This document shows, piece after piece, positions 1 to 50,545 of a stretch of DNA of 50,545 nt. Under the pieces are notes generated by a model, which was not told the DNA's origin, did not search any database, and saw only the letters and a program-made list of their open reading frames with translations. The stretch comes from Ignavibacteriota bacterium (lineage in GTDB: Bacteria; Bacteroidota; Ignavibacteria; Tepidaquicellales; Tepidaquicellaceae). Numbering within the stretch: position 1 is the first letter of the stretch; each line of letters starts with the position of its first letter. A program made the position numbers and the translations under genes. The stretch spans positions 1 to 50,545 of the forward strand of contig JAPLFJ010000061.1 in NCBI GenBank assembly GCA_026390735.1, given 5' to 3'.

Positions 1-98
1 TTTTCAGCGTGTTTTGTTTTTTGTAATGGGAAAAGAAAATATTAAAATATGACTAAAAAGTTTGATTTTTAAGCATTATATTGCATTATTGTGTAACA

Positions 99-141
99 CG
101 GGATGTAGCACAGTCCGGTTAGCGCGCTTCGTTCGGGACGA
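99..141 (+). tRNA. 5' half of tRNA-Pro(CGG), truncated; probable att junction
   Basis: The bases read as a tRNA up to the anticodon arm: acceptor strand CGGGATG, D-arm with the usual GGTTA loop, then anticodon stem CTTCG, loop TTCGGGA (anticodon CGG, positions 134-136) and only three bases of the returning stem (CGA). After 141 the sequence no longer pairs and no T-arm or 3' acceptor strand follows. The D-stem also has an A-C mismatch (110/123). With an integrase gene 110 bp away, this is best read as the tRNA half left at one end of an integrated element, with crossover in the anticodon stem-loop. The matching half was not found elsewhere in the window. Confidence 0.75.
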
Positions 142-171
142 TTAAACAAAGGAAGTTTTAATTATAAGATA

Positions 172-212
172 AAGCCTAGTAAATTCAATGATTTACTGGG
201 CTTGTTGTTTTT
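172..212 (+). terminator. Rho-independent terminator after the tRNA remnant
   Basis: A 13-bp hairpin (arms 172-184 and 191-203, one G-T wobble, loop of six) is followed on the + strand by GTTGTTTTT. It lies just beyond the 3' end of the convergent integrase gene, so it could end transcription from either side, but the T-run favours the + direction. Confidence 0.6.
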
Positions 213-249
213 AGGTATTTAATTTTTTCTGCAGTTTTTCTGCAGCAAA

Positions 250-1341
250 TTATTTCTTGTTATACGCTTCATCAAAATTATCCATCTTTGAACGAACGTT
301 TTCAGTTAGTATTTTTGAATAATATGCTTTCGTGGTGGCAACTTCATCATGACCTAATAAGTAAGCCACATCTTGAATGTCCAATCCTCTCGCATAGTGT
401 GTTGCAAAACTTTTCCGAAAAGTTTTTAATGTAAAGACATATTTCTCCTTGATTCCAAGTTTACTCTTTAGTCTTCTGAATCTTCTTCCTATTCTTGATA
501 CTGTGTAATCCGGGAATATATGCTGATCACTATCTAGCTCTGCTATATACCTCATTTCTTTAGATATAAATTCATAAAGCTTTTGTGACATAGGGATATG
601 TATTTCTTTATCTGTCTTTGAGATGTTTATATGAATACATCTTTCGGCAAAGTTAATATCACTTGTCTTTACTTCAATTAAATCTTTAGGTCTTAATCCA
701 GTAAGCAATAGCAGCATTAGAATATTGTAAAAACTCTCGTCCTTACTTTGACTTGTTATTTCTTTCGCCGCTGATAAAATATCATCAAGCATGTTTTTAT
801 CAAAAGTAATAATAGCTTTCTTTGACTTTCTGGGCAACACATCAGAATTCAAAGGAGATTCATGCAGGTACTTATGCTTTACAAGAAATTGAAACATCAT
901 CTTAATATGTTCATAATATGTTCTAATGGAAGCGTTGCTGAGCTTTTGATCCATTAACAATTTTACGAACATGAGAGAATGTTCAAATGTAACTTTATTT
1001 GCTTTAAACTCCTTCGGGACTATTTTGTTAAAGTTATTCATAGCTACTCTGAATCTATCCTGGAAACTTTTTGACGTTAGTGTCAGTTTTAATTTGAATA
1101 ACTCTTCTGCTTTAGCGATGGTAATGTCTTTTTCGTCAACATTACTTGCACTATTGAGAATATCTCTATACTTCAAGTCGCTGCGCTTTATTTCAACCTT
1201 ATCTTGAATTCGATTTTTCATTAATGTTACTTTGTCAAAATTCTCTTCCGTTGCCGCTAGTTTTGTTTTTATTGTCTTTCTTTTACTTGAAAGCCAGTAT
1301 TGGATAAAGTACATACCGTTTTTCCTAATTATTGTTGCCAT
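250..1341 (-). CDS. Tyrosine recombinase / integrase
   Basis: This is a phage/ICE-type site-specific integrase of 363 aa. Residues 1-170 form the arm-binding and core-binding region. The catalytic part shows Arg217 in TGLRPKDL, Arg309 in KTFRKSFATH, His331 in LGHDE and the nucleophile Tyr340 in TTKAYYSK, nine residues after His331 as in XerC/D. The usual HxxR box reads K306-T-F-R309, so the first histidine is replaced by lysine. The gene lies with its 3' end toward the tRNA-Pro fragment at 99-141, its likely att site. The upstream 122-aa gene ends on the base before this ATG, so the two form a xis-int operon. The family assignment is safe; activity and target site are inferred. Confidence 0.93.
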   Translation of the reverse strand: MATIIRKNGMYFIQYWLSSKRKTIKTKLAATEENFDKVTLMKNRIQDKVEIKRSDLKYRDILNSASNVDEKDITIAKAEELFKLKLTLTSKSFQDRFRVAMNNFNKIVPKEFKANKVTFEHSLMFVKLLMDQKLSNASIRTYYEHIKMMFQFLVKHKYLHESPLNSDVLPRKSKKAIITFDKNMLDDILSAAKEITSQSKDESFYNILMLLLLTGLRPKDLIEVKTSDINFAERCIHINISKTDKEIHIPMSQKLYEFISKEMRYIAELDSDQHIFPDYTVSRIGRRFRRLKSKLGIKEKYVFTLKTFRKSFATHYARGLDIQDVAYLLGHDEVATTKAYYSKILTENVRSKMDNFDEAYNKK

Positions 1342-1710
1342 TTAATTGAACTCCTTTAATATATCGTTAATAATTTTAGTTGCATTTGAAATCGAGGTTT
1401 CTTCATTAAGGATCTCGGATTTGATTTCTCTTGAATAAATGGTTCTGTTATTCCTAATTATGAAATCCTTTATGTTTACAAACGAGATTTTATCTCTGTC
1501 GTTTATTCTGATTGTTTTAATTTCACCTTTATTGATTAGTTTTGTTAATGATTGATTCCCGATTCTAAGGAGTTTTCTTGCTTGACGTTTTGATAATAAG
1601 GCTACTTCAATAAGGCTTGTGTGTTCTAGTGTTTTTGATGACAGTAACTTGAGGTCATCGGTTTGTTTTTGGTGTTTCTTGTTTCTGGTAAGCTCAGAGG
1701 AGCTTACCAT
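1342..1710 (-). CDS. Excisionase-like small DNA-binding protein
   Basis: A 122-aa basic protein. Residues 38-86 (LLSKRQARKLLRIGNQSL, then a KGEIKTIRINDR wing and a short helix) resemble the MerR-like winged helix of excisionase-family HTH_17 proteins. Such proteins bend DNA at att sites and set the direction of recombination. The stop codon is immediately adjacent to the integrase ATG, the classic xis-int arrangement and likely translational coupling. The N-terminal 35 residues are polar and unrecognised. The role is inferred from fold and position; an autoregulatory repressor is the alternative. Confidence 0.65.
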   Translation of the reverse strand: MVSSSELTRNKKHQKQTDDLKLLSSKTLEHTSLIEVALLSKRQARKLLRIGNQSLTKLINKGEIKTIRINDRDKISFVNIKDFIIRNNRTIYSREIKSEILNEETSISNATKIINDILKEFN

Positions 1711-1813
1711 AAATCAATTGGATTTTGCTTCATAGATATTATACCTTTTTTAAATTTAAAAGTATGATTAATTAAATTTTAGATATGTTTTTGTCGAGAA
1801 GTTGGATTAAAGC

Positions 1814-2992
1814 TTAAAGAACGGTAATGCTCTCACCTGCAAGATTTTTCAAACTGTTTTCCATTTTGTAAAGACAGTCTGCAAAGTAAAGCACCTTACC
1901 TTTATCGGATTGCTCCTTTGATTCGTAAAACAAAGGAATATAGTGAGTCAATACTTCACCTATCAGATATGTAACCAGAGAGGATGAAATGTACTCAATT
2001 CCTGAGTCTCTTACATCTATTCTGTCCATAAAATCCTGGTGTTTCTTGTAGATAATTACCTCATTTGTCACAAATTCAGACCTTTTCTTCTTTCCATCTG
2101 AATCTTCGACCGGGTCAGACTCGTCATCAATTCTAATCTTGAAAGATGAGCCCAAGGATTTGTACTTTCCTTTTCTCTTGTTACCGCTGTTTTTAGTGCC
2201 GGAGGAATTACTTCCTCCGGTACTTTGAAGGCTTGAATGATTACTACCGAAAGAATCTTCGTCATCATCATTCATAAATTTTTTACCACCTTTTACAGAG
2301 TGAGTTTCAAAATTTCCGTCAAAGCTTAATTTATCAATAGCGGAATTGAACATAGATTCTAACTTTGAAAAATCACTTTTTGAATGAGCTTTTACTTGTT
2401 TATTAATGAATTCGGATATTTCAGGCTCGGCGTCTTTTATTTTTGAAAAAACCAATCTTGATATCTTGTCATTCTTAAAGTCGTTTCTGGCAATCGTTGG
2501 ATGAAGCATATTTCCCGTATCAATATAACCGATTATGCAAGGATGCTTCCAAATTGCCTTTTTGCTCATAGAATTGAGTTTCTCAACTTTGTAAACCTCA
2601 ACGATTCTTCTATTCTTAGATATAAAAACCGGTAAACGATCTATTGACTTACCATTTGTGAATTTCAGGTAAATATTCAGATCACCGTATTCTGTAAGAA
2701 TAGTTTTCTTCGTTTCAGAAATAGGAAAGGTTTTCTGATAATCCTCACCAGCAAAAGCCTCATAATCAAAAGGTTTGCAAGTGTACACAGTTTGTCCCTT
2801 CGAAACATTAATCGTTAAATTATCTTTCTTCAAAAGTAACTCAAAATGCTTTTCTATCTCATCACGGATTTTTTCCAGGCTGAGTTCCTTCCATTTAAAT
2901 GAGTCAAACATTGATAATTCAATGATTGTACCTGATTCAGACGGAAAGGTTTTTTCGTAATCTGAAATCTCAAAACTGATATCAGAAAGCTG
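1814..2992 (-). pseudogene. 5'-truncated GHKL (HSP90/MutL-like) ATPase, C-terminal part
   Basis: The first ATG (2911) gives 365 aa, but the frame stays open upstream to 2992, where an in-frame TAA lies. The extra residues include EKTFPSESGTIIELS, which looks like the end of a GHKL ATPase domain (the GTxI strand), and continue smoothly into FDSFKW. The ATP-binding N-, G1- and G2-boxes should lie before this and are absent, because the DNA upstream codes for a TPR protein on the other strand. Residues 215-255 are a low-complexity Ser/Gly/Asn/Lys linker. I read it as the 3' remnant of a HATPase_c_3-type ATPase gene cut near 2990. The family call is moderate; the missing 5' end is clearer. A short intact protein from 2911 cannot be excluded. 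Confidence 0.55.
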
Positions 2993-2994
2993 TT

Positions 2995-4746
2995 ATGCTG
3001 GCCGATCAAAAGAGATTTGCCGAAGCAAAGAATATTTTAAAACTACTAATTGAAAAGAATCCAACAATATCCGACTTTCATAGAGTTTATGGGCAGATAT
3101 TTGAAGTCGAAGGTAACTATGAAACCGCAAGGGATAATATAGCCGAAGCATTAAGGTGGGATCCAAATAATAATTATGCTTTGATTATGATGGGAAATAT
3201 TTATGCAAGACATTTTAATGATGTAGATACTGCTACAAGATTTTATAATAAAAGTTTGGCACTAAATCCGAATGATTATATATCTTTAAATAATATTGGT
3301 GGAAATCTTGCAAATCTTGAAAAGTATGAAGATGCAGAAAGATATTTCAGGTTAGCTTTGACAATTAATCAAAGTTATCCTAATACTTATTATGGACTAG
3401 CTTTGGCATTAAGGCATAAAGGTGAATTATTAGAGGCATTTAATTATGTTACGGTTGCAATGATAAGTTCTTTCGAAAAGGATGAGAATTTATATAATGC
3501 AAGTTCCGGGTTAGCGGGAGAGTTATCTTATGATTATATACAAAAGAGCAATAATAAAGAAGTAATTGATAAATATGTTTCAAAATTGAAGTATGAAACG
3601 GAAAAAGATATTAGGATAGAAGAGTCGAAAGAAATACCAACTATAGCATCTACACAATATGCTGAAGTTCATAAAAGAGATTATCATTTAGTCAGGTACA
3701 AACCAGGAACACCTGCATATCAACACTTCGTCTTGCATGAATTGGCACATATTGATTTTGCTAATAAAGCGAGCAAGGCAGGCAGGAATAAAGTTTTTTT
3801 GACAAATGATGAGCATAGAGAAAAATTTATCAGAAACTGTGAAGGATTTGTTTCGGGTTTAAATAAAGCCGGTCACACTGACACAGAGATAAGTAATTTT
3901 ATGGTAAGTCTTTTCAATGGGCTTGTCGCACAAATATATAATGCACCAGTTGATTTATTAATTGAACATTATTTATATGAAAACTTTCCTGAGAACAGAC
4001 CATATCAGTTTTATGCATTAATATATATGAATAATTCATATTTAAAAGGTTATCCAGATAGAGACATTAAAAAATTCACCCCCAAAATCGCTTACGAAGG
4101 GAACATAATTATGAATATAGCTGGCGCATATCAATTGTTTGATTTATATGGCTTAGATTATTATTCGAAGTATCCAGAATACAAAGTATTCAAAGGTATT
4201 TCGAGAAATATATACAATATGTATTTGAATTATCTGAAGGGAACAAAGCCAGGAGATGAATACGACCTAATAGAAAAATGGGGGAAACAATTAAAGCTTT
4301 CATCTTATTTCAAACTTGTTGATGAAAAAGATTATTTAACTGATTCAAATGACATACTTGATGAAATTTCAAAAGACCCTTTTAATTTAGAAAGAGAAAA
4401 AAGGGAAAATGCGATTGAAAGAGTATCTTTCAAAGATAATCCAATGGAATCTATGGCGGTTACAATGTATTGTTTAGATGCCTTGAAGACATATGAGGGC
4501 AAAGATGAAAGTTTTGTAAAAGAAGTTACATTTGAAATAGCTATGTTAGGAACATACGGCTTGAATCCTTATGATAACGAAAAGCAATACTCACTCAAAA
4601 CAATACCTGATAAAAAATTTACAGCATTGCATTTATTATCTTTTGAATATGTAGGTTTTCAAAAGATAGATCCATCAATGGATACACATCTTGATTTTCA
4701 AAGCGAGTATCAAAACGCAATTCAAATGTTTAAAACAGATGAATGA
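2995..4746 (+). CDS. TPR protein with HELAH zinc-metallopeptidase motif, probably 5'-truncated
   Basis: A 583-aa frame. Residues 1-155 are tandem tetratricopeptide repeats (for example EALRWDPNNNYALIMMGNIY and LALNPNDYISLNNIGGNLAN). The first ATG falls inside a repeat, so the original N-terminus is probably missing; a TGA lies six codons upstream. Residues 247-253 read LHELAHI, an HExxH zinc site (His248, Glu249, His252), in an otherwise unrecognised helical C-terminal region rich in aromatic residues. A TPR-plus-zincin protease is the best description. It is divergent from the truncated ATPase on the left; both lose their 5' ends at about 2990. The MazG-like relic overlaps its stop codon, suggesting the two were once translationally coupled. 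Confidence 0.6.
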   Translation: MLADQKRFAEAKNILKLLIEKNPTISDFHRVYGQIFEVEGNYETARDNIAEALRWDPNNNYALIMMGNIYARHFNDVDTATRFYNKSLALNPNDYISLNNIGGNLANLEKYEDAERYFRLALTINQSYPNTYYGLALALRHKGELLEAFNYVTVAMISSFEKDENLYNASSGLAGELSYDYIQKSNNKEVIDKYVSKLKYETEKDIRIEESKEIPTIASTQYAEVHKRDYHLVRYKPGTPAYQHFVLHELAHIDFANKASKAGRNKVFLTNDEHREKFIRNCEGFVSGLNKAGHTDTEISNFMVSLFNGLVAQIYNAPVDLLIEHYLYENFPENRPYQFYALIYMNNSYLKGYPDRDIKKFTPKIAYEGNIIMNIAGAYQLFDLYGLDYYSKYPEYKVFKGISRNIYNMYLNYLKGTKPGDEYDLIEKWGKQLKLSSYFKLVDEKDYLTDSNDILDEISKDPFNLEREKRENAIERVSFKDNPMESMAVTMYCLDALKTYEGKDESFVKEVTFEIAMLGTYGLNPYDNEKQYSLKTIPDKKFTALHLLSFEYVGFQKIDPSMDTHLDFQSEYQNAIQMFKTDE

Positions 4747-5000
4747 GATAAAAGAAATCATAAAAGAGATTGTAATATTCAGGAATAAAAGAAACCGAAA
4801 AACAATTTCATAACCCAAAAGATTTGCCCTTAGCTTTATCTATTGAAGCTGTATAACTGAATTAATTATTTCTTTGGAAAAAGCATGAAGATGCTAATAC
4901 GAAAAAGGTAAAGAAAGAACTGGTAGACGTTATGATTTATTCCTTCCTTTAGCAAATCATTATAAATTAGAGGGACGCGATATACCAAAATCTTGAAGGT
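4739..5000 (+). pseudogene. Decayed MazG-like nucleotide pyrophosphohydrolase
   Basis: An ATG at 4739 overlaps the stop of the TPR-zincin and opens a frame that soon breaks. Reading across frames gives pieces of the MazG-like (all-alpha NTP-PPase) pattern in order: IFRNKRNR, then QFHNPKDLPLALSIEA, then LFLWKKHEDANTKKVK and KELVDVMIYSFL. At least one frameshift and three in-frame stops interrupt it (TAA after SIEAV, TAA near LN, TAG after YSFL). The family hydrolyses non-canonical or excess dNTPs and is common beside defence genes. From about 5000 to 5192 nothing further is recognised. Confidence 0.7.
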
Positions 5001-5192
5001 CATTAATCGCGATTTCTTTTGTTGCTGATTTTGACCTTAAATTTGAAAAGTATTAAAGTTTATATTATTGAATGCTTGAATATTAGTATTTTTTTCAACC
5101 TATAATATCAATCTGTTATCGTGAAAGTATTATTTTTATATGTTAAATAATAAGCTAATTTATTAAGTTCTCTATAAATAATTAACATTCTT

Positions 5193-6059
5193 ATGGGTAA
5201 AATAAATAATATCATTAACGAAGAATATACCCGGCAGATTGAGTTTGCTGCTATGGTTCTTGCAAAACCAAGGGAATACACTGAGCTTGATATAATCGAG
5301 CACTTTAAAGTTAGTCCCCAGACTATAAGAAGAGATGCAGAAAAGTTAAGAAACATGGGAATAGATATACATTCCAGTAAAAAGAAATATGAAGTAACCG
5401 GCTGTACTAACGACACATTAAACCATTTAATCTGTACATACCTTGCCCTCAATAAATACGACATCATTAAAAACCTGAAACTTATTAAAGGAAAATACCG
5501 CGACGAAACACTGCTTATATTTGTGAACATACTTAAGGCAATTGACAAGAAGCACATGATTGAAATAATATACAGGAAAAACAAAGATGGGGGCTTCAGG
5601 AAAGAAATCACTCCAATCAGTCTATCAAGGACAAACCGGAATGTTTACCTTATTGCAATGGATAACGATGAAGAAGATAAGACAAGAGTATTCCTTCTTG
5701 ATAAAATAGATGATATCAGGTTTCTGAATAAAATATCTAAAGTGAAAAAATACCCTAATACTTTCAGTTTGTTCAAAACATCCTGGGGAATTTATTCAGG
5801 GGGTGAAGAATGCGATGTCTCACTAAAGTTCAGCTCAGAAACAGGAAGGAGCATTAAAAACAAGTTTTACATAGAGACACAGAAAATTATCGAAAAACCA
5901 GACTATTACTTAATGAATATGCGTGTAAAACTATCATTGGAGTTTGTATCATGGGTAATGGGATGGGGTGATGGCGTAGAGGTTGTCAAACCTCAGGAAC
6001 TAAAGGATATGATTGTCGAGAGAGCGGCAAAGATAGTAAAGTTATACAAAAAGAAGTAA
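5193..6059 (+). CDS. WYL-domain transcriptional regulator (copy 1)
   Basis: A 288-aa regulator. Residues 10-65 form a DeoR-like winged helix (FKVSPQTIRRDAEKLRNMGI). Residues 105-180 form a WYL ligand-sensing domain, with the signature region reading RNVYLIAMDND. The C-terminal WCX-like part has FVSWVMGWGDGVEVVKPQEL. WYL proteins sense nucleic acid or nucleotide ligands; CapW/BrxR relatives control phage-defence islands as dimers on palindromes. A paralogue of the same layout lies at 40955-41872. It is a candidate for binding the 19-bp palindrome found across the window (inference; none lies in its own upstream region). Confidence 0.9.
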   Translation: MGKINNIINEEYTRQIEFAAMVLAKPREYTELDIIEHFKVSPQTIRRDAEKLRNMGIDIHSSKKKYEVTGCTNDTLNHLICTYLALNKYDIIKNLKLIKGKYRDETLLIFVNILKAIDKKHMIEIIYRKNKDGGFRKEITPISLSRTNRNVYLIAMDNDEEDKTRVFLLDKIDDIRFLNKISKVKKYPNTFSLFKTSWGIYSGGEECDVSLKFSSETGRSIKNKFYIETQKIIEKPDYYLMNMRVKLSLEFVSWVMGWGDGVEVVKPQELKDMIVERAAKIVKLYKKK

Positions 6060-6339
6060 AACTCTATTATTCACTCTTTAAAATCCTTACCACGTTGCAT
6101 AAGTAACTATATTTACTTTGCGGAATACACAATATTTCTTGCAATATCATTCATTCTTTTTAACTATTTAAGAAACGTAACCGGAGTGTAGCATACACGA
6201 TGGAGGGTCTGACACCCAAAGTTCACTGCACGACCGGTAAAAAGCAAAAGAACCCGGACCCAAAGTAGGCATGGAAAAAATAAGGAGTCAGCCCCCAGAT
6301 GATGAGTTTTAAGATTTGATTTTAAAATTATGGTGGGTT
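6060..6339. other. Intergenic stretch with REP-like inverted repeats
   Basis: No gene is seen. Positions 6180-6238 are bounded by ACCGG and CCGGT and contain a short hairpin, GGGT-CTGAC-ACCC (6205-6216). A related GGAGTCAGCCCCC string follows at 6284-6296. Such GGxGTCTGACxCC cores resemble REP elements mobilised by RAYT transposases, but no transposase is nearby. The stretch is more GC-rich than its surroundings. Confidence 0.35.
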
Positions 6340-7839
6340 TTATTCTTCTGTTTCGGCAATCCTTTCTAATTCTTCAAGAATTACAATCATACCATAGGTA
6401 TCGCGACCGCAATAGTCCAGAAGATTCTTTCTAACAGTATTAATTTCTTCTTCACTCTGAAGTGATGACAATCTTAGATATTCAACTCCGGCAGCACCAC
6501 CTTCCTGAATTTCAAGATTACTATAACTGTAATCTGAATTTATAGATGGAAGAACTTTTTTCAAAGAATGTCTGCTAACCATATCCGGTTTATAATATGT
6601 TCTATTCTGAAAAGGAATCATCAAGTCCACAATCCTGGAAATTCTGTCCTGCAACTTAAATGCATATTGCGGGAATATCGCTGCAAGCTCTTTTAACCTC
6701 GTTATTTCAAAGGACGCATTGTAAACAAGAATAGTACCCTCACCCGCGGTATCTTTTAAAAGTTTTTCCACAAACTCCAATCTCGGGTCAGTTTTCCCAT
6801 CACCTAAAAATTCAAAGTGCTCAGGTTCTGATTTCCTGTCTTTCTTATAGTACAATGAATACTGGAATACCAATTGCTGATAAGGTCTGGAATTATCAAA
6901 CACAGGTATAGCTGCCTGAATACTTTCAAAATCCATAAAATACAGAGGATATTTTAAGTTGTTTAAGAAGGATTTAATTTCTGTTTTATTTATATATTTC
7001 TTTTGTCCCAGAAAACAATTTTTTTCAACTGCCTGATTTACAGAAAGTCCATAATCATCGGGTATATCTTTAATCTCAACTATTCCGATTTTATAAAGAT
7101 CAAAAGCCTTCTTTCCCATATAACTAAGATTAAAAACAGAGTAATCAGGAATGTGTTTCCAGCAATGACTTTTAAAATCGCATTCAAAAGGTTCATTACA
7201 TTGACTGCCAATTTCTATCTCCGGTATTGTATCTCCATTGAGAACTTGCTTAAATTCAGCAATCTTATTTTCGACAAAATCCTGAAAAGAGATTACCTTT
7301 TCTTTAACCGACCTTATTGTAAATAGTTGATGTACGTTTATTTCACCTTGTCTCACATACTTATTGTTTATATGAATAACGGAAATATCATCTATCAACA
7401 ACCCACTTTTAGTAATTATATAATACTGGACAGAAGTATCGTTAATCTGGTAATCGGAAACCGATGTTGAGCTTTTAACTTCATAAATATTCCATTGATT
7501 TTTCGACTTAACTATTATATCAGCAATGACAAGAACGCCATCATGCTGAAATGCTGCCTCATATATCACTTCACTTCCATCGCTTATTGCTTTTGCTGTA
7601 AGTTCTACAGACTTCTGACCACTCTTGGTTATTTCAAATCCGCAGTCCATCCCACCGGGGAAAAGCTTTTGTGCAAGGGTACCTACGCTGTGTCCTGTTT
7701 CGAATACCTCCTTTGTCTTTTCAGAAGTTTCTCCGCGTAATTCAGAATGATATTTATTCAAATAAAGGGACTTAGTGCACTGAAGACCCATCTGAAAGCT
7801 CGATTTGGATAATACGTGAAACGGTAAATTTGTTTTCAT
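6340..7839 (-). CDS. DUF2779 protein: Cas4-like nuclease plus DnaQ-like exonuclease
   Basis: A 499-aa protein with two nuclease-like halves. The N-terminal half is PD-(D/E)XK/Cas4-like, with Cys21, then Asp107 and Glu120-x-Lys122 (IYEVKSS), then Cys214, Cys220 and Cys226, a likely 4Fe-4S cluster site. The C-terminal half is a DEDD exonuclease fold with Asp303-x-Glu305 in FMDFESI, LVYNASFEITRL and Asp480 in YCGRDTYGM. This is the DUF2779 architecture, a predicted DNA/RNA nuclease. Its ATG overlaps the stop of the upstream family A gene (TAATG), so the two are translationally coupled and driven by the palindrome promoter at 8478-8525. The substrate is unknown. Confidence 0.85.
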   Translation of the reverse strand: MKTNLPFHVLSKSSFQMGLQCTKSLYLNKYHSELRGETSEKTKEVFETGHSVGTLAQKLFPGGMDCGFEITKSGQKSVELTAKAISDGSEVIYEAAFQHDGVLVIADIIVKSKNQWNIYEVKSSTSVSDYQINDTSVQYYIITKSGLLIDDISVIHINNKYVRQGEINVHQLFTIRSVKEKVISFQDFVENKIAEFKQVLNGDTIPEIEIGSQCNEPFECDFKSHCWKHIPDYSVFNLSYMGKKAFDLYKIGIVEIKDIPDDYGLSVNQAVEKNCFLGQKKYINKTEIKSFLNNLKYPLYFMDFESIQAAIPVFDNSRPYQQLVFQYSLYYKKDRKSEPEHFEFLGDGKTDPRLEFVEKLLKDTAGEGTILVYNASFEITRLKELAAIFPQYAFKLQDRISRIVDLMIPFQNRTYYKPDMVSRHSLKKVLPSINSDYSYSNLEIQEGGAAGVEYLRLSSLQSEEEINTVRKNLLDYCGRDTYGMIVILEELERIAETEE

Positions 7840-8417
7840 TATGATAAATCTAATTTTAATACTTTTAATAAAATATCAATTATTCCGTAATTCCTTACAT
7901 CTTTATTCATATATTTCATACTGTATATTTCCATAAGTTTATGGAACAACTCTTCATAATTTCCTCCACCAACAGACTTAATTAAAACATTATGCGAAAA
8001 CGAATGGGATATAAATATTTCATCCATCTTTTCACAAACTTTATATGTGTCATCTGTTTTTTTAAGCAGAAAGTGCGTATCTTCATATATTAATAAAATC
8101 TTTTCTGCTTTATATTTTAAGAATTCAAGCAACATCACAACAGGCATACTACCGCTGTATTCATTATCTTTAAAATAAGCAAATACATACTTATTATCCA
8201 TATTTATAAAATATGAATCTTTTTCACAGTAATGATAGTTTACTGCACAATTTTCGATATTACCACAGCAGTTTTCGCCGAGAGTCTTTATGGAACTTAC
8301 CAAATATTCTGTTGCAGGTTCAATAACTTCCAGTTTTCTGTAAACCGGAATCTTTTCAAACCCATTGATTCCAAAAAACTCTTCTTCGTTAAATGATTTA
8401 CCGTAATGTGGAAACAT
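7839..8417 (-). CDS. Family A protein, copy 1 (unrecognised 192-aa family)
   Basis: One of four full-length 192-aa relatives in this window (others at 8635, 9423 and 29412). All start with MFP, share a (I/P)PVYRKLEV-like segment near residue 25, then TLGENCCG or a variant, NMDNKYVFAYFKD, LLIYEDTHFLL and KLMEIYSMKYMNKDVR, and end in LLKVLKL. The mix of short strands and a helical C-terminus suggests a compact soluble alpha/beta protein; there is no signal peptide or membrane segment. I do not recognise the family. This copy is nearest to copy 3. It is the only copy coupled to a nuclease gene (DUF2779). The leader has a conserved GAAAGGGG block before the ATG. Confidence 0.85.
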   Translation of the reverse strand: MFPHYGKSFNEEEFFGINGFEKIPVYRKLEVIEPATEYLVSSIKTLGENCCGNIENCAVNYHYCEKDSYFINMDNKYVFAYFKDNEYSGSMPVVMLLEFLKYKAEKILLIYEDTHFLLKKTDDTYKVCEKMDEIFISHSFSHNVLIKSVGGGNYEELFHKLMEIYSMKYMNKDVRNYGIIDILLKVLKLDLS

Positions 8418-8477
8418 ATTATATTATCCCCTTTCTGTTACTTTTAATATTATATTTATTCTTATTTTTAATCATGT

Positions 8478-8525
8478 ACAAATATACTTAGTTTACCCGT
8501 TAGATTTTTATCACTGGATGAGAAT
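8478..8525 (-). promoter_or_regulatory. Palindrome-linked promoter for family A copy 1 operon
   Basis: On the minus strand the palindrome ATTCTCAT-CCA-GTGATAAA (8525-8507) is followed after 20 bp by TATATTTGT (8486-8478), a Bacteroidota-type -7 box. The distal half-site is perfect and the proximal one degenerate. Confidence 0.75.
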
Positions 8526-8588
8526 ATTTTAAGTGCAATGATAGAGTATCTAATTGATTGATGGCAATGACTTAATTCCCCAAAAAAA

Positions 8589-8610
8589 GGACTTTTGGAA
8601 TAAAGCCCCT
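8589..8610 (-). terminator. Terminator of family A copy 2
   Basis: On the minus strand GGGGCTTT pairs with AAAGTCCT around a short loop and is followed by a run of T. It lies about 25 bp past the stop of copy 2. The same hairpin type follows copies 3 and 4. Confidence 0.6.
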
Positions 8611-8634
8611 CCCGTCATTTATTCATTCTATAAA

Positions 8635-9213
8635 TTATAGAACATTCAGCTTTAAAACCTTCATTAAAAGATCCAGTGTACTGTAATTACTTACATCAGT
8701 ATTCATATATTTCATACTGTAAACTTCTACAAGTCTTGGAAATACTTTTTCGGGATTTTTATCCTGAACAGCCGGCCTAATAACTCCAAAGAAGAATGAC
8801 TTAGAGGCATAGATTTTATCCAGTATTTTACAAATTTTATATGTCTCAGCCGTCTTTTCAAGTAAAAAGGATGTATCTTCAAATATTATAAGCATTTTAC
8901 ACGCATTAAATTTCAGGAAATCCAGAATCATCAATTTCGGCAAAATATCCGTAAAGTTTACATCTTTGAAATAAGAGTAAACATACTTATCATCCATATT
9001 AATATAAAATGTGTTCACATCGCAGAAATGATAATTAACCACACCATTATCTATATAACCGCAGGAATTATCTCCCAACGACCTGATAGACTCAGCAATA
9101 ACTTTGGAATCAGTTGAAGTAACCTCAAGTTTCCTGTAAGGCGGTATTTCATCATATCCGTTCATTCCGAATATCTCATCACCGGTGTGAATTTTATTGT
9201 GGTTTGGAAACAT
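8635..9213 (-). CDS. Family A protein, copy 2 (unrecognised 192-aa family)
   Basis: Same length and framework as the other family A members: MFPNHNKIHTG start, PPYRKLEV, SLGDNSCG, INMDDKYVYSYFKD, LIIFEDTSFLLEK and EVYSMKYMNTDV. It is the most divergent of the tandem three: the CC of TLGENCCG is SC here. It is monocistronic, with its own palindrome promoter (9274-9321) and its own hairpin terminator. The function is unknown. Separate promoters for each copy suggest that dosage or variant forms matter (inference). Confidence 0.85.
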   Translation of the reverse strand: MFPNHNKIHTGDEIFGMNGYDEIPPYRKLEVTSTDSKVIAESIRSLGDNSCGYIDNGVVNYHFCDVNTFYINMDDKYVYSYFKDVNFTDILPKLMILDFLKFNACKMLIIFEDTSFLLEKTAETYKICKILDKIYASKSFFFGVIRPAVQDKNPEKVFPRLVEVYSMKYMNTDVSNYSTLDLLMKVLKLNVL

Positions 9214-9273
9214 ATTATAATTTCCCCTTTCTATTATTTTTAATATTATATTTATTATTCTTTTAAATCATTC

Positions 9274-9321
9274 ACAAATATACGCAGAATATACTTTGTT
9301 TTGTTACCATCCCATGAGAGT
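9274..9321 (-). promoter_or_regulatory. Palindrome-linked promoter for family A copy 2
   Basis: Minus strand: ACTCTCAT-GGG-ATGGTAAC (9321-9303), 20 bp, then TATATTTGT (9282-9274). The spacing is the same as at the other sites; the proximal half is weak. Confidence 0.7.
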
Positions 9322-9375
9322 ATTTTCGAACCAGGTACATTTACAACCTCCCGCACTATATATGGCAATAAAAAA

Positions 9376-9397
9376 GGGACCTTACGAATAAAGCCCC
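9376..9397 (-). terminator. Terminator of family A copy 3 (TTCG loop)
   Basis: On the minus strand the hairpin GGGGCTTTA-TTCG-TAAGGTCCC, pairing with two G-U wobbles, is followed by six T. It lies about 25 bp past the stop of copy 3. Confidence 0.75.
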
Positions 9398-9422
9398 TCT
9401 TGTCAAAATTCCATCCTGTAAA

Positions 9423-10001
9423 TTATACAACGTCCAGTTTTAAAACCTTCAATAAAATATCTATTATATCGTAAGTCCTTATATCCTTATTCATATATCT
9501 CACGCTGTAGATTTCCATAAGTTTATAAAATATGTTCTCATAATTTCTGTCGCCAATTGACTTCATTAATACATTTTCTATATATGCCCGGGATTTAAAT
9601 ATCTCATCCATCTTTTCGCAAACTTTATATGTATCGTCATTCTTTTTCAGCAGGAAATGCATATCTTTATATATAAGCAAAAACTTATTTGCTTTATACT
9701 TTAAAAATTCTAGTAGTATCATTACAGGTATATAATTGCTAAACTCATGATCTTTGAAGTAAGCAAATACATATTTCTCATCCATATTTATAAAGTATGC
9801 CTCATCATCATAAAAATGATGGTTTACTACATAACCATCAATATACCCGCAGCAGTTTTCGCCGAGAGTCTTTATGGAACTCACTAAATAATCAGTAACC
9901 GGTTCAATTACTTCCATTATGTTGTAAGCAGGAATCTCATCAAATCCATTGGATCCAAATACGTCATCTCCTTTAAATATTTTACAGTGCTCTGGAAACA
10001 T
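9423..10001 (-). CDS. Family A protein, copy 3 (unrecognised 192-aa family)
   Basis: 192 aa with the same framework as its neighbours: MFPEHCKIFKGDD start, YNIMEVIEP, SIKTLGENCCGYI, FINMDEKYVFAYFKD, KMDEIFKSRAY and YSVRYMNKDIRTYDIID. The central and C-terminal parts are very close to copy 1, so this pair duplicated more recently. The gene has its own promoter (10074-10121), a 55-65 nt leader with a CCTTCT-type block, and a TTCG-loop terminator. No catalytic motif can be picked out. The conserved aromatic and acidic residues could suit a binding protein, but this is not established. Confidence 0.85.
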   Translation of the reverse strand: MFPEHCKIFKGDDVFGSNGFDEIPAYNIMEVIEPVTDYLVSSIKTLGENCCGYIDGYVVNHHFYDDEAYFINMDEKYVFAYFKDHEFSNYIPVMILLEFLKYKANKFLLIYKDMHFLLKKNDDTYKVCEKMDEIFKSRAYIENVLMKSIGDRNYENIFYKLMEIYSVRYMNKDIRTYDIIDILLKVLKLDVV

Positions 10002-10073
10002 ACTATAATATCTCCCTTCTATTATTTTTAATAATATTCAAAATTCTATATTTTTTATTCTTCTCAATCATTC

Positions 10074-10121
10074 ACAAATATACAACGTCCCTCCTTCTCC
10101 TTGCTCCCATCCCATGAGAAT
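10074..10121 (-). promoter_or_regulatory. Palindrome-linked promoter for family A copy 3
   Basis: Minus strand: ATTCTCAT-GGG-ATGGGAGC (10121-10103), 20 bp, then TATATTTGT (10082-10074). Confidence 0.75.
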
Positions 10122-10164
10122 ATTCTGGTGTTGACATTATAGTCGTTAATTTAAAGATATTAAT

Positions 10165-10211
10165 ATTCTCATTGGATTAGAATAAAGTGAAGGATTGTAT
10201 GATTAGATTTA
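10165..10211 (+). promoter_or_regulatory. Palindrome-linked promoter for the DUF6717-phosphatase operon
   Basis: Plus strand: ATTCTCAT-TGG-ATTAGAAT (10165-10183), 20 bp, then TAGATTTA (10204-10211), one mismatch from TAnnTTTG. It places the transcript start near 10216 and so decides the start codon of the next gene. Confidence 0.7.
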
Positions 10212-10219
10212 TAGAAAAA

Positions 10220-10561
10220 ATGAAAATGGAAAATTCAATATTTGTTATACATCCATACAAATACAAAGGAACATGGGTATTTGATGATGAGTGTAAAGGT
10301 CTTGTAAAAGAACCTTTTGTAAGCGGAATACCTGAAATGATTGAAGAACTGGTAAAAGATTTAAATGGTGCAAATATAGGATTCAGATTAGTTTTTTCTG
10401 CCCATCCATTTCCGGGATATAAGATAAAACTTGAGAAAGTATCGTGTGAATATGGTGGTACGTGGTATAAATCTGAAGAATTAATCAAAACCGGTTGGTT
10501 ATGTCCCGCATTGTTTAAATACTTTGAAATAGCTCCAGAAACTATTTATGCAGGTTTATAA
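10220..10561 (+). CDS. DUF6717-family protein
   Basis: A 113-aa protein from ATG 10220, or 111 aa from ATG 10226. The pattern IHPYKYKGTWVFDDE, then LVKEPFVSGIPEMIEEL, GFRLVFSAHPFPGY, a GGTWY segment and GWLCPALFKYFE is that of the small DUF6717 family, whose biochemical role is unknown to me. The frame also opens at GTG 10187, but that lies upstream of the likely transcript start (about 10216) set by the promoter at 10165-10211, and the family usually begins shortly before the PYK motif. The next gene starts three bases after its stop, so it leads a three-gene operon with a phosphatase and a DUF3293-like protein. Confidence 0.75.
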   Translation: MKMENSIFVIHPYKYKGTWVFDDECKGLVKEPFVSGIPEMIEELVKDLNGANIGFRLVFSAHPFPGYKIKLEKVSCEYGGTWYKSEELIKTGWLCPALFKYFEIAPETIYAGL

Positions 10562-10564
10562 ATT

Positions 10565-11272
10565 ATGAATAAAAATAAAACCATAGCCATCATCGGCGAC
10601 ATTCACGGATGCTACGAGGAATTTCAAGACTTATACAACAGCATTTTGAATTATACAGACAAAGTTTATACTGTAGGGGATTTGATAGACCGAGGGCCGG
10701 ACACAAAGAAAGTAATACAATTCTGTATAGAAAATAACATCAAATCAGTAAGAGGCAATCATGAGGAAATGCTTTTAAGAGCAATCAATAAACCCAGATA
10801 CAAAGAATACCAGGGATACGATACTAACCTTGAAAACTGGCGATACAATGGCGGAAACCGAACAATTAAAAGTTATTTAGGGGATTCGTCAAAAAAATTT
10901 AAAAGCTTTGTGAAAGAGTTTAAAGACTGTTGTCATTATGATTTTATCACAAACCTACCGTTGAAGATAGAAACGGATAACTGCATAATTACTCACGGAG
11001 GAATAGTTAACAACGCGCATTTTGAAAATGTATTGTGGAACAGGGAGATACCGTCAAAACTTAATAAGTTACAGATTTTTGGGCACACGGCTAACCGAAA
11101 CGTATTATACAAACCAAACCATTATATAAACGTCGATACCGGTTGCGTATTTTGGGGCACCATCAGTGCTGCAATAGTTAGCGGTAAGAAGGAAGTAAAT
11201 ATTATTAAATCTAAAGAATATGAAGAATACAAATATAAAGAAGAACATATCAAGAATATATCAGCATATTGA
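10565..11272 (+). CDS. PPP-family metallophosphatase (copy 1)
   Basis: A 235-aa calcineurin-like phosphoesterase of the bacterial PPP type (ApaH/PrpA-like). All metal-ligand motifs are present: GDIHG (Asp12, His14), GDLIDRGP (Asp39, Arg43), GNHE (Asn65, His66, Glu67), THGG near 144 and FGHT near 171. Relatives dephosphorylate proteins or cleave dinucleoside polyphosphates; which applies here cannot be told. A paralogue at 40089-40739 shares the same promoter type. Its last 53 bp overlap the next gene, suggesting coupling. The C-terminal tail (KEYEEYKYKEEH) is charged and absent from the paralogue. Confidence 0.9.
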   Translation: MNKNKTIAIIGDIHGCYEEFQDLYNSILNYTDKVYTVGDLIDRGPDTKKVIQFCIENNIKSVRGNHEEMLLRAINKPRYKEYQGYDTNLENWRYNGGNRTIKSYLGDSSKKFKSFVKEFKDCCHYDFITNLPLKIETDNCIITHGGIVNNAHFENVLWNREIPSKLNKLQIFGHTANRNVLYKPNHYINVDTGCVFWGTISAAIVSGKKEVNIIKSKEYEEYKYKEEHIKNISAY

Positions 11273-11771
11273 GCACAACGAAAGCTTTGCTGTTATATCT
11301 GCATACAGACATAACAAAGAAGACAATTTGATTCAGCACGAGGCATTAAAAGACAAAGTCCGTTTATTGGGTCTCGGCTTCACTGAAATAAAAGGCGGAT
11401 ATTTAGAGTCAGGCAATAAAGTAGAATCTAAATCCTTATTCATCGCAAATATAACCCGCAAAGATGCAATAATGCTTGGCAATGAATTTTCTCAGCAAAG
11501 TATTTTGTATAAAGATAAAACCGGCATATCAGAGATTGAAACTATCGAAGCCAAATCAGATATTAATGCTCTAAACACATTTGACATCCCCGAAGATAAA
11601 TATAAATTTACAAACACATTAAAAATTATTAAATCATTTTATTCACGACTACTAAATGCAAACAATGACACCCAAACTATATACATAAAGGAAATTGAGC
11701 CAACAGGATTTAACAGAATCGCCTATAACTCACATATCCCATTAGCCGAACTGGATTTGGATGAAATATAG
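11220..11771 (+). CDS. DUF3293-like protein
   Basis: A 183-aa protein whose start overlaps the phosphatase gene by 53 bp; no other ATG lies before the conserved part. Residues 20-105 follow the DUF3293 pattern: SFAVISAYRHNKEDN, a variable helix, GYLESGN, then SLFIANITRKDAIMLGNEF and QQSILYKD. The family is small and of unknown function, found in phage and bacterial genomes. The last 80 residues are polar and unrecognised. Being third in a palindrome-controlled operon with a phosphatase suggests a joint role (inference). From its stop to 11949 there is only a duplicated CTCTGTGGTCTCC string. Confidence 0.6.
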   Translation: MKNTNIKKNISRIYQHIEHNESFAVISAYRHNKEDNLIQHEALKDKVRLLGLGFTEIKGGYLESGNKVESKSLFIANITRKDAIMLGNEFSQQSILYKDKTGISEIETIEAKSDINALNTFDIPEDKYKFTNTLKIIKSFYSRLLNANNDTQTIYIKEIEPTGFNRIAYNSHIPLAELDLDEI

Positions 11772-11949
11772 ATAATTGATGAACCCACATAGATAAATTT
11801 CTTAAACAAGTTATTTATGCTAATTCGTTTCTATCTTTTTCTCTGTGGTCTCCAATTTTTTCTCTGTGGTCTCCGTGAACCTACTCCTATATTTGCTATC
11901 TTCTCTTTATTTGTAGTTCTGGCTATTTCGTGTTTTGGTGGTAATAAGT

Positions 11950-12438
11950 TTAACACGGTATAAGCTCATAATTCTCTCTATTCATCTTATCCACACTATA
12001 CCCATTCTTCTTATAATCCTCTCCAAACGCATACGCAGGCACTTCCAGCGCTATTTTCTTCTTATCCGTTTTCCCAATCGACTCATTCAAATACTCCTGC
12101 ACAAATCCATCCACACCAAGCGTTTCATACTGGTAAACATGCACAAGCTCGTGAGCTAAAGTCTTCCTCATGTCATCACTTTTAAATATAAATATCTTGT
12201 TATCAAAAGTAATTGCGTTTGTAGTGTCTTTCACAAGGTTAAACCTCTTAAGCAGCATATTCGCTTCCTCATTTAGCATCCCCTTAAAATCTTCTTTGCT
12301 AATCTCCGCCACCTTCACCTTCGAATATTTCTTAATACATAAAAACTCAGCAATCAGAATCTCTTTACCATCAAGTAATCTCTCATTACTGAATTTCTTC
12401 TTCTTCAAACTCTCGACGTATATCGCTATTTTATTCAT
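11950..12438 (-). CDS. Zincin metallopeptidase (DUF4157-like)
   Basis: A 162-aa protein with KTLAHELVHVYQYE: His96, Glu97 and His100 form the HExxH zinc site. Glu132 in ALEVPAYAFGE is a good third ligand (ExxA, as in DUF4157-like peptidases). There is no signal peptide, so it is probably cytosolic. It starts one base after the stop of the 215-aa gene and shares that gene's palindrome promoter at 13104-13151. The substrate is unknown. A toxin-like protease paired with its neighbour is possible but unsupported. Confidence 0.8.
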   Translation of the reverse strand: MNKIAIYVESLKKKKFSNERLLDGKEILIAEFLCIKKYSKVKVAEISKEDFKGMLNEEANMLLKRFNLVKDTTNAITFDNKIFIFKSDDMRKTLAHELVHVYQYETLGVDGFVQEYLNESIGKTDKKKIALEVPAYAFGEDYKKNGYSVDKMNRENYELIPC

Positions 12439-12439
12439 A

Positions 12440-13087
12440 TTAAAACCTTTCTCCTTCGATCCATATTACTTTTTTCTGCTTTATATACTTCTGAAATTCA
12501 ACGCTGAAGGGTTCTTCAAGAAAACTTGACCTGTTGCCGCCTTCGTCCTTGCCGTCACAATGAGTGCAAATATATTTAACCGGCAGACTGTAAGGCTTTA
12601 TAACATCATACAGCAAATAACTGTTTTCAAGTTGAGTATAAATAATAAAAACAGGCTTATCTTCGTTTATAAGTTTAATTCTGGCAATCCATAAATCAGG
12701 TTCATCATTGAGGCGATATCTCCACTCGTTGAAATAGGCCTTTTCAAATCGCTGGTTATATTCTATTCTTTCCTCTTCATTCAACAAATAATAACCTTCA
12801 AGTTTATATATAGTAAAGTCACCTTCTTTATAGAGATAAGGGAGTTGAAGATTTTTGAATAAGTCGATGTAATATCTGTAATCGGAATGAAGGAATACCT
12901 CTATGCCGGGCATATCATACTTTGCAGTGAAATCAGTATTAAACTTTCGAATGTACTGCAAATCCATCCATGCAGAGGGATACCAGAATATGTTTACATT
13001 CTTTTTCTTCTCCAATTCTTCAAGCAAAGAATAGTTATTGCATTTGGCTACACTGGTACCCATTATCTTTATAATAATTCTTCTCAT
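12440..13087 (-). CDS. Unrecognised 215-aa protein upstream of the zincin
   Basis: No family is recognised. The protein is soluble, rich in Tyr, Trp and acidic residues, with IKIMGTSVAKCNNY near the start and a possible metal or disulphide pair in YICTHCDG near residue 172. Segments such as IFWYPSAWMDLQYI and VFLHSDYRYYIDLF suggest alternating strands and helices of an alpha/beta fold. The ATG at 13087 lies about 17 bp from the -7 box of the upstream promoter, giving a very short leader. It is co-transcribed with the zincin (1-bp gap) and could be its partner or inhibitor (inference). Confidence 0.75.
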   Translation of the reverse strand: MRRIIIKIMGTSVAKCNNYSLLEELEKKKNVNIFWYPSAWMDLQYIRKFNTDFTAKYDMPGIEVFLHSDYRYYIDLFKNLQLPYLYKEGDFTIYKLEGYYLLNEEERIEYNQRFEKAYFNEWRYRLNDEPDLWIARIKLINEDKPVFIIYTQLENSYLLYDVIKPYSLPVKYICTHCDGKDEGGNRSSFLEEPFSVEFQKYIKQKKVIWIEGERF

Positions 13088-13103
13088 ATATTATATTTTT
13101 TAT

Positions 13104-13151
13104 ACAAATATAATACTTCGACCTGCTATATTATTCTCATAGGATTAGAAT
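13104..13151 (-). promoter_or_regulatory. Palindrome-linked promoter for the zincin operon
   Basis: Minus strand: ATTCTAAT-CCT-ATGAGAAT (13151-13133), 20 bp, then TATATTTGT (13112-13104). Here the proximal half is perfect and the distal half has one mismatch. Confidence 0.75.
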
Positions 13152-13293
13152 AAAGCCAGCGGATAGGAATGATTTACTCACTATATTATTAAGATATTAC
13201 AGCATTAATATATTGGAAGTTTTATAACCACTTTATTTATCTGCCATTAATATTATATTAAGAGAAATAAACTTATAATCTAATATTATATTT

Positions 13294-14199
13294 ATGAATA
13301 ACCACTTTAAGAGTCTCTTATCAAACAAACTGCAGAATCAATACTGCGATTTTATTAGTGAAAATAGTTCACTAAAAGAAAACATAAAAACTGAATTCTT
13401 AAATATTATTCAGAATAAATCGAATGAAAGCTTAAAGAGTGTTGAGAATAAATTAAAATCATTAAGATTTTATTTGGGCAGCATAAGCGATATACACAAA
13501 CTTGCTAACCCTTATTATATAGGTTTCGGTAATCCGGATGCAGACATATTATTCCTTGGTAAAGAAAAAGGATTTGATGTTATCGAGCATCCAGAACTGT
13601 TTATAAAGGAAAGCATAAATAATGTCTTGCAGTGGGAATATATTTTAAATGATAACGAAAATACTGACCATAAACTTATTTACGATCAACTTGGCTTTAA
13701 TCCAATGTTTCCAAGAATTCATGATTACGGTATATTGAAAAAAAATCATACGTGGTATTACTATTCTAAGATAGTTGCAGGATTGAAAAACAAAAATGCT
13801 GATATTATTTTTGATGAAACTAAAGTGTACAATAATTCACTTTTCAGTGACTGCTTTATATCCGAAGTAAATTATGTACCTTCCAAATACAGCAATGGAC
13901 TTAAATTAATTGACAAAAGAAAGAAGTTACTGCAAAATATGTTTTATAAAAAATTCAAAAAGATAATTATTGGTGCAAAGAGTTATCTGAAAGATGACGA
14001 AATAATGGAGATTTTTAACTTAAAGGATAAAGGTAAAGAAGTACAAGTTGGGAAATACGGGAAGAATAAATCCAAGAATTATGTTATTACAAAATTTAAC
14101 AACCATGGTCAGACTATAATTAAATGCAATCAATTAAGCGGAGCAAGTGGCTGGACAGACGAGGCTATAAGTTCTATAATAGATGTTTTAAAGAAATGA
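13294..14199 (+). CDS. UDG-superfamily-like protein
   Basis: A 301-aa protein. Residues 65-95 (YYIGFGNPDADILFLGKEKG) resemble the first strand and loop of uracil-DNA-glycosylase-like folds. CFISEVNYVPSKYS near 190, KKIIIGAKSYL near 227 and CNQLSGASGWTDEAI near 280 fit the later strands, the last resembling the leucine-loop region. The N-terminal 60 residues are helical and variable. Relatives are mostly uncharacterised. It stands alone on the plus strand; the promoter at 13104-13151 faces away from it and no palindrome promoter points into it. Base-excision repair or sensing of modified phage DNA are possible roles. The fold call is moderate. Confidence 0.55.
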   Translation: MNNHFKSLLSNKLQNQYCDFISENSSLKENIKTEFLNIIQNKSNESLKSVENKLKSLRFYLGSISDIHKLANPYYIGFGNPDADILFLGKEKGFDVIEHPELFIKESINNVLQWEYILNDNENTDHKLIYDQLGFNPMFPRIHDYGILKKNHTWYYYSKIVAGLKNKNADIIFDETKVYNNSLFSDCFISEVNYVPSKYSNGLKLIDKRKKLLQNMFYKKFKKIIIGAKSYLKDDEIMEIFNLKDKGKEVQVGKYGKNKSKNYVITKFNNHGQTIIKCNQLSGASGWTDEAISSIIDVLKK

Positions 14200-14207
14200 C
14201 ACTTTAG

Positions 14208-15125
14208 TTAAGCGATGAGTAATTTATCCGGACACAACGAATTTAAGTTGCCTAACGATATTCTAAATTTTGAAGCTCTTGTTTTTACTAATTCCTTATC
14301 GGTATCAGGCCAGACAATAAATATCTGAAATTCCAGTTTAGTTTGGTTTGATTTTACAGAGCCGATAAATTTATCGAATGATATATCCTGATAACAATAT
14401 GCGGAAAGAATTTTAAAAGATTCATTTTCACTCCTTTCGACATGCATTAAGACAGTATTCAGAATCTTGTCTCTGGCAATAATTTCATCGTTATACTGCA
14501 GTAGAAAGCCAATATTATCAGATGTAATTCTTAAATCGTCAATATTATTATCTGAAAACAAAATTGCCCTGTCCAAACGTAATGAATCTGCCTGTAAATG
14601 TTTTGAAAAATGTCTTTTGCCATATTTGAAAGCCAGATTTTTATAATTATAACCGGAAACAAAATCCCAACTCTAACTAAAAACAAAGAAATTTTACTGC
14701 CTGGATTACTGATACTCTTTAATTCATAATTACCCCAATCAGCCTTTGGTATATTATTATTTTTCAATCCAAGATGTATTTCAAGGGACTTACCTAAAGC
14801 AGAACTCCGGGTTAGCTTATTTATCATCAAATATGAACATTTTTGCGTGAAGTTTCTTATGATACTTTAATTCGGCGTTAGCGCCAAGATCATTCATAAA
14901 ATTCAAGACACCACTGTCAGTTATTTCAATATCAGCAGGGGCACCAATTCGCAGTATCCTTTTAAGTGTTATCTGTCCGCTCTTTATTTTATTTTTTACT
15001 TCTGCAGTGAATATTTTAGCAAGTGTTTCAGAGCGTATCCAAGCAGAACAGATTAAGATTTCCTTTGTTGCTTCGCTGACTGCTTTCGTTATCTTTTCAA
15101 GGTTTGTTTTGTTTGTTATGATCAT
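14208..15125 (-). pseudogene. Frameshifted nuclease gene: PLD-like start, MvaI/BcnI-like end
   Basis: Three minus-strand frames are needed to read this gene. The first (15125-14817) is phospholipase D-like, ending LKYHKKLHAKMFIFDDK, an HxK(x)4D half-motif, and then a stop. The second, overlapping at 14830, reads ALGKSLEIHLGLKNNNIPKA then DWGNYELKSI, a D-x4-ExK site very like MvaI/BcnI-family restriction endonucleases. The third frame runs from about 14670 (SWDFVSGYNYKNLAFKYG) to 14208. At least two frameshifts and a TAG make a full product impossible. Whether the PLD and MvaI parts were once one protein or were joined by a deletion is unclear. It ends a decaying operon with 15156-16995. Confidence 0.6.
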
Positions 15126-15155
15126 AATGATTTTAAATAATTTTAATACGCGTAT

Positions 15156-15404
15156 TTAAGACAATTCGATATTGAAAACATTTAAAGTTAATTTACCATC
15201 GGATGTAGCAGTATAACTGATTCCATATTCAAATTCGTCAACCCCCCTGTTAATGCGATCAGACCCAATGAATTTGTTACTTTCGCATTCAATAACGATT
15301 TTTGTGATGTCATCCCACAGAAATCCCAACTGACCTCCATCGAGTGTCGTGAAATCTATATCTTCAAAAAGTATTTCTTTTGTTTTGTAGTATTCTTCTT
15401 CCAT
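15156..15404 (-). CDS. Small unrecognised protein, 82 aa
   Basis: An acidic 82-aa protein with no membrane segment. DGGQLGFLWDDITKIVIECE near residues 22-41 and a C-terminal ITALNVFNIEL-like strand suggest a small beta sheet. No family is recognised. It lies 30 bp upstream of the broken PLD/MvaI gene and 72 bp after the UDG-like gene in the same direction. It could be an immunity or accessory factor, but nothing in the sequence shows this. Confidence 0.55.
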   Translation of the reverse strand: MEEEYYKTKEILFEDIDFTTLDGGQLGFLWDDITKIVIECESNKFIGSDRINRGVDEFEYGISYTATSDGKLTLNVFNIELS

Positions 15405-15476
15405 AATGTTGTTATATTTAATTTATAGAAAAGCGTTTAATAATATAATGTGCTATTTATATATTATGATCTGCAA

Positions 15477-16454
15477 TTAATTTATATTGGGTTTAGCCTT
15501 AATTGAACTGAATTTATCTTTGAAAAGATAATATAAGAGTATGCTTGTATCCGATATTCCAAATTGCTTCTGTTCTTTTAATATTGCGTTTACATTTTCA
15601 ATAATATCAGAGGTAAGATCAGTAAGACAAAACATATTTTTCAAATATCCAGAATATAATTCCAAGTAACCTTTCCAGATTTCATCTTTTAAACCTTCCT
15701 TACTGATTTCACCATTAGAATTCCTTATTATAGATTCAAGAATAAATTCAGGGCATGAGATTGTGATTGCATAATGAGGTAATATTTCAAACCGATTTTT
15801 ATTAATACTTGAAAAGACATCTGATATGTTTTCGTATTTATCAGAGGATCCATTTTTATTGAACATATCTTTTTCAAAATCACCAATCTGATAGACTATA
15901 GTGTCTTTGTCGGTCAACCTGCTTAATTCAAAACACAATAAAGATTTACAACATTCATACCGGCTATTTCCCTCACCTTGTTTAATTTTTGTATGTTTAA
16001 CAGGCATAGCACATTTACTTAAATCGGTCATATAAAAAGAGTCATCTCCAAAACAATTTTTAATTGCTATATACATAATATGAAGATTACCAATTTTACT
16101 TAAATGATTTGATGTTAATTCAATATTATTTAAAATATACTTTTCTTTGGCCTTTTTTTTGAGACCACCACCGATAAAATTTAATAAACCTTTTTCGACC
16201 AATTTCTTAGCCACGTTCTTAGATGATGCCCAGCTGAACGAGGGTTCCTGACAAATAAAAAAATGTTTAACAGGAATATTTATTGGAACGCTATTTGGCA
16301 AAAACTGATATTTTTTTCGAGGACCATTTAGTCTTTTGCATTCTCCTTCGGAGCATTTCAGCTTTTTTATTGTTTCTTTCTTGTCTTCCTCATTTATAGA
16401 TAAATGTTTAAACTGGTTAAAGAATAAATTTGTGTTTTCAGTTTTTACATACAT
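15477..16454 (-). CDS. UDG-superfamily-like protein, second type
   Basis: A 325-aa protein from ATG 16454. The frame is open to 16577, but the longer form would overlap the C39-like gene by 113 bp. KHFFICQEPSFSWASSKN resembles the first UDG strand and loop. FYMTDLSKCAMP, followed by R-x2-C and CFELSRLTDKDTIVYQIG, matches the second conserved block of family 4/5 UDGs (TNxVKC ... E ... VxLG). Cysteines at the KCEG-like and KCAMP positions could hint at a cluster but are not the full set. It is unlike the plus-strand UDG-like gene at 13294. The role, possibly recognition of modified DNA, is inferred. Confidence 0.5.
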   Translation of the reverse strand: MYVKTENTNLFFNQFKHLSINEEDKKETIKKLKCSEGECKRLNGPRKKYQFLPNSVPINIPVKHFFICQEPSFSWASSKNVAKKLVEKGLLNFIGGGLKKKAKEKYILNNIELTSNHLSKIGNLHIMYIAIKNCFGDDSFYMTDLSKCAMPVKHTKIKQGEGNSRYECCKSLLCFELSRLTDKDTIVYQIGDFEKDMFNKNGSSDKYENISDVFSSINKNRFEILPHYAITISCPEFILESIIRNSNGEISKEGLKDEIWKGYLELYSGYLKNMFCLTDLTSDIIENVNAILKEQKQFGISDTSILLYYLFKDKFSSIKAKPNIN

Positions 16455-16464
16455 AATATTTTTA

Positions 16465-16995
16465 TTATTTGATTTTAATTGGTTTTTTGTAATTGAAACG
16501 ACCAGTCTTCCAGATTGCAATTCCATATTGGGATAAATATTCATCTTTTCCGTCTTCTCCGTGCCATCTCTTCTCAAGCTCCTTATACGTCAAATAAGCG
16601 GTTCCGAATACAGCAGGGTCTTCGAAATAAACTTTTGTACTATCGTAGCCACAGGCAATGACATAATGACCATGAGCTACCGTATTCTTATAATTTATTC
16701 CTACAGGTCCCCAAGCCTGTATAAACAATATTACGGGTCTTTTCTTATCTATAAAAATTTTTAACTGTTTTAAAGACATAGGCCCGTCTTTTACTTTAAA
16801 TTTTCTACTTTTAAAATATTCTACAATATGTTTACTGGAAGTGCCATCTTTTTTACTGGTTTTAAGTTTTTCGATAAGTTTGATTTCGTTAATATCTTCT
16901 CCGTAATAAGCGAGAATTGCCTGAGTGCAGGAATCACCACAGTCGAAATCCGAGAATTGCAACACATCGGGTATATATAATATCTTCTTTGCCAT
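16465..16995 (-). CDS. C39-like cysteine peptidase, stand-alone
   Basis: A 176-aa papain-fold protein of the peptidase C39 type. Gln13 and Cys19 lie in QFSDFDCGDSC, His110 in AHGHYVIACGYD and Asp126 in YFEDPAVFG, giving a full catalytic set. C39 peptidases usually sit on ABC exporters and cut double-glycine leaders, but no transporter is attached or nearby, and there is no signal peptide. The typical C39-like tail (YLTYKELEKRWHGED) is present. It is the first gene of the leftward run toward the broken nuclease. Stand-alone forms are common in accessory DNA and their substrates are unknown. Confidence 0.85.
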   Translation of the reverse strand: MAKKILYIPDVLQFSDFDCGDSCTQAILAYYGEDINEIKLIEKLKTSKKDGTSSKHIVEYFKSRKFKVKDGPMSLKQLKIFIDKKRPVILFIQAWGPVGINYKNTVAHGHYVIACGYDSTKVYFEDPAVFGTAYLTYKELEKRWHGEDGKDEYLSQYGIAIWKTGRFNYKKPIKIK

Positions 16996-17249
16996 ACTAG
17001 TATATATATATTACATAAATGGGGTTATTTGGTAAATAAGAAAAAAGAATTAAACTTAAAGAGCAAAAACCCTTATACAAAGAATAATTATTTGATATTT
17101 CGACACGACAGAGGTAAAAGGACAAGGAATGATGAGTTTAAATAGTGACAAGGTAACAAAGTGACGAGGTGATGAAGAATAGCAATATTGTTTCAGACAG
17201 GAATGTCTGAACTACAGACAGGAATGTTTAAACTACAGCATTAATCTTT
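16996..17249. other. Intergenic stretch with a tandem 21-bp repeat
   Basis: No gene is seen. Positions 17194-17214 and 17215-17235 are two copies of a 21-bp unit, CAGACAGGAATGTCTGAACTA. The first copy contains the palindrome CAGACA-GGAA-TGTCTG. Short GTGACAAGG-type repeats lie at 17140-17175. It leads into the promoter of the M42-like peptidase. Confidence 0.5.
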
Positions 17250-17296
17250 ATTCTCATCCCATTGGAATAATCTCAAAGCTACATTCCCCATATTGC
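17250..17296 (+). promoter_or_regulatory. Palindrome-linked promoter for the M42-like peptidase
   Basis: Plus strand: ATTCTCAT-CCC-ATTGGAAT (17250-17268), 20 bp, then CATATTGC (17289-17296), a weak TAnnTTG match at the standard position. Confidence 0.55.
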
Positions 17297-17326
17297 ATTA
17301 TTCAAATAATTTAAATTATAATCATT

Positions 17327-18037
17327 ATGGGTAATAAGATTAAAAGTTGTATGCCTTATATTAAGGATATTTGCGGTATGAAAATTGAAGATTTTCATGC
17401 CTACGGATTCAGTCACACTACAGAAGATAACAGAGAGTTCTTCTTTATGGACAATAATGCAGATGTGCTTGCCGTTGCACATCTCGATACCGTCCAGTCT
17501 GATAACTTCTGTGAGTTCGATGTAAAGAAAAACAGAATTCTCAGCCCTGTTCTCGATGACAGACTCGGTGCCTTCGTATTATTAGAATACTTTCTTCAGG
17601 ACCTTGATTACGACGTCCTCCTTACCGTTGATGAAGAAAAAGGACAGTCCACTGCAAGACATTTTAACCTCGGTAAGAAGTATAACTGGATGTTCAGTTT
17701 TGACCGAAGAGGTAATGATGTGGTAATGTACCAGTTCGATACTCCTGAAATGAGAGCCCTTCTCGCTAAGCATGACTTTGAATCTGGTAGAGGTTCATAC
17801 AGCGATATATGTGAACTTGAACATCTTGGTTGCAAAGGTTTTAACTTTGGTATTGGCTACCAGAATGCTCACTCACTGAATGCCTATGCAGACGTTGACG
17901 ACGTTTATAATAACGTAGAAAAGTTCAGGAAGTTCTATGAGGCTAACAGACATACTCACTTTGAGCATAAAGCAGAGGGGACGCTGAATCCGGGGAGTGC
18001 AAAGAGTAATGCGATTACAATCACGTTTGATGATTAA
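17327..18037 (+). CDS. M42/M20-like metallopeptidase
   Basis: A 236-aa cytosolic zinc exopeptidase-like protein. The co-catalytic metal set of the M20/M28/M42 clan is visible: His52-x-Asp54 (AHLDT), Asp77-Asp78 in LDDRLGAF, Glu103-Glu104 in VDEEKG, Asp126 in FDRRG and His182 in QNAHSLN. It is shorter than typical M42 aminopeptidases, mainly by lacking the lid or PDZ-like insert. It lies between two palindrome promoters, 80 bp upstream of an AAA+ ATPase gene. An unfoldase-peptidase relationship is tempting but unproven, since M42 enzymes normally act on short peptides. Confidence 0.85.
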   Translation: MGNKIKSCMPYIKDICGMKIEDFHAYGFSHTTEDNREFFFMDNNADVLAVAHLDTVQSDNFCEFDVKKNRILSPVLDDRLGAFVLLEYFLQDLDYDVLLTVDEEKGQSTARHFNLGKKYNWMFSFDRRGNDVVMYQFDTPEMRALLAKHDFESGRGSYSDICELEHLGCKGFNFGIGYQNAHSLNAYADVDDVYNNVEKFRKFYEANRHTHFEHKAEGTLNPGSAKSNAITITFDD

Positions 18038-18040
18038 TAT

Positions 18041-18087
18041 TTTCTCATATTATGAGAACAAACAATTATTCAATAATATTAAATTAT
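18041..18087 (+). promoter_or_regulatory. Palindrome-linked promoter for AAA+ ATPase copy 1
   Basis: Plus strand: TTTCTCAT-ATT-ATGAGAAC (18041-18059), 20 bp, then TAAATTAT (18080-18087). A better-looking TATATTTA lies 5 bp further on (18085-18092), so the exact -7 is uncertain. Confidence 0.65.
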
Positions 18088-18117
18088 ATTTAAAAATAAA
18101 AAAAGGAATAAAAGATT

Positions 18118-19491
18118 ATGGCAAACAGATTTAAGAAAAAGACAAGAAGTCAGGGGTTTGAAAGTGACGTGATGGACGGCTCTGCCCTTAATTATAACGA
18201 AGAGATTAACCTCGTGAAATCGGTTAATATTAATAAAAGGAATTTTGTCTATCCTTTGTTTCAGTCAAGTTTAAAGGTCTTTGTTTATGAATTCATAAAA
18301 ACCTATTTGCATGGCTTATATATGGGGACTCAGAAAAATGAGAACCTTGTGATTGAGAATTTTGCAGCTCTTGCTTCGAACGCAAACCCCGTGATGACTG
18401 CTCCGCAGATTGCAACATACAAGGAAAACGGCTCAGCAATTATTGAGAATCACTCTATATATGTGCACTTACGCTATATGGGCGCTCCGTATCAGGTAAC
18501 TGTTTTTCTTATCAGCAACGGAAACGGAATGTTTAATGATTTAAAGTACTTTATTTCAGTGCTGGGTATTGAGAATAATTCATATCAGACTCACCAACTT
18601 GCAGACCATATTATTTCTGAATCTATAAAGAATTCGATTTATAAGAATTCAATCATCAACCTTAAGTTTGATTCGGAAGGCAGGATTGATATTGAAGAAA
18701 TGAATATCAGTGAGTTCAAGAGTGAAAAGCTCGAAGAAATATTTATACCCGCTTCGTATAAAACTGAATTAAAGAAGTTTTATAAATGTATTAAGGATTA
18801 TAAGGATATCGGTCTGAAACTCAGATATTTGTTCAGCGGCAAACCTGGAACAGGTAAAACAAAATCCGTGAGGACCCTCATTAATATGTGTCATAAGAAA
18901 GCAACTATTCTTCTTACTGAAGGTGATGTCGATTTTAAAGCACTGTTTGACTTTGCAAGGCTGTTTGAACCGGCTATAATTTGTCTTGACGACCTTGACC
19001 TTCTTGTAGGTAGCCGCTCCAGTAATTACTCACCGAAACTACTCAGTTCTTTCCTGCAGGAACTCGACGGATTTGATAAGAATAACGTTTTCCTGCTTGC
19101 AACAACTAATGATAAAGAACTTGTTGACCTTGCAGCTTCAAGACCTCTGAGGTTTGACCTTACGCTTGATTTTGGTATGCTCGATAATAAGAATTATTAC
19201 GACCTTGTAATGGCTAACACAAAGAATGAAAAGATACTGAATATCTTCGATGACGAACTTATGGATTCTCTAAAGAAGAAAAAGGTAACAGGTGCATTCA
19301 TCGTGAACCTGATTCATCAGGCAGAAATAATGGATAAGATAAACCCTGCTACTGATTTAAAGAAGTACCTTCAGAACTTTATTGAAATGTCGTATAACGG
19401 TTTTTATAAGGAACATGAAGATGAACAGAAGGATTTCGGGTTCAGCATGAGCAAGGCATCGAATGACGATTTCCTTGAACTGGAATTATAA
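18118..19491 (+). CDS. AAA+ ATPase, copy 1
   Basis: A 457-aa protein. The first 220 residues are a domain I do not recognise, conserved in the paralogue. The AAA+ core follows: Walker A GKPGTGKT at about 241-248, Walker B IICLDDLDLL at about 287-296, sensor 1 FLLATTNDKEL, and an SRPLRFDLTLDF segment with the arginine expected of an arginine finger. The layout (N-domain plus one AAA+ module) recalls BCS1- or proteasome-type remodellers; there is no protease domain and no membrane segment. The C-terminus is acidic (NDDFLELEL). It is preceded by its own palindrome promoter and followed by a strong terminator. Copy 2 (32139-33512) has the same length and is about 85% identical by eye. Confidence 0.9.
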   Translation: MANRFKKKTRSQGFESDVMDGSALNYNEEINLVKSVNINKRNFVYPLFQSSLKVFVYEFIKTYLHGLYMGTQKNENLVIENFAALASNANPVMTAPQIATYKENGSAIIENHSIYVHLRYMGAPYQVTVFLISNGNGMFNDLKYFISVLGIENNSYQTHQLADHIISESIKNSIYKNSIINLKFDSEGRIDIEEMNISEFKSEKLEEIFIPASYKTELKKFYKCIKDYKDIGLKLRYLFSGKPGTGKTKSVRTLINMCHKKATILLTEGDVDFKALFDFARLFEPAIICLDDLDLLVGSRSSNYSPKLLSSFLQELDGFDKNNVFLLATTNDKELVDLAASRPLRFDLTLDFGMLDNKNYYDLVMANTKNEKILNIFDDELMDSLKKKKVTGAFIVNLIHQAEIMDKINPATDLKKYLQNFIEMSYNGFYKEHEDEQKDFGFSMSKASNDDFLELEL

Positions 19492-19505
19492 TGTAAAGAG
19501 ACATT

Positions 19506-19540
19506 AGCCCTTATTTAATTTACAAATAAGGGCTTTTATA
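19506..19540 (+). terminator. Rho-independent terminator after AAA+ copy 1
   Basis: An 11-bp perfect stem (AGCCCTTATTT at 19506-19516 and its complement at 19524-19534), a seven-base loop, then TTTATATT. Confidence 0.85.
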
Positions 19541-19572
19541 TTAACAATCTATTATATAAAACAAAATCAATT

Positions 19573-20025
19573 ATGGATATTAAAATAGAAAATACAAGCC
19601 CCAATATTAAGTATAATAACAGCAATTATATCCTTAATACTAAAACAATAATTAACAATAATGTTATAAAAAGCATACTTATTGTTGAAGATGACCCGGA
19701 TAGAATGAGTTGGTTTATTGAAAACCTAAAAGATAACTATATTGTAACCCATACCGATAATGCTAAAACCGCTAAATATCTTCTTAAACACAAGAAATAT
19801 GACATGATGTTTCTTGACCATGATTTAGGTGGAGAGCAAATGGCAAGTATTGCAGATGAGAATACAGGCTCGAGAGTTGCTGATGAAATCTATGCATTGG
19901 ATATTAAGGTGCCTGTAATATTACATAGTCATAATCCAATTGGGGTAAAATATATGTTAAATAAGTTAGACCATGCAAAAGCGTTACCATTTGGAACATT
20001 TACAATAGAAACAATTTGGGAATAA
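19573..20025 (+). CDS. cREC-type receiver-like protein (cyclic-phosphate processing receiver)
   Basis: A 150-aa protein with a receiver-like fold after a 30-residue polar N-terminus. ILIVEDDPDRM (Asp40, Asp41) gives the acidic pocket, MMFLDHDLGG (Asp82, His83, Asp84) replaces the phospho-acceptor strand, NTGSRVADEI follows, and VPVILHSHNPIGVKYM (His118, Asn120) closes the sheet. The LDHDLGG and HSHN motifs match the cREC group, predicted to process cyclic phosphates at RNA ends rather than act as phospho-relays. It has no kinase or output domain. It is separated from the AAA+ gene by a terminator. The biochemistry is predicted, not shown. Confidence 0.8.
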   Translation: MDIKIENTSPNIKYNNSNYILNTKTIINNNVIKSILIVEDDPDRMSWFIENLKDNYIVTHTDNAKTAKYLLKHKKYDMMFLDHDLGGEQMASIADENTGSRVADEIYALDIKVPVILHSHNPIGVKYMLNKLDHAKALPFGTFTIETIWE

Positions 20026-20026
20026 T

Positions 20027-20045
20027 AATCTCATACTATGGGGCG
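20027..20045 (+). promoter_or_regulatory. Possible degenerate palindrome upstream of rmuC
   Basis: AATCTCAT-ACT-ATGGGGCG keeps the distal half of the 19-bp palindrome, but the proximal half is poor. At the standard spacing there is only TAAACTGA (20066); TATATTTA lies at 20086-20093. It may be a decayed or weak site. Confidence 0.3.
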
Positions 20046-20131
20046 TGATGCTGTATTGTACATTTTAAACTGATTATATAGAAGCTATATTTAAGTAAGA
20101 ACTTGAGAATTTTAAATCAAATAACATTAAA

Positions 20132-21673
20132 ATGGAAATAATTATTTACGTAGTAACCGGAATGTTCATTGGAGGCCTAATTGGCTGGCTAGTAGCTAAA
20201 ACAAGAAATAATACAGCTATTCAATTAGAAAAGGAAGAAGCCCAGATAAAGTATAACAATCTCGATAAAGATTTTGCTACCTATAAAGCAACAGCACAAA
20301 CAAATATGCAAACATTAAATGAGACAATGGATAAAAAGGAAAAAGAGCATAATTTGTTGACTGATGCTGTTAAAGATAATTCCATAGCTATGACAGAGAT
20401 TAACAATCAATTATCTACTGTAACGGCAAACCTTAATGCAGCAAATAAAACTATAATTGACAAAAAAGTAGAAATAGAGATAATTAAAGAAGAGCGAAAT
20501 GCATTAAGCAAGGAGTTAACACAAACCAATCAACGTTTAGCTACTGCCGATGCCAACAATCAAGCTTTAGATGAAAAGTTAGAAACTCAGAAGAAGGAAA
20601 TGGAAGAATTAGGAACGAAGTTTAATACTGAATTTGAGAATATTGCAAATAAGATATTAGACACAAAAACTGAGAAATTTACCGAATTAAACAAAAACAA
20701 CCTTAAAACTATTCTTGAACCTTTAGGAAAAAATATCGATGATTTTAAAAGACAAGTTGATGATGTATATAAGGCTGAATCGAAAGAACGATTTTCATTA
20801 GGTGAAAAAGTCAGGGAATTGGCACAGCTTAACCAGGTAATCAGTGAGGAAGCAAAAAACTTAACCAAAGCTTTAAAAGGCGAGGCAAAAACACAAGGAC
20901 GCTGGGGTGAAATGATACTGGAGAGTATATTAGAAAAATCCGGCCTCAGAAAAGACGAACAATATTTTATGGAATATGAATTAAAGGACGAAAACGGTAT
21001 TCCTTTAAAATCTGATTCGGAAGGAAAGAAAATGCGTCCTGATGCAGTAATAAAATACCCTGATAACCGAAATGTAATTATAGATTCAAAAGTTTCTTTA
21101 AACGCCTTTACAAGGTTTATAGCAGCAACGGATGTAGATGAACAAAAGAAAGAGCTTCAGGATCACATAACGGCGGTTAAAAACCATATAATTTCTCTAA
21201 GCGCTAAAGGATATGATGATTATGACAAAGCATTAGATTTTGTAATGATGTTTGTTCCAAGTGAACCGGCTTATATTGCTGCATTACAAGGTGACCCGGA
21301 ATTATGGAATTTTGCTTATGACAAAAGAATATTACTGCTAAGTCCTACTAATTTAATAACATCGCTAAAATTAATTGTCGACTTGTGGAAACGTGAGCAT
21401 CAGAACCTGAATGCAAAAACAATTGCTGAAAGAGGGGCTAAATTATATGATAAATTTGTAGGGTTTGTTTCAAATCTTGAGGAGGTTGGCGAGCATATTG
21501 AGAAAGCAAAAGGTAAATATAATGAAGCCTTTAAACAATTAAGTACTGGAAATGATAATCTTGTTTCACAGGCTACTAAATTAAGAGATTTAGGATTAAA
21601 GACTAAAAAGGAATTACCTCAGGAATTGATCAACGATTCTGCAGCAAACGAATCACTGAATGAAAATAATTAA
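20132..21673 (+). CDS. rmuC: RmuC-family protein
   Basis: A 513-aa RmuC homologue of normal length. Residues 2-22 form a single N-terminal membrane helix, about 25-175 a long coiled coil, and about 250-470 the RmuC domain with GRWGEMILESILEKSGL, RPDAVIKYPD, VIIDSKVSL (the PD-(D/E)XK-like core) and SPTNLITSLKLIVDLWK. RmuC limits DNA inversions at short repeats and is a predicted nuclease anchored at the membrane. It is usually a housekeeping gene, so a second or island-borne copy would be notable; this cannot be judged here. No close operon partner is seen. Confidence 0.93.
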   Translation: MEIIIYVVTGMFIGGLIGWLVAKTRNNTAIQLEKEEAQIKYNNLDKDFATYKATAQTNMQTLNETMDKKEKEHNLLTDAVKDNSIAMTEINNQLSTVTANLNAANKTIIDKKVEIEIIKEERNALSKELTQTNQRLATADANNQALDEKLETQKKEMEELGTKFNTEFENIANKILDTKTEKFTELNKNNLKTILEPLGKNIDDFKRQVDDVYKAESKERFSLGEKVRELAQLNQVISEEAKNLTKALKGEAKTQGRWGEMILESILEKSGLRKDEQYFMEYELKDENGIPLKSDSEGKKMRPDAVIKYPDNRNVIIDSKVSLNAFTRFIAATDVDEQKKELQDHITAVKNHIISLSAKGYDDYDKALDFVMMFVPSEPAYIAALQGDPELWNFAYDKRILLLSPTNLITSLKLIVDLWKREHQNLNAKTIAERGAKLYDKFVGFVSNLEEVGEHIEKAKGKYNEAFKQLSTGNDNLVSQATKLRDLGLKTKKELPQELINDSAANESLNENN

Positions 21674-21682
21674 CACTCGGTC

Positions 21683-21870
21683 GTATTATACTTAATAAAC
21701 TCAAAAATCAACATAACCGGCAGATTATCATAAAATTCAACATTTTTGATATACGCAATCATTTATAATATGAATCCATATCACAAAACTGATAGTTTAT
21801 TTTGCAATTATCAATATAGCCGTAACTGTTTTCTCCAAACGTTCTTATAGTAGTAAAATTCTTAATAAAC
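21683..21870 (-). pseudogene. Decayed family A remnant
   Basis: No open frame remains, but the sequence aligns with the middle of family A copy 4 (29690-29890): both carry CTTAATAAACTCAAAAATCAAC, a GGCAGATTAT box and TTTATTTTGCAATTATCAA, followed by the region coding for the GYFDNC/TLGENCYG segment. A deletion near 21765 removes part of the NKYVFAYFKD coding region. It is a fifth, dead member of the family, lying just past the end of the MORC-like operon that separates it from copy 4. Confidence 0.8.
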
Positions 21871-21880
21871 TGTTTTTCAT

Positions 21881-22789
21881 TTAAATTTTAATTAATTCAC
21901 TTAGGATGTTTTTGGATGTTAGGCCACTAAGGTCAATATCATATGAGAATTTTCTAATATGCTTATTTAGATTTAGAATATTCAGCATTTCCATTGTTAT
22001 TTTAGGGAAATTATCATCTACTATATAAATACAGGCTTCTTTGAGTGTATATTCATCTTTATATTGTGGTGTTCCTGGTTCATATTTCTTGTCCTTGAGA
22101 ATCTCGTATACCTCGTTTTTAATTCCTGGTTCCGTGATTTTCTGAACACATTTTTCAATACTGAACCCACCATTAAGACATGGTTCAAATCTAAGGAACA
22201 CTAGTTGCAACGGTTTGTTGTTATTATTATTAAGTTGAAATTCCCCTGAAATTGTGACTATTCGTTCGTAATGCTTAATTGTGCTTTTGACCTCAAAAGA
22301 ACAAATAGATGTTTCTATATCATGACTTCCTGATTTTGGTCCACTCCATACCGTTTCATTATGATTATTTTTGATTTCCCATATGAAAACAATTAATTCA
22401 CCAATTGTTGAGTATACAGATTCATCCCTGATAGCGTTGCCCATTAATTTTTTCCAGTTATCCCACCAGTTCTGAGGAGATGATTGTATTATTTCCCTGT
22501 TATCTTTACTTATAAAATCAATACAGGTCATTGAAAATTGATTAATAAGATTTTCGTTTATACAATAAAAGTATAAATACCTTCCCTTGTTATCACCATC
22601 TATTGTAACATCCTCCAATCCGGAAGCAGAAAATCTTAATTTTATAGGTTCATTTTGATTGTAAGGTATTAAAATGCCAAATTTGTCATCTGTGCAGTAA
22701 ACAAATGAATGATCATGGTTTTCCAATGGAATAGTTCTATTTTGAAGTCTATTCCTAAAATACTCTCTCAATTTTTCAATTGTTATCAT
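21881..22789 (-). CDS. PD-(D/E)XK motif protein of the Z1/MORC-like restriction operon
   Basis: A 302-aa protein with a nuclease core: Glu131 in STIGELIVFIWE, Asp157 in GSHDIETSI and Glu166-x-Lys168 in CSFEVKST. This is the pattern of the PD-(D/E)XK proteins that accompany Z1 helicases in the MutL/MORC-type restriction systems described by Iyer, Abhiman and Aravind (2008). Its ATG overlaps the stop of the Z1 gene by 4 bp (ATGA), the last link of the five-gene operon. It is the likely DNA-cleaving subunit. All putative active-site residues are present, so this gene looks intact even though the helicase is interrupted. Confidence 0.82.
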   Translation of the reverse strand: MITIEKLREYFRNRLQNRTIPLENHDHSFVYCTDDKFGILIPYNQNEPIKLRFSASGLEDVTIDGDNKGRYLYFYCINENLINQFSMTCIDFISKDNREIIQSSPQNWWDNWKKLMGNAIRDESVYSTIGELIVFIWEIKNNHNETVWSGPKSGSHDIETSICSFEVKSTIKHYERIVTISGEFQLNNNNNKPLQLVFLRFEPCLNGGFSIEKCVQKITEPGIKNEVYEILKDKKYEPGTPQYKDEYTLKEACIYIVDDNFPKITMEMLNILNLNKHIRKFSYDIDLSGLTSKNILSELIKI

Positions 22790-25551
22790 TTCTCCTCCAT
22801 ATCATCATCTATATCAAATTCTGCAAACTCTTCATCTATTTCTATTGGAGTTGCAATATAAGCCCCTTCCTTACCTTTAATGCTAGGGAATAAAATAGTA
22901 AAACCCACAAAATCTTCTTTGGAATGTATATCTTTGAATTCTTTATTTACGCAATTCACTAATAGCAACGGAGTTTTATCTAATGAATTGCTATTTCGAG
23001 TGTCATATATATTTGAAACTTTCATTTTAACAGAATTCATACTTTCGTATATTGATGAGTCAACGAGTAAATCAATATGTTCGCGGAACCTTCTAAAAGA
23101 ATAATAATTGCAATTATCACGTAAAACATGTTTTGCATTAAAATTCCTCTTCTTAATTGATAAACCATTCGATATATCCCAATCATCCCCCGAAATTGGT
23201 CCACATAAAGCTACATTCCAATTTTCAAAAAGTCCATTATCTTCACATTCTTTTATCCATTTTATCATTAAATCCATATGTTTAAATTTTGTTGATCTAT
23301 CATTAAACATATATTTATTAAATAAACTACGAACTATCTCTCCGGAAATCCCTCTCCACAATTTATTACTTTTTCTGCTTTCAGGTTCTTTCAGATTATT
23401 TAGTTTTACCAGAAACTCACTTACCACTTCTTTATTTTGCCTCAATATTTCAGCATCTCCTTCAAACAATGTTGTCTCAAGAATATTATTCCTATAATCA
23501 AGATTTACAAATTCCGCTCCGTACATTCTGTTTATAGATGTTGGATTAAGAACAGAGTCAGGATGTGTTAATATTCTGGGTGAATAATCAACAGGCTTAA
23601 GAGCTTTATCCCTTGAAAAAATAATTATTTCTTCCCTCAATGAATTTTCAGAAAGTGCTATTTTTTGAAAGTTTTTGAAAGTTGTATCTGTCATCCAGAT
23701 TCTTGGTAATAGTTCATATCCTCTCCGGAATCCAAACCATCGCCCCATTTGTGTTAATGTGTCAATTGCTGTAGTTCTTGTTCTCAAAAAATAACTGCTC
23801 ACAAGCCCTTCTAATGTCAGGCCTCTGGATAATGTATTACCTCCAATAACTATAAAAGCATGAGAAAATTTTCTATCTTTTTGATTTGGGTAAATAAGGC
23901 GCATATAAAATCCTTCTTTAGCAGTGTAATTAGATTTACAGTTATCCTCACAAATGTGAACACCATCATGGTAGACAAAATCATCATTATCACCTAATTT
24001 TATATTAGATACATTGCTTAAAAGAATCTCCAATTTTTGACTGACTTCATTGTAATCAGGGTAATCATTAATTTTATCTGGATATGGATTAATACCTTCA
24101 ATTTCATTGCATTGATCTACAAATTTGCTCAAAGTTAAATCTTTCGTTTCTCTTTCCCATACTGTTCTACATAAATTCGAAACCTCAACCTTTGAGTTTC
24201 TTAACCAGTTTTCAACAGCTAAGCGCATATTGGAATGATGACCTGTTAATTGAGAGGTATGAATTAACATACTTGAAGAAAGTTTTGTTCCTCTGCACCT
24301 GAATGTTGCTGCACAACATAAATACCAACAAACTGCTTCTTTTAATGATTGAGGTAGAGGTTTCGTATGATCTTCGTGAACCTCGGAAATACCATTTAAA
24401 TCATTTACCTTAGGGGCAACATTTGAGGGTATGTCCCTTATAACTTTAATAGCTTTAGAGTTGGGGATTCCAATTATTCTTGAAGGACCAAAATAATAGG
24501 AAGAAGGTTCTAATGAACATATAAAATCCTTTGGAAAAAGGGTGTAATCCTCTGTTTCATTAAGTATATTTGCATAAGGAGTTGCAGTATAACCAATATA
24601 ATTCAATGTTTTATATTGAATCAAATTAGTCATATCTTTTGGAGGATCGTATATATTTTTATTTTTATTAAAATCTCCTCCATGTACAATATCACGTATT
24701 AGATTATTAATTTTTGTTATTTAACCTTTCTCTTTAGCTAGTAAAGTATTTATACTTGCCTGATCTGCTTCATCATCAATTATAATTATGCGCATCTTCT
24801 TAGTTACTTCACGATTATACCATAACCATTTTTTTAGTTTTTCTAATCTTTTGCTATTTTTTAAACACACAGTCACATATCTACGATTATCATTATCATC
24901 AAGCATTAACCTTTCAGGAGAATATTCCTGTTTATACTGAAATTGAGGAATTTTTGGCAAAGGAACCCAATGCATTTTCGGATTATCCATTAGATCATCA
25001 AGAAGCCTTGTTTGTGTTTGTGACCTTAAATTTTCAATTACTCCAGAAAGAATTATAAATATATTCCAGGAATTATCGGCAGCTAATGCCATTAATCCTG
25101 CAAAATTTGCAGTCTTACCTGATTGTACCTGACCAACGACTAATCCTTTTACAGGATCTCCTATATTTGTTTCTTTTCGCAATTTTCCCAGAATATCAAC
25201 TACACTATTAGCCAATGATGCTATATCATAAGAATTCCAATTGTCGGCCGCTAATTTTCTCTTATAAGTTTGCCAATTTGAATCCGGGTCATCTTCAAAT
25301 GTCAGTGGTTCATTATCTTTATTTTGATCCGAAATAATACGAGCCGGACTACTATTAATCCAAATATTCTTAATATCGCTTAATATTGTTTGATATTCAG
25401 CCCAAGTGATTTGAGGCCACATGTTGGCTTCAATAAGATCTTTTAATTTTTGTTCATCAAAAGTAATTTCAAGATATACCAATGGATCAATTTTTCGATT
25501 TTGATCTGTGTTAATCCTCTTCCAAATCCACCTTTTAATTTCTTGGCACAT
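22786..25551 (-). pseudogene. Z1-domain superfamily II helicase, interrupted by one in-frame TAA
   Basis: Two frames, 25551-24721 (276 aa) and 24633-22786 (615 aa), are in the same phase; the only stop between them is TAA at 24723-24721. The intervening codons read ITKINNLIRDIVHGGDF and join both parts smoothly, so this is one 921-codon gene with a nonsense codon at 277. The first part has Walker A GQVQSGKT (140-147) and the DEAD-type box IDDEADQAS (260-263). The second has NYIGYTATPYAN, RGLTLEGLVSSYFLRTR and QMGRWFGFRRGYE, the Z1 signature. Motors of this type drive MORC-like restriction systems. The gene is either inactivated, translated as two pieces, or read through. Confidence 0.88.
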
Positions 25552-25578
25552 AATATTATAATTAAATTTTAAGAAATA

Positions 25579-26292
25579 CTACTTTTTCTTTAAGTTTGTA
25601 ATAAAGGGTTCGAAAAGCTCATTAACATAACCTTCTATTCCTCCAGTATAAAAAACAGGTTCTATGTTATTAATTCTTAATGAATTAAGTGTTATGACTT
25701 GCCGCAAAAGAACTTTATCATTAGTCCTATAATCACGAAATATATTGGAATATTTCAACGCAATTGCCCGAAACAAATCTTCTCTGTATCCCCTACCTCC
25801 TCGATCAAGCAAAGTTTCAAACGCTGTAACAGTAAAACCATTTTGCAAAATATTTAATGTCTTATCATAATCACCTTGCCATATCAAATGAGCCCCCCAC
25901 CACATCATAAATGGCCACATTCGTGTAACCCTGTCAAAAAATCTTTTTTCGAGAGAAGCCTTGTTCATATTTGGATATCTTTTAAAAATTAAATCCGGAA
26001 TTAATTTTATACTTATCCAATACCAAAATTCATTGGAGGCCAATGTTCGCATATCAATATTTACTCCAGGTTTAAGATATTCATAAAATGCGAGAGACAT
26101 TACCAAATCAATCGAAAATTCATTTTTCCCATTTTGCTTACACTCAACAAATTTATTAGATAAAACATCACGTAATTCTTGATGATTTTGGGATGAAAAT
26201 TTTTCTACTACAGGGCAAACTGTATTATCATCTGGGAATAAATCGTAGAAAGCAGAAATTGCATTGGATTTGGTTAATTCAGGCCATATCAC
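25579..26292 (-). CDS. Unknown conserved component of the Z1/MORC-like operon (237 aa)
   Basis: A helical, tryptophan-rich 237-aa protein. Features include ISAFYDLFPDDN near the start, FWYWISIKLIPDLIFKRYP, and a Trp/Met cluster RMWPFMMWWGAHLIWQGDY near residues 123-142, possibly a hydrophobic docking surface. TLLDRGGRGYREDLFRAIAL near 158 looks like a conserved turn. I cannot name the family. It lies two bases after the 302-aa gene and 27 bp before the Z1 helicase, inside the operon, so a structural or targeting subunit is likely (inference from context). Confidence 0.75.
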   Translation of the reverse strand: MIWPELTKSNAISAFYDLFPDDNTVCPVVEKFSSQNHQELRDVLSNKFVECKQNGKNEFSIDLVMSLAFYEYLKPGVNIDMRTLASNEFWYWISIKLIPDLIFKRYPNMNKASLEKRFFDRVTRMWPFMMWWGAHLIWQGDYDKTLNILQNGFTVTAFETLLDRGGRGYREDLFRAIALKYSNIFRDYRTNDKVLLRQVITLNSLRINNIEPVFYTGGIEGYVNELFEPFITNLKKK

Positions 26293-26294
26293 AG

Positions 26295-27203
26295 TTATTC
26301 CCTTTCTTTTAAATTTTCATCTAAAATATACGAAAGCCTTTCAAATAATTTATTAGGAGATAGAATTGGGTCTATGTCTTTCCACAGTATACGATAACCA
26401 TAATTAACGAGAGCACCTATACTATTACTAATCCCCTTATCGTAATTATAATCTGTTACAACTTTCCACCAGTGTTCGTTTCCTCTTAGTAAAACAATTA
26501 ACTGCAAAAAAGCACCGGCATAAATATTTTTTAGAAAAGCCATATTAGTTATTTCATTGGTTTCAGAAGAACCGATTTGGAGAAAATCCGGATGAGATCT
26601 GTTAATATTTAAGCGAATGATTTCAGGATTAACAATATCTTCTTCTGGGTCGTTTATATATAAATCAATCCACCAAAGTCTGTTGTCTGTATCATTTACA
26701 AAGTAAACCGGAAAAACAGAGCCACGGCCGTCAATCCTAATTATAATTGGGTCACTTTGGTAAATAATCCCACCAATAGGTATAAAATAGCAATCAACCT
26801 TTGTGTTATTTAGAATTACAAAATCCAAATATGCCTCCCCAATTAAAGTACCTGGTAATATCTCAATGGAAAAATCAATTTTAGAATGACTATTAATGTT
26901 CGTTTGAATACTTTTCCCCATAAATCTTTGCCTTGAGTTTCCTGAATAACATCTTATTACCATAATGGTAGACAAATCAGAAGATAAATTGAGTTTATTA
27001 ATATAATCTAAAATGTTATCAATTTCAATTAAACACTTTACCTTTAATATGTTTGATTTATAATCAAAGTAATTATCTGAATCCTTATATCTCAAACACT
27101 CATTATCATAAGTTAGAGAATGTTCATTCTTACCAATAAATTCCCATTTAGTATTTATTGATTTCATATTTATTTCTGGATATGGTTTATAAACTCTCGG
27201 CAT
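26295..27203 (-). CDS. Unknown conserved component of the Z1/MORC-like operon (302 aa)
   Basis: A 302-aa protein that looks mostly beta-stranded for its first 190 residues: CLIEIDNILDYINKL, IDFSIEILPGTLIGEAYLDF, YFIPIGGIIYQSD, RLWWIDLYINDPE. A helical C-terminus follows with GAFLQLIVLLRGNEHWW and GALVNYGYRILWKD. No catalytic motif is visible. One base separates it from the GHKL gene and two from the next. A beta-rich accessory or DNA-contact subunit of the complex is plausible; the family is not recognised. Confidence 0.75.
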   Translation of the reverse strand: MPRVYKPYPEINMKSINTKWEFIGKNEHSLTYDNECLRYKDSDNYFDYKSNILKVKCLIEIDNILDYINKLNLSSDLSTIMVIRCYSGNSRQRFMGKSIQTNINSHSKIDFSIEILPGTLIGEAYLDFVILNNTKVDCYFIPIGGIIYQSDPIIIRIDGRGSVFPVYFVNDTDNRLWWIDLYINDPEEDIVNPEIIRLNINRSHPDFLQIGSSETNEITNMAFLKNIYAGAFLQLIVLLRGNEHWWKVVTDYNYDKGISNSIGALVNYGYRILWKDIDPILSPNKLFERLSYILDENLKERE

Positions 27204-27204
27204 T

Positions 27205-29142
27205 TTATATATCCTTTAATTCTTCAATAATTAATGAAAAGCTAATATCTTTAAATATCATTGTAAAAAAAATAATTCCACACACTACCACATCCTGATT
27301 TAATGAGGGATTAAATTTAATTTCAATAATATTATTTCTAATATTCAAAAAAACACTTTCATGAGGAATATCAATATCCTGATCTTCAATCTTATACTTT
27401 AAATCAGCTTCTGTTATTTTAAATGGGAATTCTTTTCCTTCAAAATTATTAGCCCAGGAATTATAATCTATAAGTTTACTATCCCCCGATACACATAACT
27501 CTAAATAAATGTTCTTACCTGCAGGTGCAAAAGCATTTATATTCAGCATACAATCTCCATTATTGCTATATATTATTTCATCAATGCGAATAGACGGGGT
27601 TTTACTTCTTTTGAATTTTTTAGGAGTTTCTGTAGAAGGTTTGATAGGCATAGAATCAATATTAGGTCTGTTACCCATCCCATCTTTTGGCATAAAAATA
27701 TCTGCAATTTGATTACTTAGATCAAAAGCTAATTCAATGTCAGACTCCTTTACTTCAGATTTAAGTTTTTCCTCTAATAACTTTTTAATTTTTGTGTCAA
27801 CTAATTGCTGATAATTGGGTTTTTGGTTTTGTGGATTTTTCCATTCAAAATGGTTCGCTCTTTCACAAGAACGAAAATATTCTTCAATTTCATTATCTGC
27901 AGAATTTAACACAAAAACTCCAAAAATCCATTTGCCAGGTAAAACTTTGCTTGAGGTGTCTATTTCTTTGAACTCAACAATCATTCCCGGTTTTCTTATC
28001 ATTGCTATTAGAGGCTTTCCTCCACCACCTCTGTCACCAGTACAAGTGTAAAAATCTAAAGGTGCAATTTCATCAGGAGATCGATTTCCATTACTTAGTT
28101 TTAGATGACTACCGTTTACTTCTACCCACGTAAGCCAACCTACCAACTTATTCATTCGTTTGATACACTCTCTCTTCCAAAATTTTAATTCTGGCAGATC
28201 CGGATTATCTTCAATATATTCGGTAAGGCCTGATACGGCATAGCGATGTAAAACGCTTAATATTATGTAAAATGGTTCATACCCAATTTTAATTATTTCT
28301 TTATCTAATCTAACTTCAAGTCTTGGACCAGAGTTTAATTTAACCTTCGATAGGTCCCAGAAATTACTTATTCTTGGCGTATACCATTTCAATACACAGT
28401 CTTTGATAGAACCAGGATTAGAAATAAATCTCGATGCGATTTCTTCGTTTAGAAAGGGTATAATTATCGACGTCCCTGTTTCATGATCTGTAAATGGGTT
28501 TACACTGAGCATATTCAAAACACTATTAATATTATTAAATTCAGTTAAAGGATAATTATTATTATTAATTGTTTTGCCCCACCAACACACTCCTGTTTGA
28601 ATATCCATTTTCTTAAGGATTCCATCATCTTTCTTTTGGCTTTCAATCCAGCAAGCGATTAATCGACTTTCACCAGTTGCAATCCTACTATAATAAAACA
28701 CAAGCCCCAAACCCAATCGATAAAAAATTGTTTTCCCTAATCCCCATGACCCTCCCGAACCTTCCTTTTCTTGATTCATACCTAAGCTGGCTACAAGTTT
28801 CAAATAATTTCCCATATCACTGCCACTTTTTACATCATCAAAGGATATATAACCAGTTAGCCCCTCTGTCCCCGAGTCTCTAATTTCAAGTACATTGCTC
28901 TCTTGGGGTAAATCATCAGAATTATTTAACGAGAGAGTATTTATTAATTCTTTGGTTTGTATTTTGTTTAAATTGAATTCTACTTTGACAAGATCTGAAC
29001 CCTTTTTTGCTGCATCTAATGAATTTTGGATTGATTCTCTTATAAGCAAATCAATTGTAGGGGTTTCGAAGTCTTGAATTGATTTTAATATATAATCTCC
29101 ACAAACTGTATTTGCAGAAAATTGCAAAGGGAACTTTTCCAA
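27205..29142 (-). CDS. MORC/MutL-like GHKL ATPase of a restriction operon
   Basis: A 645-aa protein and first gene of the operon. The GHKL ATP site is complete: N-box Glu36, Asn40 and Asp43 in IRESIQNSLDAA, G1 VLEIRDSGTEG near 90, and G2 GSGGSWGLGKTIFYR near 131. The region to about 330 resembles the S5-like transducer domain; the rest, with ANHFEWKNPQNQ and a beta-rich tail, is specific to this type. Such prokaryotic MORC-like ATPases act as ATP-gated clamps with a Z1 helicase and a PD-(D/E)XK nuclease. The DNA methyltransferase often found with them is absent here. No 19-bp palindrome lies upstream, so it is outside that regulon. Confidence 0.85.
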   Translation of the reverse strand: MEKFPLQFSANTVCGDYILKSIQDFETPTIDLLIRESIQNSLDAAKKGSDLVKVEFNLNKIQTKELINTLSLNNSDDLPQESNVLEIRDSGTEGLTGYISFDDVKSGSDMGNYLKLVASLGMNQEKEGSGGSWGLGKTIFYRLGLGLVFYYSRIATGESRLIACWIESQKKDDGILKKMDIQTGVCWWGKTINNNNYPLTEFNNINSVLNMLSVNPFTDHETGTSIIIPFLNEEIASRFISNPGSIKDCVLKWYTPRISNFWDLSKVKLNSGPRLEVRLDKEIIKIGYEPFYIILSVLHRYAVSGLTEYIEDNPDLPELKFWKRECIKRMNKLVGWLTWVEVNGSHLKLSNGNRSPDEIAPLDFYTCTGDRGGGGKPLIAMIRKPGMIVEFKEIDTSSKVLPGKWIFGVFVLNSADNEIEEYFRSCERANHFEWKNPQNQKPNYQQLVDTKIKKLLEEKLKSEVKESDIELAFDLSNQIADIFMPKDGMGNRPNIDSMPIKPSTETPKKFKRSKTPSIRIDEIIYSNNGDCMLNINAFAPAGKNIYLELCVSGDSKLIDYNSWANNFEGKEFPFKITEADLKYKIEDQDIDIPHESVFLNIRNNIIEIKFNPSLNQDVVVCGIIFFTMIFKDISFSLIIEELKDI

Positions 29143-29365
29143 TATTATTTAAGTTGAATTTTCAAAGTCAATTTTTGTAATTTAAATATAGCAAAAAAAG
29201 TTTTAATATCAGAGTGTAATATTTGAACTTACCTCATTTCCGGTATATTCAACAAAATATTTGTAAACACCTAAATCTCATCAAAGTAGAAATAAACATA
29301 ACTTTACTGTTGAGTAAGAAGAGGATTTTATCGGGAGGACATGATATTTTTAATCATATTAAAAC

Positions 29366-29391
29366 GAGGGACTTTACGAATAAAGTCCCTC
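29366..29391 (-). terminator. Terminator of family A copy 4 (TTCG loop)
   Basis: Perfect 11-bp hairpin; on the minus strand GAGGGACTTTA-TTCG-TAAAGTCCCTC followed by GTTTT. It lies 21 bp past the stop of copy 4 and has the same form as the terminators of copies 2 and 3. The rest of 29143-29411 holds no gene. Confidence 0.85.
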
Positions 29392-29411
29392 ATAAAATTA
29401 TCATAATTGAC

Positions 29412-30002
29412 CTATGAAATCTCCAGCTTTAATATCTTCAAAAGGACATCCAGTAATTTGTATTTTCTTATATCCTTGTTCAGATATCTCATGCTGAATA
29501 TTTCCATAAGTTTATAATAAATATCGTCTCTATTCCCATAATAAATCGATGAGATTATAACATTAAACAAAAAACTATCAGACAGGAAAATCTCTTCCAG
29601 CTTTTCACAAGCTTTAAAAGTATCCGGAGTTTTTTCAATAAGAAGGTGCGTATCTTCAAAAATCAACAGAAGTTTATCTGCACCATACTTAATAAACTCA
29701 AAAATCAACGTTACAGGCAGATTATTGTCAAATTCAATATCCTTAAAATATGCAAAAACATATTTATTATTCATAATTACAGGGTATGAATCATAATCAC
29801 AACACTCATTGTCACAAATCTGAAAGTTTATTTTGCAATTATCAAAATAGCCATAGCAGTTTTCGCCCAGTGTTCTTACGGCATTTGCAAAACATACAGT
29901 TTTGGCTTCATCAACTTCCATATTCCTGTATACCGGAATAATTTCAGGCTCCTGAATCGAAAAATAATCTTTTGGATTTTCATTAATGTAACTTGGAAAC
30001 AT
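29412..30002 (-). CDS. Family A protein, copy 4
   Basis: A 196-aa member of the unrecognised family, 19 kb away from the tandem three. It keeps MFP, IPVYRNMEV, TLGENCYGYF, MNNKYVFAYFKD, LLLIFEDTHLLIEK and EIFSMRYLNKDIRKY. A four-residue insertion adds a Cys/Asp cluster (QICDNECCDYDSYP near 66-79), which could bind a metal. The leader carries the same GAAAGGGG block, and promoter and terminator are of the same type as for the other copies, so the whole transcription unit was copied. The relic at 21683-21870 is its nearest relative. Confidence 0.85.
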   Translation of the reverse strand: MFPSYINENPKDYFSIQEPEIIPVYRNMEVDEAKTVCFANAVRTLGENCYGYFDNCKINFQICDNECCDYDSYPVIMNNKYVFAYFKDIEFDNNLPVTLIFEFIKYGADKLLLIFEDTHLLIEKTPDTFKACEKLEEIFLSDSFLFNVIISSIYYGNRDDIYYKLMEIFSMRYLNKDIRKYKLLDVLLKILKLEIS

Positions 30003-30057
30003 AATCTAATATCCCCTTTCTATGATTTAATATTTGTTTATTTATCAGAACATATAT

Positions 30058-30105
30058 ACAAATATAGCAAACATACCATTTCATTTGTTATCATCACATG
30101 AGAAT
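30058..30105 (-). promoter_or_regulatory. Palindrome-linked promoter for family A copy 4
   Basis: Minus strand: ATTCTCAT-GTG-ATGATAAC (30105-30087), 20 bp, then TATATTTGT (30066-30058). Confidence 0.75.
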
Positions 30106-30211
30106 AATTTAATTTTCTTTCTCATTGTGCAGCATAAGGACTCAAAATGACTGCATTATATAATTGGGAGACAGATTAAATGTATAACAAAACAGTTCTT
30201 TGTTGTGTTTC

Positions 30212-31774
30212 TTATTTTTTTAGTGTAACAGGTGCAAAACCCTCTTTAAAATTACCGGCTGAATCCCAAACAGGTTCAATAACCACTTTTCCCGTCTTAT
30301 CTATAAAACCGCATTTACCATTTATCCTGACCAGAGCTAATCCCTCGCTGAAATTATATGCCTCGTCCCAGACAGGCTTTATAACTATATTTCCTGTTTT
30401 ATCTATAAAACCGTATTTATGACCAATACATATTCTTGCAAGTCCTTCAGAAAAATCTTCTACATCGTCACATTCAGGTTCTAAAGCAATTTTTCCGGTT
30501 TTATCAATAAAGAAGTTTTTATTGTTTTCCTGATCTCTTACGTGAACCAGCCCTTCGTGAAAAAAGTACATATCTTCATAAACCGGCTCAATAATAATGT
30601 TACCTTTATTATCAACAGCTCCAAATTTTTCATCTTTAACACCTCTTGCAATTCCGTCTTCAAAATCCCAGAATCCATCCCAATCGGGTTCAGTTACTAC
30701 TTCCCCTTTCGTATTTATAAAACCATACAGGCCTTTCTGTTCTATTTGAGCCAATCCATTATTGAAATATTCAACACTGTCCCATGCAGGTTCAATAACC
30801 ACTTTTCCCGTCTTATCTATAAAACCGTATTTACCATTTTGCTCAAATCTTGCAAGACCATCCCTGAAATTTTCAACATTATCCCAGATTGTTTCAATCA
30901 TTACTTTTCCTGTTCTGTCAATAAATCCAAGTTTACCATTAAGCTCAAACTTTGCAAGACCATCACTGAAAAATATTGTATCGTCCCAGGCCGGTTCAAT
31001 TTTTATTTTACCGGTTTTATCTATATATCCGTATTTATCATCTATTTTAACGGCAGCTAATCCGTCACTGAATCTTCCAACATTGTCCCAAATTACTTCT
31101 ATTACAACTTCTCCGGCATCATCAATAAATCCCCATTTACCGTCCTTACTAACGGCAGCAAGCCCTTCACTGAAGTATCCTGCACTATCCCATACAGGCT
31201 CTATAACTTTTCCCGCTCTATCAACAAATCCATACTTTCCTCTCTTTATAACCAAGACCAGACCGTTACAAAAATTTTCTACTTCATCCCAAACGGGCTC
31301 GACTACGACTCTGCCGGTTTTATCAACAAAACCATCTTTACTGCCCTTTTCAACTCTTGCAACTCCATCTTCAAAAGGAAATACACTGTCCCAAACGGGT
31401 TCAACGATTACATTACCAGTTTTATCAATAAATCCCTGTTTTTCAGAGCTGCTTACATCGTTGATTTTCTCAACTCTGTCAGTAACTGTAAACCCACTGT
31501 TTACATGAATATTTTCAATAATGAGATATTCAATATCTATATTCTGCTGCGCAGATTTTAATCCAAGTTTAACAGCTTTCTCCCAGTCGGTTATCGCTTT
31601 TTTACTTTCGTTAAAAGATGAATAACACATTCCGCGAAGGAAATATGCCTCAGCATATTCAGGGAATAATGAAATTGCTTCATTAATCAGTTTTAGAGAC
31701 TGTACTGCGTTACCGCGATTGAACTCGTCTAACGCTTCTTTGTATAACCGTTCCCTGTTTACTGAATTATTCAT
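30212..31774 (-). CDS. TPR plus WG-repeat protein
   Basis: A 520-aa protein. Residues 5-75 form two tetratricopeptide repeats. From about 105 to the end run twelve WG (KWG) repeats of about 34 residues with the pattern GFIDKTGKVVIEPVWD-x-v-x-x-F-x-x-G-L-a. WG-repeat proteins form beta-propeller-like binding surfaces and are frequent in Bacteroidota and in accessory DNA near effectors. It has no signal peptide, so it is probably cytosolic. Repeat 9 has lost its Trp (EPVYED) and repeat 10 reads EPECDD. The upstream palindrome promoter at 31956-32003 points into this gene, placing it in the same regulon. Partner unknown. Confidence 0.9.
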   Translation of the reverse strand: MNNSVNRERLYKEALDEFNRGNAVQSLKLINEAISLFPEYAEAYFLRGMCYSSFNESKKAITDWEKAVKLGLKSAQQNIDIEYLIIENIHVNSGFTVTDRVEKINDVSSSEKQGFIDKTGNVIVEPVWDSVFPFEDGVARVEKGSKDGFVDKTGRVVVEPVWDEVENFCNGLVLVIKRGKYGFVDRAGKVIEPVWDSAGYFSEGLAAVSKDGKWGFIDDAGEVVIEVIWDNVGRFSDGLAAVKIDDKYGYIDKTGKIKIEPAWDDTIFFSDGLAKFELNGKLGFIDRTGKVMIETIWDNVENFRDGLARFEQNGKYGFIDKTGKVVIEPAWDSVEYFNNGLAQIEQKGLYGFINTKGEVVTEPDWDGFWDFEDGIARGVKDEKFGAVDNKGNIIIEPVYEDMYFFHEGLVHVRDQENNKNFFIDKTGKIALEPECDDVEDFSEGLARICIGHKYGFIDKTGNIVIKPVWDEAYNFSEGLALVRINGKCGFIDKTGKVVIEPVWDSAGNFKEGFAPVTLKK

Positions 31775-31955
31775 AATAGATTTACTTTAGTGTTTTAGAA
31801 GTCTTTATAATATATAAATTAGTTTGTTAAAATAAACTTTACATTTGTTTTGATGTAATGTTGGTATTTAACTTAAAAATAAGGAAAATATAGATAATTT
31901 AAATAGCCAAATTCTTTCTACCCGATTATTTCCACTTGTATATCCATTTCTCATT

Positions 31956-32003
31956 ACTAAAATATGATAAAATGTTTGGTTATCATTCTCACACTGTGAG
32001 AAT
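31956..32003 (-). promoter_or_regulatory. Palindrome-linked promoter for the WG-repeat gene
   Basis: A perfect 19-bp palindrome, ATTCTCAC-ACT-GTGAGAAT on the + strand (31985-32003). On the minus strand TATTTTAG-T (31964-31956) lies at the standard distance. A second perfect palindrome 50 bp away serves the divergent AAA+ gene. Confidence 0.75.
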
Positions 32004-32053
32004 AATTCAATGATTTTGATTCTTAAGTGAAATAAACAGCTGAATATTAAATT

Positions 32054-32100
32054 ATTCTCACAGTGTGAGAATGATCATTCGGGAATTTTCAGTAACTTGT
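32054..32100 (+). promoter_or_regulatory. Palindrome-linked promoter for AAA+ ATPase copy 2
   Basis: Plus strand: perfect palindrome ATTCTCAC-AGT-GTGAGAAT (32054-32072), 20 bp, then TAACTTGT (32093-32100). The apparent upstream start at 32097 falls inside this box. Confidence 0.78.
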
Positions 32101-32138
32101 ATTATAAGATTAAATTAAAGGACGGAGAAAGGAATATT

Positions 32139-33512
32139 ATGGCAAACAGATATAAGAAAAGAACAAGAGAACAAGGATTTGAGAATGAAGTCCTTACGGG
32201 AACTGCTCTCAACTACAATGATGAAGTGAACCTTGTTAAATCGGTAAACATAAACAAGCGGAACTTTGTCTATCCTTTGTATCAGACCAGTTTGAAGGTT
32301 TTTGTGTATGAGTTTGTGAAAACTTACCTGCATTCCCTGTACATGGGAAACCTTAAAAACGAGGATATAGTAATAGAAAATTTTGCAGCTCTCGCTTCAA
32401 GCGCAAATCCCGTTATGACGGCACCACAGGTGGCAACATATAAAGAAAACGGAGCGGCGATAATAGAGAACCATTCAATATATGTGCATTTGAAGTACAA
32501 AGGTGCACCTTATCAGGTAACGGTATTTCTGATGAGTGCTAACAATGGAATGTTTAATGATATAAGATATTTTATTTCAGTACTAGGAATTGAGAATGAT
32601 TCATATCAGACGAATCAGCTTGCAACCTATATTGTGGATGAGGCAATAAGAAACTCTATCTACAAGAATTCAATTCTTAACCTGAAGTTTGATTCCAACG
32701 GAAGGATTGACATAGAAGAGATGAACATTAAGGAATTTAAAAACGAGAAACTTGACGAGATATTCATACCAGCTTCGTATAAAACTGAAGTTAAGAAGTT
32801 TTACAAATGTGTTAAGGATTATAAGGATATAGGTCTGAGACTCAGGTACTTGTTCAGTGGCAAGCCAGGAACAGGGAAAACCAAATCTGTCAGGACGCTT
32901 ATTAATATGTGCTATAAAAAGGCTACGATTATACTTACTGAAGGTGAAGTAGATTTTAAATCACTGTTTGATTTTGCGAAGTTGTTTGAACCTGCGATAA
33001 TTTGTCTTGACGACCTGGACCTGCTTGTGGGAAGTCGTTCCAGGAATTATTCGCCGAGATTGCTTGGCGCATTCCTGCAGGAACTTGACGGCTTTGACAA
33101 GAATAACGTGTTTCTGCTTGCGACAACAAACGACAAGGAGTTAGTAGACATGGCAGCATCAAGACCGCTGCGTTTTGACCTAACGCTTGATTTTGGCAGG
33201 CTTGATAATAAAAATTACTATGACCTGGTGATGGCAAACACGAAGAATGAAAAGATACTGAGTATCTTTGATGATGAACTGATGGATTCGCTGAAAAAGA
33301 AAAAGGTAACGGGTGCGTTTATTGTAAACCTTATACATCAGGCAGAAATAATGGACAAGATAAACCCTGATACTGATTTGAAGAAGTACCTTCAGAACTT
33401 TGTTGAAATGGCATACAACGGCTTTTATAAAGAACAGGAGGAAGAGCATAAAGAATTCGGATTCAGTATGAGCAAGGCATCGAATGACGATTTTTTAGAT
33501 TTAGAACTTTGA
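32139..33512 (+). CDS. AAA+ ATPase, copy 2
   Basis: 457 aa from ATG 32139. The frame is open from 32097, but that lies in the -7 box, and MANRYKKRTREQGF aligns with the start of copy 1. Walker A GKPGTGKTKS, Walker B IICLDDLDLL, sensor 1 LLATTNDKEL and SRPLRFDLTLDF are all unchanged relative to copy 1, as are long stretches of the unrecognised N-terminal domain. Codon choices differ more than residues do, so the duplication is not recent and both copies seem to be under selection (inference). Unlike copy 1 there is no peptidase gene beside it; its divergent neighbour is the WG-repeat gene. The two could form a mixed hexamer. Confidence 0.9.
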   Translation: MANRYKKRTREQGFENEVLTGTALNYNDEVNLVKSVNINKRNFVYPLYQTSLKVFVYEFVKTYLHSLYMGNLKNEDIVIENFAALASSANPVMTAPQVATYKENGAAIIENHSIYVHLKYKGAPYQVTVFLMSANNGMFNDIRYFISVLGIENDSYQTNQLATYIVDEAIRNSIYKNSILNLKFDSNGRIDIEEMNIKEFKNEKLDEIFIPASYKTEVKKFYKCVKDYKDIGLRLRYLFSGKPGTGKTKSVRTLINMCYKKATIILTEGEVDFKSLFDFAKLFEPAIICLDDLDLLVGSRSRNYSPRLLGAFLQELDGFDKNNVFLLATTNDKELVDMAASRPLRFDLTLDFGRLDNKNYYDLVMANTKNEKILSIFDDELMDSLKKKKVTGAFIVNLIHQAEIMDKINPDTDLKKYLQNFVEMAYNGFYKEQEEEHKEFGFSMSKASNDDFLDLEL

Positions 33513-33542
33513 ATACAATTAGAACAAAATGTATAATAATAA

Positions 33543-33568
33543 TTAAAGCCGGCATAGTCCGGCTTTAA
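33543..33568 (+). terminator. Hairpin terminator after AAA+ copy 2
   Basis: A 10-bp perfect stem (TTAAAGCCGG and its complement) with loop CATAGT, 31 bp after the stop codon. The following T-run is weak (CATAAAACTAATTTTA). Confidence 0.65.
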
Positions 33569-33606
33569 CATAAAACTAATTTTATAATTTAATTCAGGAG
33601 CGTAGT

Positions 33607-33864
33607 ATGCTGGTAATAATCGCAATATTAGGAATGTTTGGTTGTTTTATATAGATATTCAAAATTGGATTTAATATAGCTTCCTTATCATTCAGAGGGA
33701 TACTGTATGTTGCTCCATTTGCGTTACCGCTTATGCTTTTGCCAAAATGGGCTTCAGTTAATATCGAAGTTATGGCGGGGTGGTTTTTACTTGGTGTCGG
33801 ATTTACACTGAGATTTTTAATATGGGATATACCGGTTTTCATTTTGAATTTACTCTTTAACTAA
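33607..33864 (+). pseudogene. Small membrane protein interrupted by an in-frame TAG
   Basis: From ATG 33607 the frame reads a hydrophobic start (MLVIIAILGMFGCFI), TAG at 33652-33654, then continues in phase for another 70 codons with two further membrane-like segments (YVAPFALPLMLL and GWFLLGVGFTLRFL), ending in TAA at 33864. The single stop between two membrane-like parts suggests a recently inactivated gene of about 85 aa. It lies 19 bp upstream of the PQ-loop-like gene. Confidence 0.5.
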
Positions 33865-33883
33865 ATTATTAAAATAATATAAT

Positions 33884-34189
33884 ATGGAAGATTTCATAAA
33901 TACATTGTTTCAGTTTTTTGGAAGTGCTGCAGCAATGAGCAACATTTTAAAAATCAGGAAGGACAAACAGGTAAAAGGTATTTCTGTCTGGGCCAGTTTG
34001 TTCTTTTCCATGTGGGGTCTCTGGAGCCTGTACTATTACAATGCTTCAGAGCACTCTATAAACTTTTATTACTTTGCCTTATTGAGTTTATTAAATATTA
34101 TATGGCTGGTGATGGCATTCTATTACAAATTAACGAAAAAAACAAACACTCAGGACAGCACTCAGGACAGCACTCAGGACTGGGACTAA
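33884..34189 (+). CDS. PQ-loop/SemiSWEET-like small membrane protein
   Basis: A 101-aa protein with three membrane helices (about 8-20, 34-52 and 60-82). KQVKGISVWASLFFSMWGLW resembles the PQ-loop / SemiSWEET pattern, and similar three-helix proteins are annotated as PQ-loop-like membrane proteins. SemiSWEETs move sugars as dimers, but substrate residues cannot be assigned here. The C-terminus is a polar tail made by a tandem 12-bp repeat (ACTCAGGACAGC, about 34145-34180) coding for TQDS units, a site prone to length change. It is followed after 70 bp by a TPR gene on the same strand. Confidence 0.65.
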   Translation: MEDFINTLFQFFGSAAAMSNILKIRKDKQVKGISVWASLFFSMWGLWSLYYYNASEHSINFYYFALLSLLNIIWLVMAFYYKLTKKTNTQDSTQDSTQDWD

Positions 34190-34260
34190 TTCAACAATTA
34201 TGAATGAAATTAATTAAAGATACAATAATAAGAAACCGGGATATAAAGGTCTGAAGAAAA

Positions 34261-35277
34261 ATGGAAACAATAAATTATAATATTGAAGCGGCAGAAAAGT
34301 GTTTCACTCAGGGTTTATTCGGTGAAGCACTCGGGCACTACGAAAAGGCTCTATCTCAACATATTTGTTTTTATGGCGATGAAAACTTCACAGCAGCTGA
34401 TATTTATAAGTCAGTAAGCAATATGTATTTAATGCTTTGCAACAATGAAATGGCGCTTGAAAATATAAACAAGGCAACGCAAATAACAATAAGTATATCC
34501 GGAGAGAGCAGTAAAGAAACATCGGAAAGTTACAACAAAACAGCACAAATATATTTTACCATGGATAATTTCGGGAAATCTCTTGAATATTTCAAGAAAT
34601 CACTGAATATATATTTCCAAATATTTGGAGAAGAAAGTGTACAAACAGCAGGCAACTACACAGGTATCGCCAGGGTTTACAATGCTCTTAAAAAATACGA
34701 CAAAGAACTGCAATACAACTATAAATCACTGAGAATCAATGTTAAGTTAAACGGAGAAGATAATTTAGATACCGCAACAAATTATCAGAATGTTGCAGAT
34801 TCTTTCTGTTCTTTAAACAGATATAAAGAATCGATTGAATATTATGATAAAGCAATGGAAATAAGATGCAGATTGTTCTCAGAGAAATGTAGAACTGATT
34901 CCTGTAGCTTTACGGAGAAGTTTAATATAAGACTGAACAGTTATCTGAAATTGAAAATAACAATAAGTAAGGCTGGCATATTATCCCGGACAGGAAATTA
35001 TGAACAAGCAGAAAGTCTGCTTAAAAATGCCATCCCTGAACTTATTAAAATTACCGGCGATAATACTATAACCATTGCAGAAGTTTTTGAATACCTGGGT
35101 GATAATTACAGCAGGCAGAATGACACAATTAATGCAAAAGTGAATTACAGAAAGGCTTTGACAATATTTACGAACCTAAAAGAAACCGAAATCAGGAAAG
35201 TAGATATTTTAAGAAGCAAGATTCGAAACCCTGCCTCAGCTGTATTTATATTCGGGGCAGGAACAAGCTGCAATTAA
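34261..35277 (+). CDS. TPR protein, kinesin-light-chain type
   Basis: A 338-aa cytosolic protein built of about seven 42-residue TPR_12 (kinesin-light-chain-like) repeats, each with the pattern Y-x3-ALEYYEKAL...GED...TA-x-Y-x-N-x-A. Such repeats bind protein partners. No enzymatic domain or signal peptide is present. The last 20 residues (NPASAVFIFGAGTSCN) leave the repeat pattern. It belongs to a plus-strand run with the PQ-loop-like gene, but its partner is unknown. Confidence 0.85.
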   Translation: METINYNIEAAEKCFTQGLFGEALGHYEKALSQHICFYGDENFTAADIYKSVSNMYLMLCNNEMALENINKATQITISISGESSKETSESYNKTAQIYFTMDNFGKSLEYFKKSLNIYFQIFGEESVQTAGNYTGIARVYNALKKYDKELQYNYKSLRINVKLNGEDNLDTATNYQNVADSFCSLNRYKESIEYYDKAMEIRCRLFSEKCRTDSCSFTEKFNIRLNSYLKLKITISKAGILSRTGNYEQAESLLKNAIPELIKITGDNTITIAEVFEYLGDNYSRQNDTINAKVNYRKALTIFTNLKETEIRKVDILRSKIRNPASAVFIFGAGTSCN

Positions 35278-35451
35278 GTTAATTGATTGATAAAGGGATT
35301 GTTTAATCAGATTATTTTTTGTTATTTTAAAAATATAAATTGTATCTCAAAAGCGTTCCACGATAATTATATTTATTCAGCTGTTACTTAAAGAATTACT
35401 TTACAAAAAGATTTAGAATAAACTTTTTAATAAATATTAAATTCTAATAAC

Positions 35452-36237
35452 ATGAAAAAAGAAGAAGAATTAAGGGAAGAAGAATTATCTGGAGTAGAGA
35501 AAGTAGAAGAAGAAGAGGAAGAAGAACAAGAGGAAAAGGGGGACAAAGAAGAAGGCGAAGAAAAGGAAGACGAGGATAATGAAGATGAAGATGATGAAGA
35601 AATGAGTTATGAAGAGTTTGAAGAAATGGCACCATCTTTGTTACCCGGAATTTATCTAGGAAAAATGGAAATTGAAGGCGGAATGAGTTCAGCATTTGTT
35701 CATACATCTGCCGAAGAAAACGAAGACGGCTCATACAGCATTTATTTTGTACCAGACCCTTTCGAAGGATGTTATTTTGAACCATATTGTGAAGAAGCCG
35801 AAACTATAGAAAAGGAAGATATTAAAAAATGGCTTAAAGAAAACGGGCTTGATGAAAATGCACTGGATGAAAGAGAAGAAGAACTTTCAAAAGAAGAGGA
35901 AGAAGTGGGAGAGGATGAAAAAGGGGATGACGAAAAAGACGATGATGACGACGAAATGACACCAGAAGAATACGAGGAATTGGCTCAATCAATATTGCCC
36001 GGAATTTATCTTGGTACAATGGAAACAGCAGGCGGTTACTGGTATACCTCAGCGGAAAAGGATGCGGATGGCAGTTACGACATTTATATTGTTCCTTATG
36101 AGAGCGATGATTCATGTGAACCTACTTATTATAATTTTAATGAAATAGCAGATGGGGAGGATCTAAATTTAGGAAAAGACGATATCAAGAAATGGCTTAC
36201 TGAACATGGCTTTGAAGAAAATGCTCTGGACGAATAA
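35452..36237 (+). CDS. Acidic two-repeat protein, 261 aa
   Basis: A strongly acidic protein of two copies of one unit (about residues 51-134 and 168-261), each preceded by a Glu/Asp-rich tract. Each unit reads YEE(F/Y)EE, LLPGIYLGKMEIEGG or a near match, a TSAE-x5-DGSY strand, YFVPDPFEG or YIVPYESDD, and ends KKWLKENGLDENALDE. The repeat unit is a small alpha/beta domain I do not recognise. The acidic tracts could mimic nucleic acid or bind cations, but that is speculation. The A/G-rich coding strand gives a long spurious frame on the other strand. It stands alone, with no recognised promoter. Confidence 0.8.
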   Translation: MKKEEELREEELSGVEKVEEEEEEEQEEKGDKEEGEEKEDEDNEDEDDEEMSYEEFEEMAPSLLPGIYLGKMEIEGGMSSAFVHTSAEENEDGSYSIYFVPDPFEGCYFEPYCEEAETIEKEDIKKWLKENGLDENALDEREEELSKEEEEVGEDEKGDDEKDDDDDEMTPEEYEELAQSILPGIYLGTMETAGGYWYTSAEKDADGSYDIYIVPYESDDSCEPTYYNFNEIADGEDLNLGKDDIKKWLTEHGFEENALDE

Positions 36238-36335
36238 ATTAAATCCAAACAATAATCAATCTTTTTAAGAATACCGCATACTCAGTCAATATGTCACTTT
36301 TCTTTAGTAAATAAACATAGATAAAGCGTAAGAGT

Positions 36336-36524
36336 ATGAAAATTATAGGTGAAATGTGTTCAGTTGTCGTTGGACTGATATTATTAGGTTTATTATTCAG
36401 ACTTAGTATTGAATCTTTTAAAGTTGTTATACTTGGATTTTTTGTAATATGTGGATTTATGGTACACCCTGCGTTAGGAATATTTTTATTAATTGCATTT
36501 ATTGCATCATATTTTCGCAAATAA
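36336..36524 (+). CDS. Small two-helix membrane protein, 62 aa
   Basis: A short hydrophobic protein with two or three membrane segments (residues 7-22, 28-45 and 46-60: SVVVGLILLGLLFRL, FKVVILGFFVICGFMV, LGIFLLIAFIASYF). It ends FRK, a positive-inside end. The family is not recognised. The frame is overlapped by a low-complexity frame on the other strand, which is less plausible. From 36525 to 36695 I see nothing. Confidence 0.5.
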   Translation: MKIIGEMCSVVVGLILLGLLFRLSIESFKVVILGFFVICGFMVHPALGIFLLIAFIASYFRK

Positions 36525-36695
36525 TGGAACCGTATCAGGTATAAGGGTTTATTCAATCCTGTTGCGGTTCTTGTGAAAGAAGAAGATAGAACAAGGTAGT
36601 TAAAGCAAAATCATTTGAATCAAATTATAAAGGCGAAAGTAGTATTCCAGCTAATTGCTCTTAATGAATTTCAATGACTGCGCTGCAGTAAAACT

Positions 36696-38021
36696 TCAAT
36701 AACCAAAAGTTCTTTCGTACCATATAAAACCTGTTTTTTTTGCTTTTATAAGATCCTTCCTGCTGCCTTCAAAATCACCTGTTTTATATTTTGAAATTCC
36801 CCTGAAGAAATACGAATCCACATCTTCCGGATTTAGAGAAACAGCTTTATCATAATCAGAAACAGCCTTTTTATACTCTTTTAATTTCATGTATGTGCCG
36901 GCTCTGAATTTATAATAATTGTAATCAGACTGTACAAGATTTATTGAATTACTCAGGTCAGCTGCTGCTTTGTTGTATTCTTTAAGATACTGATATACAT
37001 TGCTCCGTGCAAAATAAGCAGGAGCATCACCAGGGTTAACTTTAATTGCTTTATTTAAATATGAAAAAGCTTTATTATAATCATTAAACAGGTAACTATA
37101 GGTATCCCCTAACGTAAATAATATCAAAGCATCATTTGGGTTTTCACGAAGGTACTCCAGAGCTGTTTCAAATAAACCTAAAACATATAATGCATAATCT
37201 GCTTTAATGTCTCCGAATTCTTTTCCTGTCATCCAGTCTGAAACCGCTCCCTGTGTGTCCAGGGAATGGTATCGCGCAAGTCCTCTTTCAAAATAAACCA
37301 CTTTTGTTTCCGGGCTGAATTCAATCACTTTAGTAAAATCGAAAATGGCTTTTTTGTATTCTTTTAAATAACTGTACAGCATACCACGCTCCATATAGTA
37401 TACCGGAACATTCCCAAAACCGGAATTGACTGCCGCAGAATAATCAGAAACGGCATTTGTATAATCTTTTAACTGTTCATATACCCGTCCTCTTGTTAAG
37501 TAGTATTCAGGGTTCGGGTTTATATTAATTGCTCTCGTTAAGTCAGCAACAGCTTTTTCATAATTAATTACATATCTGAAGTATACATTGCCACGGGAAG
37601 CATACGTTGTATCATTCGGATTTATTTCAACTGCTCTGTTATAATCTGATAATGCAGAAACAATATCCCCGTATTTTTCTATAAATAGTGAACCTCTGTT
37701 AATATATTCATGATAATCGCTCGTATCAATACATCCCGTTTCAGAGAAAACGGAAAAAGCACCTGAAAAGTTACCGGGCAAAATATTAACACCCCCATTT
37801 TTAATATATACGTAAATATCAGGCACATATTTAAAGTTCTGAGCAGCCCCACGGCAGAGAAAGGCTTCCTTTTTAGCATCGAAAGCGGAATAATCTAATC
37901 CGCTCTTATAAGAGTATTGACTGTACATCACTCCGGTTTTATTTAAATATTCCCCCGAAGTCTGTGACAAAACAGACGAACAAACAAAGAGAATAATTAT
38001 GTAAAATATTATTCTTGTCAT
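36696..38021 (-). CDS. Exported TPR protein, 441 aa
   Basis: Residues 1-19 form a signal peptide (MTRIIFYIIILFVCSSVLS, cut before QTSGEY). After about 75 residues of unknown sequence come nine or ten TPR units of 34 residues with the pattern YxxRGxxYxxLxxYxxAIxDFxKAIxxxP. A final repeat has a shortened second helix (SRKDLIKAKKTGFIWYERTFGY). It is a periplasmic scaffold or adaptor, common in Bacteroidota. It is in the same direction as, but separate from, the ADP-ribosylglycohydrolase gene upstream. Confidence 0.88.
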   Translation of the reverse strand: MTRIIFYIIILFVCSSVLSQTSGEYLNKTGVMYSQYSYKSGLDYSAFDAKKEAFLCRGAAQNFKYVPDIYVYIKNGGVNILPGNFSGAFSVFSETGCIDTSDYHEYINRGSLFIEKYGDIVSALSDYNRAVEINPNDTTYASRGNVYFRYVINYEKAVADLTRAININPNPEYYLTRGRVYEQLKDYTNAVSDYSAAVNSGFGNVPVYYMERGMLYSYLKEYKKAIFDFTKVIEFSPETKVVYFERGLARYHSLDTQGAVSDWMTGKEFGDIKADYALYVLGLFETALEYLRENPNDALILFTLGDTYSYLFNDYNKAFSYLNKAIKVNPGDAPAYFARSNVYQYLKEYNKAAADLSNSINLVQSDYNYYKFRAGTYMKLKEYKKAVSDYDKAVSLNPEDVDSYFFRGISKYKTGDFEGSRKDLIKAKKTGFIWYERTFGY

Positions 38022-38106
38022 AAATGATTATTTTAAATTATAAAAATCAAATTATTAAACGTAAAATTTTTGTAAGCACTTTATGCGATATACAAAGACT
38101 TCTGCA

Positions 38107-38898
38107 TTACAATGAATTAAACTGCGTTATTATTTCTTTGAATTCACCTGGCAATATATTCCATACCTTATTTCCGATTTCAAAGGGCAGTTCTTTGTAA
38201 TAAGCAAGAGCGATACCGCCTGTTATACAGGCAATGGTGTCGCTATCACCTCCAATAGATATTGCCAGCCTTATTGCGCTCTCATAATCAGAACTTTCAA
38301 GAAACGCAATGATTGATTCTGGAACAGAGCCCTTACAACTTACATCGTAATTGTAAATTTTTCTTATATCATCAATTTTTCTGTTCAAATCATAATAAAA
38401 AGTATTCTCAATATAGTTCTTAATCTCTGCTTTGCTTGAGCCTTGTCTTGCGAGATAAATCGCTGAGGCTGTTGCCTGGGCACCTTTTATTCCTTCAGGA
38501 TGGTTATGTGTCGGCATAGCACTGTTCTTTGCCGCTTCCAGTGAGTCAACCAAATAATCATACAAACTCCCGCAGGCACTAACCCTCATTGCAGAGCCAT
38601 TTCCCCAGCTGTTGTATGGCTTGGGATTCTCCATGTATATCCACTTTTTAAAGAATCCACCGTAACATCTATGAGGATATTTTCTGCCGTAGTCCTGATA
38701 AGTCTTAGTATAATCTTTCCCGTTTAACAAACAATCAGCAACCGCAATCGACATAACCGTGTCATCTGTGAAATCCGACTTATCACAAAACAAATCAAAC
38801 TCCGTTGACTTAACATTCTTCCATTCAAAAATAGAACCTATTATGTCGCCTGTTATTGCACCAAATAACGGAGTATTTATATCTGAATATTTTTCCAT
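38107..38898 (-). CDS. ADP-ribosylglycohydrolase
   Basis: A 263-aa ARH/DraG-family enzyme. The dinuclear metal site is visible: GAITGDIIGS near 13, FTDDT at 43-47, and GGDSDTIACITGG near 215. GNGSAMRVS near 95 and PTHNHPEGIKGA near 128 are typical of bacterial members. It removes ADP-ribose from proteins, nucleic acids or free ADP-ribose derivatives. In a defence-rich region it could reverse an ADP-ribosylating toxin or repair ADP-ribosylated DNA, but no ART gene is seen in the window. It is intact and of normal length, in the cytosol. Confidence 0.92.
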   Translation of the reverse strand: MEKYSDINTPLFGAITGDIIGSIFEWKNVKSTEFDLFCDKSDFTDDTVMSIAVADCLLNGKDYTKTYQDYGRKYPHRCYGGFFKKWIYMENPKPYNSWGNGSAMRVSACGSLYDYLVDSLEAAKNSAMPTHNHPEGIKGAQATASAIYLARQGSSKAEIKNYIENTFYYDLNRKIDDIRKIYNYDVSCKGSVPESIIAFLESSDYESAIRLAISIGGDSDTIACITGGIALAYYKELPFEIGNKVWNILPGEFKEIITQFNSL

Positions 38899-39007
38899 TT
38901 ATATGATTTTATAATTTTTAAAATAATTTAACCAACCTGAATTAATTAATTGTATTCAGGCAGATTCACATTTACAACAAACGGATAATGCTGCTAAAAT
39001 AATAATC

Positions 39008-39038
39008 CTGCCCGGACTGAAATGTCCGGACAGTTTTA
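39008..39038. terminator. Hairpin terminator, CCGGAC stem
   Basis: CTG-C-CCGGAC-TGAAAT-GTCCGG-A-CAG. On the + strand TTTTAT follows; on the minus strand it lies about 110 bp past the 158-aa gene. The remaining 38899-39146 DNA shows no gene. Confidence 0.55.
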
Positions 39039-39146
39039 TACAACAATTAAGTATTTTGTTATTACATTTCAAAGCTACGGCATTTTCACAAAGAAATATA
39101 AACGATGTGTTGACAGTCTTTTAATTATTCTCAACTTATCTGTTAA

Positions 39147-39623
39147 TCAGTCCTGAATTTCAGGTTTAGCATGATTGTATTTCGTGACATATGCTTCTTT
39201 TAGTTTTTTTGTTATTCTAAATGTCTTATTCGTATCACTCATATGTTCATTAACAATATCCTGTGGATAAACACCAATCTCATCAACCGAAAAGTCTTTT
39301 TTCGATAATTTTACAGTAACAAGATAATCGAACCCAATGGGCATTTTTATCGTTGGTGCCGAATGTGTTACTTCTTTAATCTGAATTTTCTCTCCTTTTT
39401 TTGATAATGCATCGTAATCTTTTTCGTTTTCTTTTGCCCTCACTAAGTCAAATTCATCACAAACAAATCCTTCAGTATAATGTTTAAAGAAATTCTTATG
39501 ATAAGAACCGTCGTCTGACTTTCTGATATAAGGAAGCATCTCACGGTATTCGGCAATGATTTGCATTACCCTTAAAGCTTCTTTTTGCTCAGTTGTACTT
39601 TCTTGTCCAATTTTTCTTTCCAT
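39147..39623 (-). CDS. PD-(D/E)XK-like small protein, 158 aa
   Basis: Residues 60-100 read DYDALSKKGEKIQIKEVTHS, resembling the D-x-n-G-x-x-(I/V)-(E/Q)-I-K core of small PD-(D/E)XK nucleases, followed by a FDYLVTVKL strand. The glutamate of ExK is glutamine here, a known variant. The N-terminus is helical. The substrate and family are not assigned; restriction- or repair-related is possible. It sits downstream of a palindrome promoter (39817-39864), with an unusually long leader of nearly 190 bases holding a possible small frame at 39723-39788. Confidence 0.55.
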   Translation of the reverse strand: MERKIGQESTTEQKEALRVMQIIAEYREMLPYIRKSDDGSYHKNFFKHYTEGFVCDEFDLVRAKENEKDYDALSKKGEKIQIKEVTHSAPTIKMPIGFDYLVTVKLSKKDFSVDEIGVYPQDIVNEHMSDTNKTFRITKKLKEAYVTKYNHAKPEIQD

Positions 39624-39722
39624 CTTTTTGTTTTAATTTAATTAATAAAATATTTTTAATTATTTAAAGATAAAACTGTTGAACCTGTTTGCTAAAATCG
39701 TTTACCTTACAAAGTTTTAGAA

Positions 39723-39788
39723 TTAAGCCGGCAAAACGTCATTTTCAGGTACCTCCTTTTCTGTCTCAATTTTTTTAGTATATTGCAA
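39723..39788 (-). CDS. Possible leader peptide, 21 aa
   Basis: A TTG-started frame (MQYTKKIETEKEVPENDVLPA) preceded by AAAGGAG, the best Shine-Dalgarno-like sequence in the area. It lies in the long leader of the 158-aa gene. Very short and unconfirmed; it could be chance. The rest of 39624-40088 holds the promoter at 39817-39864 and no gene. Confidence 0.22.
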   Translation of the reverse strand: MQYTKKIETEKEVPENDVLPA

Positions 39789-39816
39789 TATTTTTCTCCT
39801 TTAAATTAATTTATAC

Positions 39817-39864
39817 TTCAAATTACAATAAATCCATATATGTTTGTTCTTACGGGATGAGAAT
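39817..39864 (-). promoter_or_regulatory. Palindrome-linked promoter upstream of the 158-aa gene
   Basis: Minus strand: ATTCTCAT-CCC-GTAAGAAC (39864-39846), 20 bp, then TAATTTGA (39825-39818), a TAnnTTG match. Confidence 0.65.
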
Positions 39865-40088
39865 AATTTTACATTTGAGAATCTGACCATTATTCTGACG
39901 TTTTTTCTCAAATTTCAGCGATTTTTACCTCTTCCCATTAAATAAATATTTTAGGAAAACATTAATTTATCCTGACTAACTGATTAATCCGTCAAAAAGA
40001 ACAAGTACATATAAACCCGAAACGAATCGTTTAAAAAGAAAAAGTTTGAGTATTTATGATTATTGCTTTATACTTTTGTACTTTTTAA

Positions 40089-40739
40089 TCAATTAGATGA
40101 TAGTATTTCAACATTATCCTCAGATAATACCACAGCACTTAGTGTTCCCCAGAACACACAACCTGTGTCAACATTTATGTAATGCTTTTGCTTATGGATT
40201 ACTCCTCTGTGCGGTGTATGGCCAATAACCTGTATCACGTCAAGTTTGGCAGGTTCTTCCCTGTTCCATAAACACGATTCAGGTTTTTGTTCTTTAATAA
40301 TACCACCATGGGAGATAATACAGTCCCCAAGTTCTATTTCCAAAGGCAGACCAGAAATATATTCAAAATGACCTGAATCTTTAAAAAAGTCAGTAAATAT
40401 TTTAAAACCTGCGCGTGTTGTTCCTGTGTAACTTTCTACTGTATCCTCGGCACCATCCCATAACCCTAAGGATGAATTACCCGCAGAATACAGTCCTTTC
40501 TTGGAATCCTGGTTTTCAATTGCTTTTATCAGCAAATCTTCGTGGTTACCCTTTACAGGTTTTATATTGTTGTCTATGCAGAATTGTATTACCTGCCTGG
40601 AATCAGGGCCTCTGTCTATTAAATCACCAACAGAGTACACTTCATCTGTAAAAGCAAAGATTTTTTCATACAAATCCTGCAGTTCGTCGAAACAACCGTG
40701 TATGTCGCCTATTACCGCTATTTTCTTATTTTTAATCAT
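40089..40739 (-). CDS. PPP-family metallophosphatase (copy 2), probably leaderless
   Basis: 216 aa from ATG 40739. The frame also opens at TTG 40745, but that lies in the -7 box. Motifs GDIHGCFDELQDLYEK, GDLIDRGPDSRQVI, GNHE, SHGG and IGHTPHRG give the full PPP metal site. It is clearly paralogous to 10565-11272, including VDTGCVFWGTLSAVVLS at the end, but lacks its charged tail. The promoter's -7 box ends four bases before the ATG, so the transcript likely begins at or next to the start codon. It stands alone, unlike copy 1, which sits in an operon. The substrate is unknown: phosphoprotein or dinucleoside polyphosphate. Confidence 0.9.
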   Translation of the reverse strand: MIKNKKIAVIGDIHGCFDELQDLYEKIFAFTDEVYSVGDLIDRGPDSRQVIQFCIDNNIKPVKGNHEDLLIKAIENQDSKKGLYSAGNSSLGLWDGAEDTVESYTGTTRAGFKIFTDFFKDSGHFEYISGLPLEIELGDCIISHGGIIKEQKPESCLWNREEPAKLDVIQVIGHTPHRGVIHKQKHYINVDTGCVFWGTLSAVVLSEDNVEILSSN

Positions 40740-40741
40740 AT

Positions 40742-40789
40742 ACAAAATTACAAAATATCATCGTACTGATTATCTCATATAGTGAGAAT
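40742..40789 (-). promoter_or_regulatory. Palindrome-linked promoter for phosphatase copy 2
   Basis: Minus strand: ATTCTCAC-TAT-ATGAGATA (40789-40771), 20 bp, then TAATTTTG (40750-40743), an exact TAnnTTTG box directly before the ATG. Confidence 0.75.
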
Positions 40790-40954
40790 ATTTACTCCCG
40801 CAGAATTTTAGGAAGATATGAATATGTTGAAGGGGATGGTTTTGTACAGTTATTTTAAAGCAAAAAACAGGGAATATATACTCCAATGCTGATTTAGCAT
40901 TGTCAGAATATATTTAAAGTATGAGGGAAACTATAAATATTATAAACTTAAGTT

Positions 40955-41872
40955 TTACTTGTCATATTTTTGTATAATCTCTCTGGCCCTTAGAAGAATG
41001 GCCTCTTTCAGCATTTCCGGCTTAATAACTTCCACCAGCCCTCCCCAGCCCATTACCCAGGATATAAAATCATAGGACACCTTGACCTTCATTTTCAATA
41101 CATAATAATCCGAAAATTCTGAAATGTCCTGTTCTTCAATGTAAAATTTGGTGGCAAAATCATCTCCGACTTCCTTATTGAATTTAAGCTCAACATCGTA
41201 TTCCCTGCCGCCTAAAAATATTCCCCAGGCATATTTAAACATATCATAAATATCAGGATAAAATCTGTTTCTTGTTTTCCCATCTGTGAACTCCACACTG
41301 TCAATTTTATCCATTCTGTATATTCTCGGTTTATTTGGGTTGTCATTTTCAAGGGCTATCAAATAAACATCCCTGCCGTTTCTTGTCAGACTGATTGGTG
41401 ATACCTCTTTCCTGACGCTTTCATTATCTTTTTTACCGTATGAAATGTGGAGAATATGCCTCTTGGTGATTGCATTCAGTATATTTACAAATATAAGCAA
41501 TGTCTCGTCTTTATATTTCTTTCTTATAAGAGTAAGATTCTTGATATGGTCATATTTGTTAAGCGCCATATATTTGCAAATCAGTTTATTTAACATTAGA
41601 TCACTCCATTTGTCAAGAATATAATACTTCCTCTTTTTCGAACATATACGAATGCCTGATTTTCTCAGTTCCAGCGCGTCTCTTCTAACTGTTGAAACAC
41701 TCTCCATAAAATAGTCGCTTAAATCATTTTCAGTATAATGATTTGGTTTTGCCATAATCAATGCAGCAAATTCAATCCGCCTCATTGATTCATCGCTTAC
41801 AACTTTTAATGAATTCCTTGATTGTGTTAACTCTATTCTCTTTTCCATTAATGCTTTTGTTGATTCGTTCAT
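40955..41872 (-). CDS. WYL-domain transcriptional regulator (copy 2)
   Basis: A 305-aa relative of the regulator at 5193. It has the same parts: a longer N-terminus with RRIEFAALIMAKPNHYTE, winged helix MESVSTVRRDALELRKSGI, LNKLICKYMALNKYDHIKNL, WYL region VSPISLTRNGRDVYLIALEND, and C-terminal FISWVMGWGGLVEVIKPEML. The recognition helices differ (FKVSPQTIRRD against FMESVSTVRRD), so the two may bind different operators, matching the two palindrome types in the window (inference). It lies between the last phosphatase promoter and McrBC, divergent from McrBC. Confidence 0.9.
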   Translation of the reverse strand: MNESTKALMEKRIELTQSRNSLKVVSDESMRRIEFAALIMAKPNHYTENDLSDYFMESVSTVRRDALELRKSGIRICSKKRKYYILDKWSDLMLNKLICKYMALNKYDHIKNLTLIRKKYKDETLLIFVNILNAITKRHILHISYGKKDNESVRKEVSPISLTRNGRDVYLIALENDNPNKPRIYRMDKIDSVEFTDGKTRNRFYPDIYDMFKYAWGIFLGGREYDVELKFNKEVGDDFATKFYIEEQDISEFSDYYVLKMKVKVSYDFISWVMGWGGLVEVIKPEMLKEAILLRAREIIQKYDK

Positions 41873-42427
41873 ACCAATATTATTAAATTATTTGTGGAAT
41901 ACTAAAAACTTGCTTTAATAACAGTGATTGCAACATATATTTAAAGTATTAAAATATTTTTTAAATTAAAAGTGAGTTTCCGATATAGTGGTTTTTAATT
42001 TTGTTGAAAAGTTCATTTAACTTATTAATGCTATTTATGAAATTAAATAAAGTTACCGTCTTTAGACATTTTTTCAAATATTAAGCTGTTCGTAACTATA
42101 TATAGTAATACATACAAATGATAATGAGTAGTTATAGAAGCAGATTAAAGGCAAACTTATAAATAAACAGTAGACCTAAGTTGAGATTACTTTAATGTGA
42201 AATGGAAGATAGAGAATGGAATATTACAGAAAATAACTTGATAATTACAAAGAATGATAATATTTTCCATAAAAGATTATGTGCCTCGTTTCCCTCCTTC
42301 AACTCACATAATTGACCTCGCTTTGGGTTGGGGGAATTTTGACAAATGGTAATTGGAAAGTTAGTAAATATACAACTGAAAATAAAAATTAGTTTAACAC
42401 TCATAAATAATTAAATAATAAACAATT
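41873..42427. other. Divergent intergenic region between WYL copy 2 and mcrB
   Basis: No gene is supported. A degenerate copy of the second palindrome, TTCGTAACTATATATAGTAATACA, lies at 42089-42112, and a TTGCAACATATATTT half-like string at about 41928. A frame with a signal-like start on the minus strand (42192-42404) looks accidental. Positions 42280-42340 are unusually GC-rich (CCTCGCTTTGGGTTGGGGG) and unexplained. Confidence 0.4.
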
Positions 42428-44263
42428 ATGGAATACAAAGACTTTGAAAAAGCCGTTTATGACCATCTAACGGAAAGACACAACAGGGAGAATAATTTTA
42501 ATTTTTCCGTAAGGAAGGGAATCGCAGGAGGTCCTAGTAATATATTTAATGGAACAGAGAAGGATGGGCTGATAAAATTTTCACTCTGGAAGACTAAAGG
42601 AAGCATAATGGGTGATTTAATTGGTTTTTGTCTTGAGGACAAAAAAAACACACTTAAAATATATCTGAGATATGCGGCCGGTACAAATCCAACAGAAGAA
42701 CAAGACAAAGCAAATCTTGAGCTTGGAAAGATATTTAAGAACAAAGTTGGTTTAATATATGAATTAATACCGGATAAAGAAGGAAATGCGGTTGCAGAAA
42801 TATTAGTTTATTCATCAAAAGATGCAAAAAGTGGTTACAATAAGATTGAGGAATTGATGAATGCTGTTGATGAAATAATCAATAATTTAGCACCCGTTGT
42901 GGATCAATCGATCGAAGAAGTAAAGAAAATATATCCAAAATGGGAAATAAGCAGAATTACAAAAGAAGAATTTGACAAATCAATAATTAAAATGAACGAA
43001 AGAATAAAAAATAATCAGAATGTTTCACTTGAACCAAAAGAACCAAAAACTCCAAACAACAGCAATGAAAATGACGAACTAAACATAATACTTTACGGAC
43101 CTCCGGGAACGGGTAAAACATACAACTCCATTGACAAAGCAGTTGAGATAATAGAGGGCAGAAAATCAGATGATCATAAGAAAAATAAAATCAGATTTGA
43201 TGAGTTAAGGAAAGAAGAGCGGATTGAGTTCGTTACTTTCCACCAGAATTATTCATATGAGGATTTTGTCGTTGGAATAAAACCGAAAACTGACGGTGAA
43301 GTACTTACGTTTATACAAAACGAAGGTGTGTTTTATAAGATTGCTGAAAGAGCAAGAGACAACTATTATAAAAGCAAAGGGGAAAAAATATTATCTGATA
43401 CTATAGATATTGTCCTTTACAACATTTTGGAACCAATAAAAGAAGGAAAAGAAGTTGAGGTAAAAATGGTATCTGGAATATCGTTTTATATCTATGACAT
43501 AACAGATACTTCAATTCATTTTAGAAATAGTAATGGTGGTACATCACATACTTTAAGTTTAAACTCATTAAAAGAACTTGTCAAAGGAACCAAAGAAAAC
43601 CTACCATTGGGTTTGGTCAGTTATTATAGGCCACTGGTTGAATTAATTAAACAAAAAATCAATGAATCCAACAATCCCGTCAACGATAAAACATTAAAAA
43701 AATACGTATTAATCATTGATGAAATAAACCGCGCTAATATTTCAAGGGTGTTTGGTGAACTGATTACATTGCTTGAAAAAGACAAGAGGTTAGGAGAAGT
43801 TAATGAACTTACTGTAACTTTGCCAAATGGACAAAAGGATTTTGGAGTACCTGTAAATTTATATATTTTAGGGACAATGAATACGGCAGACAAATCAATT
43901 GCACTTGTTGATATAGCCCTCAGAAGAAGGTTTCATTTTGAAGGGTATTATCCATCTGATAAATTACTTGCTAAACTGCTGGAAGACGGTGAGCTTATTG
44001 AAATCTCAGTTAAACTTATAACAGAACTAAACAAGAAAATATATAAAGCAAAAGGACCAGACTATTTGATAGGGCATGCATATTTTATAGGCAAGAAAAA
44101 GGAAGGGGAAATAATAGAAGTTATAAAAAATAAGATAATACCACTGCTCAATGAATATTATTCAAACAAGAATGACAAGATAAAAGAAGTATTTGAAAAA
44201 AGCCCTTACGAAGTTAAATATAATGAGGAATCATACGAATGGGAAATAACAACCAGCTCCTGA
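42428..44263 (+). CDS. mcrB: McrB-type AAA+ GTPase of a type IV restriction system
   Basis: A 611-aa protein. The AAA+ core has Walker A YGPPGTGKT near 222-230, FVTFHQNYSYEDFVVGIKP, Walker B VLIIDEINRANISRVFGEL near 430, and MNTADKSIALVDIALRRRF, the McrB signature. The N-terminal 200 residues are not the E. coli methylcytosine-binding domain. They start EYKDFEKAVYDHLTERH and contain a strand-rich part (KFSLWKTKGSIMGDLIGFCL) that may read a different modified base or sequence. GTP hydrolysis by McrB drives translocation and activates McrC. The McrC gene follows after 23 bp. Not linked to the 19-bp palindrome; a degenerate second-type palindrome lies 320 bp upstream. Confidence 0.93.
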   Translation: MEYKDFEKAVYDHLTERHNRENNFNFSVRKGIAGGPSNIFNGTEKDGLIKFSLWKTKGSIMGDLIGFCLEDKKNTLKIYLRYAAGTNPTEEQDKANLELGKIFKNKVGLIYELIPDKEGNAVAEILVYSSKDAKSGYNKIEELMNAVDEIINNLAPVVDQSIEEVKKIYPKWEISRITKEEFDKSIIKMNERIKNNQNVSLEPKEPKTPNNSNENDELNIILYGPPGTGKTYNSIDKAVEIIEGRKSDDHKKNKIRFDELRKEERIEFVTFHQNYSYEDFVVGIKPKTDGEVLTFIQNEGVFYKIAERARDNYYKSKGEKILSDTIDIVLYNILEPIKEGKEVEVKMVSGISFYIYDITDTSIHFRNSNGGTSHTLSLNSLKELVKGTKENLPLGLVSYYRPLVELIKQKINESNNPVNDKTLKKYVLIIDEINRANISRVFGELITLLEKDKRLGEVNELTVTLPNGQKDFGVPVNLYILGTMNTADKSIALVDIALRRRFHFEGYYPSDKLLAKLLEDGELIEISVKLITELNKKIYKAKGPDYLIGHAYFIGKKKEGEIIEVIKNKIIPLLNEYYSNKNDKIKEVFEKSPYEVKYNEESYEWEITTSS

Positions 44264-44286
44264 CAGAGTAATAACAAATCATACGA

Positions 44287-45675
44287 ATGAAAAATATCGA
44301 AAACATAGTATTTGAGTTTGACAAATACAGAGAACTGGATTCATTGGAAGAAGTGGAACAACTTGAAGAAACCCTTAAAGCAATATGGGAAGAACGGAAA
44401 ATAAATGAAGTTGAAGAGGAAGAAAAATATAAAGAAGAGGAAGAGAAAGAAGATGAAATAAAGGACGAAGAAAAGGACGAACGTTACCAGCCCTTTCTGA
44501 AGTTTTCAGGTATAAGATATAAAGCAAGAAATTACACGGGTTTTATTTCTTCGAACGGCAGGTTAATAGAAATTTATCCGAAGGTCTTTATTAATTCCAA
44601 TGAGAATGACAGAGGGAAAATAATAAGCCACATACTATTCTGGCTGCATTACTGCAAAAGAATAAACTTCCCTTTTACAGAGGCACCCTTAGGAGAAATA
44701 GAAGTAAGAAGTTTTCCAGAACTAATAATATATCTTTTTGCAGTTCATTGTTTAAACATCATTGAAACCAAACCATACAGCAGGTTTGAGGAAATAACTG
44801 AAGAACTCTCCAACCCCAGGGGAAGAATAGACTTCAAATCATATATTTCTAACAACGCTTCTTACGCAAAATTTCACATTATTGACTGTGTTCACGAACC
44901 TTTTGTATATGACAATAAACTAAACAGGGCAATAAAGTTTGTGAGCAGGCTGCTAATTAACTTTTCGAAGAATAATCAAACACAAAAATTACTGCAGGAT
45001 ATAATACACATTCTCGATGAAGTAACGGATGAACCCTGCAGTGCAAATGAACTGGAACAAATGACCATAAACCCGCTATTCACTGATTATATATGGGTAA
45101 AAGATTTCTGCGTAAGGTTTTTAAGACAGCAAATGTATTCACCTTTGAATTATGAAAACAAACAGTGGGTACTGCTCTTCCCAATGGAATACATATTCGA
45201 AGATTATGTTGCAGGAATAATAAAAAAACATTTCAGCGATAAATATGAAGTATCTACTCATAAACCAATAATACATCTTTCTCACAAACCTGATGCCTTC
45301 AGGATGATTAATGATATTTATTTGAAAAGTAAGATTACAAATGAGGTTATAATAATTGACACAAAATACAAACTGCGCAATTTGGACCTGGAAGATAAAA
45401 AAGAAGGTGTTTCACAATCTGATATGTATCAGATGCTGAGTTATGCATACAGGCATGGTTGCAAGAAAATAATACTTATGTATCCCAACGTAAAAGAGGA
45501 ACTGCAGGAAGACAAAGAATTTCATATCCAATCAGCGTTCAACAGCGACGAAATAGTTGATATATATATCAAAGAAATACCATTCTGGTCTCTGAAAGGT
45601 GACTTTGATGAGAAGAAACTTGAAGAAAAACTAAAAATCAGACTTGAGGAAATTCTGATTAATCAAATAGCATAA
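44287..45675 (+). CDS. mcrC: McrC nuclease subunit
   Basis: A 462-aa McrC. Residues 20-62 are a Glu/Lys-rich charged stretch unusual for the family. IRYKARNYTGFISSNGRLIEIYPKVF opens the conserved N-terminal domain (shown here in part). The PD-(D/E)XK site includes IIIDTKYK at about 355-362 after an upstream Asp in HKPDAF. SDMYQMLSYAYRH and KKIILMYPN complete the fold. It partners McrB and cuts modified DNA. Both genes look intact, so this is the one restriction system in the window without a visible lesion. Confidence 0.92.
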   Translation: MKNIENIVFEFDKYRELDSLEEVEQLEETLKAIWEERKINEVEEEEKYKEEEEKEDEIKDEEKDERYQPFLKFSGIRYKARNYTGFISSNGRLIEIYPKVFINSNENDRGKIISHILFWLHYCKRINFPFTEAPLGEIEVRSFPELIIYLFAVHCLNIIETKPYSRFEEITEELSNPRGRIDFKSYISNNASYAKFHIIDCVHEPFVYDNKLNRAIKFVSRLLINFSKNNQTQKLLQDIIHILDEVTDEPCSANELEQMTINPLFTDYIWVKDFCVRFLRQQMYSPLNYENKQWVLLFPMEYIFEDYVAGIIKKHFSDKYEVSTHKPIIHLSHKPDAFRMINDIYLKSKITNEVIIIDTKYKLRNLDLEDKKEGVSQSDMYQMLSYAYRHGCKKIILMYPNVKEELQEDKEFHIQSAFNSDEIVDIYIKEIPFWSLKGDFDEKKLEEKLKIRLEEILINQIA

Positions 45676-45795
45676 ACTATTTTGTAGGGTTATGCTTCAA
45701 TTCTTTTAATGATTTGTTTCTATAAAGGTACTTTATTGAATCGCTCATATAAATAATAGTTAATTTATTAAAGTAATTTCGCTTTTTTATAACAT

Positions 45796-47223
45796 TTAAA
45801 TGTTACTTGTTTTTAAGATGAATACACCTCTGTTATTAACAAATAATTCATCAGAAGATAAAAGGGTTCTTCTAACATTTGCGTCTGATGTTTTACTCCT
45901 TACTTTGTTATTTGATCGGATATATTTTGCTAAATCTTTGAAGTGAACAGGGCTGTTAATTACCGACATCGCAGAATATACAACATCCACCAGGTTTTTT
46001 GAGAATTTAAGATTATACAATATTCTGTTGTTTATATATTTACCGTCAATAAAATAATCATTAAATAAATAAGAAATATAACTAAGGGATTCTCTGTTTA
46101 TGTGGTAATTTATATCTGGTATTTTGTCATTAAGGCTGTTTCTTGAAATGTCAATTATTTCATCCAGTAAGACAGGTTCATTATTAATGTATCCTTTAAT
46201 GAACTCATTTATCTCAGAAAAATATGAGACCTTGTTTGCCGGGTAAAGGTAATCCTTTTCCATCTTAAACTTATCATTATATTGAGCAGAATTAAAGATT
46301 AAATTATAGAAAAATATTCTCTTGCTTTCCGTTAATTGATTTCTCTGAATTAATTCAGAAAGGTATGAATTAATTTCCGTTACACTGCTTCTGTTTGCTA
46401 TCTCATCAAAATTTGCTTTCAATATCTCTTTGCTTTTAAAAATTTTCTTTTCTGCAAGATTGGTTTTTTGCTGAATATTTGCCGTAGTAACATTTCTTCT
46501 TTTTGCAATACCTGCCCGGGTTATTTTTTCAGAACTGTAATAATTGTAATATTCAAGAAATACTTCATAAATAAGTTGACTATTCAATACTACTGATATA
46601 TCCTGAAGAATTTTGTCTTCAGGATTTATAACGGGTAATTTGTTACCTGTGATATGTTGATAAACCAATAGTTGAGCATCCCTTACTGACTTTCCACCAA
46701 GATTCGTCTCTTTTTGCAAATCGGCTATACTTAAATTCAGCAGGTCTTTTACTGTCTTGATATCTACATACTGCTTAAGGAACGATTTAAACCTTACAGG
46801 GAAATTCAGTTCTTTCAGGTTAGTAGATAAATTGTGTTCAGGTAAATCACCAAGCGGAACACTGAAAAAAGGATATTTATTAGGTGATGTTAGTAGTTCA
46901 ATATCAATAAACACTTCATTTCCTGATTTAGATGTTTTTTTAAAATAATCAGACAATACTTTTCTGGCTTCTTCAATTACTGCCTGATTGCATAGATTAT
47001 TTTCCAGAAATTTATCCGGTATGGTATTTATTAAATCTAAAAAACTATAAATAAATAATACTTTACAAGCCTTTCTGAAAATTAAAGGGAAGCTTGGTGT
47101 GGGTTTTACTTCTTTGTAACTCAAATATACAGATTTCAGACAAACACCTGATTGGGGATTAAAGAATATTGAATTCAGGAGGAATTTCATCTTTTTATCA
47201 ATAAATATGTTTTCAGAATTCAT
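45796..47223 (-). CDS. Transcription-factor-like protein: alpha-CTD-like, sigma region 4-like, HARE-HTH-like
   Basis: A 475-aa protein convergent with mcrC. Residues about 138-190 (VRFKSFLKQYVDIKTVKDLL, then LQKETNLGGKSVRDAQ) match the HhH-type C-terminal domain of RNA polymerase alpha. Residues about 225-262 (ITRAGIAKRRNVTTANIQQK) match a sigma-70 region 4 helix-turn-helix. The end (HFKDLAKYIRSN, then FVNNRGVFIL) matches the HARE-HTH winged helix seen in the RNA polymerase delta subunit. The first 130 residues and about 265-410 are helical and unrecognised. Such mixes are found near defence genes; they could recruit or block RNA polymerase. The exact role is unknown. Confidence 0.65.
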   Translation of the reverse strand: MNSENIFIDKKMKFLLNSIFFNPQSGVCLKSVYLSYKEVKPTPSFPLIFRKACKVLFIYSFLDLINTIPDKFLENNLCNQAVIEEARKVLSDYFKKTSKSGNEVFIDIELLTSPNKYPFFSVPLGDLPEHNLSTNLKELNFPVRFKSFLKQYVDIKTVKDLLNLSIADLQKETNLGGKSVRDAQLLVYQHITGNKLPVINPEDKILQDISVVLNSQLIYEVFLEYYNYYSSEKITRAGIAKRRNVTTANIQQKTNLAEKKIFKSKEILKANFDEIANRSSVTEINSYLSELIQRNQLTESKRIFFYNLIFNSAQYNDKFKMEKDYLYPANKVSYFSEINEFIKGYINNEPVLLDEIIDISRNSLNDKIPDINYHINRESLSYISYLFNDYFIDGKYINNRILYNLKFSKNLVDVVYSAMSVINSPVHFKDLAKYIRSNNKVRSKTSDANVRRTLLSSDELFVNNRGVFILKTSNI

Positions 47224-47330
47224 ATATAGCGTTTTTAAATTTATTAAACTTTAGATATTTAAAATACCAAATATAATGTTTAGAAGTAAAGCGGAAATAT
47301 TGCAATAAAGAATTTCCAACTATTAATTGT

Positions 47331-47357
47331 TCTGCAACTATATACAGTATATGCTGA
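47331..47357. promoter_or_regulatory. Second-type palindrome, site 2
   Basis: TCTGCAACTATATACAGTATATGCTGA: outer arms TCTGCA and TGCTGA plus an inner TATA...TATA. It lies between the transcription-factor-like gene (upstream of its ATG at 47223) and the zinc-ribbon gene. Its direction is unclear. Confidence 0.5.
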
Positions 47358-47401
47358 CAATAAAGGACAGAAATGAATAAAAGAATTAAGGATTTTGAAT
47401 T

Positions 47402-47448
47402 ATTCTCACCAGGTGAGATTATAGAAGGCTTTGAAATGATTATCTTGT
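47402..47448 (+). promoter_or_regulatory. Palindrome-linked promoter for the zinc-ribbon gene
   Basis: Plus strand: ATTCTCAC-CAG-GTGAGATT (47402-47420), 20 bp, then TATCTTGT (47441-47448). It is the rightmost site of the 19-bp type. Confidence 0.7.
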
Positions 47449-47522
47449 TAAGTAATAAATAGTCAGGAAATAGTATTGGTAATATATAAACATTTTATAA
47501 TTAAACTTAAAGGACCGTTAAA

Positions 47523-47735
47523 ATGCCATTATGTAAGGGAAAAACCGGAGAAACCAACTGCGGGCAGACAATTTATATCTGTGCCAGTTGCGGGGCTAAA
47601 GGCTGCATCAAAGATGCCAACTGTACGCATTCTGTTAGTGACAGTAATAAAAGATGTGTGGGTTGCGGGCACACAATATTCATAGTCTATAGAAAAGGAT
47701 GGAACAGAAGTTACAAAGAAAGTCGAGACAAATAA
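47523..47735 (+). CDS. Small zinc-ribbon-like protein, 70 aa
   Basis: A Cys-rich 70-aa protein: C4, C13, then ICASCGAKGC, NCTH and RCVGCGH, nine cysteines in all. The paired CxxC knuckles fit a zinc ribbon or double zinc knuckle. The C-terminus is basic (YRKGWNRSYKESRDK), as in nucleic-acid-binding proteins. It has a 70-base leader after the palindrome promoter at 47402-47448. Family not recognised; an RNA- or DNA-binding partner in the regulon is possible. Confidence 0.7.
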   Translation: MPLCKGKTGETNCGQTIYICASCGAKGCIKDANCTHSVSDSNKRCVGCGHTIFIVYRKGWNRSYKESRDK

Positions 47736-47762
47736 TTAGATGATAATAAAGTCCTGAATTAT

Positions 47763-47879
47763 ATGTTTCTTGCGTCTCTGCTGTTGGTTTATTCCTGTAA
47801 TAATCAGGATAACAGTGATAATGGCGGGATTGGAATGAAATATAAATACCATTTAGGCTTTAAATTCTTAACTTTATAA
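47763..47879 (+). CDS. Possible small lipoprotein, 38 aa
   Basis: ATG 47763 gives a hydrophobic start MFLASLLLVYSC followed by NNQDNSDNGG, which looks like a lipobox and a polar mature part. It ends at TAA 47877-47879, 28 bp before the 298-aa gene. Too short for certainty; it could be the leftover of a longer gene. Confidence 0.4.
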   Translation: MFLASLLLVYSCNNQDNSDNGGIGMKYKYHLGFKFLTL

Positions 47880-47907
47880 ACATTTATTAATTTAAATAAT
47901 AAAGAAA

Positions 47908-48804
47908 ATGAGTAAACCGGCAAAAGATGTAAAATTCATCATCTACCAGGTTCTGTACATTTTTGTCATAGTTGTATTAACTATAAAAGGTGCAGATTTA
48001 GACCTTACTACAGTATTAGCTTCAGATAAAGCGGTTCCAAAAACTTACTCTGATAGTTTAAAGGCATACATTGATTCATTAGAATCTTTGGGGTTGGTTC
48101 CAAGAGTGGAATTTGATGCTGTTAGAAATCTCGATTATAAGATGCAACCCATTGTAGACATCAGAGGTATGGTCAGATTAGGTGATGGTCAGGTAATAGT
48201 AAACAAAAGTGATATCAGGACCGAAACACCTATTGAAACAACAGAAAAACCAATTCAGGATAAACAGATTGAATTAAAGATTGTTCAGCCAACTCAGTAT
48301 ACTAACAATACTATAAAGAACAGTAATAGTGAACCATTGCAGATATATGCAGATAATAGTTTAATCCAAACAATACCGGCAAATAGTTCGGGAGCATATC
48401 AGCTAAAGGGACAGTCAGCAGTAAAATTTGTATGTGGTAACAGCAGTAAAAGTGTTGAAACATTACCCAATCAAACACAGAAACTAACTTTTCAATCTTT
48501 TGGCGCAGGAAGTTCAGAAGCAAGTCTTAGAAGCCTGCAGGCAGTTGTTGGATGGAGAGTAACTGTAGATGATGATTTTATTGACCAGATAGATGTCAAG
48601 ATCACAGGTTCGGTAAAATCCAAACAAGTTAGCAAGGGAATTTATGATATACAGTTAGCATTGTGCAGCAGTAAAGATCAGTTTGAAAAGATGTTTGATA
48701 ATAAAGAGGCACCATACAGTGTATCTTTTAATGTTGTTACAACTGACAAAATATCCGGAAAAACGGTAAGTCAGCAGAGGGCGTTTACTTTCGGGGGGTG
48801 GTAG
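47908..48804 (+). CDS. Membrane-anchored protein with beta-rich external domain, 298 aa
   Basis: One membrane helix near the N-terminus (residues 11-28, FIIYQVLYIFVIVVLTIK) followed by an export-side domain of about 265 residues. The mature part has SLKAYIDSLESLGLVPRVEF, a TETPIETTEKPIQDKQ linker, and a strand-rich second half (SEPLQIYADNSLIQTIP, then AVVGWRVTVDDDFIDQIDVK). The N-terminal anchor plus beta domain recalls GldM-like or other Bacteroidota envelope proteins, but I cannot assign it. It begins a run of small membrane genes. Confidence 0.75.
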   Translation: MSKPAKDVKFIIYQVLYIFVIVVLTIKGADLDLTTVLASDKAVPKTYSDSLKAYIDSLESLGLVPRVEFDAVRNLDYKMQPIVDIRGMVRLGDGQVIVNKSDIRTETPIETTEKPIQDKQIELKIVQPTQYTNNTIKNSNSEPLQIYADNSLIQTIPANSSGAYQLKGQSAVKFVCGNSSKSVETLPNQTQKLTFQSFGAGSSEASLRSLQAVVGWRVTVDDDFIDQIDVKITGSVKSKQVSKGIYDIQLALCSSKDQFEKMFDNKEAPYSVSFNVVTTDKISGKTVSQQRAFTFGGW

Positions 48805-48843
48805 GGAAAGCCTTTAGTAAAACTTAATATGAAATAATTTCAA

Positions 48844-48963
48844 ATGATTAAAACAATTATCAAATATGTAAAAGAGACGCCTGTAGAAGAGTTTTATACT
48901 GATATGATTAAGTGGTCAATTATGACGGCAGCATTTTTAATTATACTTGGACTTTTAGACTGA
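48844..48963 (+). CDS. Single-pass membrane peptide, 39 aa
   Basis: ATG 48844 to TGA 48963: a basic start (MIKTIIKYVKETPVEEFYTD) then one helix (IMTAAFLIILGLL). It lies 39 bp after the 298-aa gene in the same direction. It could be a subunit of the same envelope assembly. The family is unknown. Confidence 0.5.
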   Translation: MIKTIIKYVKETPVEEFYTDMIKWSIMTAAFLIILGLLD

Positions 48964-48992
48964 GGGAATAAACATTCAGTATGATACCGAAA

Positions 48993-49020
48993 ACAGGCAG
49001 ACAAACTATTTATATATGAT
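48993..49020 (+). repeat. Half copy of the second palindrome module
   Basis: GGCAGACAAACTATTTATAT-ATGATGA repeats the right part of the modules at 49905 and 50341 (CAGACAAACTATTTATA...). The left half of the palindrome is missing. Confidence 0.5.
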
Positions 49021-49078
49021 GAAGAAAGAATATTCTAAAACAGAGATTTAATTTAATAATTTTAATACTTAATCGTTT

Positions 49079-49360
49079 ATGCTTGCAATTTTAGCAATAA
49101 TATCCATGATAGCAATTCCTATTGGAATTCTGATCTGGGGTTTTCAAGGAGCTGGGGCTGTAATTGAAGCCGTATTCACAACTAAACTGGGAGTATTTAT
49201 TTTATGCGTTATGTGTTTTCCCGCTATAAACTGGACTTGCGGATTAGTAGGATTAGACAGTGAAGAAATAGCAGGATGGGGGTTATTAGGTATAGGTTAT
49301 ACAATCAAATATATTTTTCTGGCAATCTGGTGGGTAATATCTTCGATATTTGGTATATAA
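49079..49360 (+). CDS. Small membrane protein, 93 aa
   Basis: Three likely membrane helices: residues 2-22 (LAILAIISMIAIPIGILIWG), 36-55 (KLGVFILCVMCFPAINWTCG) and 70-92 (GIGYTIKYIFLAIWWVISSI). A short GLDSEEIAGWG loop lies between the last two. The family is not recognised. It follows the half-module repeat by 60 bp, suggesting its own promoter there. Confidence 0.65.
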   Translation: MLAILAIISMIAIPIGILIWGFQGAGAVIEAVFTTKLGVFILCVMCFPAINWTCGLVGLDSEEIAGWGLLGIGYTIKYIFLAIWWVISSIFGI

Positions 49361-49432
49361 TGATAAGAAAAATAGAAATTTATACCTATAGAAAATATTT
49401 ACAAACAATATTTAAAACAAAAGAACAGCAGA

Positions 49433-49861
49433 ATGGATAACAAGAAATCGGAAGAATTATTTTTTATTATGTTTATGATTGCGGCAGGAATATTGTTGAT
49501 TTTCTTTGTAGATTTCCTTTTCACAAATTTTTTCTCTAATTTTATACAATTACTTTTATGGGCTTTGGGAATGCTGCTGTTTGCAGTGGCAGCAATAATA
49601 GATAAACAAAGTAAGAAAAAAGGATTAAAAGATTTAGCAGACGAAAACAGTGATACAGAAGATGATGAGGAAACCGATGATGAGGAAACCGATGATGAGG
49701 AAACCGATGATGAGGAAACCGATGATGAGGAAACCGATGATGAGGAAACCGATGATGAGGACACCGATGATGAGGAAACCGAAGATGAGGAAACCGGAAA
49801 AAGTAATATTTCGTTTTGGGGAATCAAACATCGTCACTTTGAACTTTGCAAATCACCTTAA
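49433..49861 (+). CDS. Two-helix membrane protein with acidic TDDEE repeat tail, 142 aa
   Basis: Residues 8-29 (LFFIMFMIAAGILLIFFVDF) and 35-56 (FIQLLLWALGMLLFAVAAII) are membrane helices. After a basic KQSKKKG stretch comes a tail of nine DDEET-type pentapeptides, coded by a perfect 15-bp tandem repeat. The tail ends in a normal-looking GKSNISFWGIKHRHF. The other strand of the repeat is also open but is a mirror artefact. Acidic tails on small membrane proteins can bind cations or basic partners; the role is unknown. Confidence 0.65.
   Translation: MDNKKSEELFFIMFMIAAGILLIFFVDFLFTNFFSNFIQLLLWALGMLLFAVAAIIDKQSKKKGLKDLADENSDTEDDEETDDEETDDEETDDEETDDEETDDEETDDEDTDDEETEDEETGKSNISFWGIKHRHFELCKSP
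49661..49795 (+). repeat. Tandem 15-bp coding repeat, nine copies
   Basis: Unit GATGATGAGGAAACC. Six perfect copies, one with GACACC (49751), one perfect and one starting GAAGAT (49781). In-frame with the host gene, so copy-number changes would only lengthen or shorten the acidic tail. Confidence 0.95.
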
Positions 49862-49904
49862 AAGTTAAAACAATCATGAAATTATTTTTCCAAATATTCC
49901 CCCA

Positions 49905-49931
49905 TCTGCAACTATATATCACATATGCAGA
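49905..49931. promoter_or_regulatory. Second-type palindrome, site 3
   Basis: TCTGCAACTATATATCACATATGCAGA, with perfect outer arms TCTGCA/TGCAGA. It is followed by CAAACTATTTATACATAATA and the ATG of a 42-aa frame. The same 85-bp block recurs from 50318. Confidence 0.6.
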
Positions 49932-49951
49932 CAAACTATTTATACATAATA

Positions 49952-50080
49952 ATGTACAGCGTAGTAAAACTCAAAGGCGAGCTGCTAAAAGAGCAGGAAT
50001 CGTATTTGGAGTTTATTAGTGGGGAGTGGGAAGAAAGTGAGGGGATTATTAGGATTGTGTTGGGGAGTGGGAAGGAATAA
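49952..50080 (+). CDS. Small soluble protein, 42 aa
   Basis: ATG 49952 to TAA 50080: MYSVVKLKGELLKEQESYLE then FISGEWEESEGIIRIVLGSG and KE. The start directly follows the module at 49905-49951. A shortened relative (MYKGELGHIYG...) begins at 50390 after the second module. Family unknown. From 50081 to 50317 no gene is seen. Confidence 0.4.
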   Translation: MYSVVKLKGELLKEQESYLEFISGEWEESEGIIRIVLGSGKE

Positions 50081-50317
50081 TTTACCGTTTTTATTTAAAA
50101 AGATATTACTTACTTTATATCAGGGTCAAGAAATAACTAGGGAAATGGGTCGGATGTTCTTTGACATCATTTGATTTATTTTGATTCAACATCAGTTGAA
50201 TGTAGTTGTATTGCCCTAATCGAAATTTCATATCTTAAATATTTTCAACAGTTAATAATCCTTGGTGCAGGGTGGCATTTCAGAAAGATTTTGTTCGTGG
50301 CAACTGATTATCTCAAA

Positions 50318-50402
50318 ATATTTTTCCGAATTTTACCCCATCTGTAACTATATATCACATATGCATACGAACTATTTATATATAATAATGTACAAAGGCG
50401 AA
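50318..50402 (+). repeat. Second copy of the 85-bp module (palindrome site 4)
   Basis: Palindrome TCTGTAACTATATATCACATATGCATA at 50341-50367 with decayed right arm, followed by CGAACTATTTATATATAATA-ATGTAC. It is a direct duplicate of 49884-49970, about 436 bp apart, with scattered changes. Confidence 0.65.
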
Positions 50403-50415
50403 CTGGGCCACATTT

Positions 50416-50545
50416 ATGGAAATGTTAGGACGTGAAAATACGTCAAAAATCGAAATCACGACATCAGTGGAAAGCAAAACAGAAACCACGGGAATAACAC
50501 AAACCAACGGCAGCAAGGACGAAAGCGGCGACACATCCGAGAGTC
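50416..50545 (+). CDS. Partial frame running off the window end
   Basis: ATG 50416 opens a frame to the window edge: MEMLGRENTSKIEITTSVES, then Thr/Ser/Lys/Glu-rich sequence. Composition is more GC-rich than before. It could be the start of a gene or a chance frame in a junction region. Confidence 0.3.
   Translation, partial: MEMLGRENTSKIEITTSVESKTETTGITQTNGSKDESGDTSES

Follow-up and report, generated by a model that had tools for sequence, protein, structure and literature searches.

The IetS component of the defence system IetAS (PADLOC model IetA; NCBIfam IteA) is a subtilisin-type protease. The metal motif of JAMM domains consists of a Glu, HxHP and SxxD. Npl4 and Rpn8 are described as inactive MPN proteins that accompany Cdc48 or proteasomal AAA+ ATPases (PMC4192671). 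BrxR belongs to the WYL-HTH regulators of defence islands, and its two reported R-boxes have arms of 11 bp spaced 5 bp apart (PMC9122601). Here we consider a multicopy gene family, termed family X, in the window (the whole 50,545-nucleotide stretch of Ignavibacteriota DNA that was analysed). An operator-like site that X has in common with an AAA+ ATPase (molecular-motor) gene and other island genes suggests that X belongs to a defence module under joint control and is not a set of stand-alone immunity proteins. A gene so far known only as multicopy and anonymous thereby gains a place, open to testing, in a regulon that spans the island, together with a defined DNA site and candidates for both its regulator and its motor partner.

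An earlier note on this DNA described an unrecognised 192-aa family with four copies and one relic. Four full copies and one relic are indeed found on this one 50-kb contig (Table 1), with 192 aa correct for copies 1 to 3 but not for copy 4 (196 aa), and whole-genome searches found no fifth full copy. Copies 2, 3 and 4 share 49, 67 and 52% protein identity with copy 1. The copies gave nothing usable in Pfam, NCBIfam, PHROGs or PADLOC (PHROGs matches only at E >0.01), and none of the libraries searched has a name for the family. The four copies matched no known immunity, antitoxin or defence model in PADLOC or NCBIfam, and a Pfam search with E up to 10 gave no match for any of nine family members (0/9). 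Family X was not named in the titles and abstract openings among the literature matches listed, mostly non-subscription.

The copied transcription units also stand, with promoter and leader common to the copies and a similar terminator at three. Aligned with one another, the upstream regions show invariant blocks, TATATTTGT among them, and the AGAAAGGGG-type leader stops 10 bases 5' of the ATG. Allowing up to two mismatches, AGAAAGGGGATA matches the window 12 times where 6.1 would be expected; four of the 12 belong to family X, and the short leader by itself is therefore not unique. A sigma-70 promoter scan stayed at chance level (20 matches vs 18.3), and TATATTTG, which resembles a Bacteroidota -7 box, fits better. 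A hairpin and then a T run lie 3' of copies 2, 3 and 4 (z -1.15, -4.0 and -6.3); taken alone, the hairpin after copy 2 is weak, and the 49 bases 3' of copy 1 give no fold at all. Copy 1 overlaps the DUF2779 gene (Pfam E 2e-41) by TAATG at 7837-7841, and the coupling proposed earlier is borne out. The surroundings are defence-type genes and include integrase, Z1 (MzaC-like) and RmuC genes. By reading, a McrBC-like gene also lies in the island.

Table 1. Coordinates of family X and associated features in the window; operator-like sites are scored against TTCTCAYNNNRTGAGAA.
Feature	Position	Strand	Remarks
WYL1, HTH-WYL-WCX regulator 1	5193-6059	plus	candidate operator binder
DUF2779 protein gene, coupled to X1	6340-7839	minus	weak Cas4-type matches, N-terminal part
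X1, family X copy 1	7839-8417	minus	192 aa; stop codon overlaps DUF2779 gene start
Operator-like site 5' of X1	8508-8524		1 mismatch
Terminator-like hairpin after X2	8575-8615	minus	
X2, family X copy 2	8635-9213	minus	192 aa
Degenerate site 5' of X2	9304-9320		3 mismatches, background level alone; matched by alignment with X1, X3
Terminator-like hairpin after X3	9365-9405	minus	
X3, family X copy 3	9423-10001	minus	192 aa
Site 5' of X3	10104-10120		2 mismatches
Site 5' of DUF6717-phosphatase gene pair	10166-10182		1 mismatch
Calcineurin-like (PPP/ApaH-type) phosphatase 1	10565-11272	plus	
Site between divergent genes 12440-13087 and 13294-14199	13134-13150		1 mismatch
Site 5' of weakly M42-like gene	17251-17267		2 mismatches
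Site 5' of AAA1	18042-18058		perfect
AAA1, AAA+ ATPase	18118-19491	plus	IetA as closest defence model; p97/Cdc48 as closest solved structures
Cyclic-phosphate-processing receiver domain gene	19573-20025		neighbour
Family X relic	about 21652-21905	minus	pieces, with stops and frame change
Terminator-like hairpin after X4	29355-29400	minus	
X4, family X copy 4	29412-30002	minus	196 aa
Site 5' of X4	30088-30104		1 mismatch
First site 5' of AAA2	31986-32002		perfect
Second site 5' of AAA2	32055-32071		perfect
AAA2, AAA+ ATPase	32139-33512	plus	86% identical to AAA1
ADP-ribosylglycohydrolase	38107-38898	minus	relative adjoins X in G277
Intergenic site	39847-39863		1 mismatch
Calcineurin-like phosphatase 2	40089-40745	minus	
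Site 5' of phosphatase 2	40772-40788		1 mismatch
WYL2, HTH-WYL-WCX regulator 2	40955-41872	minus	
Intergenic site	47403-47419		1 mismatch

An operator-like 17-bp palindrome, TTCTCAY-N3-RTGAGAA (TTATTCTCAT-N3-ATGAGAATAA), stands 5' of the X genes, of both AAA+ copies and both phosphatases, and of further genes of the island. At up to one mismatch the window holds 10 sites, spanning about 39 kb, against a mean of 0.10 and a maximum of 1 in 60 dinucleotide shuffles. The whole genome holds 14 such sites, so that 10 fall in the 1.3% of the genome that the window represents (binomial p 9.5e-17), as do all three of its perfect sites. Looser matching is less selective, with 105 sites at two mismatches genome-wide vs 71 for a reversed control, and at three mismatches 19 in the window vs 13 expected (maximum 22), no clear excess. 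The operator base-count table took in 14 sites; it includes the degenerate X2 site but omits the site at 20792, which lies inside a gene. The pattern of sites is strong evidence for a predicted regulon joining X, AAA+ and other island genes.

The regulator itself may be one of the two WYL proteins. WYL1 has HTH, WYL and WCX domains all above cut-off and is matched by PADLOC WYL models, and the HTH match of WYL2 falls below cut-off (23.3 vs 25 bits). No perfect 7-base inverted repeat with G or C lies within 200 bases 5' of either gene. Outside the window, WYL relatives are present at 13/25 AAA+ loci. A palindrome scan took in 23 of these 25 and found a related palindrome at AAA+ in five, all five with a WYL gene; the other 18, including the X-bearing G277 stretch, had no such palindrome at AAA+. 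The sequence TTATCAYNNNRTGATAA occurs once per genome in G097, G390 and G157, at AAA+ every time, and twice in G035, where one copy lies between X and AAA+. In G008, TTCTRATNNNATYAGAA-type sites stand in the X-phosphatase gap (0 mismatches) and 5' of AAA+ (1 mismatch), the one-mismatch level being near background there (22 sites vs 17 with the reversed control). The operator is probably bound by a WYL-type regulator, a kind of protein often encoded beside AAA+.

Family X is not confined to the source strain. It was found in five other genomes of one class (Ignavibacteria, going by two named relatives), and AAA+ is present in 4/6 X genomes vs 15/385 others (Fisher p 5.7e-5); at E 1e-50 it was not found in the X-bearing G055 and G260. 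X adjoins AAA+ in G035, where it sits between WYL and AAA+, and in G277, and the two share one 15-kb contig in G008. Both X and AAA+ are sporadically distributed among the genomes. The gene-clustering table lacks the X gene of G055, which was masked by a longer overlapping frame. A match in G190 (E 4e-4) was read as an amidohydrolase-type frame and left out of the X-genome counts. Searches of viral and genome contigs with query A1 returned no X, a negative of little weight, since two X-bearing contigs in the genome set were missed.

The divergence of the copies had been taken to suggest selection for variant forms, and this part of the earlier note is not supported. Nei-Gojobori dN/dS is 0.22-0.36 across all six copy pairs, which argues against gene-wide diversifying selection on X. 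No 40-codon window of the comparison between copies 1 and 3 reaches 1, the highest value (0.56) being at the N-terminus. The pN/pS of the X copies (0.33-0.53, vs 0.11 for the AAA+ pair) is much like that of the WYL (0.38) and phosphatase (0.35) pairs, and fast change is therefore not special to X.

Profile and structure searches found no match to a housekeeping family. Two structure models of X, sharing ~20% sequence identity, were compared with known folds, and JAMM/MPN entries (RadC counted) ranked first for both, making up 16/19 rows with model 1 and all but one of the top 16 with model 2. The structural Z reached at most 6.2, whereas 7 to 8 is usual even for models that lack a clear match. 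Foldseek alone gave no match at E 0.001; its best viral rows, with E 0.006-0.01, a TM of no more than 0.42 and rmsd 8-12, were minor capsid proteins and a siphovirus protein of uncharacterised function, which the MPN reading leaves without explanation. The full JAMM metal motif occurs in 0/9 family members. HxH is seen in two of the nine only (G055 and G260), one strand earlier than expected and lacking both the P and a spaced SxxD. Comparison by hhalign with RadC and Prok-JAB alignments (of 20/33 and 14/27 matches, respectively) gave no signal, no better than unrelated families. HORMA, Imm and SUKH folds were absent among the matches listed, which rules out none of the three. A bromodomain match in a profile search of solved structures (35 residues, E 0.02) was read as chance. 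On the models, X would be most like an inactive JAMM/MPN domain, a weak to moderate likeness that we hold at slightly below an even chance because Z values of 5-6 lie under the usual level of unmatched models.

Our preferred, still tentative reading, which we rate somewhat short of an even chance, is that X is a small partner protein that acts, without catalysis, as the adaptor of a defence module built on a Cdc48-like AAA+ and controlled by a WYL protein; both the anti-phage role and the adaptor role are what we infer for it. A WYL-HTH regulator would hold the set of island promoters through the common operator, and on appearance of its ligand the X copies, AAA+ ATPases, phosphatases and other genes would respond jointly. 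X would adopt a JAMM/MPN-like fold without metal ligands, and we propose that it is therefore not a peptidase. It may instead bind a target and pass this on, either to the ring of the Cdc48-like AAA+ or, in the case of copy 1, to the coupled DUF2779 nuclease, with the diverged copies widening the target range. The fuller version, a bacterial counterpart of Cdc48-Npl4 in which an inactive MPN-fold adaptor, diverged for different phage targets, feeds a Cdc48-like unfoldase under one WYL operator, we consider very doubtful.

It is possible that X is a recognition or immunity protein, yet operator and gene order tie it to AAA+. An antitoxin or immunity protein that silences an effector of the island, be it the DUF2779 nuclease or the AAA+ system, with copies matched to different effectors, would suit the translational coupling of X1 and the several diverged copies, each with its own promoter. 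However, the nuclease gene adjoins just one of four copies, the DUF2779 gene of G008 does not adjoin X, that of G332 adjoins AAA+ in a genome (77% complete) where no X was found, and X is under purifying selection; we hold this explanation to be clearly unlikely. A reading of the regulon as a response to nucleotide stress or one of RNA repair, in which X is a stress factor without a direct anti-phage role, we regard as fairly unlikely. The sporadic spread of X and AAA+ and an island with integrase, Z1/MzaC-like and (by reading) McrBC-like genes speak against it, although the receiver domain gene among the neighbours, an RNA-repair-type HAD in the G277 operon, the ADP-ribosylglycohydrolase and the below-cut-off polynucleotide kinase-phosphatase matches of the PPP phosphatases are in its favour. 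That X regulates the WYL protein, as a ligand sensor or anti-regulator whose copies tune the regulon, is very improbable: the X genes themselves carry the operator and X has the intermediate position noted in G035, but it occurs at only 3/13 WYL-bearing AAA+ loci outside the window (G008, G035 and G277).

Among the closest known systems are the Prok-JAB/JAMM peptidases of bacterial ubiquitin-like systems, which the weakly predicted fold of X would resemble; unlike them, X matches nothing in Pfam and its alignment shows no complete metal motif, and profile comparison was negative. As in IetAS, the island encodes an AAA+ ATPase with IetA as nearest defence model, but AAA1 and AAA2 score 58 and 57 bits against a cut-off of 510, and the protein linked to the island AAA+ is X, not a subtilisin-type protease. 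Pfam identified no subtilase in three AAA-flanking genes (17327, 19573 and 30212; the first has an M42 match below cut-off), and the frames 3' of AAA2 encode 82 and 101 aa. Like Npl4 and Rpn8 (PMC4192671), X would pair a weakly predicted, JAMM-less MPN-like fold with a Cdc48-like AAA+, although its likeness is by predicted fold alone and without a sequence match; if fold and partnership are both true, this would be a bacterial adaptor-unfoldase pair of a kind known from eukaryotes. As for BrxR (PMC9122601), a WYL-HTH protein is encoded among defence genes, and inverted-repeat operators (here predicted ones) lie 5' of defence genes with a second operator within the island. In contrast to the two R-boxes of BrxR, the ten predicted sites (up to one mismatch) here extend over about 39 kb and accompany an AAA+/X module; if the WYL protein binds them, one regulator would govern that whole distance through more sites than the two described for BrxR.

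The earlier account of family X, an undescribed protein family, was accurate as to the copies themselves: the full copies, the relic, the blocks common to their upstream regions in alignment and the coupling of copy 1 to a DUF2779 gene, which takes the form of a TAATG overlap, were all found, and the members detected in the 4.0-Mb genome are four full copies and one relic. A four-copy family of 192 aa had been proposed, of which the copy number stands but the length fails for the fourth copy. Terminator-like hairpins lie 3′ of copies 2–4, that of copy 2 being weak. The observation is real and extends beyond its first description.

Features of the window discussed in the text
Feature	Position	Strand	Remark
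X copy 1	7839-8417	minus
X copy 2	8635-9213	minus
X copy 3	9423-10001	minus
X copy 4	29412-30002	minus	196 aa
X relic	about 21652-21905
AAA1	18118-19491		Walker B ends DD
Receiver-domain protein	19573-20025		cyclic-phosphate-processing; immediately 3′ of AAA1
Operator-like site	20792		2 mismatches; inside RmuC
Z1-domain/MzaC-like cluster	21881-29142		includes DUF4420 PD-(D/E)XK protein
Z1 gene, apparently split	22786-24633 and 24721-25551		two frames
AAA2	32139-33512		Walker B ends DD
Operator-like site	35442		2 mismatches; precedes small frame
McrBC-like pair	42428-45675		by reading
Tandem repeat	49650-49790		encodes TDDEE units in a small acidic protein (ORF list)

Neither Pfam, NCBIfam nor PADLOC returned a match for X, and PHROGs gave no usable one; most aligned members share IPxY close to the N-terminus, a strand reading (S/C)GYI, and LEKTxxTYxxC mid-protein. 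With the window's genome included, profile searches of overlapping genome draws found X in 4/197 relatives and 6/391 genomes of the class (a seventh match in the class, G190, was due to chance), in 2/395 genomes of a phylum draw (three matches, G190 again dropped) and in 3/98 from the order of G277, another X genome. Since so few genomes carry it in these searches, the distribution of X within the class Ignavibacteria is rare and patchy. The window's genome alone among the six X genomes has more than one copy. (PADLOC gave weak type II REase matches for the first gene of the McrBC-like pair and none for the second.)

A 17-bp palindrome, the candidate operator, was first spotted by eye in comparing upstream regions. 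With up to one mismatch, TTCTCAYNNNRTGAGAA, a pattern derived from some of the sites later counted, occurs at 10 window sites against 0.10 expected from shuffles. Not all of the sites are independent, because duplication accounts in part for the pair at AAA2 and for the three X promoters in tandem. These are 10 of the genome's 14 sites (p 9.5e-17), and all three perfect sites fall in the window; the four outside are no excess, because about 8 are expected there at the scaled shuffle rate. The excess fades at two mismatches (105 genome sites versus 71 in the reversed control), and at three the window shows no clear excess. The operator lies upstream of X1, X3 and X4 (of X2 only at three mismatches), both AAA+ genes, both phosphatases and the 17327 gene, and at three further intergenic places. 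In the window's own genome (G000), a perfect TTATCAYNNNRTGATAA palindrome has 13 sites outside the window (contigs C1, C4, C18, C29, C30, C39, C51, C55, C58, C63 and C67; reversed control 0), perhaps marking a second genome-wide regulon of related type.

A related palindrome lies at the AAA+ gene in 5 of the 23 AAA+ loci scanned (G008, G035, G097, G157 and G390), all five with a WYL regulator gene; in G157 it overlaps the first codons of the frame's longest reading, and the true start may therefore be 3′ of the site. The remaining 18 loci, G277 included, showed no such palindrome at AAA+ in that scan; the G114 locus, among these 18, carries another variant. Exact TTATCAYNNNRTGATAA occurs once per genome in G097, G390 and G157, always at AAA+; G035 has two, one of which separates X from AAA+. 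As these four genomes were chosen because their loci already showed the site, what is notable is that no further sites were found in them. In G008, TTCTRATNNNATYAGAA sites precede X/phosphatase and AAA+, with a genome-wide count near background at one mismatch. At locus L026, a gene at 10062-10958 has upstream a 17-bp palindrome that matches exactly, spacer included, the one lying 4 kb away between X and AAA+ of G035. BrxR, a regulator of WYL type, is reported to bind inverted repeats within a defence island (PMC9122601); this makes the WYL protein the obvious candidate binder, and by analogy it may bind the window operator.

X is flanked by WYL and AAA+ genes in G035, and in G277 a single strand carries WYL, HAD, AAA+, X and ADP-ribosylglycohydrolase in order; in G008 it adjoins a phosphatase on a 15-kb contig that also carries DUF2779, AAA+ and WYL genes. 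WYL, AAA+ and phosphatase relatives number two each in the window. The AAA+ is present in 19/391 genomes (E 1e-50), including four of the six with X (Fisher p 5.7e-5, for non-independent genomes of which only six carry X); it was not found at that threshold in the X genomes G055 and G260. A WYL gene of one cluster occurs in 13 of 25 AAA+ loci outside the window, several of which stop at contig edges. X very probably belongs to an operator-linked set that includes the AAA+, which we infer the WYL regulator joins. In G055 a caspase-type peptidase gene (L027 9837-11060; Pfam Peptidase_C14 E 1e-24) adjoins X.

The suggestion of selection for variant forms is not borne out, as dN/dS among X copies (0.22–0.36) indicates no gene-wide diversifying selection, which could still act at a few sites. 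Their pN/pS (0.33–0.53) is similar to that of the WYL (0.38) and phosphatase (0.35) pairs; AAA1/AAA2 dN/dS is 0.03, with dS saturated. Models of X copy 3 (pLDDT 85) and of the G035 member (about 20% identical; pLDDT 70) both show beta-alpha-beta-beta-beta-alpha-beta-beta, then helices. JAMM/MPN entries rank top for both in a structural second look (AMSH, JAMM1, BRCC36, Rpn8/Rpn11 and AF2198, with RadC; large-complex chains being assumed MPN subunits), at Z of about 4–6, under the 7–8 quoted by the tool where a model has no clear match. Nothing significant came from Foldseek by itself, its best viral rows being phage proteins under other names; profile comparison gave no signal, and the full metal motif was not found in the alignment. 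From the models, we regard it as nearly an even call that X takes an MPN-like fold. Our best guess as a whole, that X is a non-catalytic adaptor in defence, is slightly more tentative.

The Walker B motif usually ends DE; it ends DD in all five aligned AAA+ proteins. Among known systems, IetA is the nearest defence model to the window AAA+, yet the NCBIfam score of 58 bits is far under the cut-off of 510 and the gene was not so assigned; the nearest solved relatives are p97/Cdc48.
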